Both the position numbers and the translations under genes were made by a program. From NCBI GenBank assembly GCA_009746045.1, contig RPFO01000015.1, forward strand, positions 3,353,836 to 3,417,835: a stretch of DNA of 64,000 nt, given 5' to 3'. Below the pieces are notes generated by a model. The model was not told where the DNA came from. It made no database searches and worked only from the letters and a program-made list of their open reading frames with translations. The stretch comes from Mesostigma viride. Lineage: Eukaryota > Streptophyta > Mesostigmatophyceae > Mesostigmatales > Mesostigmataceae. Below, one piece after another: positions 1 to 64,000 of this stretch (position 1 is its first letter; each line of letters begins with the position of its first letter).

Positions 1-540
1 TACATCAGATTTTATTACAGCTTTTTGACGCAACTACTGTCAGCATGCCACACATGGCCGGCCGTTCAAACAAACGGCGCCTGACTTACAAAAGGCAAGT
101 CTAGTTGCCAGTAGGATTCCCCGGTAAGCAACATGCCGTCCCCGTTCGTCTAACAAGCCTTTCTGCATGTCCAGCCACACGGTTGTGGCGGCTCTTTCTT
201 TCCCGCATTCTGTTTAATAAACTATTTTCAGAGAAATCCGATTGTTGGTTTGCTAGTTTATCTCTCATGCAAATCCAAAGCCCGGGGACTTAGTTAATTC
301 AGTTTTCACTGTTTTTTTTAAACGTTTTCAGGCGGAAAGTTTTCGAGCAATTCTTTATTTTATATAACTACTACTTTATTTTATATAACTAATGCGGGCG
401 GTGTATGGCTTTGCATGACTGTGTGGTGGGCAATTTCGGCGTTGCATGACAAGCTAGCGTTTGGTCGTGCCACCTTTAGACACATATGCCCACACATGTA
501 CCCACATGCACCCACAAGTCAGGGGGTCTCCTTCATCCCC

Positions 541-569
541 TTGCAGTGTGTGGCAATTGTGGACATGTA
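541..569 (+). repeat. partial duplicate of the saposin exon start
   Basis: These 29 bases repeat bases 639-667 with about three differences, including the TTGCAG splice-acceptor-like hexamer and the first eight codons of the saposin exon. The reading frame stops soon afterwards. It looks like a remnant of a tandem duplication of about 98 bp within the intron, leaving a decoy acceptor upstream of the real one. Confidence 0.6.
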
Positions 570-644
570 TTGCCCCTTGTAAGACAACCGAGCACCTGAT
601 CATGCCACCATTGAACAAATGCACACACGCACACACACTTGCAG

Positions 645-779
645 TGCGTGGAAATCGTGGACATGTACGGCCCCGTAATCCTGGCCCAGCTAGTGCAGGC
701 GCTGCAGCCGGACGTGTTCTGCGCCGATGCTGGCATCTGCAAGCTGGCCGCCGCGCCCACAATGATGGACGCGCTCTGA
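645..779 (+). CDS. terminal exon of a saposin-B domain protein
   Basis: The exon follows a pyrimidine/CA-rich tract ending TTGCAG and encodes 44 residues before TGA. The translation begins CVEIVDMYGP and has cysteines at exon positions 1, 26 and 32. That is exactly the Cys-x24-Cys-x5-Cys spacing of the second half of a saposin-B domain (SapB_2), with the typical hydrophobic helix around VILAQLVQAL. Saposin-like domains are small, disulfide-bonded lipid-binding modules of the secretory or vacuolar route; in plants they occur in prosaposin-like proteins and as inserts in aspartic proteases. The first half of the domain must lie upstream, and I could not identify it in bases 1-540. The acceptor is inferred from sequence only. 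Confidence 0.7.
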   Translation, partial: CVEIVDMYGPVILAQLVQALQPDVFCADAGICKLAAAPTMMDAL

Positions 780-1315
780 TTGGTTTGTCCAACAAATTAT
801 CGTACAATTGAACCTCAGCCCTGCGCTGGTTTTATCTGGACACCTCATCACTGCGCTGGTTTCGTTTCATCTGGATACACTTCAGGCCTGCTGGTTGCTT
901 GTGGCTTTATATGGCTTGTGGCTGGACGCATGCGGTTTCATTGACCAGAAACAAAGGGTAAATCTGCGTACAAATCCTCAATCTTCTCGGTTCTGCTAAT
1001 GGTCAGGGAGCTGTTGAGTGACTGTCCATTTACTTGTCAGGCTGTACACGCTGTAATACCCGGTCATTTTCCAGTCAGCTGAACGCAGTCGTTTCAGTTT
1101 TGTGAGCTGGATGTATAATAGCTAGGCTGTTGATCGGAGTATAATAGCTAGGCTGTTGAGCTAGGCATCCTCGTCGTAGGGCATCATAGGAATGACGTGC
1201 CTCTTGCTCTTGGTGTGCATGCATGCATGGTTGCTTGAGGTGCAAAGCAGCAAGCAATGGGGCGGCAGGTGGGTAACGCAATCATGCTTTGCCTAGCCCG
1301 TGTTTTCTTAGAAGG
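780..1315. other. intergenic, nothing recognised
   Basis: No coding or element structure is supported here. A 16-bp motif ataatagctaggctgt occurs twice in tandem near 1113-1157. Confidence 0.4.
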
Positions 1316-1357
1316 TGGTATATATTCGTCGAGAAGGATAAATTACGGAGGTGGTAT

Positions 1358-2391
1358 TAATTAATTAATTAATTAATTAATTAGACTCGTGCTCCCGTTG
1401 GGGAGTCACGGAGCATTAACCCCGATGGATGAATGGGGACACACAATCCTACCGGTCTAATCTATCTACAACATCAAGCCAAGTCTATTCTAAGCTCTCT
1501 ACCCTAGGGGTCCTGTCTGGCGTGCTTCCCGCGTGTTTGCAAACGCGGGTGCTTCCCCACGGGAGGGGGTTCGTTGTCCTCTATGACCTGGGCCCACTTG
1601 GCCTTGTCCATCATCTTGTTCCAAATCACGGAGAGGCCTAGGCCCCCCGTGTCCTCTACTAGCTGTTCTTTGAAGGTGCGGGCCTTGCGTCGGCGAGCAT
1701 TGCCGGGCCCGGCCCACGTAAGGAGGTGCCGGCCAGGCTGAGCTGGTCGCAGCCCCGCGGGGGGGCCACGTGAGGTGTCTACCTGGTTGGTGCGAGCTAA
1801 GTGCCCTACTACCTGCAGGCGCCGCTTGTGATATATGGCATGCCGAGGTACAGCTCCTCATTGCGAACATGAGCAGCGTAGCCTACACGAAAAATGGATC
1901 GCAGCATGTTGGCGACCGCGCCGTCCAGCTTTCTGGCAAGGTCGGCTGTGAGGGTCCACGTCTCGGCCCCGTACCTAAGAACAGGGAGGACTAGGACCTT
2001 AAACAGGTCCTGTTTCTCTATCTTGCCCAAGGGCTTGCGCCACAGGGCCCGGTATTGGCGTAAAGCGTGCCAGGCGAGGGAGATACGGTGGTCCACATCG
2101 GCCTCGCAGCTGGGGAGTAAGCTACCCAACAACTTGACGCGGTCCCGATACTGGACTCGAGAGCCATCAAGTAGAAAGAGGTCGGGCGGTGGCTGAGAGA
2201 GCCCAATCGCCAGAGCCTCTGTTTTCTTGCTGACCTCAAGCCCTACCGCACGGTCCTCGATTGCCAGGCAGTCAAGCCACGTCTGCACGTGCTCAGTGCC
2301 CTCGAAGAGGGTGGTGTCGTCTGCATAGATGATGTCCGCCAGCCGGATCTCCGTGTCCGCCCCGCCATGCCAGAAACGGTTGGTATACACG
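1358..2391 (-). mobile_element. LINE family A, 5'-truncated copy
   Basis: This is a non-LTR retrotransposon 3' fragment on the minus strand. It is flanked by the 11-bp target duplication GGAGGTGGTAT (1347-1357 and 2392-2402). The 3' end in element orientation is a short hairpin (CTCCC, loop CAAC, GGGAG, plus-strand bases 1392-1405) followed by a (TTAA)n tail at 1358-1381. The body encodes the C-terminal part of a reverse transcriptase. Without the insertion the flanks join into a tandem repeat of about 36 bp, so this copy landed inside a small tandem array. Confidence 0.85.
1503..2388 (-). pseudogene. LINE ORF2 fragment, reverse transcriptase C-terminal half
   Basis: The reading frame from about 2388 to 1809 carries the catalytic motif YADDTTL of non-LTR reverse transcriptases, then the thumb region with LLGSLLPSCEADVDHRISLAWHA-type sequence and the motif YGAETWTL found in plant and algal LINEs. 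After a frameshift near 1810 it continues in another frame (GHLART, then PAQPGRHLLTW) to about 1503. The fingers, palm motif A and the endonuclease are missing because the copy is 5'-truncated. It closely matches the family B copy at 43.8-44.9 kb. It cannot encode a working enzyme. Confidence 0.8.
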
Positions 2392-2402
2392 GGAGGTGGT
2401 AT

Positions 2403-5400
2403 ATATTCATTGAGAATGATAGACTACGGAGGTGAGATGGGCATGCAACATAAAGAAAAACCCGATAACTGGGAGAATAACCCTGAAGAAATTAATAGTA
2501 ATCTGACACGGACATCCAAGCATCACGCCAGCTGCACAAGGTACAACTAACTAAACATCACAAAACTACACGCAGCAACATCGCTGCCGGCCCACCATGC
2601 AGGCCTGGAAGGGATCTAGACCGCATGGGTCGCGACAAAGTCGGCCCGGGTGCGGCGGAATAACACATCAGCCACGGTGCGAGTGAGGGCGAGTGACAGG
2701 CGCTGCCGCCAATACGAGGACCACGTGCGGGCCGACCACGGGGCGGTCTGACCCTCGAGGTCGAGGCGGTCTTCACGGCGCTGTCAGCACTCATGGAAAA
2801 ACTCCGCTGTCTTGGGGCCCATGGCCCCGAACTCCTCAAGGACAAAGGGGATGACCCGGTGGGGCCCCACATTGCCGTAGGAGGCAAACTTGTCGCGCTC
2901 AGCCACAGCGGCAGCAGCGCCGGCATCCACAGCCGCCTCAGTAGAGGATGTGGCGACCGGAGAGCGGCCGAGCCACGGAGACATCGATGAGCAGGTGGCA
3001 ACCCTGCCCGTCGTAGTCAAGCACGGTAATGTCGGGGCGGTGGTTGGGTGAGTAGAGGGCGGCCCCATCCGCGTCCTCGCACTTGATGGTGGAGTGGGGA
3101 AAGACCGACCGAACCATGGCACACACCACCCGGAGGAGAGCGGTATGGAGACAGAGGAGCCAGTTCTGGTTCTGCTGGCCACCCATGCACGCGATGTAGT
3201 GCGTCCCAGTAGTATCCAGAGCAAGCCCGCAGCTGCCGCAGGACGCACCCGCCGTGATGAGAGGTTGCGGGGCAAAGAGCTGGTGGCGGAGAGCGATGGC
3301 GTAAAGGGCCGGAACCAGCGTGAACAAAGGGCTCATGGGGAGGGCGCGCAGGAATGCGGACCCCACGCTCCCCTCAAGGGAAACGGAGTGAAGCCAAGCC
3401 TTCCCCTGATCGTTCAAGCTTGCATGCAGACCCATCCAGTCGGCACAGTGTAGTATACCCGCGTAGGTCTTTTGTTGTTTTTCATGAACGCAGGCAGGGA
3501 AGACACTAGGACTGACGACAGTGCCGGACACGCCGGGCGTGCCCCGGGGCAGGCGACGGTGGACGGCCTGAGCGGGGCGGACGAGGTCGCAAGCCTAGCT
3601 GCTGGATCCCGAGGTAAGAATCCTGCACAGCCTGCACAAAGGGGAAAGGGGATGGGGTGACCAAGTCGGGAATGGCGCTGACCGGGCGCTGGGGACCAAC
3701 CGGCGGATCTCCGCCCAGGCCTGAGCAACAGAGCCAAGGCGGAAGGCGGCGGGGGCGAGGCGGGCGGCGTGGGTGAGCCCACACCCGCCCATGCGGCAGG
3801 GGAGGGTGGCCAAGCGCATGGAGTGAGCTGGCAGGCTAGGGCCCGGGACTGGAGCACCTGCAAGGCGGCCTGAATGCGCGCGTCATGGCCTTCCGCGGCA
3901 AGCCGCACCAAGTGGGGGGGAGCGCCACGGAGCCAGTGAACCACCCACGGGTGGGCGCAAAACCACAGGAGGAGCCCTTTGGTCTGGGGGTCCTTGAGGC
4001 GCGCCCAAGTCTCGAGGACATGGGTGCGCTGTTCCACGGTGGCCCGGAGCTCCTCTTCGACGTAGTCAGGGTCACCCACAGGGACGCCCAGGCACGAGAA
4101 ACCACGCGCCCGCGCCAATGCCCCCGGGATAGCCGCGGGGAAGCCAGAGCAGTCCCCCTGGGGCGAAAAGACTGCACAGTCTTGCGGAGGGTGAGCCGAA
4201 GGTTGATGGCCGCCATGGCCACTTCAATTTAGGGCAGCCAGGGCGGCAACCACAGCGTCGGCCGGGCCAAGGGCATGGATATCGTCCATATAGGTGAGGA
4301 GCACGACATCCGGGTGCGCAGCGTGGACACCTTGGAGAGCCTTGTGCAGCGGGGCAGACAGGTAAAAGGGGCCGAGGGGGTCACCTTGCTGGGTTCCCGT
4401 GCGGGAAGCGATGTCGGCGAACGTCCCATCCTCCATGAGGAAGGAGAGTTGAGTGGGTTCGCCGTAGCAGGCTGCTGTCCACGCAAGAAGGTCAGGGAAC
4501 GCCTCGCCGACGGCCTCAAAGATGCTAGCCTTGGTGACAGCATTGAACGCATTGTGGCAATCCACCTTCAGCGCCACATGGGTCGGATGCGTCTCGAGGT
4601 AGGCCTGAACTGTGTGCACGATGATGTCGCTGCCCCCTTTGGTGGCGACGCCAAGCTGGGCCGCGACGGACTCCTCAGTATCACTCAGGTTGGGGCAGAA
4701 GTAGGCGCGAAACTCGGGGGCCTTTTGGCGACAAATGACCTTACTCACCAGCTTGCGTAGGACCTCGCCGCAAGCAATGGGACGAACGCGGCCAGCAGGC
4801 GGGGGGACGTCGTCTTTCAGGAGCCGGGCAATGAGGCGTGCGCGGCCCAGCCAGCCAAGGGTGCGCCGCGGGGGCCAGGGACCCCGCGGCCAAGTCGGTG
4901 GCAGCCTTAAAGAGTGCGGTCGCCCCGCCATGGCCCGCCATCACGGAGAGGTGCTCGTAGCGCCAGCCTGAGGGGCCGGTGGATGAGGCGCCGGTCGGCA
5001 GATCCTTGAGCACAGCCGTGAAGATGTCCAGGTCCAGGACAATAGGGTGGGGGGCGGGGGGTTGGCCGGGGCGGGCGCCGCAAAGGCAGGTTCGTCGGGG
5101 TGAAGGTCGCACAAAGCCTGCAGGGTCGGGGGAGTGGAGGGAGCCAACGCGGTCAGTTCGAGCTTTTGCATGGCCCGACTCAATTCACAGTACCTTCACC
5201 AACCGCATGACGTCTGCTTCCACCCGGGCAAAGGAGGCGGCCCCCGACACCCGGGTGGAGGCCGGAGGCTGCAGCGCCCACAGCCCTTTCCAATCACCTA
5301 GGAGGAACCGCCGGCAGCGAGCGATGACCGCACCCTGTACGCCACGCACGCCCCGCTCCAACGGCGCTAAGAGGAGCCGGGGGGTGACGAGAAACAGCTT

Positions 5401-5425
5401 GTGGCCGAGGTAGGTGGTATATATT
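2403..5425 (-). mobile_element. decayed LINE with restriction-like endonuclease
   Basis: This minus-strand stretch is occupied by a reverse transcriptase followed by a zinc-binding motif and a restriction-like endonuclease, the order used by R2/NeSL/CRE-type non-LTR elements. The string AGGTGGTATATATT occurs at both borders (about 2395-2408 and 5413-5426) and may be its target duplication, although short tandem repeats at the left border make this uncertain. Several frameshifts make the copy dead. This family has no APE endonuclease upstream, unlike LINE families B and C in this window. Confidence 0.65.
2787..5183 (-). pseudogene. reverse transcriptase plus zinc motif and PD-(D/E)XK-like endonuclease
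   Basis: In order on the minus strand: an N-terminal stretch with DLPTGASSTGPSGWRYEHLS (about 5040-4980); the RT core with RPIACGEVLRKLVSK, ALKVDCHNAFNAV (motif A aspartate), GTQQGDPLGP (motif B) and TYMDDIHALG (motif C, about 4270); a connecting region with WARLKDPQTKGLLLW (about 4000); a zinc-like CGSCG then H and C (about 3225-3190); and the endonuclease signature RPDITVLDYDG, then LLIDVSVARPLS, then FVLEEFGAMGP (about 3030-2800). The last part matches the R-P-D, D-V-S and E-x-G pattern of LINE restriction-like endonucleases. At least four frameshifts separate these pieces. Assignment of the endonuclease type is by motif only. Confidence 0.75.
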
Positions 5426-5434
5426 GCGCTGTAG

Positions 5435-5490
5435 GGTTACTACTCGATGTATCGGCGCGAACGTTGTAATCTGACACGTTGGGATGGGGA
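5435..5490. repeat. short dispersed repeat, inverted relative to 34092-34145
   Basis: This stretch, with GTAATCTGACACGT and a GATGTAT core, is an imperfect inverted match to 34092-34145. It lies at the upstream edge of the restriction-endonuclease LINE. It may be the border of a repeat family not otherwise visible here. Confidence 0.4.
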
Positions 5491-5825
5491 GGAGGACCTG
5501 GTCGATGTGCTATACTGCAGCGCAGCTCAATGGGGGAGGCTATTGCAGAGCTGGATCCACCAGCGTCATCAGGTGCGGTGGGAACAAGGGGTGTCTGCTT
5601 TCTGTGCGGATAAAAGGCCACCGCTGATAGAAGGGCCACAGCTGATAGAAGGGGGCAGGTGGAAGCGGCGGGGCGGGGCATGGTGGAGCAGGCGGTGGGG
5701 AGGAGGATGGCACCAGCCCCTGAAGCGATCGACCAGGATGTGGTGGACCTAGACCGAAACATAATTCATCTGAAAAAATGCGGAAAATGGTCATGCGGAA
5801 AATGCGGTGACGGAATGCAATATAG

Positions 5826-6268
5826 GATAATGCTCATAACTTTTGACACCGGCCATGAAATTTCATTAGGTTGGTTGCATTAGACTCGTCTTTTCAAGAC
5901 GAACACGCTGATATAATTTTCTGCAGCTATCGCTCAATATTTCCGAAGATACCGGCACCGCCCTGCCCAGCAAATATGGCTGTTTTTCAGCTCGATATGG
6001 CGGAATTCGACTCATCCCAACAATTAATCACAAGCGTCCGCGGCCCTGCACCAACTCGCTGATGAAGCCATGGCGTCATTGGAAACCCGGCCCTTGCACG
6101 CTATGCCGGACGCCACTGTCAGCATCCAGCCGCTCCACTCCACCGCTCCGCCGAACAGCGACCCTGCCATGGATACCCGCGAGGAGGCCTTTTCTGCCGA
6201 GGAAGCTGCCGCGTTTTTACCTGGCAAATGGCCAGGCCTTAATTGCCCCAGTACCTCAACAAACTCGT
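5826..6268 (+). mobile_element. LINE C-type 5' end (UTR plus start of ORF1)
   Basis: Bases 5826-6010 match the 5' untranslated region of LINE C at 17288-17470: shared runs include ATGCTCATAACTTT, the GACTCGTCTTTT pair with an inverted AAGACGA half, and GCTGATATAATTT. An ORF beginning at 6070 encodes about 66 residues resembling a low-complexity ORF1 N-terminus. No downstream LINE body follows, so only a 5' fragment remains. Confidence 0.6.
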
Positions 6269-6372
6269 AGAAACCTAATTATCAACCTTTGAACATATCA
6301 TCATGGTCGTATCATGGTCATATAAATTCCATATGCATGTTAAAAAGCCACGAGGTAGCCATGGCTGACGGC

Positions 6373-6742
6373 GGAGCTCATAACTTTCACGGTTGGGCAC
6401 CAAATTCGGCCGTGAATATCACAATCGCTTCGTCTTTCTAAGACGCACACGCTGATATAATTTTCTGAAGCTATTGCGCAATATATGGCGAGCAAACGCT
6501 CCTTCGCGCAACGCAGCCTGGCGGCTGCGCTCGGCCCTGAAAATTCGTCTGCAGCTCCGCGGGCTGCAGCTTCGCCCACCGGCCCAGAAGGCAGCGGCGC
6601 CACTAGCCAAGCTCTAGTGGTCGCCCAGCCCCCCGGGCTCACCTCGCCCGCAGCGTCGCCTGAGCCCAAGCGCAGTCGCCCTGCCGAGCCGAGCTGGGTA
6701 GAGCTCGAATTTGACGCCAGCCATGCAGCCCGGATTTTTTGA
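6373..6742 (+). mobile_element. second LINE C-type 5' end with ORF1 N-terminus
   Basis: Bases 6373-6484 again match the LINE C 5' region (GCTCATAACTTTCA, CGTCTTTCTAAGACG, CGCTGATATAATTTTC). The following ORF from 6485 (85 residues, ending near 6742) is Ala/Pro-rich with PEPKRSRPAEPS, typical of the disordered start of ORF1 proteins. It ends shortly before the CACTA terminus at 6794. Confidence 0.55.
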
Positions 6743-6793
6743 CAGGTTGAACGCATCCCGGCCTTCGCGTTTTTCGGATCGCATGCCTCGCTT

Positions 6794-7170
6794 CACTAGG
6801 AACTCAGATCTGAGATTTTTCTCAGTTTTTCTCAGTTTTCTCAGTTTTCTCAGGAAGGCTGCCTGAGATTTCCTGAGATTTCCTGAGATGTCCTGAGATT
6901 TCCTGAGATTTCCTGAGATCAACTGAGAAAAATCTCAGTTTTCTCAGGAAAACTGAGAAAATCACCTGAGAAAACTGAGAAAATTGAGAAAAAACTGAGA
7001 TCAGCCTGAGAAAGTCGCCTGGCCTGAGATTTTTTTTTCTCAGGAACGAAATTTCTCAGGCGCCCGGTTTTTTCTCAGGTTGCTGCCTGAGAAAATCTGA
7101 GACTGAGAAAATCTGGGAAACTGAGAAAAACTGAGAAAAACTGGCCTGAGAAAAACTGAGAAACCTCATG
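6794..7170 (+). mobile_element. CACTA-type left terminus with CTGAGAAAA subterminal repeats
   Basis: The terminus CACTAGGAACTCAGATCTGA shares its first 12 bases with the 9-kb CACTA element. It is followed by about 370 bp of direct and inverted copies of a 9-11 base unit (CTGAGAAAA / TTTTCTCAG / CCTGAGATTT). Dense subterminal repeats are the transposase-binding zone of En/Spm elements. No matching right terminus was found, so this end is orphaned or the element is deleted. Confidence 0.7.
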
Positions 7171-7716
7171 CACACAGAGAAATCGCATTCATACCACGCA
7201 ACCAGAAATCGCTTTGATTACAAATCATAATAATTTCTTGTGCAGTTGGAGTACAGCTCTTCAAGTTTAATAAGAACATCAATTTCAGTCACTAGACGAG
7301 TTGCTACAATCTGCTTCAGCGTAGCTCACTTTTCCATACGCCCTTGCACTTCTCCTCGTTGGTGCAAGGTCGCCCCGGCTAGATTCAGCCACATTCTTGT
7401 GCTGCCTACCCCCTCTCCCCCTCTGCCCACGATTCCCCCGCGTAGGTTCAGCCGCATACTCGCGGCCATCGCCACCACGGGCGGAATCAGCAGCATTTTC
7501 TGCTGCAGGCTGCCTCCTTCCTCTCCCCCTCCGTCCACGCTTCCCCGTGCAGGTTCAGACGCATTTTAGCTGCATGGGTCATCACTGTCGCTGCTAGGTG
7601 GAGCCACATCCTCTTGGCTACCATTATCACTGCCGCTGCAGATGGAGGAATCAGTTTCTGCTGCAGGCTGCTTACCCCTCCTCTTCCTTGGTGCAGGCAT
7701 GCCATCCTCGCTGCCA
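7171..7716. other. unassigned, possibly interior of the CACTA element starting at 6794
   Basis: Between the subterminal repeats and the next terminus lies pyrimidine-rich DNA with a loosely repeated unit of roughly 90 bp containing GTGCAGGTTCAG and CTGCTGCAGGCTGC. Read on the minus strand it gives Arg/Lys-rich peptides such as KMRLNLHGEA that recur in variant form, perhaps a transposon protein C-terminus. I cannot assign a function. Confidence 0.3.
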
Positions 7717-7782
7717 CACTAGGAACGGAGTGTTGACAAACTTTGACAATTGTTTGTCAAGAATTGTCAAATAGTTCTAGTG
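7717..7782. mobile_element. 66-bp minimal CACTA derivative (TTGACAA family)
   Basis: It begins CACTAGGAACGGAGTG and ends AATAGTTCTAGTG. Between the ends are only direct and inverted copies of TTGACAA. It looks like the two termini of a CACTA element joined by an extreme internal deletion. The same TTGACAA unit is arrayed at 9537-9860. No clear target duplication is visible. Confidence 0.6.
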
Positions 7783-8473
7783 TGACCCGCTGGCTTTGCA
7801 CAGCCAAAAAAAAAAAAATTAAAATCAATTTTTGGCGGTAGAGAGACCATGGAGGGACTGCCCGCTGCCCGCTGTAGACGCATACTGTAGTTCGTAGAAG
7901 CGTACTCCTTCGCTGCACTCCGGAGAGGAATCGTGACGGACTGACGGTCTCCTTCGCTGCCCTCCAGAGAGGAGGCCGCTAAAGCGGCCGCTCGCTTCGC
8001 TCGCTGGGAGCTTTGCGCGGATTGGTTGGCAGTTCTTCCGTGCGCTTGGCGCTTCGCGCAGATTAGTGGTCAGTCAGTCCGCCCCTTCTGGATTGGCCGC
8101 GTACTCGGTGATGCCCTGAATAGTGTCGGATTACCTTACATTGCCAAATTAGTAATATAGATTCTTGACAAGTTTTGCGGGCTTCGCCCGCGACATTAGA
8201 GCTTGTACTTTTTGTGGCCGGTCCCCGGCCAGGGAGCCCCGGCTAGGGAGATGTGAGTCACCACGTACCTCCGTCGAGTGCCAAGTGGCGCTAGTCCCGC
8301 CAAGGAGCGCGCGCTAGCTTTAGAGTTTCGACCACAAGATTCATGGAGTTTGGCAAAAGGGTGAAGGAAAAAAATCCAAAATGCAATGGGAGGACCCTAT
8401 GAAGGCTCGAACCCGGGATGTCACGAGCAATTAAATGATGAGGTGTGCCTTTGCGCCTGAAGTCTACGTAAAC
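7783..8473. other. non-coding, nothing firm
   Basis: This stretch contains an A13 tract with AT-rich flank, GC-rich palindromic patches (GCGGCCGCTCGCTTCGCTCG near 7985) and a GGGCTTCGCCCG hairpin at 8179-8190. I see no gene or element borders. Confidence 0.35.
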
Positions 8474-8952
8474 CACTACAATACGGTTCGTAGGAGACGC
8501 GAAATGAGTGAGAATGTTACCCGAGCGGTAACGAGGATTCGCACTGTTGATTTTAACATATGTTTCTTTTTTTGCGCCATTTGGCGAGCATCGACTGGAG
8601 CCTGAACCTAGCGGGGGGAATCGTGCGGGGGAATCTTGCGGGGGAATCTTGCGGGGAAAAATTCCGAACGTGAATTTAGCGAAGTCCTACTACATTTTGC
8701 TTGGTACACGGTACTACAGTTTCGTCACTGAAAATTTTCTGTAGTTGCGTTGGTGTTTCGTACGTTCCGCTGAAATTTTCGTGTTCAGTTCCCAGATCAC
8801 AATTTGATCCGGGCGCAAAATGATTGGCTGTACGGTACGAACCAAAAACGAAATTTTAGTATCTAAGTTCCGCAGCGCTTGCTGAATTTGCCCCGGAAGC
8901 CCGGGGGCACTTTCCCCGCTGGAAAAGGTGTCCGCGGAAGCGTATTGTAGTG
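8474..8952. mobile_element. CACTA-type MITE, copy 1 (479 bp)
   Basis: The element starts CACTACAATACG and ends CGTATTGTAGTG, perfect 12-bp terminal inverted repeats beginning with the CACTA signature. It is flanked by the 3-bp duplication AAC (8471-8473 and 8953-8955), as expected for CACTA transposition. It has no coding capacity. A second copy lies inverted at 50915-51388 inside the Gypsy fragment, and the two align along their whole length, which confirms both borders. Confidence 0.85.
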
Positions 8953-9536
8953 AACAGCTGTTGAAGTTTCACAATATGTACATTGCTACAAAGGGACAAA
9001 CAGCGCAACCGCGCAGTGGACGGAGCTCGCGAACTACTTGCGGAGTTCAAGCTCCAGATTGACTGCTACCCCTGCACGGGAGCGCGATGCGCGCGGGGAT
9101 GAGTGACCTCGCCAACCCCGCAGACAGCAGGGAAAAATCGCTTACAGGCGGTGCCGAGCAGAGGAAAATCCACGTGTGAGCTTCCTGCGCGTTTGTAACT
9201 GGTTCGGGAGAACAAAGTTTGGTCCAACAGCCCAAAAGTTTGCGACGGTTATATCTGGAGCTCGCGAACACAGGAAATCGCAGAGTTTGGCTCCTGCTGC
9301 AATCTGGGCATACGGACCTCTGCCAAATGGCTCATCTGGATGTAACGCTTCAGAAACCTCAAAAATGGGCGCGCCGTGGTTTGACCTTTTCGTGATTGGT
9401 CGCAGCGAAATTTCGCGCAGCTCATTCGTCAAGCGGACTGTAAGTCGCGCCGCTGAGTGGCTGGAGGCGAAAGCCGTTCGAAAGAGTGTTAGTAGCTAAA
9501 ATTGTGCCAAGGCTGCGTTTTACAAATTTTAGTATA

Positions 9537-9860
9537 TATGTTGACATATCAACTGCCATGACCTTGACAAACCTTGACAGAACTTGACAAAAGCTTGACA
9601 TGATAACATCAAAGGCTTGACAAACCTTGACAGAATGTTGAAAGGTTGACAAAACCTTGACAATCTTTGAAATATCAACATATCAACACGGAAAAAAATG
9701 TCAATACACTGACAAACCAAGGTGATGTGTCAAGAAATGTCAAGACGTTAACAAACGAAGGCCAAAAAAATTGTTAACATGACAAAATGTCCACAAATGT
9801 TAACATGACAAACGTCAACATGACAACCAAAGGCGTAGCAAACTGACAAATCAACACCAC
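9537..9860. repeat. TTGACAA subterminal-type repeat array
   Basis: About twenty copies of CTTGACAAA, TTGACAG, TTGACAT and related units occur in direct orientation, thinning toward 9860. They match the unit in the 66-bp CACTA derivative at 7717. This is probably one flank of a larger CACTA element of that family; I did not find its terminus. A short (TCA)n run follows at 9922-9940. Confidence 0.6.
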
Positions 9861-10509
9861 GCACAGGTAAACTTATTTCATTAAAATCAACAAGTTCAAA
9901 AGACCACCTAATAAACCGAGTCATCATCATCATCATCATCAAAATCAACATGGCTGCTACCTTGCTGCCTGAATTGCGGTTTTCTGCATTACATTAGCAT
10001 GACAAACTGTACTGACAAAACACATGAAGGAGAAGTGTACTCAATCACAGTCCGGGGGTGGCGGGCAAGATGCACAGCCACAAGCATCTTACAAATGCAG
10101 TATAACATCCGCGTTGGGCTGTCCCAGCGATCATTGCTGAAATTAATGGACGACTTTCTAGAAATTTACCGCAGGAGACTGTCCAGTGCTACAGCGATGT
10201 GACGAGGGCTCAGAGCCTACAAAATCTGTGTCCGCAGGTCCCCTCCCCGCCATGCTGGGCTGGCCGATGTGTGCGCCATGGTTGTGTTAGGTAGATTGCC
10301 TGCATGCAAGGGAAACATGCGTTATCCAGCAAAGCAGCAAAGGGAACACACAACGATCTTAAGTGAGATGAATACCCGACGCCTTGACGCGCCAACAACG
10401 TTGCATTACCTAAATCAGTTGTGTGTAATGAGACGGCGTGAGAGCACAGCAGTCGCGTGGCTGTTTGTGAGTGATGGCTTGATTTTTGGACTGAGAAAGT
10501 GAGATAGTG

Positions 10510-10515
<6 letters not shown>

Positions 10516-10594
<79 letters not shown>
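10516..10594. repeat. (GA)n microsatellite
   Basis: About 79 bp of uninterrupted GA dinucleotide. The 'SLSLSL' reading frame across it on the other strand is an artefact. Confidence 0.97.
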
Positions 10595-10598
<4 letters not shown>

Positions 10599-10659
10599 GG
10601 CCTGGTATTCTCACCTAAACTGTCCCTATGTACCTCACAAGATGTAGGGAACTGCGATA

Positions 10660-12234
10660 ATTCTTGAACTGTGCAAGCAGCTCTTCATCCAGGGTCGACT
10701 CTTCGATGCTCACCAGAGGCGCACCTTTACGTTCGACCCCTTCCCCAGCCTCCGCCGCCCCCACCTCCAGCAATTCGCCCTCTTTTCCCTCCTTGGACGC
10801 TCCATCGAGAAGCTTTTGCCCCCCAAGCCCCTCACCACCACCTTAACCTCGAATCCTCCATCCGCTCACTCAGGTTAAGGAGACCCTCGAGCAGCACGTG
10901 GCCCCCAGGCGCTGCAGATGTGGCGGCCATGGGCGGCACGCTGAATGCCGAGCTCCCCCTCCTCTCCACCATCTCCACCGCCACCGGCCGCACCCTCCTC
11001 GCCTCCTCCACCGCCACCACCCCCTCCTCCGCCGCCATCACCGCCCAGCTCCGCGACATCGACCAGCGCCTCAAGGACAATGCCATCGCCATCGAGGTCC
11101 TGCAAATCACCGCAGGCCTCACCGCCCAGGCGGTGAAGGACATTGCCGCCAAGCCAGCCCTCGCCGGCCCGGCTGGCGATGCTCCTCCCACCCAGACCTG
11201 GGCGGACATGCTTAAGCAACCGCACCACCTCCACCACCTCCACCATCGCGGCACAGCTCCAGCAGCAGAAGCTCGAACTCCGCGAGGAGGCCGAGCTCGC
11301 CAAGCGCAGCCTTAATGCCATACTCAAGAACTTCGACATGGAGGAAGGTGAGAATTCCGAGAAGCTTGCACGTGCGTTTGAGAGCAAAATCCTTGATCGC
11401 ATGGGCCTTGCCACTTGGTGAGATTAAGCTGGTCGCCCACCGCCTTCCCCGCGCACGGGGTAAGGCAGGGGCCGCGCCCCCGCTTCTTCTCATCTTTAAG
11501 AGCCCAGCGGACAAGATTTCATTTCTCAGACGCCCCAATCGGCTCGAGAACACTCCCTTCACCGTGGACGACGACTTGACCCTGGCACAGCAACAACGGC
11601 GACGGGAGCTATGGCCGACCTATACCTCCAGCTCCGGCAGACCAAGGCGGGCCAGCCGGTGTACTGGAAGGGGGCGGCCATCTACGTCGGCCACAAGCCC
11701 TGGCACGCGACCCCAGCAACCACCGCGGCCCCAGCGACTCCAGACGCCCCAGCTTAGGGGAATACAGCAGTAGTAGTGTAAAATAGTTAGACAGTGGCCT
11801 TGTACATGCACGCCTACTGCAGGCACTATACCAGCTGACTTATGAACATTAATTAGTCATGTACATGTGTGCCCATGACGCGCCAGTGACACACCAGATG
11901 ATGCCTAGCTTTATTATTTAGCAGTATGCTGTGACTACGCAGAGAGCCACTCTCCGCTGAGAAGCCATGCCTTAGCTTTTGTATAGCCACGTTGATCTTC
12001 CCTCCCCATGACAGGCTCCCCCTTAGCTGGGCATAGCTTGATAGATCATGGGGGTGCAGGTGCCCTGGTGCACCTCGAGCAAGGGTCGTTTACATTCCCA
12101 CCCTTGCAGGAAGTAGCTTAGAATGTATTAAAAGCCATATGCCCCTTCTCTGGGATATGTGCTACATTTACTCCCAACAGAGGTATGTTCCTAATTAATT
12201 AATTAATTAATTAATTAATTAACTAATTAATTAA
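10660..12234 (+). mobile_element. half-LINE D, copy 1 (ORF1-only retroelement)
   Basis: The element consists of an ORF1-type gene followed directly by a LINE-style 3' end, with no endonuclease or reverse transcriptase. The 3' region (11758-12200) includes CTCCCAACAGAG, a weakened version of the CAAC-loop hairpin, then a (TTAA)n tail at 12192-12234. A second copy at 31418-33105 has the same gene, the same 3' region and a clean target duplication, so the layout is a real element and not a deletion of one copy. The 5' border is approximate. Movement presumably depends on a LINE reverse transcriptase that recognises the shared tail. Confidence 0.75.
10671..11757 (+). pseudogene. ORF1-like protein of half-LINE D
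   Basis: The N-terminal third is Pro/Ala-rich and low-complexity. Residues around TAQLRDIDQRLKDNAIAIEV form a likely coiled coil. After a frameshift near 11225 comes ELREEAELAKRSLNAILKNF, then after another near 11420 LVAHRLPRARGK, then a C-terminal part with TVDDDLTLAQQQRRRELW. The last pattern (acidic residues, D-L-T, then a basic helix) is the C-terminal domain of L1-type ORF1 RNA-binding proteins, and ILKNFDMEEG occupies the place of the first RRM strand. A final frameshift restores LRQTKAGQPVYWKGA up to the stop near 11757. ORF1 proteins coat LINE RNA. The frameshifts make this copy inactive as read. Confidence 0.65.
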
Positions 12235-12876
12235 TCATGGTCGTGCCACCCGACAGCCAATGAAATTCTCGCGAAAACTGGCGAGATCTACCTGCCGCCA
12301 TCGCCGTCGTCTTTACCTTAGTCCCGCGAAAATGCCTGATTTCAGTGGTACATATTTGTTTGCAGCTGTCACAAAAAAGATCGAAAAAATACCAGGATTT
12401 TTTCTTGAGTTAGAACTACGGGATGTAAGGAGTCATCGAGAAGCCGGAGTCTGCCCAACTTTGGCTGGACTGCCTGGCGCTCGAGGCTCGGGCGGTTGGT
12501 CTAGAAATCAGCCCCAAAACGGAGGCCCTGGCCCTCGGCATGGCAGGGCCCCCACCCACACTCCGCCTCTTAGGCGACACCGAGGTCAACTACCCTACTT
12601 CAGGCCGCTTCAAGCTGCTCGGCAGTTGGCTTCCCGACTGCATGCGAGGATGACCTGACGACACGGATCAGCATGGCGTGGGCGCACCTCCATGACCACC
12701 GCCGCTGGTGGAGCAACCCCACCCTACCCCGGATCGTCAAGCGTGACCTCTTCAAGGTCGTCATTCTGACGATCCTGACCTACGGCGCCGAGACCTGGAC
12801 ACTGACGCAGGAGCTGGAGCAACGACTCGACGGCAACGTCACCAAGATGCTGCGCAAGGCCCTTAACATCCCCTTT

Positions 12877-13172
12877 AATTAATTGATTAATTAAAACATG
12901 TGCTCCCGTTGGGGAGTCACGGAGCACCGGAACTGCTTTTAATCCCTGCTGTGTGTGCACAACAGGAGAAAGGGCAGAGACCCCCAGTCTCCTTCATGCC
13001 TAAGGCATGCCACAGCTGCATTCGGGCACGCTATAGCTAAACGGACATGCTAACGATCCGGCAATCTGTGGGTGCAATAAGACCCAATTGTGAGCATCAT
13101 TATTCATTGGCATAGCGAGGAGCGTGGGCAAGTAATCTGATCATAGCCAGGAGACACGTAGCCAGGACGAAT
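12877..13172 (-). mobile_element. 296-bp SINE-like insertion with LINE-A tail
   Basis: The insertion is flanked by the 9-bp duplication ATCCCCTTT (12868-12876 and 13173-13181); uninterrupted copies of the site are visible at 33445 and, in variant form, 16764. On the minus strand it ends in the CTCCC-CAAC-GGGAG hairpin (plus-strand 12903-12916) and an AATTAATT tail, the same 3' end as LINE families A and B. The remaining 250 bp show no coding sequence. It may be a SINE or an extremely truncated LINE; I did not find Pol III boxes with confidence. Confidence 0.75.
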
Positions 13173-13540
13173 ATCCCCTTTGGTTTGCACATTAGTAATG
13201 AGGATTTGTACGCTGATTTGCCCTATGTTTCCCACATTATTAGGCACAGGCGCCTGGGCCTAGCCGGGCACCTGGCCCGCACTGATCAGGTAGACACATC
13301 AGATAGACTAGCTGGCACCAAGCCCGCCCAGCCTGGCTGGGCGATATGTCCTCACCTGGCGTGCCCCAGACCAGGCCGCGCGCGGCAGGGCCGCCACCCG
13401 TGGACTTTTCGTGATCGGACTCGGCATGGACATGTGCTACACTAGACGTGACGGGCTCAGTCACACCCGGGCAGCCTCCTGGTTTGTCTGTAATATGGAG
13501 GCAGATGGTACGCAAGGATAGATGGCAAGTAGTGATGAAG

Positions 13541-14251
13541 TGGGCCGCGGGGGCTGCATGTATGCGCCGCGCCTAACTGAAAGCAATGCCAACACCCCCC
13601 TACTTGAGCAACTACTCACTGAGGGGGACTTGACTGCTGCCAATACGCTGTTTGCTAAACCACCTGATGCACTAGTGACCTTTGTGGGCCCCATGCGCAG
13701 GGCGGCTGGCTCGATGCTCCCTCGGCGGCGATGTGTATGCTTGGACTACATACTTATGCGCAAGTGCTGGCGCTCTTCCGTCATCGATGCCCGTACGCTG
13801 ACCACCCCCAGTGTCGCATCGGATCACCGCATGGTCACCGCAACCTTGCGCCTACGTCTTCAGGCCCCTGCGCGCCGCCGCCCCCGGCCCCGCCCTGACT
13901 GGACCTGCTTACGCCCTGTCTGTGGGCGCAGGGAGAAGTGGTCAGAGGATGACATCCGCCGCAATGCAATCAGGTCTGCCTTCGTGGACGCGCAACCTTT
14001 AATTGATGTACCTGGATGCAGATCGCGGTGTAGATCTCACGCCACCCTACGAACTGTTCATGCGATCGGTGGAGCTTGGCTCTAAGCTTCTCCCCGAGCC
14101 AGCTCGGATGAGGATTACATCCCCATCTAGTGCTTAACGGTTGGGGGATGATGCAGACGATATTTGTTTAAACTTTTGTGCAATTATTTTTCTAATGAGA
14201 TAAGCTAGTACTCCGTGGCATGCCTGTGCGCATGAAACGCAAGTACTTACT
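13541..14251 (+). mobile_element. 711-bp insertion carrying a LINE endonuclease fragment
   Basis: The insertion is flanked by the 11-bp duplication TAGTGATGAAG (13530-13540 and 14252-14262); uninterrupted sites occur at 17121 and 33791. The insert encodes part of an APE-type endonuclease (FAKPPDALVTFVGP, then CLDYILMRKCW, then ASDHRMV, the conserved SDH motif) from about 13560 to 14084, then AT-rich non-coding DNA. It lacks a reverse transcriptase and a TTAA tail, so it is truncated at both ends despite having a clean target duplication. Confidence 0.7.
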
Positions 14252-14434
14252 TAGTGATGAAGGAGACCACCCCCAAGTCTGTGGGGGCTCCGCGTGTGAC
14301 CGCGTATGGCATTCAAGGCGATTCGGGCCGCGGTGCCCACACCCCTGTAGCTAGCTAGGACCTAGATAGCTTACACCATCCATTCCATCCCATGTTCCCC
14401 TACCACTGAGGACTCATGCTCACGTGACGCAGTC

Positions 14435-16377
14435 GTTGAAAATTTGCCCCGTTTCTCAAATTCATAATTTCTTAGAGATAGGTAGAGATAGAGGTAGGTT
14501 GAAATTAAATAAGAGGCACGCCTCTATCAAGATATATTATTGGAGGCGAGTTTCTATTGGCGTAAATGTGTAGTATTGTACGACAAGATGTGTAGTATGG
14601 TACGACAAGGGTGACGGAAAAAACTGAAGTCGCGGAAGTGTCGCAAAATTCACGAGTCTCGGTTCTTTACGTGCCGGTGCTGGACTGATAGCTCTGGCAT
14701 TTCAGCAACCGTAGCTCGAGTTACGGTCCTAGGACGTTTTGCTGTACAAGTAACTATTTCAAGTTTGCTTTGTAAGACTAGGGTTAGTTCAAAATTGCGT
14801 GTCCTTTGCGGTCGATCCAAAGGCGACAGCGAATGCGCGTCGCGTCTTTCATGTTGGACGAAGGCAAGACGGCGCGAGCACAGGCACCACCAAAAAAGCC
14901 ACTGGCGGTGGTCGGTAGGTTCGGGAGTGCGGCGATGGCGACAGGGCCACACAGGCATTCAGGGATTCTAACCCGTCTTCAGTTCGCAAAGTTTCCCACA
15001 GTCCTGGTTGAACATATATAAGCACAAAGTCTGTCGAGCGGGTGAATCTGTCCGACGTGATCAAAAAGAGCGCGATGACATGAAAGAAAGCTGGTGGCAG
15101 TGTCAACCGTTAAATTCATAAGGATAGTGGTGGACTATGCAGGGAAGCCTATGCAAGTAACGCCCATGGTGGTCACGACATTGGTTTATAATCTCAAACG
15201 CGGCATTGGTTTATAATCTGCCATGTTTTAGGAATCTGCCACGGTTTTACTGTCCGTCATTTTCATCCAGAAATGTTTTTCAGCCAACCGTCTAATTAGA
15301 AGTTTGATCGTCTATGGTCTTGATTTCTTTGTTTCATCGTCGCCTATGCATCTTGTGTGCAGGCAGAAGGCCATGCAAGGCGAGGTGGACGTGGACGAGG
15401 CTCATGCAAGATGAAGACGAGGCGGTCGATGACGTCGGGGAGACTTTGTACCTTTGTAGTCGGCATTTAGCAAGACACCGATCGTTAAAACTACGGAGGG
15501 TACAAAGCGCCACAAGACCAAGTTTTCTGGCATGTTTGGGTACCCCTGAAATCGGGAAATTAAGCTGGGTTCGACATTCTGTATGAACATTGTATTGACA
15601 AAGAAGATAAAGGAAAAAGTAGGAGATAGATCGAGTATGTTGCATGAATCTCACACATTGTGTCTCAATGCGTACAACTTACTGCAGAAGTGCAGCCGTG
15701 TGCTGGTTCAACGATCATGCAAGGATTAGTCGCGAGCCAAACCTTATGAGGACGCTATCACATATGATGAAGACTGGCCACTTGTCTGCATGGTTGGCAG
15801 GAGGAAACCAAATTCCTGCATGGATGGCAGGAGAGTGTACTATGGAATGGGTCTGGACTATCCCCGTGCGCAATCTGCTTTTCAGATCATGGTAGCGCCA
15901 AAGTTGGGTGACCACTCACTGCATGTGATTGCACGACGGTGCCATAGAGCGAGCGCTGTTATAGTCATGGACGCCATCCTCGATGAGGTGCGACGCCCTC
16001 CGCGCAAGAATTACTTGGATGATGACTCCCTCATTGAGAAAGTGGTACACGACCGCAATAACAATGAGCAGCAGCAACGCCCTATTCGGGTGGACAGCGA
16101 TAGCGAGTCTCATGAGTCTGAACTGGAGCAGAAAACCCAGCACATGTGAATGCAGAAATGCGTGCCATGGGATGATGTGATTTCATGAGGTCCATGTTCA
16201 AACAGATATGCATGTCTAGATATGGTGTGTTTTGATGAGACATACGGCTTCAGCACGAAAGCTTTACCTGGGTGGCTTAAAATGGCTGTGTAACTTTTTT
16301 TTTAAATGAAAAACCACTTAATTTTTGAAAACGAGAAACGAGAAAAATACGCCTCGAGCCAATAGTAGAAGATAATA
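14435..16377. other. unassigned stretch
   Basis: I find no recognised gene here. Two overlapping plus-strand frames (15644-15895 and 15790-16149) give peptides with an acidic end (RVDSDSESHESELEQK); they could be a decayed coding region but match no family I know. A minus-strand frame at 14650-14958 is equally unsupported. Confidence 0.3.
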
Positions 16378-17287
16378 AAGTATGAGGCTCGGGCGGCTGG
16401 TCTAGAAATCAGCCCCAAAACGGAGGCCCTGGCCCTCGGCATGGCAGGGCCCCCACCCACACTCCGCCTCTTAGACGATGCCGAGGTCAACTACCCTCAG
16501 TCCTTCAGGCCGCTTCAAGCTGCTCGGCAGTTGGCTTCCCGACTGCGAGGACGACCTGACGACGCGGATCAGCATGGCGTGGGCGCACCTCCATGACCAC
16601 CGCCGCTGGTGGAGCAACCCCTCCCTACCCCGGATCGTCAAGCGTGACCTCTTCAAGGTCGTCATTCTGACGATCCTGACCTACGGCGCCGAGACCTGGA
16701 CACTGACGCAGGAGCTGGAGCAACGACTCGACGGCGCCGTCACCAAGATGCTGCGCAAGGCCCTTAACATCCGGCCCCTTTGGTTTGCACATTAGTAAGT
16801 AATGAGGATTTGTACGCTGATTTGCCCTATGTTTCCCACATTATTAGGCACAGGCGCCTGGGCGGCTAGCCGGGCACCTGGCCCGCACAGATCAGGTAGA
16901 TACATCAGATAGACTAGCTGGCACCAAGCCCGCCCAGCCTGGGCGATATGTCCTCACCTGGCGTGCCCCCGGCCGCGCGCGGCAGGGCCGCCACCCGTGG
17001 ACTTTTCGTGATAGACTCGGCATGGACATGTGCTACACTAGACGTGACGGGCTCACACCCGGGCAACCTCCTGGTTTTTCTGTAATATGGAGGCAGATGG
17101 TGCGCAAGGATAGATGGCAAGTAGTGATGAAGGAGACCACCCCCAAGCCTGTGGGGGCTCCGCGTGTGACCAAGTATGGCATTCATAGCGATTCGGGCCG
17201 CGGTGCCCACACCCCTGTAACTAGGACCTAGTTAGCTTATACCATCCATTCCATCCAACCAGGCGCGAAAGTATGCCGAGCTATGGC

Positions 17288-17470
17288 TGCCGAGAATGCT
17301 CATAACTTTCGACTCAGGCCATGAAATTTAGTCGAGTTTGTTGCATTCGACTCGTCTTTTGACGACGAACATGCTGATATAATTTCCGGCAGCTATCGTC
17401 CCCGATTTCGTACGTTCTCGACCTCGGCCTGCCCAGCAGATATCGCTATTTTCGACTCGATATGGCGGCA
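17288..17470 (+). promoter_or_regulatory. LINE C 5' UTR / presumed internal promoter region
   Basis: This stretch is shared with 5826-6010 and in part with 6373-6484. It contains a short inverted repeat (CGTCTTTTGACGACG in this copy) followed by GCTGATATAATTTC. Conservation in three copies upstream of ORF1 fits an internal LINE promoter, but there is no direct evidence of transcription. Confidence 0.45.
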
Positions 17471-17532
17471 TTCTCTTCGTGAATAGCACGCCTGCGCCCC
17501 CCGCCCCAGCATTCGACATCTTCCCCGTAGCT

Positions 17533-18749
17533 ATGGAGACCGCTACAACACCTGCCGCCTCAGAAACCCGCTCGCTGGAAGACGTTCTTGCCGCAGCCAT
17601 GCAGCCCTTTCGTCGGCACCGCTCCCGCCGCTCCCAAGAAGCCGCGTACCACGGAAATCACTTCCATGGCCGCCGAGGCTACCCCCACGCCTGCCACCCC
17701 ACCGCCCTCACTGTCTGCTTTAACCAAGTATACAAGCCTCGCCCCCCGCCTGCACCCGGCCGACATTGCGGCAATTTTCACCATGCCGGTCGGCAACGTG
17801 CTGAAAATCCTCAAACTTCGATACGACGCCGACGACATCATCCGCCACCCCACCACTGGCGCAATTGTGGATGACCCCCCCGCGGGGTGGCAGCACTGGG
17901 ACGACAACCAGGTACGCACCTCCTGCCTCTTTACATGCTGCCCTGAACTCTGCAAACCGCTGGCGACCATCGCGGCCGCATCCGACACCTCGGCCGATGC
18001 CGACACCCCTGCCGGCGCAGCCGACTCCACTGAGCTGCAGGCGCTCATCTCTGAGCTCAAGTCTGTGCAAGGTGCGCTCAAGTCTTTGGCTGCTAACTCT
18101 GCTGTCACCCAAGCCACATTGCTGGAATTAAAGGCGGCCATGGCCACCTCCCCCCCCAAGCGGGTCACGTTCGCGGATGCGGCGGGGAAGAACCTGGATG
18201 CCATAGTCGCCCAGGCGGCTAAGTCGGCTGCCACCGCAGTCGCGTCACAGAATGTGGCTCAGCTCCGCCAATGCAATATCATTCTCAAGGATTTTGAGAA
18301 GGGCAAGCATGACACCGCACGCGCACTTACCGAGGCCTTGCGGGGACCCGCGTTCTTGGGGGTGCTGCAGCTGCGGGATCACGTGACCATTGAAAGGGCC
18401 ATTCGCCTGCCAGGCCCAGCTGGCCTGGTTTTGGTCACCATGGCCAATGTGAACGACCAGAAACGGGTCATGGGCGCCCGTCGCCTGCTCAAGGGCAGCC
18501 CCATGGATCAGCATGGACGAGGACTACACCCCTGCACAGCTGGCGGCAAGGAGCAAGCTCTGGAATCACGCGAAGGTTGTGGCCATCCGGCAGGGGTACG
18601 TACCGGGGGGGAAGCGTGTGCAGATGCGTCTGAAGTCGGATGGTCGCTGGGTTGCCTCCTTTGACGGTGTTGAGATTAACACCACGGGTGTAGAGTCTCG
18701 TAGTGAGTCTCGTGGTGAGAAGCGTGCTGCCCCTGGTGGTTACCAGTAG
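17533..18749 (+). pseudogene. LINE C ORF1 RNA-binding protein
   Basis: The likely start is ATG at 17533 (METATTPAASETRS); a frameshift near 17610 leads to the main frame, whose first in-frame ATG is 17666. The protein has an Ala/Pro/Thr-rich N-terminus, a predicted coiled coil around TELQALISELKSVQGALKSL, a basic VTFADAAGKNL segment, an RRM-like part (CNIILKDFEKGKHD, then IERAIRLPGPAGLVLVTM) and, after a frameshift near 18512, a C-terminal domain MDEDYTPAQLAARSKLWNHA. The last matches the D-x-T-P-x-Q basic-helix signature of L1 ORF1 proteins. Its role is to bind LINE RNA and form the retrotransposition particle. Two frameshifts make it inactive as written. Confidence 0.7.
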
Positions 18750-18825
18750 GTAGACAACCCCACTCGTCGGCTCGCGGCTAACAGGCTTCAGGGACAGCCT
18801 CGAAATAGTCCCCCGTTCCACTACC

Positions 18826-19546
18826 ATGCATCGACCTACCAGTCGACTGAGACACATGGTGGTGCCGGTATCTCGGGCTAGAACGACAGCTCTCAGCAGC
18901 CAGATTAGCAACACCCAACGCATGCTAGATTTTCTACGCCTCTGCGTTGCGCAAGCATCCCCGAATACCCAGAGCAGGCGGCAGGCTCGCATCCTACGCC
19001 TGCAGGACAAAATCAATGCGATGAAAAGCACTATTTCCTCCGCTTCCCTTCCCCCCTCCGTTCCACCCCCACCTCCACCCCCCGCCGCATCCACCCCCAT
19101 CATCCATCGCCGTTCTCCCCTGGTGGGCCAGCAGGCATCCTTGGCCCTTGCCACTTTCAACACACGCACATTGCTAGCAGATGACGACCATAGCTGCCGG
19201 GTAGAGGAGCTTGTCGCATTTTGCATTGCACATCGTGTATCTATTCTAGGCGTGCAGGAGCACCGTCGCCAGGTGCCATTTGGCACGGTGAGCACTAACC
19301 GCCTTGCAGGCGGTTGGCGTTTCTACTTCGCTGGAAGTGGGACGCCAGGCCAAGGTGGTGTTGGTCTTTTGTGCTCGCCGTTGGCAGTTGCTAGCCTCAG
19401 TTTCTAACACCACGCCTTATGGTAGCACATTTCACCTCCGTCGAAGGGCGGTCTAAACACCACCTCACGGTAGGGGTGGGCTATGCACCCCATAGTGGTC
19501 TGCCTGAGTCGGAACGCAAGGAGTTCTTCGAGTCCTTGCATAGCCT
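18826..19546 (+). pseudogene. LINE C ORF2, part 1: APE endonuclease N-terminal half
   Basis: From ATG 18826 the frame runs through a Pro-rich linker into the endonuclease: LALATFNTRTLL (the catalytic N motif), ILGVQEHRRQ (the E motif) and GTPGQGGVGLL. A frameshift near 19405 moves it to HLTVGVGYAPHSG and ERKEFFESLHSL, where the CACTA element cuts it at base 19546. Family B shows the same domain at 48.6-49.0 kb and 46.3-46.9 kb. The enzyme nicks target DNA to prime reverse transcription. Confidence 0.8.
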
Positions 19547-19576
19547 CACTAGGAACTCGGTTGCCGTAAAAAATAC

Positions 19577-19905
19577 CACTTTTATCACTTTTTATCACTT
19601 TTTATCACTTTTTATCACTTTTTACCACCCAAAACCACCCAAAAGGTGGTATAAAGTGGTAAAAAGTGATAAAAAGTGGTAAAAAGTGATAAAAAGTGAT
19701 AAAAAGTGATAAAAAGTGATAAAAAAAGCGACTTTTACCACCTAAAACACGGCCACGGAGGTGGTAAAAGTGGTAAAAGGTGGAAAACGGTGGTAAAAAG
19801 TGGTAAAAAGTGGTAAAAAGTGGTAAAAAGTGATAAAAAGTGGTAAAAGTGGTAAAAGTGGCCAAAGTGGTAAAAAGAACACCACGACGAGCACAAAAGT
19901 GGTAA
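19577..19905. repeat. left subterminal decamer array of the CACTA element
   Basis: About 330 bp of TTTTTATCAC / TTTTTACCAC units, first in one orientation and from about 19645 in the other (GTGGTAAAAA, GTGATAAAAA). Such repeats are where the element-encoded DNA-binding protein attaches in En/Spm elements. Reading frames across them (YHFLSLF repeats) are artefacts. Confidence 0.85.
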
Positions 19906-19965
19906 AAAATGCAAGGGCTGAACCGACAACAAGTCAGTTTAGGCCCAAACAATGAATGATGCATC

Positions 19966-19971
19966 TTTATT
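19966..19971 (-). terminator. AATAAA polyadenylation signal of the CACTA transposase
   Basis: AATAAA on the minus strand, about 75 bases past the transposase stop codon and just inside the left subterminal array. It is the right distance for the 3' end of this transcript. Confidence 0.6.
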
Positions 19972-20214
19972 CAACATAATATCGGCATGATTACACTTGT
20001 GTGCAGCATCTAATGAGGCCGCAAAATGCTGGCGCAGCAGCATCAATCAGAATCATCCTTGGCATCACTACCGTTAAAATCACTGTCGTTCCCCTCGTTG
20101 CTAGAGGTTTGTTCTCTATAGTCCCTGACCGTGCGCGCGCGTGCACTTGTGCGCAACGGGGGCATGGGCTCCTTCCCCTTGTGTGATGCAGACGCCAAAG
20201 CCTCAGATTTCTTC

Positions 20215-20470
20215 TTTCTCTTGCGAGGCGGGGCTGCGCGTGAGGGCTCTGCCGCCGTGGTTGCCGGCGCGGGCTGCCGTTCAGCGGGCGGCTTCTTTTT
20301 CTTGCGAGGCGGGGCTGCGCGTGAAGGTCCTGCCGCCGTGGTTGCCGGCGCGGGCTGCCGTTCATCGGGCGGCTTCTTTTTCTTGCGCGGCGGGGCTGCG
20401 CGTGAAGGTCGTGCCGCCGTGCTTGATGGCGCGGGCGACGGATCAGCGGGCGGCGGTTCAGCGGGCGGCC
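20215..20470 (-). repeat. three tandem 81-bp coding repeats in the transposase C-terminus
   Basis: An 81-bp unit repeats about three times and encodes AAPPRKKKKPP followed by ERQPAPATTAA with substitutions. It gives a basic, disordered tail that could bind DNA or direct nuclear import. Confidence 0.75.
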
Positions 20471-22372
20471 GTTCAGCGGGCGGCTCAGGTGGGAAGTACC
20501 TGATGTCTTCCTGCCACCTTGTCGCCGTGCTTTGGAAAAACTCGTTCTCCAAAGCCCACCCGGTTGCCAGGTGACGGGGCAGCTTGCAGTGAATGACCGA
20601 AAGCTGGGGCTGATGCCGTGGGTCCAGCACAAACCCAACAGAGCTAACAGATGTTGGCCACACTAGCTTTGCCGTGCGTGGTGCCTCGGCGCTGCGGACC
20701 AACACCAAGCGTTGATCCCGAATGTAAGCCACCTCCGATGCATCGAAAAGCTCTACTCTCAGCACAAGCTGTTGAGTCCACTGCCCCACCGGCTGCACCA
20801 GCTTCGCCACGAGAATGTGGGTCAGGTAGCCGTACTGAGTGCTGCTTCCCTCCTTATGGTAGGCTACACCACAGTTTGCAGTCCGCCATGCTTGCTTCCT
20901 GTCAGCTTCTTTTGTCCGGTCATTGAAACCGTACAAGTGCACCCTATCATACTCCTCAGCCTTGAGCTGCACGCCGGCTGCTGCAGCCTGGACAAGCTCC
21001 GGGACCAGCGGCTGCTGGTTGAGTCCGATCCAATCTTTGAGCCATGAGAGGTCGCTGCACAAGGGCCGCCTGCATGCACATCATATACAAAGCAAGATAG
21101 CAATGCAAGAAAAAAAAAATTAGAATAACGGCAGTAGTCCTTGGAAATCAGATGAAGTTCCATATACTGAAAGAAAATCAGCTCAAAGAATAATAGCAAC
21201 TTACAATAATAGGACAGCGGCGTCTTACCAGTAGGCCTCATCGCCGTTGACTTCGGGATCTTTGTACTCCGCATTGGGCAGCGCATACTCCAACAAAATC
21301 GAGCCCACTTCATCAGATTCCGCGGCGGTGAAAGTGTAGAAATTCTTGCGGCTGCGCCCCCCCAACTCGACCTTCTTGGACGGGTCTGCGTGGATGACGT
21401 CCCAGATGTAGTAGCGGTCTTTTGGCTGAAAGAAAAAAAGAAAGCAAACAAGACATTGCAAGCAGCGCACACAAATATGCACAGAAATTAGCTGCATGCA
21501 GCACAAGACCGGGCCACAAGCAGCGCGTACATAACACTAAATCTGCACACAAATCCATAAAAAAAAAAAATCGGTCACTAGCGTGTACTTACCATCCCGG
21601 TTTTCACCATGTGATAGGCCAGATGGGTCAGCGCCTCAGACTTGCGATATGCTCCGTCCATGGAGCACTCCACATTGACGTTGGACAGCTTAGCTTTCGT
21701 GATGGCCCCCATCATCCGCTCGCCCGACGCCATGGTGCGGGTGTCACATCGACCCAACAAGGGGATTTGCTGGGCCAGGTGGGCCATCATATGAACAGAT
21801 TTTGCCATCTCAGACGCTGGCGCTATACGCTCCATCGCCACTGCAGCAAGCAAAAACATCTCGCCGCAGTCATCCAACTGCTGCTGAGTCGCCGGGCCGC
21901 TAGAAAACACAAAGTCCCAGGCCGCTGATTGAAGGAGAAATGCTTGCCGTGCATCGTCATCTAACCGCCCACGCAAGATGGTCGGGAGTTGCTTGCAAAA
22001 GTAGAGGATCTTGTCACGCGTCTTGGATTTTTCAGTACTCTTCGCATCGCAGAGCAAGCCACTGATCCGGCCGGTGAAGTAGTCGGGTAGGCTATGCGCC
22101 ATGATGTCATCGAGACCTGCGCATTACAACCACACGCAAAAAAATAACACATAGTAGTAACACGACAGCCGAAAAAAATAGTCAGTCCTATGTAAATCAC
22201 ACAGACCATAGTCAGTCCTACATATTAAATTTCCAAATTACGGGAAAAATAAAAACCCAATGTCACACTTACGCTTGATATCAGCCTTTTCCTCAGCCGT
22301 CAGCTGGAACCCGGGGCGCGGTGCTGGCGCCCTCTTCTTCTTGCGGCCTTTCTTCGGTGGACTTTGGTGGTC

Positions 22373-22445
22373 TCCCTCCGGTGGTGGGTCTCCCTCCGGT
22401 GGTGGGTCTCCCTCCGGTGGTGGGTCTCCCTCCGGTGGAGGGTCT
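22373..22445 (-). repeat. 18-bp coding repeat (EGDPPP)4
   Basis: Four tandem copies of an 18-bp unit encode EGDPPP in a short linker exon of the transposase, followed by a basic patch PPKKGRKKKR. Confidence 0.85.
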
Positions 22446-23160
22446 TCATCAGGCCGCCACAGCTCCGGGTTCAGACCGAGGACCTTCAGCCTGCCACGAA
22501 GTGACCCGGTCGCCATAGCCTTCCCTGCATATAGTACAAACAGAAAAAAAAAAAAAAAAATATTACATCAGCTTTCCATGTGAACAGATAGGCCACAGTC
22601 AATGTATGCATGCAACAATCACAATGAAATGATACAATGAAATGTTTAGCAATTACCGCTTGTGCAATGAATGACCCGCTTGAAGTTGTTGGGACACAGG
22701 TGGAACTCGTCAATAAAATGACGGATCTTCAGGTGAACCCAGTACGGTAACTTGAGAAACGGCTCGGGCTGCTTTTTTAGCGTAGCACAGTACTTCAGGT
22801 AGCCAGCATGGTCCATCTCCTGAACAACAGGAGCGTGAGCCGGCCGGCGGGGGTCACCCTCGGGAAACATGCGGTCATTGCCAAGGAGAACGATACGGCC
22901 ATTTGAGATAAAAACCCCACGCCACTCATCACCATGTAGGACGCATTGATAGTACCCTGCATCTGGAATGTTCAGGGACTTGGAGTATGCCGGGTAGTCG
23001 TGAATTATGCCAGCAAGAATGGACCTCACAAATGTCGTAGTGTAAACACCCGCCACGTCCAGCGTCACATCACAAATGTAATACCCCTTCCACAGTACCA
23101 GGAAGTCCTCAGCGATCAAGTCCAAAAAAATGGTCATGTTCTTGGGTGCCTTCCCCTTCA

Positions 23161-23234
23161 GTTAAGTAATGCAATACGCATTACTTTTGCATACTTGCAA
23201 GTATGCAAAAGTAATGCGTATCGCATTACTTAAC
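23161..23234. repeat. 74-bp palindrome, copy 1
   Basis: An inverted repeat with 36-37 bp arms and essentially no loop, centred on CTTGCAAG. It is identical to copy 2. Each copy could extrude as a long cruciform or form a perfect RNA stem. Confidence 0.92.
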
Positions 23235-23253
23235 TAAGATTGGCGTTCGCTCC

Positions 23254-23286
23254 TGGGGTACCGGGTTCGAATCCTCTCGGAGGCAC
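23254..23286 (+). promoter_or_regulatory. tRNA-like B box region
   Basis: GGTACCGGGTTCGAATCC followed by CTCTCGGAGGCA resembles the T-arm and acceptor end of a tRNA. No complementary 5' acceptor strand or anticodon arm precedes it, so it is not a tRNA gene. It could act as an internal Pol III promoter element, or be a tRNA fragment captured by the element. Confidence 0.5.
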
Positions 23287-23288
23287 GG

Positions 23289-23419
23289 AAATATTTGCGG
23301 CGGGTAGGCCTGGGAGGCCGAGTCAAAATATTTGTGGATGTCTATGTTTGGCGGAGGCCGGGTAGGCCAAGTCGAAATAGGAATTACGGCGCGAGGCTGG
23401 GAATAGCCGAGTCGTAATT
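23289..23419. ncRNA. three related hairpins with a conserved GGCY-GGG-RGCC core
   Basis: Hairpin 1 (23289-23333) has outer arms AAATATTT/AAATATTT, hairpin 2 (23342-23380) CTATgTTT/AAATAG and hairpin 3 (23382-23419) AATTACG/CGTAATT. Inside each is GGCC-TGGGA-GGCC, GGCC-GGGTA-GGCC or GGCT-GGGAAT-AGCC, followed each time by GAGTC or AAGTC. Outer stems differ in sequence yet keep pairing, and the inner stem shows a C/T to G/A compensatory change. This suggests a conserved fold, transcribed or DNA-level; no transcription evidence is available. Confidence 0.55.
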
Positions 23420-23486
23420 AATCAAGTCACCTCGGTAACGAGCGGTGTGTGCGGAACGCCGGATTTCCCCACGCGGCCCAATTTTA

Positions 23487-23560
23487 GTTAAGTAATGCAA
23501 TACGCATTACTTTTGCATACTTGCAAGTATGCAAAAGTAATGCGTATCGCATTACTTAAC
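23487..23560. repeat. 74-bp palindrome, copy 2
   Basis: Same 74-bp sequence and orientation as copy 1; the palindrome makes orientation nearly meaningless. No differences from copy 1 were seen, implying recent origin or conversion. Confidence 0.92.
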
Positions 23561-24563
23561 TCCTTCATGGCGCCCACAAGAAGCACCATATAGGGCAAAA
23601 CCGCCCATTCACCATCACCCACTCGGGCAAGTTCACACAGGAAACAAACGCGGGCCAGCTGCTGTGGGTATCCATGAAAGACCTTGGACATACTCCGTCA
23701 AAATTCAGAAGGAAGATGGTGTTCCGCGGCTGGCTGCGAAAGTCCCAGTTGTTCTTTATGTGCTGGATGGCACGGCTGTCTGCACGAACAGGTCCATGCA
23801 CAAGAAACACCAGACGTAAAAAGAAAGGTATCCATCAGAGCAGTACAAACAAAAGATAAGCGCAAGAGGAAAAATCTCGAACTTGATACTTTGGCACACA
23901 TTGCATAACAGAAGGCGTAGAAACAAGTGCAAACCTGCCTTTCAAGCCGTCCACAACGCGCGTGGATGAGTCTGGCTCCCTGTTTTCATGTTTCGCAGCG
24001 TACTGAAGGGCTTCCGCCATTTCCGGGACTCGGAACCAGGCCCTAATCCGATCCATCAGGGGGAAGTGCCTAACCTGGCGATGCGCTTTCCGCGAGTTGA
24101 CGATGTCACCGTTTCTGTCAGTGTACGTCTCGTAGCGCGACAGCTTGCAAAGAGGGCAGCTCTTAGTAATCTTGTCCTTGTACAAGTAACCCTCGCATGG
24201 GCAGGCATCGTACACACGGTACCCCAAGCCCAAGCCTTTGATCACTTTCCGTGCCTTCGAGATACTGTCGGGCAGAGCGTTGCCCGCGGGGAGAACGTTT
24301 CCCAACAGCTTAAAGAGCTCATCAGCAAAGGTCTGAGGGCATGAGTTTTCCCCCATTAGCGTCAGCAATTGCAATGTAAACATCAGGGCCTTGCTCTCAG
24401 ATCCCGGGTACAATGGCGTATCGTCCTTGACTCTGGCCACTGCTTTGTCATAATTTCTAGCAAACTGGCGTGCTGCATCCTCTCCACTGGCCGACCCGTC
24501 GTCAGGGTCCTCGGCCATGAATTCATCGACTGTCTGTCCTTGACGCATTTACAATCTCTACAT

Positions 24564-24606
24564 GGAGGGCCGGCATCGACCGTTGATGGTCAATGCCGGC
24601 CCTCCG
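24564..24606. repeat. hairpin in the divergent promoter region of the CACTA element
   Basis: GGAGGGCCGGCATCGACC pairs with its complement across a 6-base loop, with one mismatch. It sits just upstream of the readable transposase frame, between the two divergent genes, and could be a regulatory site or a small foldback insertion. Confidence 0.6.
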
Positions 24607-25448
24607 TGGCTAACCAGTCGCCATCGGGATCACAAATCGAGCAACGCTAGGGCGTCTGCGCCAGTGAGACCACTGGCAGCTCACTAATCAACCGTGACCA
24701 TGAAGTCCGGCTCAGTCGACATTTCCAGGAACGCATCCAACATAATTTGGCGATAAAACTCAGGAAGCCTGCAGGATGACCAATGAAACTGGACAATGTA
24801 GGTATCCGTGGAGGAAGGGAAAGGAGACATCACGAAATTTGGCCAGCTAGCATGTGTGTCGATGTAAGTGTTCGGCTCGAGTCCGGTATCCATGGTGGGT
24901 AGCAACCGACCGCCTTCTTTCTGGTGCCACCCGCCGCCGTGATAGCCGCTAAGTCACCCGTTGCAAGTTTGAGTCTGCTCGCCAACGCTTTCGATGTCGT
25001 CGATCCCTTTTGATCAAACGGACATTTTCTCAGTCATTCAAATGGTAGATATTACGGTCAGTGTACGGTAGTGTTGGTTAGTCACGGGCTCATTGGTAGA
25101 AGTCTACTGAAACGGTACAGCCTTAGCTCCTGAGGCCTCTGTACTTGTACCAAGCAGTACGGAGTTTAGCCGATCCGCACGCAGCCGCGCGGGGCGTGCG
25201 GGCCCCGCGCGAGGCGTGCGGTCCGGCCGTTTGTGTAGCTGCCGTTGGTGCCTTTTGGCGAAAGACGTTCAAAAAAATTTTTGCGCGGGATGCTGCCAGG
25301 TTCGTCGATCTGCTGAATCCAACGGCGGACAGAGGCAGGTGCAGTGCGTCATGTATACGTTGGCACCGTCTCCGTTCGCAAAACGGGGGGATTCCGGACT
25401 TAGCCAGCCTTGGTCATCTGCATGGTGGTGTGCGACCGAACGTTGTAA

Positions 25449-27768
25449 ATGCCGAGAAGGGTAGCAGTGCTCAGACCAGCTCACGTGTGCAGTGACGAGG
25501 AGTGGGAGCGATTTGATGCAAAAGCGACCGAAGACGAAAAGCCCAAACAAAACGTCGGTCCCAAGGAATATGTGCGGACCTTAAGACTGCAAATAGCGAC
25601 CTTTGGCCGTGCATACCTGGTAGACGGGTATGTCCTCAAGGAACAGGATGGCAAGATGGTGGAGGCATTGATTAACCGGATAAAGAAGAGCTGCAGTAAC
25701 TTTCTAGAAACATGTGTGGGTGACGACAACCGTGCAGAGCTGGAAAAGTATGATGCATCATGCTGGGTGCTAGACCCGACGACTGGTGAGCTCACCCCCC
25801 AGAAGCCCAAGGGCTCCAAACCCAAAGCCCTAAGTGTTGACGAATTCGTAAGAAAGGAGCTGAGCCGGTGGCTAAGCAACGCCAGCTCCAAAAAGCGGCA
25901 GAGTGCTGGCGCCGAGGAGTCAGATGATGACGGCGACCTGAAGGAAAATACCAAAGCGCTAAGCGACGTGACGAACATGCCAAAGGTAATAACGCTATCT
26001 TTAGCTACAGGAGTCTGCAAGCTTCTTGGTTTTTCCTTTCATCGCGGGTCTGCTGTTAACCGACTTCCCGAATGTTAACGTCCTTATTCGATCCATGCCC
26101 CGCCCTCTGCTTGCAGGCAATTCCTGCTGCCAAGCCGGCGGCAAAGCCGGCGGCCAAGCCGGCGGCCAAGCCGGAGGTCAAGCCGGAAGTAAAGCCGGAA
26201 GAAAAGCCGGAGGTCAAGCCGGAGGTCAAGCCGAAGACCAAGCCTGTGCAGCATGCCACAGGCGTCCGAGCAGATGAAATTCGGAGACTCAGAGCTCGGC
26301 TCCAAGCCCTTGAGGAGGAGTTAGAGCTGGAAGTCGCAGGGTACGCGCCTCCACCTGTGGAGGCATCGGATGTGAGGCCGCCGGCTCACGTGGCCAAGAA
26401 GGTTGTTCCGCCGCCCCCTCCCGTTCCCAAGCAGCCTGTCATGCCGCCCACTCCGGTGGCCAAGAAGGTTATACCGCCGCCCCCTCCCGTTGGCACGCAG
26501 CCTGTCATGCCGCCCCCTCCGGTGCCCAGCAACGCTGTGCAGCCGTCCCCTCCGGTGCCCAACAACACCGTGGAGCCGCCCACTCCGGTGCCCAAGCTGG
26601 CCGACCTGCCAATGCCGGATGGTCTCCCGCCTGCTCGTGTGCCTGCCATCAAGCCAGATGTCTTCGAGCCCATCACGTCGCGCCCCGCCGTCAACAAGCC
26701 GCCCGCCAGCAACAAGCCGGCCGCCAGCAAGAAGCCGGCCGCCAGCAAGAAGCCGGCTGCAAAGCGAAAGCTTCCTAGTGGTCCCATGGACTTGGGGCTT
26801 GCGCACTATCTGAGCACCTTACTGCCAACCGCGGTGGTTCAAGAGCGACCGGGCCCTGGTGGTTTCGGAGAAGCACTGCACGGGGCCTTCGTGGCACAAA
26901 GGTACAAGTACGAGCGCGATGGGGCGCGGCCGGCTGCGTATGTTTGGGAGCCTGGCAAAGTGGTGGAGGTGAAGCCGAAGCTCAAGGCCCCTTACGGCAC
27001 GCGGTTTGTGGAGCGTGATGGGGGCTCGCAAATGCTGTTTGTTGACTTTGCCACGATGCATTACGGTGACGCCGAGGGCAACGAGAATGCGTGGGTCCTT
27101 CTGGGCAACGTCACTGACGACGACGAGGCGCACGTGCGAAATTGAAGGAGAGTTGGGGGCCAGCAGAGGAGAAGGAGGAGGTGTCGGATGAGTATGTACC
27201 GGCCAAGCGAGCGCGGGCGCCACCCAAGGAGAAGGCGTCTGCCGGTGCTCCCTCCGCGCCAGCGATCCCGCCTGCCTCTAGCTCTTCGACTGCAACGGCG
27301 TCTGCCGGTGCTCCCTCCGCGCCAGCGATCCCGCCTGCCTCTAGCTCTCCGGCCGCAGCAGCGTCTGCCGGTGCTCCCTCCGCGCCAGCGATCCCGCCTG
27401 CCTCTAGCCCTTCGCCCGCAATGGCGTCTGCCGGTGCTCCCTCCGCGCCAGCGATCCCGCCTGCCTCTAGCTCTCCGGCCGCAGCAGCGTCTGCCGGTGC
27501 TCCCTCCGCGCCAGCGATCCCGCCTGCCTCTAGCTCTTCGACCGCAACGGAGTCTGCCGGTGCTCCCTCCGCGCCAGCGATCCCGCCTGCCTCTAGCTCT
27601 CCGGCCGCAACGGCGTCTGCCGATGCTCCCTCCGCGCCAGATCTCACCGAGGCGGAACTGGAGCTTGCCGCGATCCAGGCCATGATGGCAAAAGCGCAGC
27701 GGAAAGTTGAGCTGGAGCGGCAAGCAAAGGAGTCCCAGAGTCAGACTCCTGATCCGGTAATTTAGTGG
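25449..27768 (+). CDS. CACTA partner gene, unrecognised repeat-rich protein
   Basis: Exon 1 is 25449-25985 (ATG, MPRRVAVLRP); a GT-AG intron of 131 nt (25986-26116) follows in phase 0; exon 2 runs on to a stop near 27145 in one frame, while a +1-shifted frame continues to 27768. Exon 1 has an unknown globular part (YVRTLRLQIATFGRAYLVDG, then KMVEALINRIKKSCSNFLET). Exon 2 has a KPEVKPEVKP spacer, a coiled coil (DEIRRLRARLQALEEELELE), a Pro-rich stretch and a folded part (GFGEALHGAFVAQRYKYERD to FVDFATMHYGDAEGNENAWV). The tail has six to seven 60-bp repeats encoding SAGAPSAPAIPPASSS. By position, divergent from the transposase inside the same element, it may be the TnpA-like protein that binds the subterminal repeats; no homology supports this. 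Confidence 0.6.
26120..26245 (+). repeat. 12-bp coding repeat (AAKP / EVKP)n
   Basis: Tandem 12-bp units encode AAKPAAKPAAKP, then EVKPEVKPEEKP, in the partner gene just after its intron. A flexible, charge-alternating spacer. Confidence 0.85.
27235..27645 (+). repeat. 60-bp coding minisatellite
   Basis: Six full copies and one partial copy of a 60-bp unit encode SAGAPSAPAIPPASSS with a variable TATA/AAA/EAM end. High identity between copies points to recent expansion. Confidence 0.9.
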
Positions 27769-28245
27769 AATGTTTTTTCTGAAGCACGTTTTAGCTATGT
27801 AGTGATGTGGTGTTGTCACACCCAACTGCCATGTGCGTATATTTTTGTTACTCATGTATGTATCACTCTCATGCTAGGTCATGCATCATACCCACAGGCA
27901 TAACCCATTTCACCATAGGAAGTTTTGCTGGGCAACAACTATCTGCCGTGCCTGACTGCCCCCCCCCCTGCCTTGCTGCCCTTGTGTCCTCTTCAATGGT
28001 GGTGCTCTGTGTGCCTGCAGGCCTCCAAAGCATGAGTGCTGGCAACTGTGTGGCTTTGTTTATGCAAAGAAGCATCATTGATCATGATGACACCTGAAGA
28101 AGAAGTAAATTAATTGGCTGGGCTTGATGCGGCCTGTGTTATTTCACAATGGTGGAAACGTATATCGCTGAGACGCCCAGTGTGGGGCTAAATCCTCATT
28201 GTAAATCAAGAGAGACAACTGTAAATGGGATGTATTATTATTTCT

Positions 28246-28251
28246 AATAAA
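28246..28251 (+). terminator. AATAAA polyadenylation signal of the CACTA partner gene
   Basis: AATAAA about 480 bases downstream of the stop and about 80 bases before the right subterminal array; it mirrors the signal at 19966 for the transposase. Confidence 0.55.
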
Positions 28252-28332
28252 GAAACCATTTGGAATGATGGCCTGTTAAGCTGTTCTTAACAGTGCTTAA
28301 TTGTGTTGTAATGCTGGCAAACTCTGCATTTT

Positions 28333-28695
28333 CCCCTTTTTTATCACTGTCATTTTTACCACTTTGTGGTATTTTTTTACCACCCTCATTTTTACCACTT
28401 TGTGGCGTGTTTTTACCACCCTCACTTTTACCACTTTGTGGCGTGTTTTTACCACCTTACTTTTACCACTTTGTGGTATTTTTTACCACTTTGGTGGTAA
28501 AAGGGGTGGTAAAAGGTGGTAAAATGATTTTACCACCTGCTTTGCTCCTAGCGTTTTCCCACCGTTTTATCACTTTTCCCCCACTTTTACCACTTTTTAT
28601 CACTTTTTACCACTTTTTACCACTTTTTACCACTTTTTACCACTTTTTACCACTTTTTACCACCTACTTTTACCACTTTTACCACTTTTACGGCA
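28333..28695. repeat. right subterminal decamer array of the CACTA element
   Basis: TTTTTACCAC and related units, including a spaced version with TTTGTGG, run up to the right terminal repeat. The core matches the left array, so the same protein could bind both ends. Confidence 0.85.
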
Positions 28696-28710
28696 ACCGA
28701 GTTCCTAGTG

Positions 28711-31417
28711 CTTCAGGGGGTCACTCCGGCCCGCCACTTTTTGGTTATGCTGCATGCTCGACGCCAATGCCACGCTCCCCGTGGGCACTGCAGGCAGACG
28801 CTTTGCGCCTGCTGACGCTACTGCTAACGACAACACTCCCCTGTTTTCTGCCTTTTTGCGGGATAGCGGGATGGTTGCTGTCAACTGCCACTTCCAACGT
28901 CCCTCACGGGACTTGGTCACTTTTCGTGGCCCTAACGGCCGTCAGGCCTGTTTGGACTACGTGGTGGTACGGCAGTCAAGGTGCACCTCGGTCCTGGACA
29001 CCCGTGTGTTTGACACGCCCATGGTGTGCTCTGACCACCGGTTGGTGCACGCGACCATTCGGCTCCGGTTCCACGTCCCCGTGCCGGTGCGCCGCGCCCC
29101 AGTGGTCCGCCCTGACTGGTCTGCTCTACGTCCGGTCAAGGGAGATCCTGAGGACTGGACGGACGCCGAACACGAGCGGAACCGGTGCCGACGGGAGTAC
29201 CTGTCGGCCCTGGGCGCCCGGGCGGACGTCGACGAGCTGGACAAGGGTGCCCCCAACGCCGCCATTTTTGCGGGCTTTGCGGCCCGTGCCCCGTTGCTGG
29301 CGGCCTGGCACCTGCCGGCCATGCCCCGCCGCCGCCCCGGCCCGCTCTACCGCCAGGACCCCAAGGTCCTGGCCGCCCGGCACCGCCTCAAGCGTAACCG
29401 GGACCCGCTGCAGAAACCAGTGCTCAAGGCCGCCCTCGCGGACGAGGCCTACGAGCACGCTCAGGACGCGGAGGCGGCCCAGTGCATCGCGGATGCCAAG
29501 GCCTGCCAGGCTCGCAACCCTGGAGGGCAAGGACATGTGGTACCACCTCGACTGGCTCGGCGGCCGGCGGCAGCGCACCCCGGTGGAGCACACGGGGGAC
29601 GGCACGGCGCCGGTCAGCCTTGACCGCTGGTTGGCCCACAATGTTTCCTTGACCGGTGGGGCTCGCGCCCCCCCCCCGCCGCTTCACCCCGAGACGGCCG
29701 CCCGCCTCGGGGTTGCCGGACCCCCGCCGCCGCCAGCGCCCCCCTCCTCGGCCGCGGACTACCAAGTCCCCGCCTTGCAGGAGGGCTGCCTTGCCACTGA
29801 CGACGTCGTCCCCCCCTTCACTTTGAAGGAACTGGACGGCGCCCTTGCTCGCCTGCGGTACGATGCGGCGGTCGGTGCCGACCACCTTTCTGCTGAGCTG
29901 CTGAAGACCCCTGATCCGACGGTTAGGGATCTTCTGCTGGCGTTCTGCAACCGTGTTCTGCTTTCTGACGAGCCTCCGCCTGCTGAGTGGCAGACGGCCA
30001 TCCGCGTCATGCTGTACAAGAAGGGCTCTGCTGCTGACCCCGGTAACTACAGGGGTGTCTGCCTCCAGAGCGCCGCGCTGAAGGTCTTCATGCGCATGAT
30101 GCTGCACAGGCTCCGCGCCGCGCTGGACCCACACCTGGGTGAGTCTCAGATGGGTTTCCGTCGTGGTCGTAACACTGTCATGGCTGTGTTTGTCGCGCGC
30201 CGGTTGATGGAGGAGGTGCGTCGCCTTCCCCCTGACAGTTTGCCGCTGGTCTTCATTTTTGTTGACTATATCAAGGCCTTTGACACGGTCCTCTGGGAGG
30301 CTCTTTGGGCTCTGGATCGAGTGCCACCTGCGTTTATTGCTGCCATTCGCCGACTGTATGAGGGCTCACAGGCAGTAGTGCGGACTGCGGAAGGCACCAC
30401 CCCACCATTCCCCCTTCACCACGGGGTGTGGCAATGTTGTGTCCTGTCCCCATACCTGTTCATTATTGTCGTGGATCATGTCATGCGCCGGGCACGTGCG
30501 CGCTTTACTGCTCTTAAGGGGTTCGAGCCAGGCTTGGACATCCTTAACGTGAAAGAGCACGGCGGGGTTAGACCTGGTTACCGCCTTGCCGACCTGATTT
30601 ATGCGGATGACACCACCCTCATCGAGAGCCCCGAGCACATTCAGACCTGGCTGGACTGTCTGGGCCTGGAGGCGCGGGCGGTGGGGTTGGAGATTAGTGT
30701 CAAAACTGAGGCGATGGTGATTGGGGCCTCCAGTACACCACCGCTGCCGCGCCTGCTCGATGGGACGGAGGTCCCGTTCCGCGACCGCTTCAAGCTGTTG
30801 GGGAGTTGGCTTCCTGACACTGCCGACGATGTGGACACCCGCATCAGTCGGCCTTGCCTGGGCCAAGCTCCGTTCGCTCAACACCTACTGGCGCTCGAAG
30901 GGCCTGGGCGAGCACCGCAAGCGCATGCTCTTCAAGGTCCTCGTCCTCACGGTGCTGACGTATCGGGCGCCGAGGCGTGGACACTCCCACGGTCCCACCC
31001 AAACTGGCAGCTAGGCTAGACGGCACGGTTTACAGGATGCTCCGTCAGGTCCTTAACGTAGGGTTTTCCAAGCGTCCGTCATCAAAGTCTTTGTATCATG
31101 GCATGCCTCGTATTTCGGACGAGATTAGGCAGCGTAGGATAGCATTTGTAGGACACCTTGCTCGCACCAGCCAGGTCGACACCGCCCTCGGTCTGGCCGG
31201 CACCCAGCGGCTTGGCCAGCCAGGGCGCCACATTCTGACCTGGCCTGGCCCTGAGGGCATTCCCAAAAGGGTAGGGAAACCTGTCACGAACTACATCCAG
31301 ATGTTGATGGACGACCTAGTGGTCCCAGCCCAGTTTGAGCACCGCATCCACTCTCTCTCCCGTCTTTGGACTGCCATGCAGGACAAGACGCGGTGGAAGA
31401 GGATTGTCAAGGCGCAC
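28711..31417 (+). pseudogene. LINE C ORF2, part 2: endonuclease C-terminus and reverse transcriptase
   Basis: Continues the LINE C endonuclease with LDANATL, CLDYVVVRQ and CSDHRLVHATIRL (catalytic D/N and SDH motifs). A linker with RRRPGPLYRQDPKVLAARHR leads to the reverse transcriptase: FTLKELDGALARLRYDAAVG, LYKKGSAADPGNYRGV, MGFRRGRNTV, FIFVDYIKAFDTV (motif A), LADLIYADDTTLI (motif C) and RFKLLGSWLPDT. The C-terminus has RRIAFVGHLARTSQVD and RWKRIVKAH, cut by the half-LINE at 31417. Frameshifts occur near 28753 (4-base insertion), 29515, 30843 and 30990. The catalytic residues are present, so this family may have intact relatives elsewhere. Confidence 0.85.
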
Positions 31418-31429
31418 CCCCCCCCCCCC

Positions 31430-32038
31430 CAGGCGGTGAAGGACATTGCCGCCAAGCCAGCCCCGGCTGGCCTGGCCGGCGATGCTCCTCCCATCACCAC
31501 CTGGGCGGACGTTAAGCAACCCACCACCTCCACCACCTCCGCCGTCGCAGCCCAGTTTCAACGGCAGACGCTTGACCTCCGCGAGGAGGTCGAGCTCGCC
31601 AAGCGCAGCCTCAACGTCATTGTCAAGAACTTCGACATGGAGGAAGGTGAGACTTCCGAGAAGCTTACGCGTGCGTTTGAGAGCAAAATCCTTGGTCGCA
31701 TGGGTCTTAATGGTGAGATCGACCTGGTCGCCCACCGCCTTCCCCGCGCGCGGGGTAAGGCAGGGGCGCCCCCGCTCCTTCTCACCTTTAAGACCCCGGC
31801 GGACAAGATTTCTTTTCTCTGACGCCGCAAGCGGCTCGAGAAGACTCTCTTCACCATTGACGACGACTTGACCCTGGCGCAGCAACAACGGCGACGGGAG
31901 CTATGGCCGACCTACCTCCAGCTCCGGCAGACCAAGGCGGGGCAGCCGGTGTACTGGAAGGGGGCGGCCATCTACGTCGGCTACAAGCCATGGCAGGCGA
32001 CCCCCGCGGCCCCCACGACTCCAGACGCCCCAGCTTAG
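31430..32038 (+). pseudogene. ORF1-like protein of half-LINE D copy 2, 5'-truncated
   Basis: Encodes AVKDIAAKPAPAGLAG, LREEVELAKRSLNVIVKNFD, LTRAFESKILGRMGLNGEID and LVAHRLPRARGKAGAPPLLL, stops at a TGA near 31821, and is readable in the same frame past that stop: TIDDDLTLAQQQRRREL, then QAGQPVYWKG-type sequence to TPDAPA before TAG at about 32036. It aligns throughout with copy 1. The coiled coil, RRM-like core and C-terminal D-L-T motif are retained. Confidence 0.7.
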
Positions 32039-32113
32039 GGGAATACAGCAGTAGTAGTGTAGAATAGATAGACCGTGGCCATGTACATGTACGCCTCCTA
32101 CAGGCACTATACC

Positions 32114-32727
32114 CTCCCCGGACAGCCTGGAGCACTTTTGCGGATGACTGTAGGTGTAAGTTGGCGATGCCATGGTAACCGGAGACGTCCGTCCTATAGT
32201 CAGCGAAAGTTGGTGCGAGAGGTCCCCAGTTCGATTCCGGTCGGATTCATTTGCAGATCGCGTTTTTCCGCGTTTTCCGCGGCCCGGCACTGAACGCAAA
32301 TGGTTTTCACCTTTGCGGAGTGCCTGATCAGAATATACGCTTGGCTGATTTCGATAGTACCGGCTACGCCCCCTTCTAAAGAAGGATTCAGCCGTGTTCA
32401 GCCCGTCTCACGTTGCGAGACTGAACAAGTCTCGCGTGCAGACACGTGTGTAGTACTCCTACACACAGATCTCGAGTGATTTATCTAGTACCAAATCCGA
32501 AAGGCTTGCATCACTCCCCGGACAGGAGCACTTTTGCGGATGACTGTAGGCGTAAGTTTGCGATGCCATGGTAACCGGAGACGTCGGTCCTATAGTCAGC
32601 GAAAGTTGGTGCGAGAGGTCCCCAGTTCGATTCCGGTCGGATTCATTTGCAGATCGCGTTTTTCCGCGTTTTCCGCGGCCCGGCACTGAACGCAAATGGT
32701 TTTCACCTTTGCGGAGTGCCTGATCAG
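32114..32727. mobile_element. 614-bp element with 215-bp terminal direct repeats
   Basis: Flanked by the 8-bp duplication ACTATACC (32106-32113 and 32728-32735); half-LINE copy 1 shows the empty site near 11832. The ends are direct repeats, 32114-32332 and 32514-32727, about 95 percent identical. Each holds GGTCCCCAGTTCGATTCC followed by GGTCGGATTCA, a tRNA T-arm-like B box. The 181-bp middle has a small hairpin near 32445-32465. It has no coding capacity. It could be a TRIM (miniature LTR element) or a dimeric tRNA-derived SINE. Confidence 0.75.
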
Positions 32728-33105
32728 ACTATACCCGCTGAGCCACGAGCATTATTTAACCATGTACATGTGTGCCTATGATGTGCCACACTCCAGATGA
32801 TGCCTAGTTTTATTTAGTTATGCTGTGCCCATGCAGAGAGCTGCTCTCTGCTGAGATGCCACGCTCTAGTTTTTGTATAGCCATGATGATCTTTCCCCCT
32901 CACAGGCATGCTCCCCCCTTACCCGGGCATAGCGTGATAGACCATGAGGGTGCAGGTGCCCTGGTGCACCTAGAGCAGGGGTAGCTTACATTCCCACCCT
33001 TGCATGAAGTAGCCTAGAATGTATTAAAAGCTGATATGCCCCTTCTCAGGGCTATGTGCTACATCTACTCCCAACGGAGTGATGTTGATAATTAATTAAT
33101 TAATT

Positions 33106-33178
33106 AAGGCGCACACGCCCGACCCTGTGGGCAAGCCCCCTCCCCCCAAGCGGAGGCGGCGTTTTGATGAGTAGTGTA
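33106..33178 (+). pseudogene. LINE C ORF2, part 3: C-terminal end
   Basis: After the half-LINE the ORF2 frame resumes as AHTPDPVGKPPPPKRRRRFDE and stops at TGA. This shows the half-LINE cut the last 20 or so codons from ORF2. Confidence 0.8.
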
Positions 33179-33442
33179 GTTAGGATTTTCTAGACTAGAT
33201 AGCTTAGAGTTAGGATAGTTCGATTACGCGGCTTCCTCCACCCCATCCATCATGGAATATGTGCTACATGACCTCCCAACGGAGGCATGTTATAATTTAA
33301 TTTTAATTTAATCCATTCCATCCCATGTTCCCCTCCCACTGAGGACTTATGCTCACGTGACGCAGTCACGTGTCTATTAATTAATTAATTAATTAATTAA
33401 TTAATTAACTAATTAATTAATTAAGTATGAAAGTATGATAGT

Positions 33443-33999
33443 CTTAACATCCCCTTTGGTTTGCACATTAGTAATGAGGATTTGTACGCTGATTTGCCCT
33501 ATGTTTCCCACATTATTAGGCACAGGCGCCTGGGCCTAGCCGGGCACCTGGCCCGCACAGATCAGGTAGATACATCAGATAGACTAGCTGGCACCAAGCC
33601 CGCCCAGCCTGGGCGATATGTCCTCACCTGGCGTGCCCCCGGCCGCGCGCGGCAGGGCCGCCACCCGTGGACTTTTCGTGATAGACTCGGCATGGACATG
33701 TGCTACACTAGACGTGACGGGCTCACCCCCGGGCAGCCTCCTGGTTTGTCTGTAATATGGAGGCAGATGGTGCGCAAGGATAGATGGCAAGTAGTGATGA
33801 AGGAGACCACCCCCAAGCCTGTGGGGGCTCCGCGTGTGACCAAGTATGGCATTCATAGCGATTCGGGCCGCGGTGCCCACACCCCTGTAACTAGGACCTA
33901 GATAGCTTATACCATCCATTCCATCCCATGTTCCCCTCCCACTGAGGACTTATGCTCACGTGACGCAGTCACGTGTCTATTAATTAATTAATTAATTAA
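33443..33999 (+). mobile_element. LINE family E, copy E3
   Basis: A 557-bp 5'-truncated copy flanked by TGATAGT (33436-33442 and 34000-34006). It encodes the ORF2 C-terminus uninterrupted from HISNEDLYADLPYVSHIIRH through RWQVVMKETTPKPVGAPRV to a stop near 33903. It ends in CACGTGAC-GCA-GTCACGTG and (TTAA)n. This is the cleanest copy of the family E 3' end. Confidence 0.85.
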
Positions 34000-34006
34000 T
34001 GATAGT

Positions 34007-34040
34007 CACGTGTCTATTAATTAATTAATTAATTAATTAA
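34007..34040 (+). mobile_element. tail-only remnant of a family E insertion
   Basis: CACGTGTCTATTAATTAA followed by more TTAA units is the family E 3' end with nothing upstream. E3 landed exactly in front of it. It looks like an extremely truncated insertion, or a duplicated tail. Confidence 0.55.
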
Positions 34041-35820
34041 GGAGTCCGTCCACCGAGTTTCAGACCGAAAATCTCGTATCTACTGTGTCTGCCACGTGTC
34101 AGATTACAACACGATACATCGCGTTCTAACCCTACAACGCGATCCATCGCGTTGTACAAAAACACGGGCTATAACTGGGCTATAGCTCAGATGACATTTT
34201 TACGCTACAACCACAACCATGTTGATCCGCGTGGCTGCAGCTCACCACCATCAGTGGGCTATTGTACATTTGAGGATTGATGCTACTTGATGCACTCTTG
34301 TGTTATAGTTTATTATTTTTTGGAAAAGTGACCCGGCATTGTTGTACTTGATTGGGTATTGCATTACATGATATTCATTCTGTCGCTGCTGGACTGCCTG
34401 GACAATGCCCATTACAGCAAGGAAGTGTGGCACTGCTAAAATGGCAACGATAAAGTGGTACCTAATAACCATAGTGACAAACGCGGAAAGATAATGGCAG
34501 GCTTGAGCTACCATGGTCCGGATTCTCCAGATTTCTCGCCTGCGCTGGTTGTCTCATTGATAGTGACAATGATAGGTTGCTAGCAACCAGAAATGGGATG
34601 CGCTGCACTGAGTGCAGAAGACAGCTACGCGCTGGACAACTGCAAACCATTCAGACCCTCTTTAGTGTACGTGGCGGTGAGACTACAGCATTGGACAGTC
34701 CCCAGGTGTACTGAAAAAGGGCCAGCACGGGTAGTCTCATTAGTTTCCTCGGCAGTGCCTGGCCATCACCACTGTGGTACGGCGGGAGTCATGGCAGTGT
34801 ATCATGACAGCATGTTATTACGGAACGGAACGGCAAACGGCCATCCTGAACCATCTAGCATCTCGTATTGGGTTACGTCTCTCGTGAACTACAGTCGACC
34901 TGACCACCCATCGGGCTTCCCATCGCGACCTGATTCTTCTTCTTGGGCTTTCGCGACCTGTCAAGCAACACTTGGGATTGCAGCATGTCAAGGTCTGCTC
35001 GTAAGCAACCTGCCCCCACTAGGCACAAAACTGGCATCCTCGCCATCCTCGCATGATCCCGCACACAAGCACGAGTGCGCAAGGAAAAGGTCCCACCCGC
35101 ACCATCCACGATGGTACCAAACCCTCCTTATGCATCCACGTTTTGCCTGCACGCAGGAGGCGTGCACGCAGCAATATCCACGCAGTACCATCCCCAGAGC
35201 ACTACCCCATGGGTTCTCGGGGACCCCGCCCACACACGCAGCGCTAATGATGCCCCCCCGCCAAAATGATGCTCACGACGCCCATGAGATCGCAGGTGGC
35301 TTCCCACAAAGACCACGCGTCGAATTCAGGAATTAATGCCATTTCAGGTGGTACCAGGCACAGCCGCCTCCAGCGTGGCCGCCCCATCAGCAACCACCAG
35401 CGTGTACACCTTGTCCCCGGCAAATGCCCATGCATGCCACGCACGCACGCGTGCCCCTCCTTCCTCCTCCCTCAGCAATGTACGAGTTGGTCACGATGCG
35501 CACAGTTGGTCACGATGCGCACAGCTGGTCACATGCGCATACCTGGTCTTTATGCCCATAGCCATAGTTGGTCACTACATGCATGCCCGCCCTGGCTGAC
35601 CCCATGTCATCTTCCCGCGCCTTCATCTCATGGGCGCGCCACATGGGGTGTGCGCCCCCACCTCATCCTACCGTTTCCTACCGTCCGCTCTTGCCCAGTA
35701 TACCGCCGGCCCCCCATATCTCCGTCGTAATCAAGCACGCAAGGGAGGAGGGCTAATGCTTGACCAAGCAACATACCCCGTCCCACTTTTGATATCGGTA
35801 TATCAGCGCCTCGCTGATGA
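34041..35820. other. unassigned stretch with short dispersed repeats
   Basis: Contains the partner of the 5435 repeat (34092-34145) and one copy (34489-34557) of a dispersed sequence also at 37197, 42709 and 46992, with CATGGTCCGGATTCTCC and GCGCTGGTTGTCTC. Near 34577 is the palindrome GGTTGCTAGCAACC. Long frames such as 34593-35336 lack any recognisable domain. Confidence 0.4.
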
Positions 35821-38800
35821 TCAGCGCCCCTTGCTGCCGTGCCGCCCCCCCCCAGCAGCCACCGGTGCGTGCGAGCGATACCCGTTCTGCGCCGCCCCCC
35901 CATGGCCCCGCTCGGGCGCCCTCCCTCCCCCCCCCGCCTTCTTCTTGCTCTCCTCGGCAGCCTTCTTGATGCGCACGAGCTCCTTCCTCGCGCCGAGCAC
36001 AAGGGAGCTCGTGGCGGTGAGCGACGCCAGAAGTTTGTCGCGGTTGGGGAACTTGGCGGCCCCCTGGGCCACCGCCATCTCGGCCAGCAGCGAGGTGATT
36101 GCGGCCTGTGACTGCGCCAGCATCTTGGCCACCACCGTGTGCGGGGATTCGTCCAGGTCCAGCAGCTGGCACGCGGGGCAGAACCAGTCGCCCTCTGGCA
36201 CGCTCTGGGGGATGGGAGGGGGATGGGCAGGCGGGTGGCCAGGTGGGCGGATTGTTTGGGCGAGGGGGGGTTTGCAGGTGAGGTGAGGTGAGGTGAGGTG
36301 AGGTGAGGTGAGGCGAGGCGAGGCGAGGCGAGGCGAGGCGAGGCGAGGCGAGGCGAGGCGAGGCGAGGCGAGGCGAGGCGAGGCGAGGCGAGGCGAGGCG
36401 AGGCGAGGCGAGGGGAGGCGAGTTGAGGTCAGAATGAACTCTGCATGGGCCCAGGTAGGACCTGGTAGGGCCATGGGACGTGCACAATGAGCCGTGCATC
36501 GCTTGCAGCAACCCACCCCCGGATCTGCGTGTAGCAGCCGCATGTATAGCAACCCGCGCCCCTTTCCCCCCCCCCCCCCCCGGCTGTATCCTGCGATAGC
36601 TAATAGGAGCAGCTGGTTGAAGCCCATGTGGCATGATGGACATCGGCCGCGGAAAGATGCGAGGCAGCGCCATGCCTTCGATTTGCGTGGGAGAGTGAGC
36701 TGCGTCCGCCAAGGGGGAGATATGTTTTATTCATACCTGACAGTAGCAAGTGCTGGTTCTGATTGTACTCATGTCCCCTGCGCTTGTCAACGCCCTGCCA
36801 CACACCTTTTAAGAGGCTTTTTATGGCACCAAACAATGGCAGATCTTCCATCTGACGAACAACACTTTCTTCCATTTGACAATGGCTGCCATGGCGCGAC
36901 GCTCTCGGGCTCAAGTTTCGCAAATTTCGCTACCCACATTCTGTCCGTATTTTTCTTCGCTACGCAACAGAGTTAAGAAATAAGCTATTTTGCTTTTATT
37001 GAAATTTTCATCACTGGATAGGACACGTTCTTATGAAAACAAACAGCCTCATGATACTTGCTGCATCCCCTCTCCCGCCCCCGCCCCCCCTGTGCGAATC
37101 TCCCAGAAAATCCGGTGATGATGGATACCATGGCACACTGGCAGTCCTACATGACAAGGTGCCAACCTCCAACCCCCAAATATAATCATCATCCACGAGA
37201 CAACCAGCGCAGGCCAGAAATAGGGGGAATCCTGACCATGGAATATGATCATATGTATAACTACTAGCGAATCACTATTAGCAATCAGTTGCAAAAAGAG
37301 GGCTCACCTCCAGCCCAAGGCATGCGACGTGGTACACCCCCGGACACGCGTCGCAGCACAGCAGCTCCCCTCCCTGCGCGCACAGTAAGCAGACCTCGTC
37401 ACTCGCCGCGAGCGACCCCTCATGCCCCTCGGAATACTCCGCCCCCTCCTCCTCCCCTTCCTCCCTTCCCTCCTCGTCCTCCTCCTCAGGCTCATCCTCC
37501 TCCCCCTCGTCCTCCCGCTCCTCCTCGTCCTCCTCATCCTCCCCCTCCCCCTCACTCCCGTCTGCCAGCATCGCCGCCACAGCCTCCTCCTCGGCCTTGA
37601 CGGCGAGCCGCTCCTCCAACAGCACATCCTCGAGGCAGTCCTGCAGCGAGCGGCCGTTGGAGAGGAAGGTGAACGCGCAGGGGCGGTGGAGCGTGCTGCC
37701 CGAGTGGCGCTCAAACACGGACGGCGTCACGATCTGTGCGCGCAGGAGAGGAGAAGAACGTTGAAACAAGGCACCATTTTGTTTAGAAAGGTTAGACTGC
37801 GTCGCGATCCGGGAGCAAACTGGAGAGGACGGTGCACGGGCAGCGTGGGCGTGCGTGGGCGAGCAGCTCCAAGGGGGGAGACAAACCGGCATGTGTGCGC
37901 AGTGTGCGTGAGAAAAAGCTTCGGGAAGCGACTGATGTGACGGTACTGGGGCAGTCAGCAGGGCAGACCTTCAGATGCGGTAAACCAAGACACCCCTCCA
38001 CCACGACGCATGATGCTATTTACACCATCCGCCACTCTTCTCGCACTTTCCACCCCCACCCCTCTAGCACAGGCTTACTAAAGACGCGCCCGTGCTACCG
38101 GGTACCTACGGTCCGCTGCTCAAGTGCAGCAGAACGTCCACAGCTGCAAACAACAGAACATCCACAGCTGCAGACAGCAAAACATGCAAAGCCGCAAATA
38201 GCAGAACGTCCACACATGCAAATAGCAGAACGTCCACAGCCGCAAACACCAGAACGTCCACAGCTGCAAACAGCAGAACATCCACAGCCGCGGACAGCAG
38301 GGTATGCATAGCTGCAAGCCAGGTGGGTGCGGGCAGCCTATCCAAGGCCTGCCACACACGAGAGCCATGACCGGCCCACAGGCAGGGGCGGGCCTACTCC
38401 CATGCCTGCATGATGCTGGGGGGGGGGGGGGTTGTGACCCTTTGCCCATGCTAGCCGCGCGACACGCACACCAGCCACATGGGCACATGAGCCGCGCTCA
38501 CCCACTCTGACCACGCCAAACCTGGCTAGCTACAGGAGCCCAGTGGACGGTTAGTCAGAACATGGCTGGGCAACCCTGATGTGTGTGGGCCGCACCCACC
38601 CACATCATACACCGGTCCTTACAGCCAAGGTACCACTGTCACCTGTCACGGATCCCCTCCGCCCACACAGCGAATAACGCTCTGTGTGTGCATCTCTCAG
38701 AAAACAGTCACACATCTCTCCCACCAGCTAGAGAAGCAGACCGCAAGTCAGCAGCGCCCCAAACTGCACGATACCTCCTTTCGCCCATTCCAATACCCAC

Positions 38801-40670
38801 ACTGTGTGCCATCCCCCCACCCTTAACCCATCCCCCCACCCTTAACCCATCCGCTAGCGCCGCCTCTGAAATTCGGCAGCATCCAACGTAGACACAAAAA
38901 ATCGAACTTGGACACAACAGGCATCCTCGCTGCCATGCATCGATCCCATGCGTGAACCATGGCCTGGCCAATGACCCCATCATGGCCCTCATGCCCCACC
39001 GCATGCGACACACTGTGCTGCACTGTGCTGCACTGTGCTCACGTGCACGTTATGGCACAATTACAGGTACACTGTACAGAACAAGAGTAATGCGCCCCCC
39101 CCTCCCCCCCGCCCCCCCCCTGCCACGCCCTGCCCTCTCCCCGTGGCTCAAGCTATCACACCAATTGCCCTGAACTGCCCCCATCAAGTAATTTGGCACA
39201 TGTCCCATTCATTGCCATAAAAGCACAAAATGATCTGGCCCATTCAAGGCACCCGCATGCTTGCCACCATCACAATAAAATAGACAAAAGACCATTCAGA
39301 TTGATTCAAGTGCGGTGTCGCGCTTGAGAACGACACAAGCACCGCTGCCCGCCCCATCCAAAGTATCCCCACTCAAGGCATGAAAGAGCATCTCTCTCCC
39401 CCCAGCCCGAACCCCCCCCCCCCCCCCCCAATCGTCTCACCTGGTCGCAGTGGTGGCACTGGATCCCCTCGCGGCGCACCTGCCCCGTGAGCAGCACCTC
39501 CCCCCGCTTGCTGCGGTACTCCATGCGCTCCCCCACGTGGGCGATGCCGCTCTGGATCAGCTTGGGCAGCTTGCCCGAGTGGTACACTGAGCGGCTCATC
39601 AGCCGCTTGGCCGCGTGGCTCGCCGACGTGGCCAGGCCGCTGGTACCACCGCGGTGCGCCGAGGGGGGATCCGTGGGCTTGCGCTTGAGACCAGAGAGCT
39701 TGGCCGGGTTGGGCCCGTTGGACTTGGCGCCTCCGGTCCCTGGACCGCGCACCAGGTACCCTGAGCTCTCAGCGCGCCCGGGGGGGGACGTGCTCTTGCC
39801 CGGGCGCGCGGGCGGGGGTTTACCGCCCCCGGAGGACGTGCTGGGTTTCACGGTAGGGGCGGGCGCGCCGCCGCGGCCACCCCCGCTGGAGGTGCCCCCT
39901 TTTGCAGGGGCCGCGGTGGCCCCGGCCTTGGGGCCAGAGGAGGACTCGCCGCGGTTGGAATTGGCGACCGCCTTTGTGGTCAGGTTCGCCGGGCGCGAGG
40001 GGCGGTCTTCCTCGAGGCCCCATTTGAGCGCGGGGGTGCGGGTACGGGGGGGGAGCGTGGAGGGAGGGTGGGACCCAGGGCCGAGGCATGTGTGGCCCTT
40101 CTTGACCTGGCCGCACCGGTGGCAGCGGGAGACCTTGCGCTCGGGGCGGTGGTGCCGCGGGCAGTGGTCCTCGCCAGGCAATGCCGTGCGGGGGCAGCGC
40201 CATTGTTTGTCATTGCCCCACTGGCAACGATTTTCGTCCCTGTCGGACTCCTCTTCCTCCTCCTCCTCCTCCTCTTCCTCTTCCCCTTGGCTCGTGTGCC
40301 GGGAGCGATTTTCGCCAAGGGCCCCGTCGCTGCGGTCGTCTTCGTCCGCATGCAACGGCGCCCGTTCGTCAACGTTTTCCGTCGAGTCCCACGAATCCCG
40401 TTTCACCCTCTTTACTTCGTCCTCGCCGGAGCGCATCGGATTTTTTTGCTTTCGACGGGCGCCAGCCCCAGCGTCGGCGAATTCTTTTTCCTTCCCGTCG
40501 CCTTCCTGGTCCGAGCAGCTATTTTCCTGGCCCCTCTCCGGGTTCGTTTCTCCGCTGCGATGACCCGATTCAACCTCGTCCCGTTCCCCATCATGCCCCT
40601 CTCCTAGACATACTTCCCTAGATTCTACGGACTGGCCCTGGCCATTGGCGACGTGCGTTCTCATCGTCAT
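35821..40670 (-). CDS. PHD-finger protein with WRC motif and TPL-binding domain (IDM1-like N-terminal architecture)
   Basis: Three exons joined in phase 0: 40670-39441, 37733-37308 and 36204-35821, about 679 residues; the ATG at 40670 is the first convenient start. Exon 1 has an acidic/basic N-terminus, an E-rich run, a WRC-like zinc motif (RCQWGNDKQWRCPRTALPG, then H-C-x2-H-H) and the first half of a TPL-binding domain (RGEVLLTGQVRREGIQCHHC). Exon 2 completes it (VTPSVFERHSGSTLHRPCAF, NGRSLQDCLE), then an acidic run and the first half of a PHD finger (CLLCAQGGELLCCDACPGVY, HVAC). Exon 3 finishes the C4HC3 finger (GDWFCPAC) and ends in a basic helix. Plant relatives such as IDM1 read chromatin marks and add an acetyltransferase domain, absent here. 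Likely a nuclear chromatin regulator. Confidence 0.85.
36277..36430. repeat. pentanucleotide array (GGTGA/GGCGA)n
   Basis: About thirty tandem copies, beginning as GGTGA and switching to GGCGA, in the second intron of the TDBD/PHD gene. The clean switch between unit types suggests expansion from two founder units. Confidence 0.95.
38127..38312. repeat. 24-bp minisatellite in the first intron
   Basis: About eight copies of a unit like AGCAGAACGTCCACAGCTGC with AAAC spacer, diverging at the edges. It lies within the 1.7-kb intron of the TDBD/PHD gene; frames through it are artefacts. Confidence 0.85.
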
Positions 40671-43500
40671 CTTAGCAGTATCGATGCGACCCCCTCGGCT
40701 GGGTGCCGCCTCACGACGGGCGCGCCAAGTTGTTCGATACGCTCGTGCGGTCGCGCGAAAAGTGAGCAGACCCTTGAGAAGGGGACCGCCAAGGTACTTA
40801 GTCAGGAAAGCATCGTCCCTGGCTCGGCTAGCTCTTTTTGCGTGCTGGCGATGGCTGCCGTCCGCCGACCATGCTCCTTCGCTGTCGCGACTTCCTGTGC
40901 GTTGTCGTCCGGTTGTGCCGGTTGCGGATGGCGTCCTCAAATTTTGGTCGTGATAAAATGTGCCGGTCATCAGCTTCAAATCTCCGGCTAACAGGCCCAG
41001 GGCGGCAAACGATTTTAGTGGCTGGTGTGCCTGGGGGCTTTGTACACGCGTCCACCGCAGGTGTGGCGGGTATGAAATGGAAGCGACCGTCCGTACAAAA
41101 TGAAAGTCAGACGGGACATATCGCAAACGGAAGCGACGTTCCGTACAGAAAGTAAGTAAGGCGGGAAACGGAAGTGACGGAACTGACCTGACAACTTGGC
41201 GGGATAATGCGATGCGAATCGTGTACCGTCATCTTCGTACGGCCCGCCGAGTTCCAACGCCACAAGCGCGAACTTGCACCTGTCCAAATCGAAGGATGCG
41301 ACGCCGCGCTGCGCGCCCTGGCCAACTAAAGTAACTGTAGCTGGCAGTTGGCACGCAAAACGGGCAGCGGCATTCTGCGCTGGAAAAGTCGTCGCGGTCG
41401 CCCGTCGCGTCGGTGGCGCAAGCCTTTCGATCGGCATCTGCGCAGGCGCCGGTTGAAATTTCCATGACTGCCATCGCCACACTTGCAATTTACTCCCATT
41501 GGTACCGATTGTTCTCATACGTTTTATGGCTGATTGCGTACCTGTCATCGCCATCCTGCATGGCTGGGGGATTGGCGTTAGTATTAGATTCGACGTAGTT
41601 GACGTTAACAGTATACGTAATTAAATTACTGGCCGGCGGCACAATGTACGTTGGCGCCGGTACGTACGTAGCGCCAGCGCCACCCAGTACGTCGTTGACC
41701 TAAAGCGATTTTGCCACCGAATGTCGTGACGAGATCATCCTATCATGGTGAAAAACGCGCCTTGTTCCAGGGATCGATTAGTGGCAGTTGATTAGTCATG
41801 GCCGATTAGCGTCGCAAGGCTTGCAAATTCGAGAATGAAGTGCGCACGTCTTATGCATGCGTCGTTGCTGTCCCGCAATGCAGGCGTTTGAATCTCATTA
41901 GGTCGAAACTCGAAAGTCCACTGACGACTGAGGTTACATTGACATTAAGTCCTGCTAATGTTACTAGCAGGGGCGCCACTCTTTAATGCACACGTGATTT
42001 TATCAAGAGTGACAGCGATCTTATTTATGCGCAATATTTAGCGGCATACGTAAGCCACGGAGAAGCCTCGCTTGTGGTCGATGCATGCGGCATGGGATGT
42101 TATGGCATATTTCAGTTGTCCAGCTCAAGAGATTGAGGAAATGTATTTATTTTTCACCTCTGTCTTCCAAGCAGTCATTGACATTGAAAAGTTCACTCGA
42201 GGGGCGTGCACCAATTTATTTACCTCGTTTTCAACTTGTTTATTGTAAGTCTGACAGCGGCTCTTGGGCGTGTGGCAGTCGCTGGGCGGTTGGAGTCACA
42301 CAAGCACTTCTGAAGAAATTTTTTCACCCCAATGTTACGTGCGACTTGTTCTCAATTAACCAGGCGTATAATTAATGCATATCTGAACGTCACGTATTCA
42401 GCGCAACGGGCGCAGCATCACGCGGTATCCAGCGGGCTTGTCTTGTCAATGATTTTTTTCATGGGCGATGTGCCATGAGTGCTCTTTACAACCCTGCCTT
42501 TTTCTTTGAAGCCAGTACTACGTCATCCATGAATGGTCATGAATCGACGCGCGCGGTTTGTTCGTGATTCCTGAACGCATGATGGTGATTCTTGTGATTG
42601 GCCAATGCTTATGTCGATTAGCCAGATGGAGGAGGCTGTCAATTATCTAGTAACCGGCGCGCGGTACTGTAATGGGGGGCTGCGGAGCACCAACCTTTAT
42701 GATGATACTGCGCTGGTTGTCTCATTGATACTCCCGGGAGGCAGAATCTATCCGGCCTACTGGAATCTATCTAGCTGTCCTTTGTACACGTCCAATTATG
42801 TCTAGTGTGGCGGGGCCCCGGCCAGCCCAGTCGCGGCCGGCCGCAGGGAGAGCTGCGCGTGCCTTCACGACCGGAAGGCGGTGTGTGGTCTCTACCGCCT
42901 ATTCCCAGGTGGCCCACCTTGTCTTGCATCTCCATACAAAGGGGAGGCTAATGCCCCCCGTAGTCTGCACTCAGTTGATCGCGAAATTAGTGTATGTGGG
43001 CCCTGCCGCGGCGCTTGGCGGGCTTTGGACTGGGCCTCCCCATGCGAAGCCGAGCTGCCGGCCAGCCCCTGGCACCAGACCAGAGGCCTGCACCGGCGAG
43101 GGCGCCCCAGGAGTCCTTGTCGAGATAGGTGAAGAGCAGTGAGTCACATGCACGTACAGCAATAATCGGCTGTCCAACGTGATGTTGATGAAAGCGCAGT
43201 CACCGCCTCTAGCTACTTGCCGGGCTGCCAGCTGCATGTGAAGCTGCATGGCAGGCATGACATGCAATCCGTAGCGCGTACTATGAGAACCGCGTGCATG
43301 TAAACCACGCCCTGCATGCATGTGCAGGCCTTACAATCTGGATCCAAACATCACTAGAAGATACACTTTCTGGATGCTTTGATTGGCTGCAATAATGAAT
43401 GTTTATATTGCTTTTGTTTTTAAGTGAGACAACTACTACTTTATAATTCTTTAATTGATGAATTTATATAGATCTTTGCATGGTAAATTAATTTATTAAA
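40671..43500. other. upstream region of the TDBD/PHD gene; no gene supported
   Basis: Presumed promoter side of the minus-strand gene. Bases 41060-41180 have a loosely repeated motif (GGAAGCGACNNTCCGTAC, then GAAAGT) that might be a binding-site cluster. A dispersed-repeat fragment is at 42709-42725. Other frames, including 42798-43142, show no domain. Confidence 0.4.
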
Positions 43501-43521
43501 CTCGTGCTCCCGTTGGGAAGC
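43490..43521 (-). mobile_element. tail of a LINE A/B-type insertion, almost fully truncated
   Basis: On the minus strand: CTTCC, loop CAAC, GGGAG (plus-strand 43507-43520) followed by GAGTTTAATAAATTAATT. It is the family A/B 3' end with one G-U-type change in the stem. Little LINE body follows, so it is a very short insertion or a remnant. Confidence 0.55.
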
Positions 43522-43959
43522 CACAACGGTATGCTGCATTCTTTGACCCCAAGACCAGGCGAGCAAGTCGCGCCGCTCGCTTGGAGGGTACCATATTATG
43601 CGCGTTGAAAAGTACTATGTTATCTCACGCCGCACACGGGGGTGTCACCCCGCCAGCCTCTCCCCAGCCCCCTGCCGGTACCGCGGGTCCCCAGAGTTGA
43701 ATAGCGCCAGCATCCTGGGCACGATGTTGGCCAATCAGTAATTGGCCGATAAAAAGTAATAACTAATTAAACTCGTGCTCCCGTTGGGGAGTCACGGAGC
43801 ATTAACCCTGATGGATGGATGGATGGATAGGGACACGCAATCCTACGGGTCTAAGCTCTCTACAAAACAATCCTACTCTATCTACGGTGCCCGCAACCCT
43901 AGGGGTTTTGTCTAGCATGCTTCCCACGTGTGCAAACGCGCGGCTTCCCCAGAGGGTGG

Positions 43960-46915
43960 TCGTTGTCCTCTATGAGACTATGACCTGAGCCCACTTGGCC
44001 TTGTCCATCATCTTTTTCCACATCACGGAGAGGCCTAGGCCCCCCATGTCCTGTACGAGCTGCTCTTTGAAGGTGCGGGCCTTGCAGCGTCTAACCTGGC
44101 TGGGCCCGGCCCACGTGAGGAGGTGCCTGCATGCCCGGCTGAGCGGGGCGCAGCCCTGCGGAGGGGCCACGTGAGGTGTCTACCTGGTTGGTGCGAGCTA
44201 CGTGCCCTACTAACTGCAGGCGCCGCTGCTTGATGATGGTGCTGACCAGTGATAACTGGCATGCCTAGGTACAAGTCCTCCTGGCGGGCATGAGCAGCGT
44301 ATCCCACACGGAAAATTGAACGCAGCATGTTAGTGATCGCGCCGTCCAGCTTGTTGACAAGGTCGGCTGTGAGGGTCCACGTCTCGGCCCCGTACGTAAG
44401 AACAGGAAGGACCAGGACCTTAAACAGGTCCTGTTTCTCTAGCTTGTCCAAGGGCTTGCGCCACAGGGCCCGGGTATTGGCGTAAAGCGTGCCAGGCGAG
44501 GGAGATACGGTGGTCCACGTCGGCCTTGCAGCTGGGGAGTAAGCTACCCAGCAACTTGACGTGGTCTCGATACATGACTCGAGAGCCATCATGGAGAAAG
44601 AGGTCGGGCGGTGGCTGAGTGAGCCCAACCACCAGGGCCTCGGGATTCTTGCGGACCTCCAGCCCCACCACTCGGGCCTCGATTAAGCGAGGCAGTCAAG
44701 CCACGTCTGCACGTGCTCAGTGTCCTCGAAGAGGGAGGTACGTGTCGTCTGCATAGATGATGTCCGCTAGCCGAATATCCGTGTCCGCCCCACCATGCCA
44801 GAAATGGTTGGCGACCTTCACCCCTGGTTCCCTACCCACAATGCGAGCAAACCGCTTGCGCGCCTGAATCATTACGTATTTGACCACAATAATGAACAGG
44901 TATGGCGAGAGCGCGCAGCCCTGCCACACGCCCTTCTGTAAAGGGCATGGTGGAGTGGACCCGTAGGATTAGTGCGCACCGAGGTGGTGGACCCTTCATA
45001 CAGGTTGCGGATGGCAGCAGTACCTTAGGGGGAGGGGGATCCGGAACAGAGCGAGGATGTCCCACAGCGTAGCCCAGAAAACCGAATCGAAGGCTTTGTC
45101 CCGCCAGCACAAGGTGCAGAGGGGACTCAACAGGCTGGAGGGCGGAGGCGGTGCAGTTCTTCCACGAGGCGGCGGCAAGTAGCGAAGAGCGCATGTACTG
45201 TGTTGCGGCCTGGACGGAAGCCGAGCTGAGTCTCGCTGAGGTGGCCGTCCAGGGCAGTGCGCAGGCGGTTCAGGATGTCAGATCCGCATGAGAAGCTTGA
45301 GGGGGGCAGAGGGGGGATGCACACCCCTCTGTAGTTGCTGGGGTCAGCGGGCGACCCCTTGTTTTTGTACAGCATCGTGCGAAACATGTGTTGCCAGGCC
45401 GCTGGGGCCGGTTGCGACGACAGCAAAATGCGATAGCAGATGTCCCGGAAGAGCTGCATGACGCCAATGTCCTCAAACTCGGCTGCGAGTTTCACAAGTC
45501 ACCGCTGCCGGAATCTCGTCGGAGCCTGTGGCCGCATCGAAACGCAGGTGCTGGATCGACCGCCTCCATGACCTCGCGGGAGGTGAAAAGAGGCATGGCT
45601 GACGGGTCGCCGAGCGGGCCGGTCAGCGGGGGGACTAGGTAGTCCGCCGCTGACCCAGGCGGGGCCGGGGGCCCTGCTGGGCCGCCTGCCAGGGCGGCCT
45701 GGCAGGCGGCGGCGGCTGGAAGCAGGGGCGGGGGTGGCACAGCCGTCCCCAACAAGACGTCTGCAGTGGCCGCGGTCCAGGCGCGGAACCGCTTTGCCGG
45801 TGCCCCGGGTACATCGTGGCGGTGGGGTCGGCCGAGGCCGTCCGGGTGATCGAGGCGCTTGTACTAGAACCAGGAGTTATATACAACGATTCCGTAAGGA
45901 GGCGCTTAGTATCGATTCCGTAAGGAATCGTTGTATATAACTCCAGGGCCCCTTGCCGTCATTCTTATGCTGGCAGGTGCGCAGGTGACCTTGACCATCT
46001 GCTGAGTGTCGGCCTTCTCCGCTTGCTCGTAGGTGACCCGCAGAGCCGCTTGCAGGCCAGGCTTGGCGGTCGGGTCCCTGTTGCGGCGGAGCATCTGCAT
46101 GCCTGGCTGCGACCACTGTCGGTGCTTGGCGGTGGACAGCGAGCCATGTCGGCGCGGAGGCAAGGAGGGGAGGGTGCGGGCAGCCAGGCGGTACTTGGCA
46201 GCGATACCGCGTAGGACCACTGAAAAGTCACCTGGGGGTGGAATGGCGTGTAACTGCCGTCGACTGCCCCTGGCGTTGAAGACTGCCAGGAGTTCGTCCC
46301 GGTGCGTCATAGCGGACTCCTCTGCTGACATCTTGTCGGCATCCTTTGAGTACCCTCCGGAGCACCTTGAGATCGGGCTGTGGCGCCAGTTGTTGCGCCG
46401 GTTTCACGCTTGGAAACCGCAATCTGATGCGCGAGAGCACATGATGGGCGGTGGTCAGAATCCACCGTGCTGACAGAATCTTGCAGCACGCGAGCGTCAA
46501 CAACAGAGGGGCAGGCTGAGCCTGGCATACACGCAGACATAGTCAAGGCAGACCACCCAATCCAACGGCCCAAAAAAGGTGGCAAGCTGCTGGGCGGGGA
46601 GTGCAAAAGAAGCATTGCATGCAACCAGCGCAGATTCTGCCAACAGATCCGCAAAAAAATCTGTGTTACCGTTGGCCGTCGTGTTCCAGGGGGCGTAGTC
46701 TGAGCGCCGTCGGTGCCGACTGGCCAGCAGCGTGGCGTTGGCGTCGAGCAGCATGACCAGGAAGTGCCGGGCTGGGGTGCTGGCCTCCTCCACCTTCAGT
46801 TCGCTGAAGAAGGCGGCCCGTTCCGCCTGGTCTCGACCCGCATGTGGCGTATAGCCCACGACAACGGTGAGCCGTGAGAATGCCCTTCAGTGGCAGCAAA
46901 AGTGGCCATCACTGC
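43960..46915 (-). pseudogene. LINE B ORF2: endonuclease C-terminal half, reverse transcriptase, C-terminus
   Basis: From 46915 down: VVVGYTPHAGRDQAERAAFF, TPARHFLVMLLDANATL, VVCLDYVCVY and VDSDHRPSCALA (endonuclease); a linker with MQMLRRNRDPTAKPGLQAAL; then the RT with FRDICYRILLSSQPAPAAWQ, LYKNKGSPADPSNYRGV, LGFRPGRNTVHALF, an altered motif A region (DKAFDSVFWATLWDILALF), CALSPYLFIIVVKYVM, LADIIYADDT (motif C) and YGAETWTLTADLVNKL. About seven frameshifts separate the pieces. It is close in sequence to family A at 1.4-2.4 kb and gives the reference length used to test the CACTA target duplication in LINE C. Confidence 0.8.
45875..45942. mobile_element. 68-bp foldback element with 5-bp target duplication
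   Basis: Arms AGTTATATACAACGATTCC at both ends in inverted orientation, with GTAAGGA partly repeated inside, flanked by CCAGG (45870-45874 and 45943-45947). It interrupts LINE B between endonuclease and RT. One of the smallest elements here with a clear duplication; the mobilising enzyme is unknown. Confidence 0.8.
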
Positions 46916-46919
46916 ACTA

Positions 46920-48700
46920 GCACACCATCACGGGGATCTCAGCATGATGAACTGGAGGTGGGCTGATGCTGCCGGTGAGCACAGGATCAAGGAGACAACC
47001 AGCGCAGGCCAGAAATCGGGAGAATCCGGACCATGGTAGCTCGAGCCTGCCGTTATCTTGTCCGCGTGTTCGAGTCGTTCAGGATGATGAAGATCCGTGT
47101 TGGTTCGTACGGCACCTCGGGTATGAAAATACGCCGTATTCCACGGTACTGACGCTTTCGACCGCGTACGCCGCACGATTTTCACTGTTTTTCACTTTGG
47201 ACTTAGCCGATTTTGGAGGTCGCGGACGTGTCACGCGGTAGGGAGAGGCCCAGACCTGTCAGTGGTACTGAAATTGCTGAAATTGCAGCGAGTGCATATC
47301 TACTTGCTAGTACACGCGTGACGGTGTGCCTTTCTACATTTTTTGACAGGATTTTTTATTGCGCGGGAGAAAAGCTGTAAGGGGACAGACAGCATATGCA
47401 TGGCAGAATCATAAGGTTTAGGGACGGGTGCACTTCCAGAAAGACGCAGATGAGTGAAGACGCAATTAAAGCAAATAGAGGGTGCCGGGTCCGCCGGTTC
47501 ATGTATTGTGCGCTAGGCAATCCTAAAAGAGGCGACCATGCCTAGAGTTCCAGTCGTCAAAAGGGGAGAGGAGTATCAATACCTCCACCTGATTGACGAG
47601 GTGGAAAAGACCGTGAGTGGGGAAGACGTGGTAGTCGGCCAGAGGTGGCCAGGCGTGCAAGCTGTGCGATTACAAGTTCGGCAGGCCTGGCAACTTTAGC
47701 AAGGATCGCGCTGTCGGCCATCTCGGCCACATCCCCAACAAGGGAGCCACATTTTGCCAGCAGTCTAGGAATGTAGAAGGCCTGATCGGGAGGCTTCAGG
47801 CGGCTGAGGCAGCCCGGTTGGAAAAGAAGGAGCAAAAGGCAGTGTGACACTCGGTGCCCGCGTTGCCAAGGCCCTTCTGCCTGCCGCTGCCCCGGGTGCT
47901 GGCCCTTGTGGCTCTGGCAAGGCAGTGCAGAAGACAATTCCACAGTGCTTTTCCAATGCGCAGCTCCAGGAAGTCCGCCTTGCCCAGGCCTCTTTCTTTT
48001 ACGAGAATGGCATTCCGTTTCACGTCGCCGCCAGCGCCTCTTACAAGAACATGATCGCGGCAGTGGCAAAGTATGGACCTGCCGCAGCAGTGAAGGTCAA
48101 TTCTGGGTTCATTGCCAATTATTTTATTTTTTAGGGATTCGTGGCATGCACTTGTTGTCATTGTGCAGCGAAGCTGCCATCTATAGTGCTATGACATCCT
48201 CGGCATCGAGGCTGCCAGAGCTCTGGGTGCATTACACCATTCAATAATGTATTATGTTGTCAATGACGCATTGTAATAAAAGAGACCGGTGTTAGATGGT
48301 CAATAGTTTGCATGTCCACAATATACAAATGTACTTGAAGGATGTATTGCAATATCGATCTAAGTGTGGCAGGTGGCAAGTCACCGCCATTATGCTCATT
48401 AATGAATAGCAGAGAGCATAGTACATAGTAACATTTGTTGGCTGCAGGGCCACACATCCTTAGAATACCCCGTACTTTGATCCTTGGCCTCAATAATACC
48501 CCGTACTTTTTTACCACAATTCAAAAATACCCCGTATGCCGTACTGCGTATTTTTTCGCGTATTTTTGACCCCTCGCAAAAATACCTGTATTTTTACAGT
48601 ACGCAAGGGTTTTACCGAGTACCCCGTACTGCCGTACAGACCAACACGGATGAAGATGAATGGTGATGGAAATGTGTATCCTTGTGCATTGAAATTATGG
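46920..48700. mobile_element. insertion in LINE B containing a hAT-like remnant
   Basis: The LINE endonuclease is broken between about 46915 and 48705. Within the insert, 47093-47114 and 48630-48651 are imperfect 22-bp inverted repeats (ATCCGTGTTGGT, then GTACGGCA), and TACCCCGTAC-type short repeats cluster at 48470-48640. Upstream, 46992-47060 carries a dispersed repeat also seen at 34489, 37197 and 42709. The insert may therefore be composite. I could not fix an 8-bp hAT target duplication. Confidence 0.55.
47538..48135 (+). pseudogene. hAT-type transposase N-terminal fragment (BED zinc finger)
   Basis: From ATG 47538 (MPRVPVVKRGEEYQYLHLID) a frameshift near 47650 leads to CKLCDYKFGRPGNFSKDRAV, then GHLGHIPNKGATFC, a BED-like C-x2-C ... 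H-x4-H ... C pattern. Further frameshifts lead to NAQLQEVRLAQASFFYENGI and PFHVAASASYKNMIAAVAKY, the segment found just before the catalytic domain in plant hAT / DUF659-type proteins. The catalytic domain is absent. It is probably a non-autonomous derivative. Confidence 0.6.
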
Positions 48701-49035
48701 CTGGCTTACGTGTAGAGCGACTAGATGACCTAGACGGTGGGGCCGGAAACAGCATGCTAGTGATCAGGGCGTGTGTTTCGATCAGGATGCCCACACCACC
48801 TTGGCCCGGCGCGGCGCCTCCACCGTCATAGTGGAAGTGCCAGCCGGCCTGCGTGGAGGTCGCCGACCATAAGCCCGTTGACCCCTTGCTGTGGGTCGAC
48901 GGTGCGCCGATGCTCCTGAACTCAGAGGACGGCGATCTGGTTGTCGGCACACATGGCGATCAGCTCGTTGAAGCGTTGACGTGCCGGGGTGCCACTCAGC
49001 TGGTAGAACGATCTGCAGAGAGCCGGGTGCGCGCA
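48612..49035 (-). pseudogene. LINE B ORF2: endonuclease N-terminal half
   Basis: On the minus strand: RQRFNELIAMCADNQIAVLS, VQEHRRT (E motif), GWHFHYDGGGAAPGQGGVGI and LFPAPPSRSSSRST, with one frameshift. It is homologous to LINE C 19140-19400. It joins, across the insertion, to the frame starting at 46915. Confidence 0.75.
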
Positions 49036-50914
49036 TGCAATACCAAGAATGGGCCGTTGCCCTATTACTAGCGGGGCCTGGGTGGGGTTGGAGGTGGGGG
49101 TGGAGAAGGGTAGTGATGGAGGTAGGGGTGGAGGGCCTGCCGAGAGTCGGTACTCTTCCTACGAGGGGGAAGCGTTAGTCGTTGTGTGGGCCATCAAGCA
49201 CTTCAGGCCATATCTCTTTGGGCGGGTGTTCACACTTGTCACTGATCACCAGCCCCTATTGTGGTTGATGACCAGCGACAAACTCACGGGTAAGCTGGCC
49301 CGGTGGGCAATGATCATTCAGGAGTACCACCTGACAATCGTCCATCGGCCAGGTGTGGATCACTCCAACGCGGACGTCCTGTCCAGGTATGCTCTACCAA
49401 CCACTGTTGACAACACCGGTGCGCGGGCCCTAGGGGCCGAGAGCTCGCCTGGGTCTGTGGTTTTTGTTAATGCTGCAGGCTTTGCTGACGCCGACGCCGA
49501 GGCAGACTGGCGCGCAGTCGAGTATACAGTCGCAGACTTCGCGGCAAGCAGCAATGCAGTTCACCCTTCTCCATTCACCGGGCTGCCGCTGGCCTCCTTG
49601 CGTTGGGAGGAAGGTAATTCTCTGTCCTTTGACATTGACAATCCCTTGGCACGATACCTAGCACTCCAGGTGGTGTTGGTTGGCCACCTCACAGTGGACT
49701 GCAACATGGGTGATGTGTGGCTCGATGGGCGTGCATGTGTTGGAGCAGGTCCAAGAGATAGCTCTCACCCCAACCCCTATTGATTGGTCCTCAGCCCAGC
49801 GGGACGCTGAGTTGAATATGTAGGGTGCAATGTTCATAGGGCGGTCACCTACTCATGGGATGCCGGGGTCCTCCACAAAATGCTCGGCAAGCGCACAGTG
49901 GTGGTGCCGCCGCCTCACAAGCGGGTCGCCATCGTCCAGCAAGTCATGAGCGCGGTATGGCCTCCTGGGTGGTAACCGCGCTTTGGCGCTAGTGCGCGCC
50001 TCTTATTGGTGGAACGACATGCGTGCCACAGTCGCGCAGGTCGTTGCTAGCAGTGCGCGCAGTGTGCCCGGGTCAAGGCCAGGTTCAATGTGGACCACGA
50101 TGCAAAAGAATTGATGAGCCTACCCATCAGAAGGCTCTTCTAGGCCGCTGGCACGTAGACTTGTGTGGGCCCTTTGATGAAAGTGCAGATGGCCACAAGT
50201 ATGTCATGGTGTGTGTCGAAAGTTTTAGCAAGTGGGTCGAGCTCATCCCCATTGCTGACAAGCAGGCCGCCACGACCGCCAAGCACTTCGCCGACATCAT
50301 CGCCAGGTTTGGGGCCCCCGCACGCGGAGGTGGTAACCGACCAGGGCGGGGAGTTTCGGGGGGAGTTTCCGGAATTGTTGGATGTGTGTCGCATTGATCA
50401 CCGTCGTACTTCTTGGGAGCATCCTCAGGCCAATGGTTTGGCTGAGAGATGGGTGCAGACTGTCAAGCAGGCTTTGCGCAAGTGGAGCCTGCAATCAGCA
50501 TCATCCAATATGTGGGATCGTGAACTGGCGTGGATAGCCATGGGTTACCGGATGTCACCCCAGGAGTCGCTCGCCTGTTTTTCCCCGTATGTCCTGTTGT
50601 TTGGGCGCGCACCCTTGCTCCCCACGGAGGCGCAGAGTGCACACCCCACCCCTATGGCGTTTGACAATGCCAATCAGTTTCTGGCTGAGGTGACCGCACG
50701 GGCGGCTACCTTCCGCACGGCTATGCCCATCGCCATGCACAACTTGTTCATCGCCCATGCAGCACCGAGATACCCTGCGCTCCGCTCCGCCCCGGGGGGG
50801 CACTTACATGGCCCGTCAGCTGCATTTTCGTCCGGGGCAGTTCGTATTTCTCCGCACGCAGCTGACCGACACTCTTGACGTGACTGCGGGGCCGACCATC
50901 TTGCGGCCGCCGCC
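49036..50914 (+). pseudogene. Gypsy polyprotein remnant: RNase H and integrase
   Basis: RNase H: SRYSSYEGEALVVVWAIKHF, TDHQPLLWL, then IVHRPGVDHSNADVLSRY. The linker region to 49780 stays open and ends in a stop. The integrase zinc part is decayed (RALALVRASYWWNDMRATVA, then ARVKARFNVD in another frame). The catalytic core follows: GRWHVDLCGPFDESADGHKY (first Asp), VESFSKWVELIPIADKQAAT, VVTDQGGEFRGEF (second Asp) and EHPQANGLAERWVQTVKQAL (Glu). The reading shifts frame near 50325 and 50030. Integrase inserts retroelement cDNA; this copy is inactive. Confidence 0.85.
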
Positions 50915-51388
50915 GACTACAATACGCTTCCGCGGACACCTTTTTCAGCGGGGAAAGTGCCCTCGGGCTTACGGGGCAAATTCAGCAAGCGCTGTCAGAA
51001 CTTAGATACTAAATTTTCGTTTTTGGTTCGTACCGTACAGCCAATCATTTTGCGCCCAGATCAAACTGTGATCCATGGGCACTGAACACGAAAATTTCAG
51101 CGGAACGTACGATCCACAAACGCAACTAGAGAAAATTTTCAGTGACGAGACTGTAGTACCGTCTAACCAAGAAAAATGTAGTATAGGACTTCGCTAAAGT
51201 CACGTTCGGAATTTTTCCCCGCAAGATTCCCCCGGATGATTCCCCCCGCTAGGTTCAGGCTCCTGGCTCCAGTCGATGCTCGCCAAATGGCGCAAAACGA
51301 ACCAACAATTGTCAACGGTGCGAATCCTCGGTACAGCTCGGGTAACATTCTCACTCATTTCGCGTCTCCTATGAACCGTATTGTAGTC
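50915..51388. mobile_element. CACTA-type MITE, copy 2 (inverted relative to copy 1)
   Basis: Full-length reverse-complement match to 8474-8952, with ends GACTACAATACG and CGTATTGTAGTC: both terminal bases differ from copy 1 (C to G at each end). A simple 3-bp duplication is not evident at this site (GCC left, GGG right). It splits the Gypsy open region between integrase and the PHD finger. Confidence 0.85.
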
Positions 51389-51481
51389 GGGATCGTCGCC
51401 ATCAAGCCATGGATCTGGGGTTGCCATTTTGGAGGGCGTCGACGGCAGTCGCACCACGGATAACGTAAGCAACCTCAGTCC

Positions 51482-51720
51482 GTGTTCGTTGCCCAACTTA
51501 CATTGCCTGACCTCGCCCCGCACACGGCCAGGCGGGTCAAGGACGCACAGTGTCAGGTTTGCCATCGTGTAGACCAGGGGGATACCATGTTGCTGTGTGA
51601 TCACTGTAATTGTGGGTGGCACATGCACTGCTTGCAGCCAGCCGGCCCTCACCACCGTGCCAGCAGGCCAGTGGTTTTGCCCATTTTGTGTCGCTGCCCG
51701 TTTCGCAACCAGTAGCGACA
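51482..51720 (+). pseudogene. PHD finger at the end of the Gypsy polyprotein
   Basis: CQVCHRVDQGDTMLLCDHCN, then GWHMHCLQPA in one frame and, after a one-base shift near 51640, LTTVPAGQWFCPFC in the next. Together these give the complete C4HC3 pattern of a PHD finger, a reader of histone H3 tails. It follows a short basic segment continuing from the integrase. In a retroelement it could steer integration to particular chromatin. The frameshift and the MITE upstream disable this copy. Confidence 0.75.
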
Positions 51721-51805
51721 CCATTTCCTTAGCCGCTGCATGTGGTGTTGGCACGGTCGCTGGCCATGTGAGGAACCATGAGAGCCAGCGAGGGGGGAAA
51801 TCCTG

Positions 51806-51939
51806 GGACAGGTCCTCACCCACCCCACAGGGCATGCAGTTAAGGCAGGCACGTCAGCTTAGCTCATTTGGGTTTTACCAAAGCTGAGTGGCCAGCAGTC
51901 ATGGTGGCGCCGGAGATTGTGGCACGCAGACGCGACAGC
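51806..51939 (+). repeat. direct repeat, copy 1 (downstream of Gypsy)
   Basis: About 134 bp beginning GGGACAGGTCCTCACCCACC matches 54232-54374, which has a 9-base duplication near its start. It probably belongs to the 3' region or LTR of the Gypsy family. The 2.3 kb between the copies may be an insertion or a second element. Confidence 0.65.
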
Positions 51940-52544
51940 TGTCACGGACGCGAGCTATGTCATCCAAGCGCCCACTATGCACAGACCAGTGACGTGCGCA
52001 AGGAATTTATTTTCTGCGCATTTTCGACAAAGGCTAGTGACCGGGGGGGGACACTAGCACTTGCAGCATAGGGGCAGGGGCAGGCGCGCCGGGCCAGGCA
52101 CAGTCGGGCGCGCAGCACAAGAGCGGACGAAAGCGTACGTGCGTGCGCGCCGCGCCATGCAGGCACAGCTGGGCGCGCAGCACTGAATTGAGCGGACGGC
52201 AGCACAAGTGCGCAACGTCGAGAGGATCATACGCGAGTTAGTGGACAGCTGGAGCTGGAGCTGGAGCTGGAGATGGTCGACTTCAACAGCGCCGAGGCTA
52301 TTGACAGGCCAGGTGTCTTTGTGGTGTAGAATAGCGGGTCAACGTTATGAGGGCTGGACAGAAAATGGCCGGAAAAGGGCAAATATTTGCGGTGCGGAGC
52401 CAGATCGCTGGAATGAATGCGAAATCGCTGGCAGCCCTGCAAAGGGATTGCTTCTAGAAAGGAAAGATTAGAAGCAATGTTTGCTGGGCCACTCACACGC
52501 GAAGTGTGAGCGTGCAGATTGTTTGAAGGATATTATGCTTCGAC

Positions 52545-53045
52545 CTTGGTGGTCGTGGCAGTTAGAAAGAGCTCCCAACGACTGTGAGCTCTTGGTCTTT
52601 CACAGCACGGCTAAGCCAAAGTTGCAAGGCAGCAACCTTTAACCTGTGCACCAAGCCACGACCACGGTGGTCACTTCCACGTCCAATGTGGGCGCCCACG
52701 GTTCGTGCTTGCCAAGATATAGCTGGTCATCCCCATGACCAAGCTATATCCTTCTTTGTTGTTCCTCGTTCCCATCGGCGTGACGAGGCACGTGCAGGCG
52801 TGCAAGCAAATCCCCAACGTCCACTGGCATCAGTGCAGAGCCAGGACGAGCTGGATTTGCCTAGACTCCTGCAACCTAGGAAGTACAGGACCTGTCACAA
52901 GCCTGCAAGGTCTAGTATCCTTGCAGTCCTGTGCCAGCTCCAGTACCCCACCTGGCAGTCACAGGCTGCTGCTCCTCCTGGTCTACGTGGACCGCAGTCA
53001 CATGATTATTAGACAGGCTAAGCCTGTGCAGGCACGACCTGCCAC
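52545..53045. repeat. cluster of short perfect or near-perfect hairpins
   Basis: Successive small inverted repeats: CGACC-ttggt-GGTCG (52548), GAGCTC arms (52570-52606), GTTGC-aaggca-GCAAC (52620), GACCA-cgg-TGGTC (52657), GATATAGCT with GTCAT / ATGAC and AGCTATATC (52714-52749), CTGCAAGG-tctagtat-CCTTGCAG (52902-52925), CAGGCT-a-AGCCTG (53015) and GCAGG-cacga-CCTGC (53029). They have different sequences and are spaced roughly 30-150 bp. No protein-coding frame runs through them convincingly. Confidence 0.6.
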
Positions 53046-53059
53046 GTGTCCTGTCCATG

Positions 53060-53576
53060 ATACCAGAGGATTGCACCCTCGCCACCCGCGGACGGCTAGG
53101 ACTTCGGGACCTCATATCTTTCTTGTCCCTTGTCTGTTTCAGGCGGTCAGCACGGCGTTGGAAAGGTCTTTCCAAACTGCATCCACTTAGCATATTGGCT
53201 GCCCAAAATGCTAACTCCAACCCTTTCTTCTTTTGGAGCTGGAGCAGCCTGGAAACAGCCTAACCTAGCTTGCGCCCACTCGGCCACAGACCGCTTGGTC
53301 CCTTGAGGTTGATCAGACCTGTCATGGCCCAGGTTCTTGCCTTCCTTTTGGGATACAACATATGTGCCCTTGGAACAGACTAGGTGTACTGGCCAGTGAA
53401 TCAGAGGTCACCCAAGGTTATACCAGAGGATTGCACCCTCGCCACCCGCGGACGGCTAGGACTTCGGGACCTCATATCTTTCTTGTCCCTTGTCTGTTTC
53501 AGGCGGTCAGCACGGCGTTGGAAAGGTCTTTCCAAACTGCATCCACTTAGCATATTGGCTGCCAAAAATGCTAACT
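53060..53576. repeat. 517-bp unit with 157-bp terminal direct repeats
   Basis: 53060-53216 and 53420-53576 are direct repeats differing by about one base; 203 bp lie between them. The repeats contain CACCCTCGCCACCCGCGGAC and a TTGGAAAGGTCTTTCCAAAC hairpin. No flanking duplication or tRNA primer site was found, so a segmental duplication is as likely as a miniature LTR element. Confidence 0.7.
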
Positions 53577-54231
53577 GTGGCTCAATGCCGGACATTCCCA
53601 AGGACAGAAATGCCGGAGTCTCTAGGAGATGAGATTGGCAACAGGGTATGTAGCAATTTAGATTTGTCGGGATGCCTTTTTGCTTTTGTTGGCATGCCTG
53701 TGGTAGAAAGCCAGGACGGCAACTGGAATGCGATTTTTGTTTGCATGGTTCAGGCAGCAAGATAGTTTTGGCATTCCTAGCTGGACTGACAAGTGTGGCG
53801 TGTGTCATGCGTGTGTCATGACGAATGGTTCGGTTCATAGTCGAAGAGGACTCTCACGTAGCGTGTAGTCTCTTCGAGTTTCTCGTTAGTGGCCTTCGCG
53901 TTTCTCCCTTTCCTTGGGAGCAAGGCCAGTAGCATGTCATGGAGCGCTGCCTAACTGCGGGCTCCGACGTGAGCATGGAGTGCATCGATATTGAGACTAT
54001 CAATGTGTTGTAATTGTATCAACTTTCTCAATCAATTCCGCATTTGCGGCTTCATCAGCAGACTGTGGAAAGTGTGTGTTGTGAAAGCATTGTTCTGTAG
54101 CAGGGGAGGCAAAAGCATCGTCTTGCACCATCATCATTGTCGCAATTAGATTAGTTGGAGCGTCTAGCTAACGCCCCAGCAAGGATAGTCAAACGCGGCA
54201 CGCGACGGTACACAAGGGGATCAATAGATCA

Positions 54232-54374
54232 TGGGACAGGTCCTCACGGACCTCACCCACCCCACAGGGCATGCAGTTAAGGCAGGCACGTCCGCTTAGC
54301 TCATTTGGGTCTTACCAAAGCTGAGTGGCCAGCAGCCATGGTGGCGCCGGAGATTGTGGCACGCAGACGCGACA
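54232..54374 (+). repeat. direct repeat, copy 2 (matches 51806-51939)
   Basis: Same sequence as copy 1 with an internal 9-base duplication. Past it, AATAAAGAGCATGAATAATG near 54423 resembles a 3' processing signal, compatible with the end of a retroelement. Confidence 0.6.
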
Positions 54375-54499
54375 AGCATCTCAGAAGGGTGTTTTAGTAG
54401 GATTAGGGCCAGGCCATGGTCAATAAAGAGCATGAATAATGAAGACAGAATATGCTACACAAGCTAGAACTCTTATATAATGTTAGCGCTCCCACGGTC

Positions 54500-54700
54500 C
54501 CAAATTTAGGACTTTGTCCTAAATCGTCCTAGTGGTCACTATAACCGAGGTACCGGGGGGGGGGGGTCACTATATGGACCGTACCCCATGTGGACCGTAC
54601 CCGGCATGATGTACCCGACCCGTGGTACCGGCACATGGTACCCGGATTCCGTACCCGGGTACCGGGTATAATGGCGGGAAAGTAGGTACCTCGACCCAAA
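54500..54700. mobile_element. two CACTA-like termini back to back
   Basis: 54500-54534, read on minus, is CACTAGGACGATTTAGGAC with TTTAGGAC inverted repeats, resembling the right end of one CACTA family. Two bases further, CACTATAACCGAGGTACC begins a stretch rich in GGTACC, GTACCCG and GGACCGTACCC repeats to about 54700, resembling the left end of another. Neither partner end was found. Confidence 0.4.
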
Positions 54701-55180
54701 ATATAACCGATTTTGGAGCGAAAAAGTGGGTGCGGGAATGAAGTGAGGTGGGTATGGCGACCTGACAACCGTGGCCGGCGTTTTCACGTGCGTTTATCAT
54801 TTCGGGCGCCCAGTAGCAAAAACGAAAGGTTGTTAGTTATGCTTAAAGGCTGTGAATATTTTCTGCGCAAGTTTTTATGTGTAGCGGGGTGGTCCCACGC
54901 GGAATGGGGTCATTTTTGGCGCATTTTGCAAGAAAAAAACGCTAGTTTCAATCGTCCGATATCTTTTTTTCGCGCGAATTTGGCGTCCGATCGCGTATTT
55001 TCGAGCTAATTTGGTGTCATAATGCTTAATTCATGTCAATTTGAGCGTACATTCCACATCGAGAGGCTTGAAAGTTAGTAATTCATGTAAATTTTACGTG
55101 GAGAGACTCGACATCATCCTAACCTTTGTATTAACCATAGGACGAGCATTGCCAGCGCATGTCCAAGTGCTAACTTTCCC
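54701..55180. other. 3' flank of the large minus-strand gene
   Basis: AT-rich DNA between the CACTA-like termini and the stop of the large gene. Nothing specific was recognised. Confidence 0.4.
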
Positions 55181-58100
55181 TCACACTTTCGAGGGCCTCT
55201 TCCGTAATTTCGCTTCCGCGATCTGCTGTTCCGTTTTCGAGTTCCTCCTCTTCTTATCGATCTCCTTTGCAGGCGCCCAGACTTCCACATCCTTCCAGCT
55301 CTTGCCATCCGTCAGCTTTACCACCTTCATCGCGTAGTCCAGCGGCATCCACCACAACTTGTTCTTCAACTTCCCTCCCTTCTCCCCCTCAGCGAAAAAC
55401 TTAAATGCGACGTCCCTCCACTTGGTGTCGTATCCAGACACCTGCCCATAAAGCATGACGTCTTCTAGCTTGGCATACATTGGCGTAGCCGTATCCTTGT
55501 TCCCTGCTTGCATAATGGCTGAAGTCCACCCATCACACCAAAAGGCCTCTGGTGCTCCGAACCCCATTTCCCCGTCCATAAGTCTCATTTCCAACGTGGG
55601 CTTGTCATCATCCTCATCGCCCGCCTGACTGTCTTCCGCCCCCTTAGGCTCCTCCCGTCCGGAAGTGTCAGCATGTACAGCCGCTGGTCCGAAGCCCACC
55701 GCCACATTAGCCAAGCGAAGTAACTGCTCCACATCCTCATTACCTGCGAGCAAACCGATCATGCCATCAACGCATGACTAAAATCGAGTTAGTAGAAATC
55801 GGACTGCCAACCGTAAAAAATCAAAACACTCTACATACCAGAATTCACTCGCAGATTTTTTCTTACCCTTTTTGGCCTTTTCCTTCGACCTCTGCTCGCA
55901 GGTAGACCCCGTCTGGGGTGGGGGGCAGGCGCCGGGGCGGGTTTGGCGGGCTCGGCAACCTTGGCAGTCTTCGCGGTCTTGGGTAACTTCTTGGAAGCAA
56001 CGCGCTCCTTTCCCCCGTCCTCCTCCTCTCCGCCGCCATCCTCCTCCTCCTTCTCCTCCTCATCGTCCGAATCTGAAAGCACAACTGCTTTTCGACGCCG
56101 TTTCTGAGGCAGGGCAGGCTTGGGAGGCTTCCCCACCTTGGCCGATTTCTTGGAAGCAACGTGCTCCGCAGCCTTCCCACCCTTGGCGGATTTCTTGGTA
56201 GCAACGTGCTGCTCCTCCTCCTCCTCCTCCTCCTCCCCCTCCTCCTCCTCAGCATCGTCGTCCTCCTCCTCCTCCTCCTCCTCCTCAGCATCGTCGTCCG
56301 AATCAGCCACTGCCACAACTGGCTTACGAAGCTGCTTCTTCGGTACCTGAGAAATGGCCAGAGTCGGCGGGGGAACCCGAAGCTGCTTCTTCGGTACCTG
56401 AGAACTGGGCAGAGGCGCCGGGGTGGGCAGAGTCGCCGGGGGAACCCGAAGCTGCTTCTTCGGAACCTGAAAAACGGGCTGCGACGCGGCAGGCTTGGAA
56501 GGCCCACCTCCATCATCCTCAACAAGTGACACGACTGCCCGTCGAGTCACTTGAGAAGCGGGCTTCTTCGCCGCAGGCGGATCCGAATCACCTTCAGGCC
56601 CCGTATCTGTTCGGCCTGCTGCGTTCTGACCTCGACGGGGGTCTCTCCGCGGTTAGACCCTCCTGCCGGACCTCCATCCCCTCCATCCCCTCCCTCCAAC
56701 AACTGTTGGTCATCCCTCTCCACCACGGCGGACAATCCCCCAGCTTCGTGGGAAGCTTTTCGCTTCTTCGCCCTTCCGAGCCTAGGCCCCCCATCACCTT
56801 CCCCCTGTTCAAGCCGCTCCCACAATTCACTCCCTTTCCCGATCCTTTCCACTATCTCTTGAAACCCCTTAATCTCCGTCTCGGTACCAAACACGATCAC
56901 CATCGGTTCGAACCTGGAGAAAAAGTCGTGGGCGCAAGCCTTCAGCACATGATCGTACATCCCGCCCGGTTGGGGAATGTCCGAAGCTTTCGGGCAAGGA
57001 CCGAACGCCCACCACCTGGACTGAAAGTTACTCCACTTATCACCCCAAATGTTCGCCAAGTTCAGCAGGCTCAGGCACGGAAGGGACCTGCCCAAGGGAA
57101 AGGGGCGGGCTGAAGCTGAGGCAACCTCGCCTGCCACCTGCTTGACGAGCGACTTGTCATCATCATCACCGTCTAGTCCTGACAGCAAAACCAGACCCGG
57201 CGACGGCCCCAGTCCACACTCTGCCACTCATACTTCACGTCCCACTCCTCCTCCTCCTTCTTCGCCTCCGTCTCCTTCCCCTTCCCCTTCCCCTTCGATC
57301 CCTTCTCCAGCCCCTTCACCGGCCCCTTCATCGCCGCCTCCTTCACCCCCCCTTCGAGTAATCCAACTTTTGGAGCGTACTTCCTGAACGCTTCCGGAGC
57401 AAAAAGTGCCAAACCCACCGTCTTGTCCTCGCTCTCTTTTAGCAGAATCTCCTGAAAGTCGATCTTGCCATTACTGATATCCTTTCTCGGAATCCTCAGA
57501 TGTGCGGCGTGTTTTTTGGCTTTAAGAAGGTAGGCGATGTTCCTCGTTATGATGACGGCCACATCCCAAAATTCCCGGTATCTGGCCACAATCTCCTTCC
57601 TGCCGACCGGCCGAGCGAGAGGATGGAGATTGAAGACGAGTTCGAAAATATGAGACGCCACAAACTCCTTGCCATTTGCGTCCTTGCATCGCGCTTCCAG
57701 CGTCACATCCTCCTTGAATCTGGCGCAAATGGTCAGCCGCAGGCACTCCAGCACATCCTTGGCGATCTCCACCAACTTGGTGAGCTTTTCCGGTCCAACC
57801 TGGCAGCTCATGATGCAATCGATCACGGCGTCCATCATAGGAAGGCTGGCCAAGTTCCTGAAAGAAGTCCAAGAGACCTTCTGGCCTTTCTTCTCCCCCT
57901 CTGCATTGGCGAATTTGCACCTTTGCATCATCACCTCCTCAGGCGCGGGTTTCGTTGAGGCAGGATCATCAGTCTGCTCCTGTGTCAGACGGAGAAACGT
58001 GTTGGCCAGCGTGCGACTGTAAGCGGAATGCACTGAAGCAATGCTGTGGGCCGGCTTTTTCTTTCCTTCTGCTTCCTCCTCGTGTACATCCACCGCTGCC

Positions 58101-61100
58101 GGCTCCACATTCCCTTCCCTTCCCCCCGCTTGCCGCATAGCCGGGAGGATGTACGTGAGCAGATTGGTGTAGTGGCCATCCGCAATATAGTGGCCCTTCC
58201 CACGCGTGACTTTGCCGTATAGATATAGCTTGTTGTAGTTCCACACGTCAAGCAACGCCTGGCCCAGCGTACGATCCGCCACGGCTAAGTCCTCCGAATT
58301 CGCCCCCTTGGCGATGTCGAACAGCTTCTCCAGCTTGCCGGTCAGCACCGCCTGCGACATCAATTAACATCGAGCGAGCAACGACAAAACTCAGTCATAA
58401 AAGGCGAGGGGTATAGCTGCGGATAGACCCTAACAAAATTCGAAAAAGAAACGGCCGACAATACGCAACGAAAATTCCAACAAAAAAAAGGAGAGGGTCT
58501 AGCTGCAGCGAGACCCTCGCAAAAAACTTGAAGCGCACACAAAAAACAACCACGAAAATTCCGAGGGTCTACCCGCAGCTAGACCCTGCCAAAATAGATA
58601 GCTTACATCTTCTTTTGCCTTAGGTAGATTTCGCAGCTCACTCCACGACGGGAGCAGGTCGCCACCCTTGAGAAGAATGACGTTCGTACCCATGTAACCA
58701 CCACGGAATTTCCGCAACAGGTCCTGGAAGGCGTGCTCCGCCTCCTTAGGAGTACTTGCGAAATTGGACTCCGCCCCACCCTCGCACATCATTGCCCGAA
58801 CCTCTCCCCACCCGCCATCCGGCCCCCTGAGAAACGACTTTAACCCCTTAAAGTAGTGGTTCCCATCCACCACCGCGTACCGGAGAACCAGATACGGTAC
58901 CGGTACCCGTTCCTCAAAAAATTTCGGATCGTAGGACTTCATCGCAGTATTGCACAGCAGGTTGAAAACCCGACTGCCCTCGATCTCCTGAGGCAAAACT
59001 GCGGCCACCTCGTCCACCCTGGCGTAGGTACGCCACTCAAGTCCTCTCGCGAGGAAAGAGGTGGTGGACTCCGTGTTAAGCCACACGTCGACTTCAGTAT
59101 CCGAAAGGGGCCGGAAGTACCTGGACCCCACATCCTCCGCGTCAATCTTGGCGCCGTGGTAATGCTTCAGCCACTTGACGAAATCCGGCATGCACAAGAT
59201 TTGCTTGTCGAACAGGTCAGGTTGAGATTCGGCAAGCGCCTGGAAAGGGAACTGCCAGACCGGGACAACAACCTTGAAGTGCAAGGCGTTGTCCCGCGCA
59301 TTGAGGAGAATGCGGGCGTTCTCCTTAATGGTTTCAAGGTTTAAACGCCGCTGCCTCAAAGCCTCTGGCAAAATAAGCGCGTTGACCGTCTGGATCCGCA
59401 TACTGAAACATCCGGTCTGCTGAAAATCGGCCGGCCGAATCCAACGCGTTTCCCTGAGAGAATTGGCCTTCCGGATGTTCTGGTCCCTGACCTCCTTGTT
59501 CGAGTCGACCTTTTTCGAAGGCTTCCAGCTTTCAATGATAGGGTCGGTGTCCGGGTTCCCACTGCTCGTGAGCACCCCCTCCTTAAAAAGCTTGTTGAGT
59601 GACCGGAGCAGCTCAAGAAAGGGGGAGAACTCGGGCCAGTTTGGCAGGTCATCGACGTCCGCCATCCGCCTACTCGAGCAGTACTTGAGCATATCCTTCA
59701 CCAGCGCGAACACGGCGTCATGACCAGGTAACTTCTTCTCCACCGTGGCGTCTTCGTCCCCCCCGTCATCCTGAAGTAAAAAATCGAAAAGGACCGCAGG
59801 ATTTGCTCAAGTCAGTAATATTTAGGCCGACCACGACATCCTGTTCAGGGACGAACAAAGTTCTGTTGGAATAATACCTTACTGACACTAAACACCAAGT
59901 CCCGCAGCCAGTCAGCGTCTACCCGCAGCGAGAGGTCTAAATTTTCACAACAATCGTACCTGTCCAGTTTTCTGCTGCTTCTTGGCCTCCTTAGCCTTCT
60001 CCTTCTCCGCCTTCTTCGCCTCCTTCTCCGCCGCCTTCGCCTCCGCGTTCTTCTTACTGTTGGCCTTTGCCACCGCATTCAGCGCCCTTTTTCCCTCAGC
60101 GGCCCGACGACGAAAATCAGCCTTCATGAATTTCTCGATCTTGTCAACCTTTGCCTCTGAGTACTCCTTAGGCTGCCACTTGAAATTCTTGGTGGCTTTC
60201 GACTTCACCAGATTTGCAAATTCATATGCCAATTCACTCTTAAAGGTAGCGTCACCCAACACCTCCGTATCGAAATCGGCATCGACTTCCGCCTCAAGTC
60301 GTGTCAGGTACTTGCGAAACTCGGACCCCGCAGGTCCCTCCGAATCGACGCCATCGGGCGGAGACTTAAGCATGATCAGGCCAACAGCAATAATATGATC
60401 CTTCGCAACCTTCTTGCGGGAATCCAGCTTTTCCCTTTCATGCTCAGTCAATGGAGGCTTCGCCGCCTTCCCCCCCGCAGTACCCCCAGCGACAGCCCCC
60501 GCCTGCATGACAAAAAAAAACGAACAAGAAGGGACTTGACCTCAGTTCGATTGTTGCACCATCGTCTCTCTGCGGAGATACCCCTCAGCACGAAAAAAAT
60601 CACACGAACTCGCGGCGGATGAACGTACCTGCACAGCCACTTCTCCCTCAGCGTCTCCCCCATCCTCATCTCCTCCAGCGTTTTCATCCCCCCCATCCTC
60701 ATCTCCTCCAGCGTTTTCTTCCTCTCCGGCAGCGCCTGCTGAGGCCAAACCCCCCGCCTGTCAACACCGAATACGACAGCTCATTGGAAATCAAAATTAG
60801 TCGACATTTGTATATTTCGCATAATGCGCTCACTAAAACTTCAGGCGAAATGCAGACATCCGGATATCGTTTAATGCTTACCATTTCCATCTCGAGTCCA
60901 GACCAAATACCAGCACTGTCAACAGCCATCGCCGCAGCCGCCCCCTGAAAAAAGACAACAGATTGGTTGGGGGCACCGTTGAAATTAGCCGAACATGTCA
61001 GTCTCAATAAAAGGGTGAGGGTCTACCTGCAGCTAGACCCCATGTAAGATGCTCGTGGAAACTCGACGGACAAGCACCCACCTTATCAACCAAGTCTGAC

Positions 61101-63669
61101 AAATTAGGTAAATCCTCCGATACGTCCCCTGGCATGGAGCCCCCCTGCATGATATGACAGGACAAACCATGAAGGTTGGTCAGCATATAGAGCCCTATTC
61201 AGGGAATGGAAACAACCCAAATCGATAAACGATATCGGCAAGTTAACGTACCGAAACGTAGAACTTCCACCTCCTCAAAATCTTCCCCAAAGGCCATATC
61301 GGCACTTGATGGGCTCTCTCCTTTTCCAGTTGCCGCCTCAATTCCGCCTCGAAGAACAACTCGAGGGACTGCCAATGGCCTCCCGCCTCTAAATCAGACC
61401 ACTCCGTGTCTGTCTTGGTTCGGATACTCTGGAGACAATCAACCAACGAGATTTGATCCAACCATTCCTGGACGATTCCCGGTATGGCTTATATGTCTGA
61501 ATAACATGGAAGTCCTCCCGGTGCCGGAAACTTTGGATCACCTGTCCAGCCCAATCCAAAAAGAAAGCGACCGCTTCCCGCGAAAGGCTGGCGTCCGGGC
61601 TGACAAGAAAGTCAGTCCGCCACTTAACAAAAGATTGCAGTAAGTGGTCTCTTGCCATGTCCAAATGCGCGATCACTTCATGTGCGCGCTCCTCCAATCC
61701 TCCTACGTCATTCATTCTTCCCGGCACAATTACGATAAGTCACTGTTGGACGTGTCAACAAATCCTTGCCTGACAATATCAAACACTTCATCTTCCGACA
61801 GTGAAGCCCTCGAATCCGCTCTCATATCTCCAGTCATGAGTTTAAAGAGCTGATGCAACGCAGTGGTTTTCAAGGTTTCCATATAGGAAGCCTCGATGCA
61901 TGTGAAGCCAATGTGGACCTCGAACTTTTCAACCTCATCAAAGAGCGTCGACCATATTAAAGCACGACGGGGAAAGTAACGTCCGACATCCTCCTTCAGA
62001 TTAAGGATGCACGACTGCGCGATCTTCAAAACCTCATACATGTCGTCACCAACGACCCTCTTCCCATGAATGGCTCGCAGTGTGGCTTCGAACAATGCAA
62101 GCGGCCCAGCGGTCGTTCTTCCAAATTATGTTCTGACTGGAGGACTCGGTCGACGACACCGGACTTCTCTGCAAACCTATCTCGGCCGAAAGAAAGCGGA
62201 TCAAGCCTCTCAAGCCCTTTTCGGCTTTACGACTCACCCCAGACTCAGACTCAGCCTGAGCCAGGTACTGTTTCAGAATGGCCAGCGTGTCGGGCTGCAG
62301 ACAACAAGAGTAAAAAAAAGGCCACACATCGTCGTCGTCAACAACCTTAACTCCTAGGTCAACGTCTCTCCGCAGCTAGACCCTTACGATCAATGTATGA
62401 CATAAAATCCCACCCTTTCTACGATACACACACGCCGTTCAAGCCATCTGAAAAATGTACGTCTCACATTAATAAACATACCTGATAATCGACTGAAAAT
62501 CCTTCGTGAAGAAGGGGTGGGCTCCCGTTCTCGTCCTTCTCCCCCTCAACTGCCTTCGCAGCCTCCTCCTCCTTCCTCGCAGCCTCCTCCTCCATCTTCC
62601 TCGCGGCCTCTTCCGCCTTCATCCTCTCCTGTCGCATCTGCAAAAAAAGAGCGGCCTCCTCCGCAAGAATTCCTTCGCTGCCGCCTCCGTCTTCTTCTTC
62701 GCCTCCTCCTTCTGCTTCGCCACCAGGATCCTGTGCTCCTTCTCCTGGGCAGCCTTTTTCTCCTTGTACTCCCTCTCCTCCTCCTCCCTCTCCGCCTTCT
62801 CCAGCCTCTCCTTCTCCTCCCTCTCCACCCTCTCCCTCTCCGCCTTCTCGATGGCCTCCCTCTCCGCCTTCTCCTTCTCCTTGTCCTTCTTGTCGAGAGC
62901 CGCGTATTCGTCAGCAAAGCTTGCGGCCATTGCTAACAAATCGGACAACCGCTTCTGACGCGACTCCCGAACCGGCGATTCCGGGTCTTCAGGCCTCCCG
63001 TTAGTCTGATCGCGCTCGTCCTCCTCAACAAGCTCACTGATAGACTTCCTCAGCTTCCTGAGCTCTTTGGTGCGGTCGTCTTCCTCTACCCACTCGGCCG
63101 CAGGCTTACGCTTAGAACTGGAATGCTTGGGGGACGGCGAGCGGGACGCAGCGGGGGACTTGGGTGGCGGCGAGCGGGACTTGGGGGAAGCAGAGCGGGA
63201 CGGCGAGCGGGACGCAGTTGCGGGGTTCTTGGTTGACGGCGAGGGGGACTTGCGAGAAGGAGAGCGGGACGCGGTAGCGGGGGGAACTTTGGGCGGAGAG
63301 GGGGACTTGCGGTTCGGCGAACGGGTCGCAGTTGCGGGGGACTTGGGGGACTTGCGGGGCGGCGAGCGGGACGCAGTAGCTCCGGCCGACTTGGGGGGCG
63401 GCGATGGAGACTTACGGGGCGGAGAGCGGGACGGAGCGCGAGACGCAGCAGCGAGAGGGTTGGGGGGTATAATTCTGTCCAACTCGCTGGGGGGCAAGTT
63501 GGACTTGGAGGGCGAGGGGACTCGGTGGGGGGGACCTCGCAAGAGCATTTACGGGACCGAACTGCAACGGAGGAAACGCCTCCGTTGCCGTTCGGTCCGG
63601 CGAGGTGTTCGACGTCATCTTGGGTGAAACGGGAGTGGCCTTGACAGAATCGGAATAGGAGGACGACAT
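55181..63669 (-). CDS. very large unrecognised gene, about ten phase-0 exons, about 2,400 residues
   Basis: Exons from GT/AG borders: 63669-62482, 62294-61252, 61144-61082, 60944-60882, 60757-60629, 60502-59960, 59770-58607, 58351 to about 55839, and 55743-55181; those without frameshifts are multiples of three. Exon 1 has an SPPRK/SRSP repeat domain, then a Glu/Lys/Arg coiled coil (EREAIEKAERERVEREEKER). Middle exons are small and acidic (NAGGDEDGGDENAGGDEDGG). The 60.5-kb exon ends in a Lys/Ala/Glu helix. The 59.7-58.6 kb and 58.3-57.2 kb exons look globular (RWIRPADFQQTGCFSMRIQT; LGQALLDVWNYNKLYLYG). Near 56.5-55.9 kb are QVPKKQLRVPP and ASKKSAKVGK repeats with acidic runs. Function unknown; a nuclear scaffold-like protein or a large mobile element gene are both possible. 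Single-base frameshifts occur near 63540, 62675, 62085, 61730, 61470, 57190 and 56590. Confidence 0.55.
55910..56530 (-). repeat. coding repeats and acidic runs in the large gene
   Basis: The motif QVPKKQLR recurs three times at about 30-residue intervals, followed by two long Asp/Glu runs, and VASKKSAK-type units recur three times. Composition resembles disordered histone- or nucleic-acid-binding tails. Confidence 0.75.
58406..58587. repeat. three palindromic motifs within one intron
   Basis: Copies of the GGTCT..GCTGCAGC..AGACC palindrome at 58406-58430, 58493-58518 and 58563-58587, separated by AATTTTCGT-containing spacers, fill the 255-nt intron between the exons ending at 58607 and starting at 58351. 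Confidence 0.85.
59915..59937. repeat. palindromic motif copy in intron
   Basis: GCGTCTACCCGCAGCGAGAG: a diverged copy of the same palindrome in the next intron upstream (59771-59959). Confidence 0.7.
60563..60586. repeat. palindromic motif copy in intron
   Basis: CGTCTCTCTGCGGAGATACC: a diverged copy in the intron 60503-60628. Confidence 0.65.
61017..61041. repeat. palindromic motif copy in intron
   Basis: GAGGGTCTACCTGCAGCTAG plus ACCCC, in the intron 60945-61081. Confidence 0.8.
62363..62385. repeat. palindromic motif copy in intron
   Basis: CGTCTCTCCGCAGCTAGACC, in the intron 62295-62481. Confidence 0.75.
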
Positions 63670-63744
63670 CTGCAGAACAATATCAAAAAAGCAAGTTTCA
63701 CAAATGTCATTCAGAATCTGAATCGCCGGCAGAAAAACGATGGG

Positions 63745-64000
63745 GAGGGTCTCGCTGCAGCTAGACCCTTTCGTGGATTCTAAAAGGGACATTTAGTTTA
63801 ATGCAAAACTTTGGCGTCTCGCTGCAGCGAGACCCTCACTTCAAGCAAAAACAAATCATTTTTAGGGTGAGCGAAAACAAGCAACCTCCCATCATGCAAA
63901 CATAAAAAAGTATACATTCCTTGGGGTCTCGCTGCAGCGAGACCCTAACGTCAAACAAAAACAAATAATTTTTAGGGTGAGCGAAGAAAGCCCCCTCCCA
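63745..64000. repeat. palindromic motif copies and a 112-bp tandem repeat at the right edge
   Basis: The palindrome appears at 63745-63769, 63814-63837 and 63922-63946; the last two are perfect over GTCTCGCTGCAGCGAGAC. From 63814 a unit of about 109-112 bp repeats, including AAACAAATCATTTTTAGGGT then GAGCGAA and CCTCCCA. It lies upstream of the CAG|ATG acceptor-like start at 63669, so it is probably the first intron or the promoter side of the large gene, cut by the window end. Confidence 0.8.

Follow-up and report, generated by a model that had tools for sequence, protein, structure and literature searches.

The Locus and Its Features

The window (the whole stretch of DNA that was analysed, 64 kb) contains a CACTA-type transposon that is interrupted by a single insertion of 402 bp at positions 23160–23561. 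The insertion consists of a palindrome, a middle of 250 bp and a second palindrome, and is flanked by a short duplication. Within the middle, there are a stretch resembling the 3′ end of a tRNA and a series of hairpins. The features are as follows:

22646–23161, minus strand: portion of the CACTA-type transposase frame past the insertion (Pfam Transposase_21, below the cut-off)
23155–23159, strandless: left target-site duplication, CCTTC (CCTTCA if 23160 is included), equal to the right copy and single at the empty site in locus L008
23160–23235, plus strand: left terminal palindrome, 76 nt (38 + 38, one mismatch)
23236–23243, plus strand: left inner end, AAGATTGG, with seven of its 8 nt inverted-complementary to 23478–23485
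23264–23287, plus strand: stretch resembling a tRNA 3′ end, with the B box GGTTCGAATCC at 23264–23274
23289–23333, plus strand: hairpin 1, core GGCCTGGGAGGCCGAGTC at 23307–23324, the weakest of the three
23342–23380, plus strand: hairpin 2, core GGCCGGGTAGGCCAAGTC at 23356–23373
23382–23419, plus strand: hairpin 3, core GGCTGGGAATAGCCGAGTC at 23395–23413, the strongest of the three
23428–23447, plus strand: possible fourth hairpin with a GTAA loop (predicted fold, judged by eye)
23478–23485, plus strand: right inner end, CCAATTTT, including TTTT at 23482–23485
23486–23561, plus strand: right terminal palindrome, in the same orientation as the left and identical to it at 76 of 76 nt
23562–23566, strandless: right target-site duplication, CCTTC (CCTTCA if extended to 23567), equal to the left copy

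The element has AGTTAAGTAATGC ends. An element of 402 bp has room for 134 codons at most, which is too short for a retrotransposon protein. The initial annotation of this DNA had recognised the main parts of this layout, with a middle of 252 bp; the middle is present, with a length of 250 bp (23236–23485).

Insertion into a CACTA-Type Transposon

The same genome contains the interrupted transposon a second time, in L008, which is one of 20 stretches of 10 kb each from contig C1. This copy is without the element and has one CCTTCA between the flanks: positions 19574–23160 and 23562–24313 of the window align to adjoining bases of L008, with six bases shared, and the main pieces of the two transposons are 96.0, 99.6 and 99.8% identical. 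Because the L008 copy shows the empty target, the repeat at the two flanks is a genuine target-site duplication, as had been annotated. It had been given as 6 bp (CCTTCA); the sequence is compatible with 5 or 6 bp, depending on the assignment of the A at 23160, i.e., its length is 5 bp (CCTTC) where this first A is counted as the element's own, and 6 bp otherwise. The duplication flanks the whole element, and by eye there is none around either palindrome by itself. Two separate insertions without joint movement are ruled out, since the whole alone carries the duplication and L008 lacks the whole. Precise insertion as one unit into a target with a 5- or 6-bp stagger is thereby shown.

The annotation had further described a non-autonomous insertion that arrived later than the CACTA-type element and disrupted it, and this is confirmed by the empty site in L008 together with a reading frame across the joined site: once the element and either of the two CCTTC repeats had been removed in silico, a minus-strand frame of 214 amino acids spans the junction. 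An open frame across the joint is weak evidence alone, because plus-strand frames of 170 and 123 amino acids span the same joined site. The interrupted frame matches Pfam Transposase_21 with an E-value of 3e-4 and 20.5 bits (cut-off 28.6), and DUF4218 in its neighbourhood reaches 26 bits (cut-off 27), both being below the cut-off; the fragment across the joint reached 14.4 bits, in the part that was already known, which adds no support. The viral contig L001 contains a weak transposase relative (42% across residues 17–58 of the query).

Terminal Palindromes

The two terminal repeats are identical at 76 of 76 positions when aligned directly and at 74 of 76 when one is inverted, and are thus direct repeats at one asymmetric base pair. 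The proposal of twin identical palindromes as terminal direct repeats therefore holds, with the length corrected from 74 to 76 nt because the first base is the A at 23160. Folded as DNA, a single palindrome reaches –35.1 kcal/mol, compared with a mean of –8.1 for shuffled sequences, and none of 200 shuffles folded as well; as a palindrome pattern of 24 bases is, in addition, expected 0.00 times per window, a chance origin of the palindromes is excluded. The G+C content of the palindrome is 33%, against 48 to 63% across the 2-kb bins of the window. If the element is considered as a whole, it has terminal inverted repeats with arms of 84 nt that are 96% complementary. Of these, 76 nt follow from the palindromes and the remaining 8 nt do not: the 8 nt just inside each palindrome are inverted-complementary at seven positions, which was equalled in 22 of 100,000 shuffles.

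A search of positions 22900–23800 against Rfam release 15 gave 27 matches up to an E-value of 10, all on the palindromes and all below the gathering score, and 24 of these were to microRNA models. A microRNA precursor was rejected, as the matches sit on near-perfect palindrome hairpins on both strands and below the gathering score. At the gathering level, there were no matches in the window or in the sampled loci L018, L016 and L006, and no family matched the middle. Two exact palindrome patterns, with no mismatches allowed, found nothing in the viral contigs or the genome contigs. From the identity of the palindromes a recent arrival is plausible, although gene conversion between the repeats would give the same picture.

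The B Box and the Ends of the Middle

The tRNA-like B box that had been reported is present in exact form, GGTTCGAATCC at 23264, and is the sole GGTTCGANNCC on either strand of the window. The 24 nt which begin with it are identical (24/24) to the ends of tRNA-Arg in mycobacteriophages (20 of the 190 matching records being listed), found in a phage search with an E-value limit of 10 and a best E-value of 0.03; in the one phage record that was inspected, the match stops one base past the tRNA. Judged from this match, the stretch shows likeness to a tRNA rather than descent from a phage, because the E-value is 0.03 and T arms are conserved. A whole tRNA in the middle was considered and rejected, none being found. 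Upstream of the B box within the element, there is no A box (TRGYNNARNGG with up to one mismatch). The sole such site in the element is at 23404, downstream of the B box, and sites of this quality occur about 1.1 times per 400 nt on the plus strand of the window. The TTTT at 23482–23485 could be the end of a Pol III transcript.

Before the right repeat, there is no polypurine tract: purines make up 6 of 20 bases on the plus strand and 11 of 20 on the minus strand. No primer-binding site was recognised by eye past the left repeat, 25 sampled loci having yielded no host tRNA for comparison, and no poly(A) or LINE-like tail was seen. Taken as a whole, the middle has an ordinary fold energy (28 of 200 shuffles were as good, z –1.22; for the minus strand, 156 of 200). 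No match was found among plasmid sequences, and a scan for bacterial-type promoters and terminators, which is irrelevant to Pol III, found no sites.

Three Hairpins with a Shared Core

The core GGCY–loop–RGCC–RAGTC occurs three times on the plus strand of the element, and the pattern used has no other match on either strand of the window. A pattern restricted to one loop length finds hairpin 3 plus a chance-like site at 56416, a number of sites that was equalled in 6 of 100 shuffles. Pairing is good on the plus strand alone and poorer on the opposite strand, which favours RNA or one-stranded DNA.

The outer stems had been described as differing and still pairing around the shared core. In a matrix of swapped arms anchored on the core, the best pairing for each arm was with its own partner, and the summed score was matched by 30 of 20,000 shuffles of the full arms and by 20 of 20,000 shuffles of the distal parts only. 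Taken singly, hairpins 1, 2 and 3 were equalled by 3,549, 881 and 255 of 20,000 full-arm shuffles, respectively. By fold energy, 310, 116 and 21 of 2,000 shuffled arms were as low, and both arms of hairpin 1 had a better partner in one of the other hairpins than in each other. In a duplex test without anchoring, 7,897, 5,077 and 2,385 of 20,000 random places in the window equalled hairpins 1, 2 and 3, and the own arms of hairpin 1 were not its best match. Thus, on the joint anchored score, as against the weaker single and other tests, the set is probably real, the comparison being one of three paralogous hairpins and not of copies of the element. The description applies to the set (30/20,000); hairpin 1 by itself is ordinary, and two of the tests are weaker. 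By these tests, hairpin 3 is good and hairpin 1 is weak alone.

A reading of the internal loops as k-turns was dropped by eye, since the loops differ among the three hairpins. The core of hairpin 3, as an exact pattern without mismatches, had no match in the viral contigs.

Relatives in the Sampled Genome

No complete second copy of the element is present in 34 sampled loci, which comprise 252,800 bases including 34,768 N (i.e., about 218 kb; L009 and L033 are entirely N and L018 is mostly N). One decayed, solitary relative of the palindrome adjoins a long run of N in L018 (1039–1127): both outer palindrome arms are recognisable (18/18 and 26/31), about 41 bases apart, around an unrelated centre. 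A neighbouring pair of equal summed score was given by none of 1,000 shuffles that preserved the palindrome, and the single best match was equalled in 3 of 1,000. The flanks of this relative, CAATT and CATTT, agree by eye at four of five positions, which weakly hints at a 5-bp duplication.

Long palindromes are not unique to the element in this genome, because L016 contains a near-perfect palindrome of 74 bp (1652–1725), unrelated to it in sequence and with no second copy nearby. It is followed by a tandem array with a unit of 152–153 bp that is rich in inverted repeats (1747–2271) and is likewise unrelated to the element.

Interpretation and Comparison with Known Elements

The locus presents a real insertion with an unusual anatomy, and this is most probably a variant form of the miniature elements already known. 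The mode of movement that is put forward here is a tentative one, falling somewhat short of probable: the 402 bp would be a non-autonomous element whose ends are MITE-like units without spacers, the whole being moved as one in trans. Each 76-nt end would be a pair of transposase sites placed back to back, i.e., a foldback, MITE-like unit without a spacer, and two such units in direct orientation would bracket a passenger cassette that resembles a gene for a small RNA (the 3′ half of a tRNA, the three paralogous hairpins, a putative closing stem and TTTT). A DDE-type transposase acting in trans would make cuts staggered by 5 bp at the outer termini and move the whole. Owing to the symmetry of each end unit, lone units could move or persist as well, as the decayed relative in L018 suggests. 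The weakest step of the proposal is the cassette, which is probably a passenger and perhaps transcribed.

The MITE-like layout fits the L018 relative, in which the arms are kept and the centre is different, and the complementary inner ends. The terminal inverted repeats by which MITEs and foldback elements are recognised are present in the element. Against this reading, the ends are direct at the one asymmetric pair, as LTRs are, and L018 is a single decayed locus; the window and the sampled loci showed neither an autonomous partner nor a transposase with ends of this kind, and the sample of about 218 kb contained no second complete copy. In the literature surveyed, the closest approach to terminal direct repeats that are long palindromes is Muta1, which is, from the parts of the published account available, a foldback element with a 10-bp imperfect palindromic end motif and duplications of 8 or 9 bp (PMC5225508). 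Foldback elements and MITEs such as the derivatives of Muta1 resemble the element in being non-coding and in having inverted complementary ends, whereas the element differs from Muta1 in having palindromes of 76 nt rather than a motif of 10 bp, direct ends, and a duplication of 5 or 6 bp rather than 8–9 bp (PMC5225508, same parts).

The main rival, itself rather unlikely, is an atypical TRIM: the palindromes would be very short LTRs, and the element would have been copied through RNA and inserted by the integrase of a full LTR retrotransposon. By analogy of layout, TRIMs and SMARTs are the nearest class. In the available portions of a survey of this class, TRIMs are defined by small size, the lack of retrotransposon proteins and further copies with different duplications (a pair of complete copies, or one together with a solo repeat), the duplications are of 4–6 bp, and the polypurine tract can be missing from diverged members (PMC4717578). 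As to further copies, the sample of about 218 kb gave no complete one and, in L018, the decayed relative of the palindrome. The element is below 1500 bp, is without a protein, and has terminal direct repeats and a duplication within the range of 4–6 bp; in being small and non-coding with such ends, and in occurring in green algae, it is like TRIMs and SMARTs, which the same portions report from Chlamydomonas and Volvox down to a size of 292 bp (PMC4717578). An LTR-type retroelement is represented in the window by a piece with an RT_RNaseH match at 49007–49783. The class is also a loose one, as shown by the TRIMs of bivalves, which, in the text available, lack an unambiguous primer-binding site and have inverted repeats and palindromic pieces in the inner domain (PMC6934838).

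On the other side, there are the absence of a polypurine tract on either strand, the failure to recognise a primer-binding site by eye, and the termini. As a rule, LTRs end in TG...CA; the termini of the element are AG...CT, and in contrast to TRIMs and SMARTs, its repeats are near-palindromic and repeated hairpins occupy its middle. Long palindromic terminal direct repeats were not found in the titles and opening lines of abstracts that were listed, which cover part of the matching open-licence papers. Among TRIMs, those of the TRIMp3 group (Cassandra, Helenus and Ajax) are of interest for their Pol III sequences: from the parts of the report available, the LTRs of Helenus and Ajax hold sequences of Pol III genes, and the group is like the element in small size, terminal direct repeats and a Pol III-gene sequence, with a 5-bp duplication in one plant Helenus (PMC10886601). 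In TRIMp3, as described there, the LTRs contain the small-RNA sequence, and its promoter boxes are kept, whereas the element has a B box alone, in its middle; Helenus has a primer-binding site and a polypurine tract, neither of which was seen in the element (PMC10886601). The terminal repeats of the element contain no tRNA-derived A and B boxes of the kind found in Helenus. Taken together, the MITE-like inverted-repeat layout is somewhat ahead of the TRIM layout.

Quite unlikely is an accident, in which two palindromic MITEs came by chance to lie on either side of an unrelated stretch and moved with it this once. The absence of another complete copy from the sample of about 218 kb agrees with this, and two near-symmetric units have a chance of about one-half of lying in direct orientation; however, the complementarity of the inner ends directly adjoins the palindromes, and a repeated hairpin core would be rare in an arbitrary stretch. 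It is similarly improbable that the element represents a new class, in which a structured non-coding RNA gene with one protein-binding hairpin repeated three times lies between two identical palindromic direct repeats, each forming a complete hairpin that acts as an origin of transposition or replication, and the RNA hairpins recruit the mobility machinery.

Very improbable is a SINE-like or small-RNA element, in which a Pol III transcript of the middle was mobile and the palindromes were added or acquired at insertion: the B box within a stretch resembling a tRNA 3′ end, the complementary ends of the middle, the TTTT and the three plus-strand hairpins speak for it, and the missing upstream A box, the lack of a poly(A) or LINE-like tail, the position of the duplication outside the palindromes and the ordinary fold of the middle speak against it. 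Compared with tRNA-derived SINEs, the element is alike in small size, TTTT and a B box in a tRNA-like stretch, and differs in having terminal direct repeats, no upstream A box and no tail seen; SINEs are recognised by a 5′ head in which Pol III A and B boxes are spaced as in a tRNA and by the absence of terminal direct repeats, and the element has neither trait. Replitrons, another comparison, are elements of green algae which, in the available parts of a secondary description, have terminal direct repeats of 5–11 bp, duplications of 2–8 bp, a length of 0.9–4 kb and an HUH endonuclease (PMC10741241). They are like the element in the terminal direct repeats, the short duplications and the occurrence in green algae, and differ in that their repeats are of 5–11 bp and not described there as palindromes, whereas those of the element are of 76 nt and there is no room for an endonuclease (PMC10741241).

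If the element should prove to be one of a family, that family would unite, around repeated structured RNA, two features that current schemes separate, namely palindromic ends in the style of foldback elements and the direct-repeat layout of LTRs. It would provide a test of how symmetry of the ends enables single and composite units to move, and of whether DNA transposition can spread small RNA genes. Should it have no other copy in its genome, the element is a curiosity.

Other Features of the Window and the Sampled Loci

Arrays with a 10-bp unit (TTTTTATCAC and TTTTTACCAC), including long inverted repeats, are found at 19556–19888 and 28551–28683 of the window. The stretches 8455–8951 and 50916–51407 are related and lie in opposite orientation about 42 kb apart, being 86–96% complementary in pieces. 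A frame at 28269–31019 contains an RVT_1 reverse-transcriptase domain, and its 29 listed relatives are 24–39% identical. In L006, a run of frames at 3465–7630 includes two with bacterial Ig-like Big_12 domains; a frame of 440 amino acids (5008–6330) is without a match in Pfam and presumably resembles, judged by eye, a capsid protein of polinton-like viruses. At 37278–37970 of the window, there are matches to a PHD domain and to TDBD, a plant-type domain, and these point towards a host of the green lineage.
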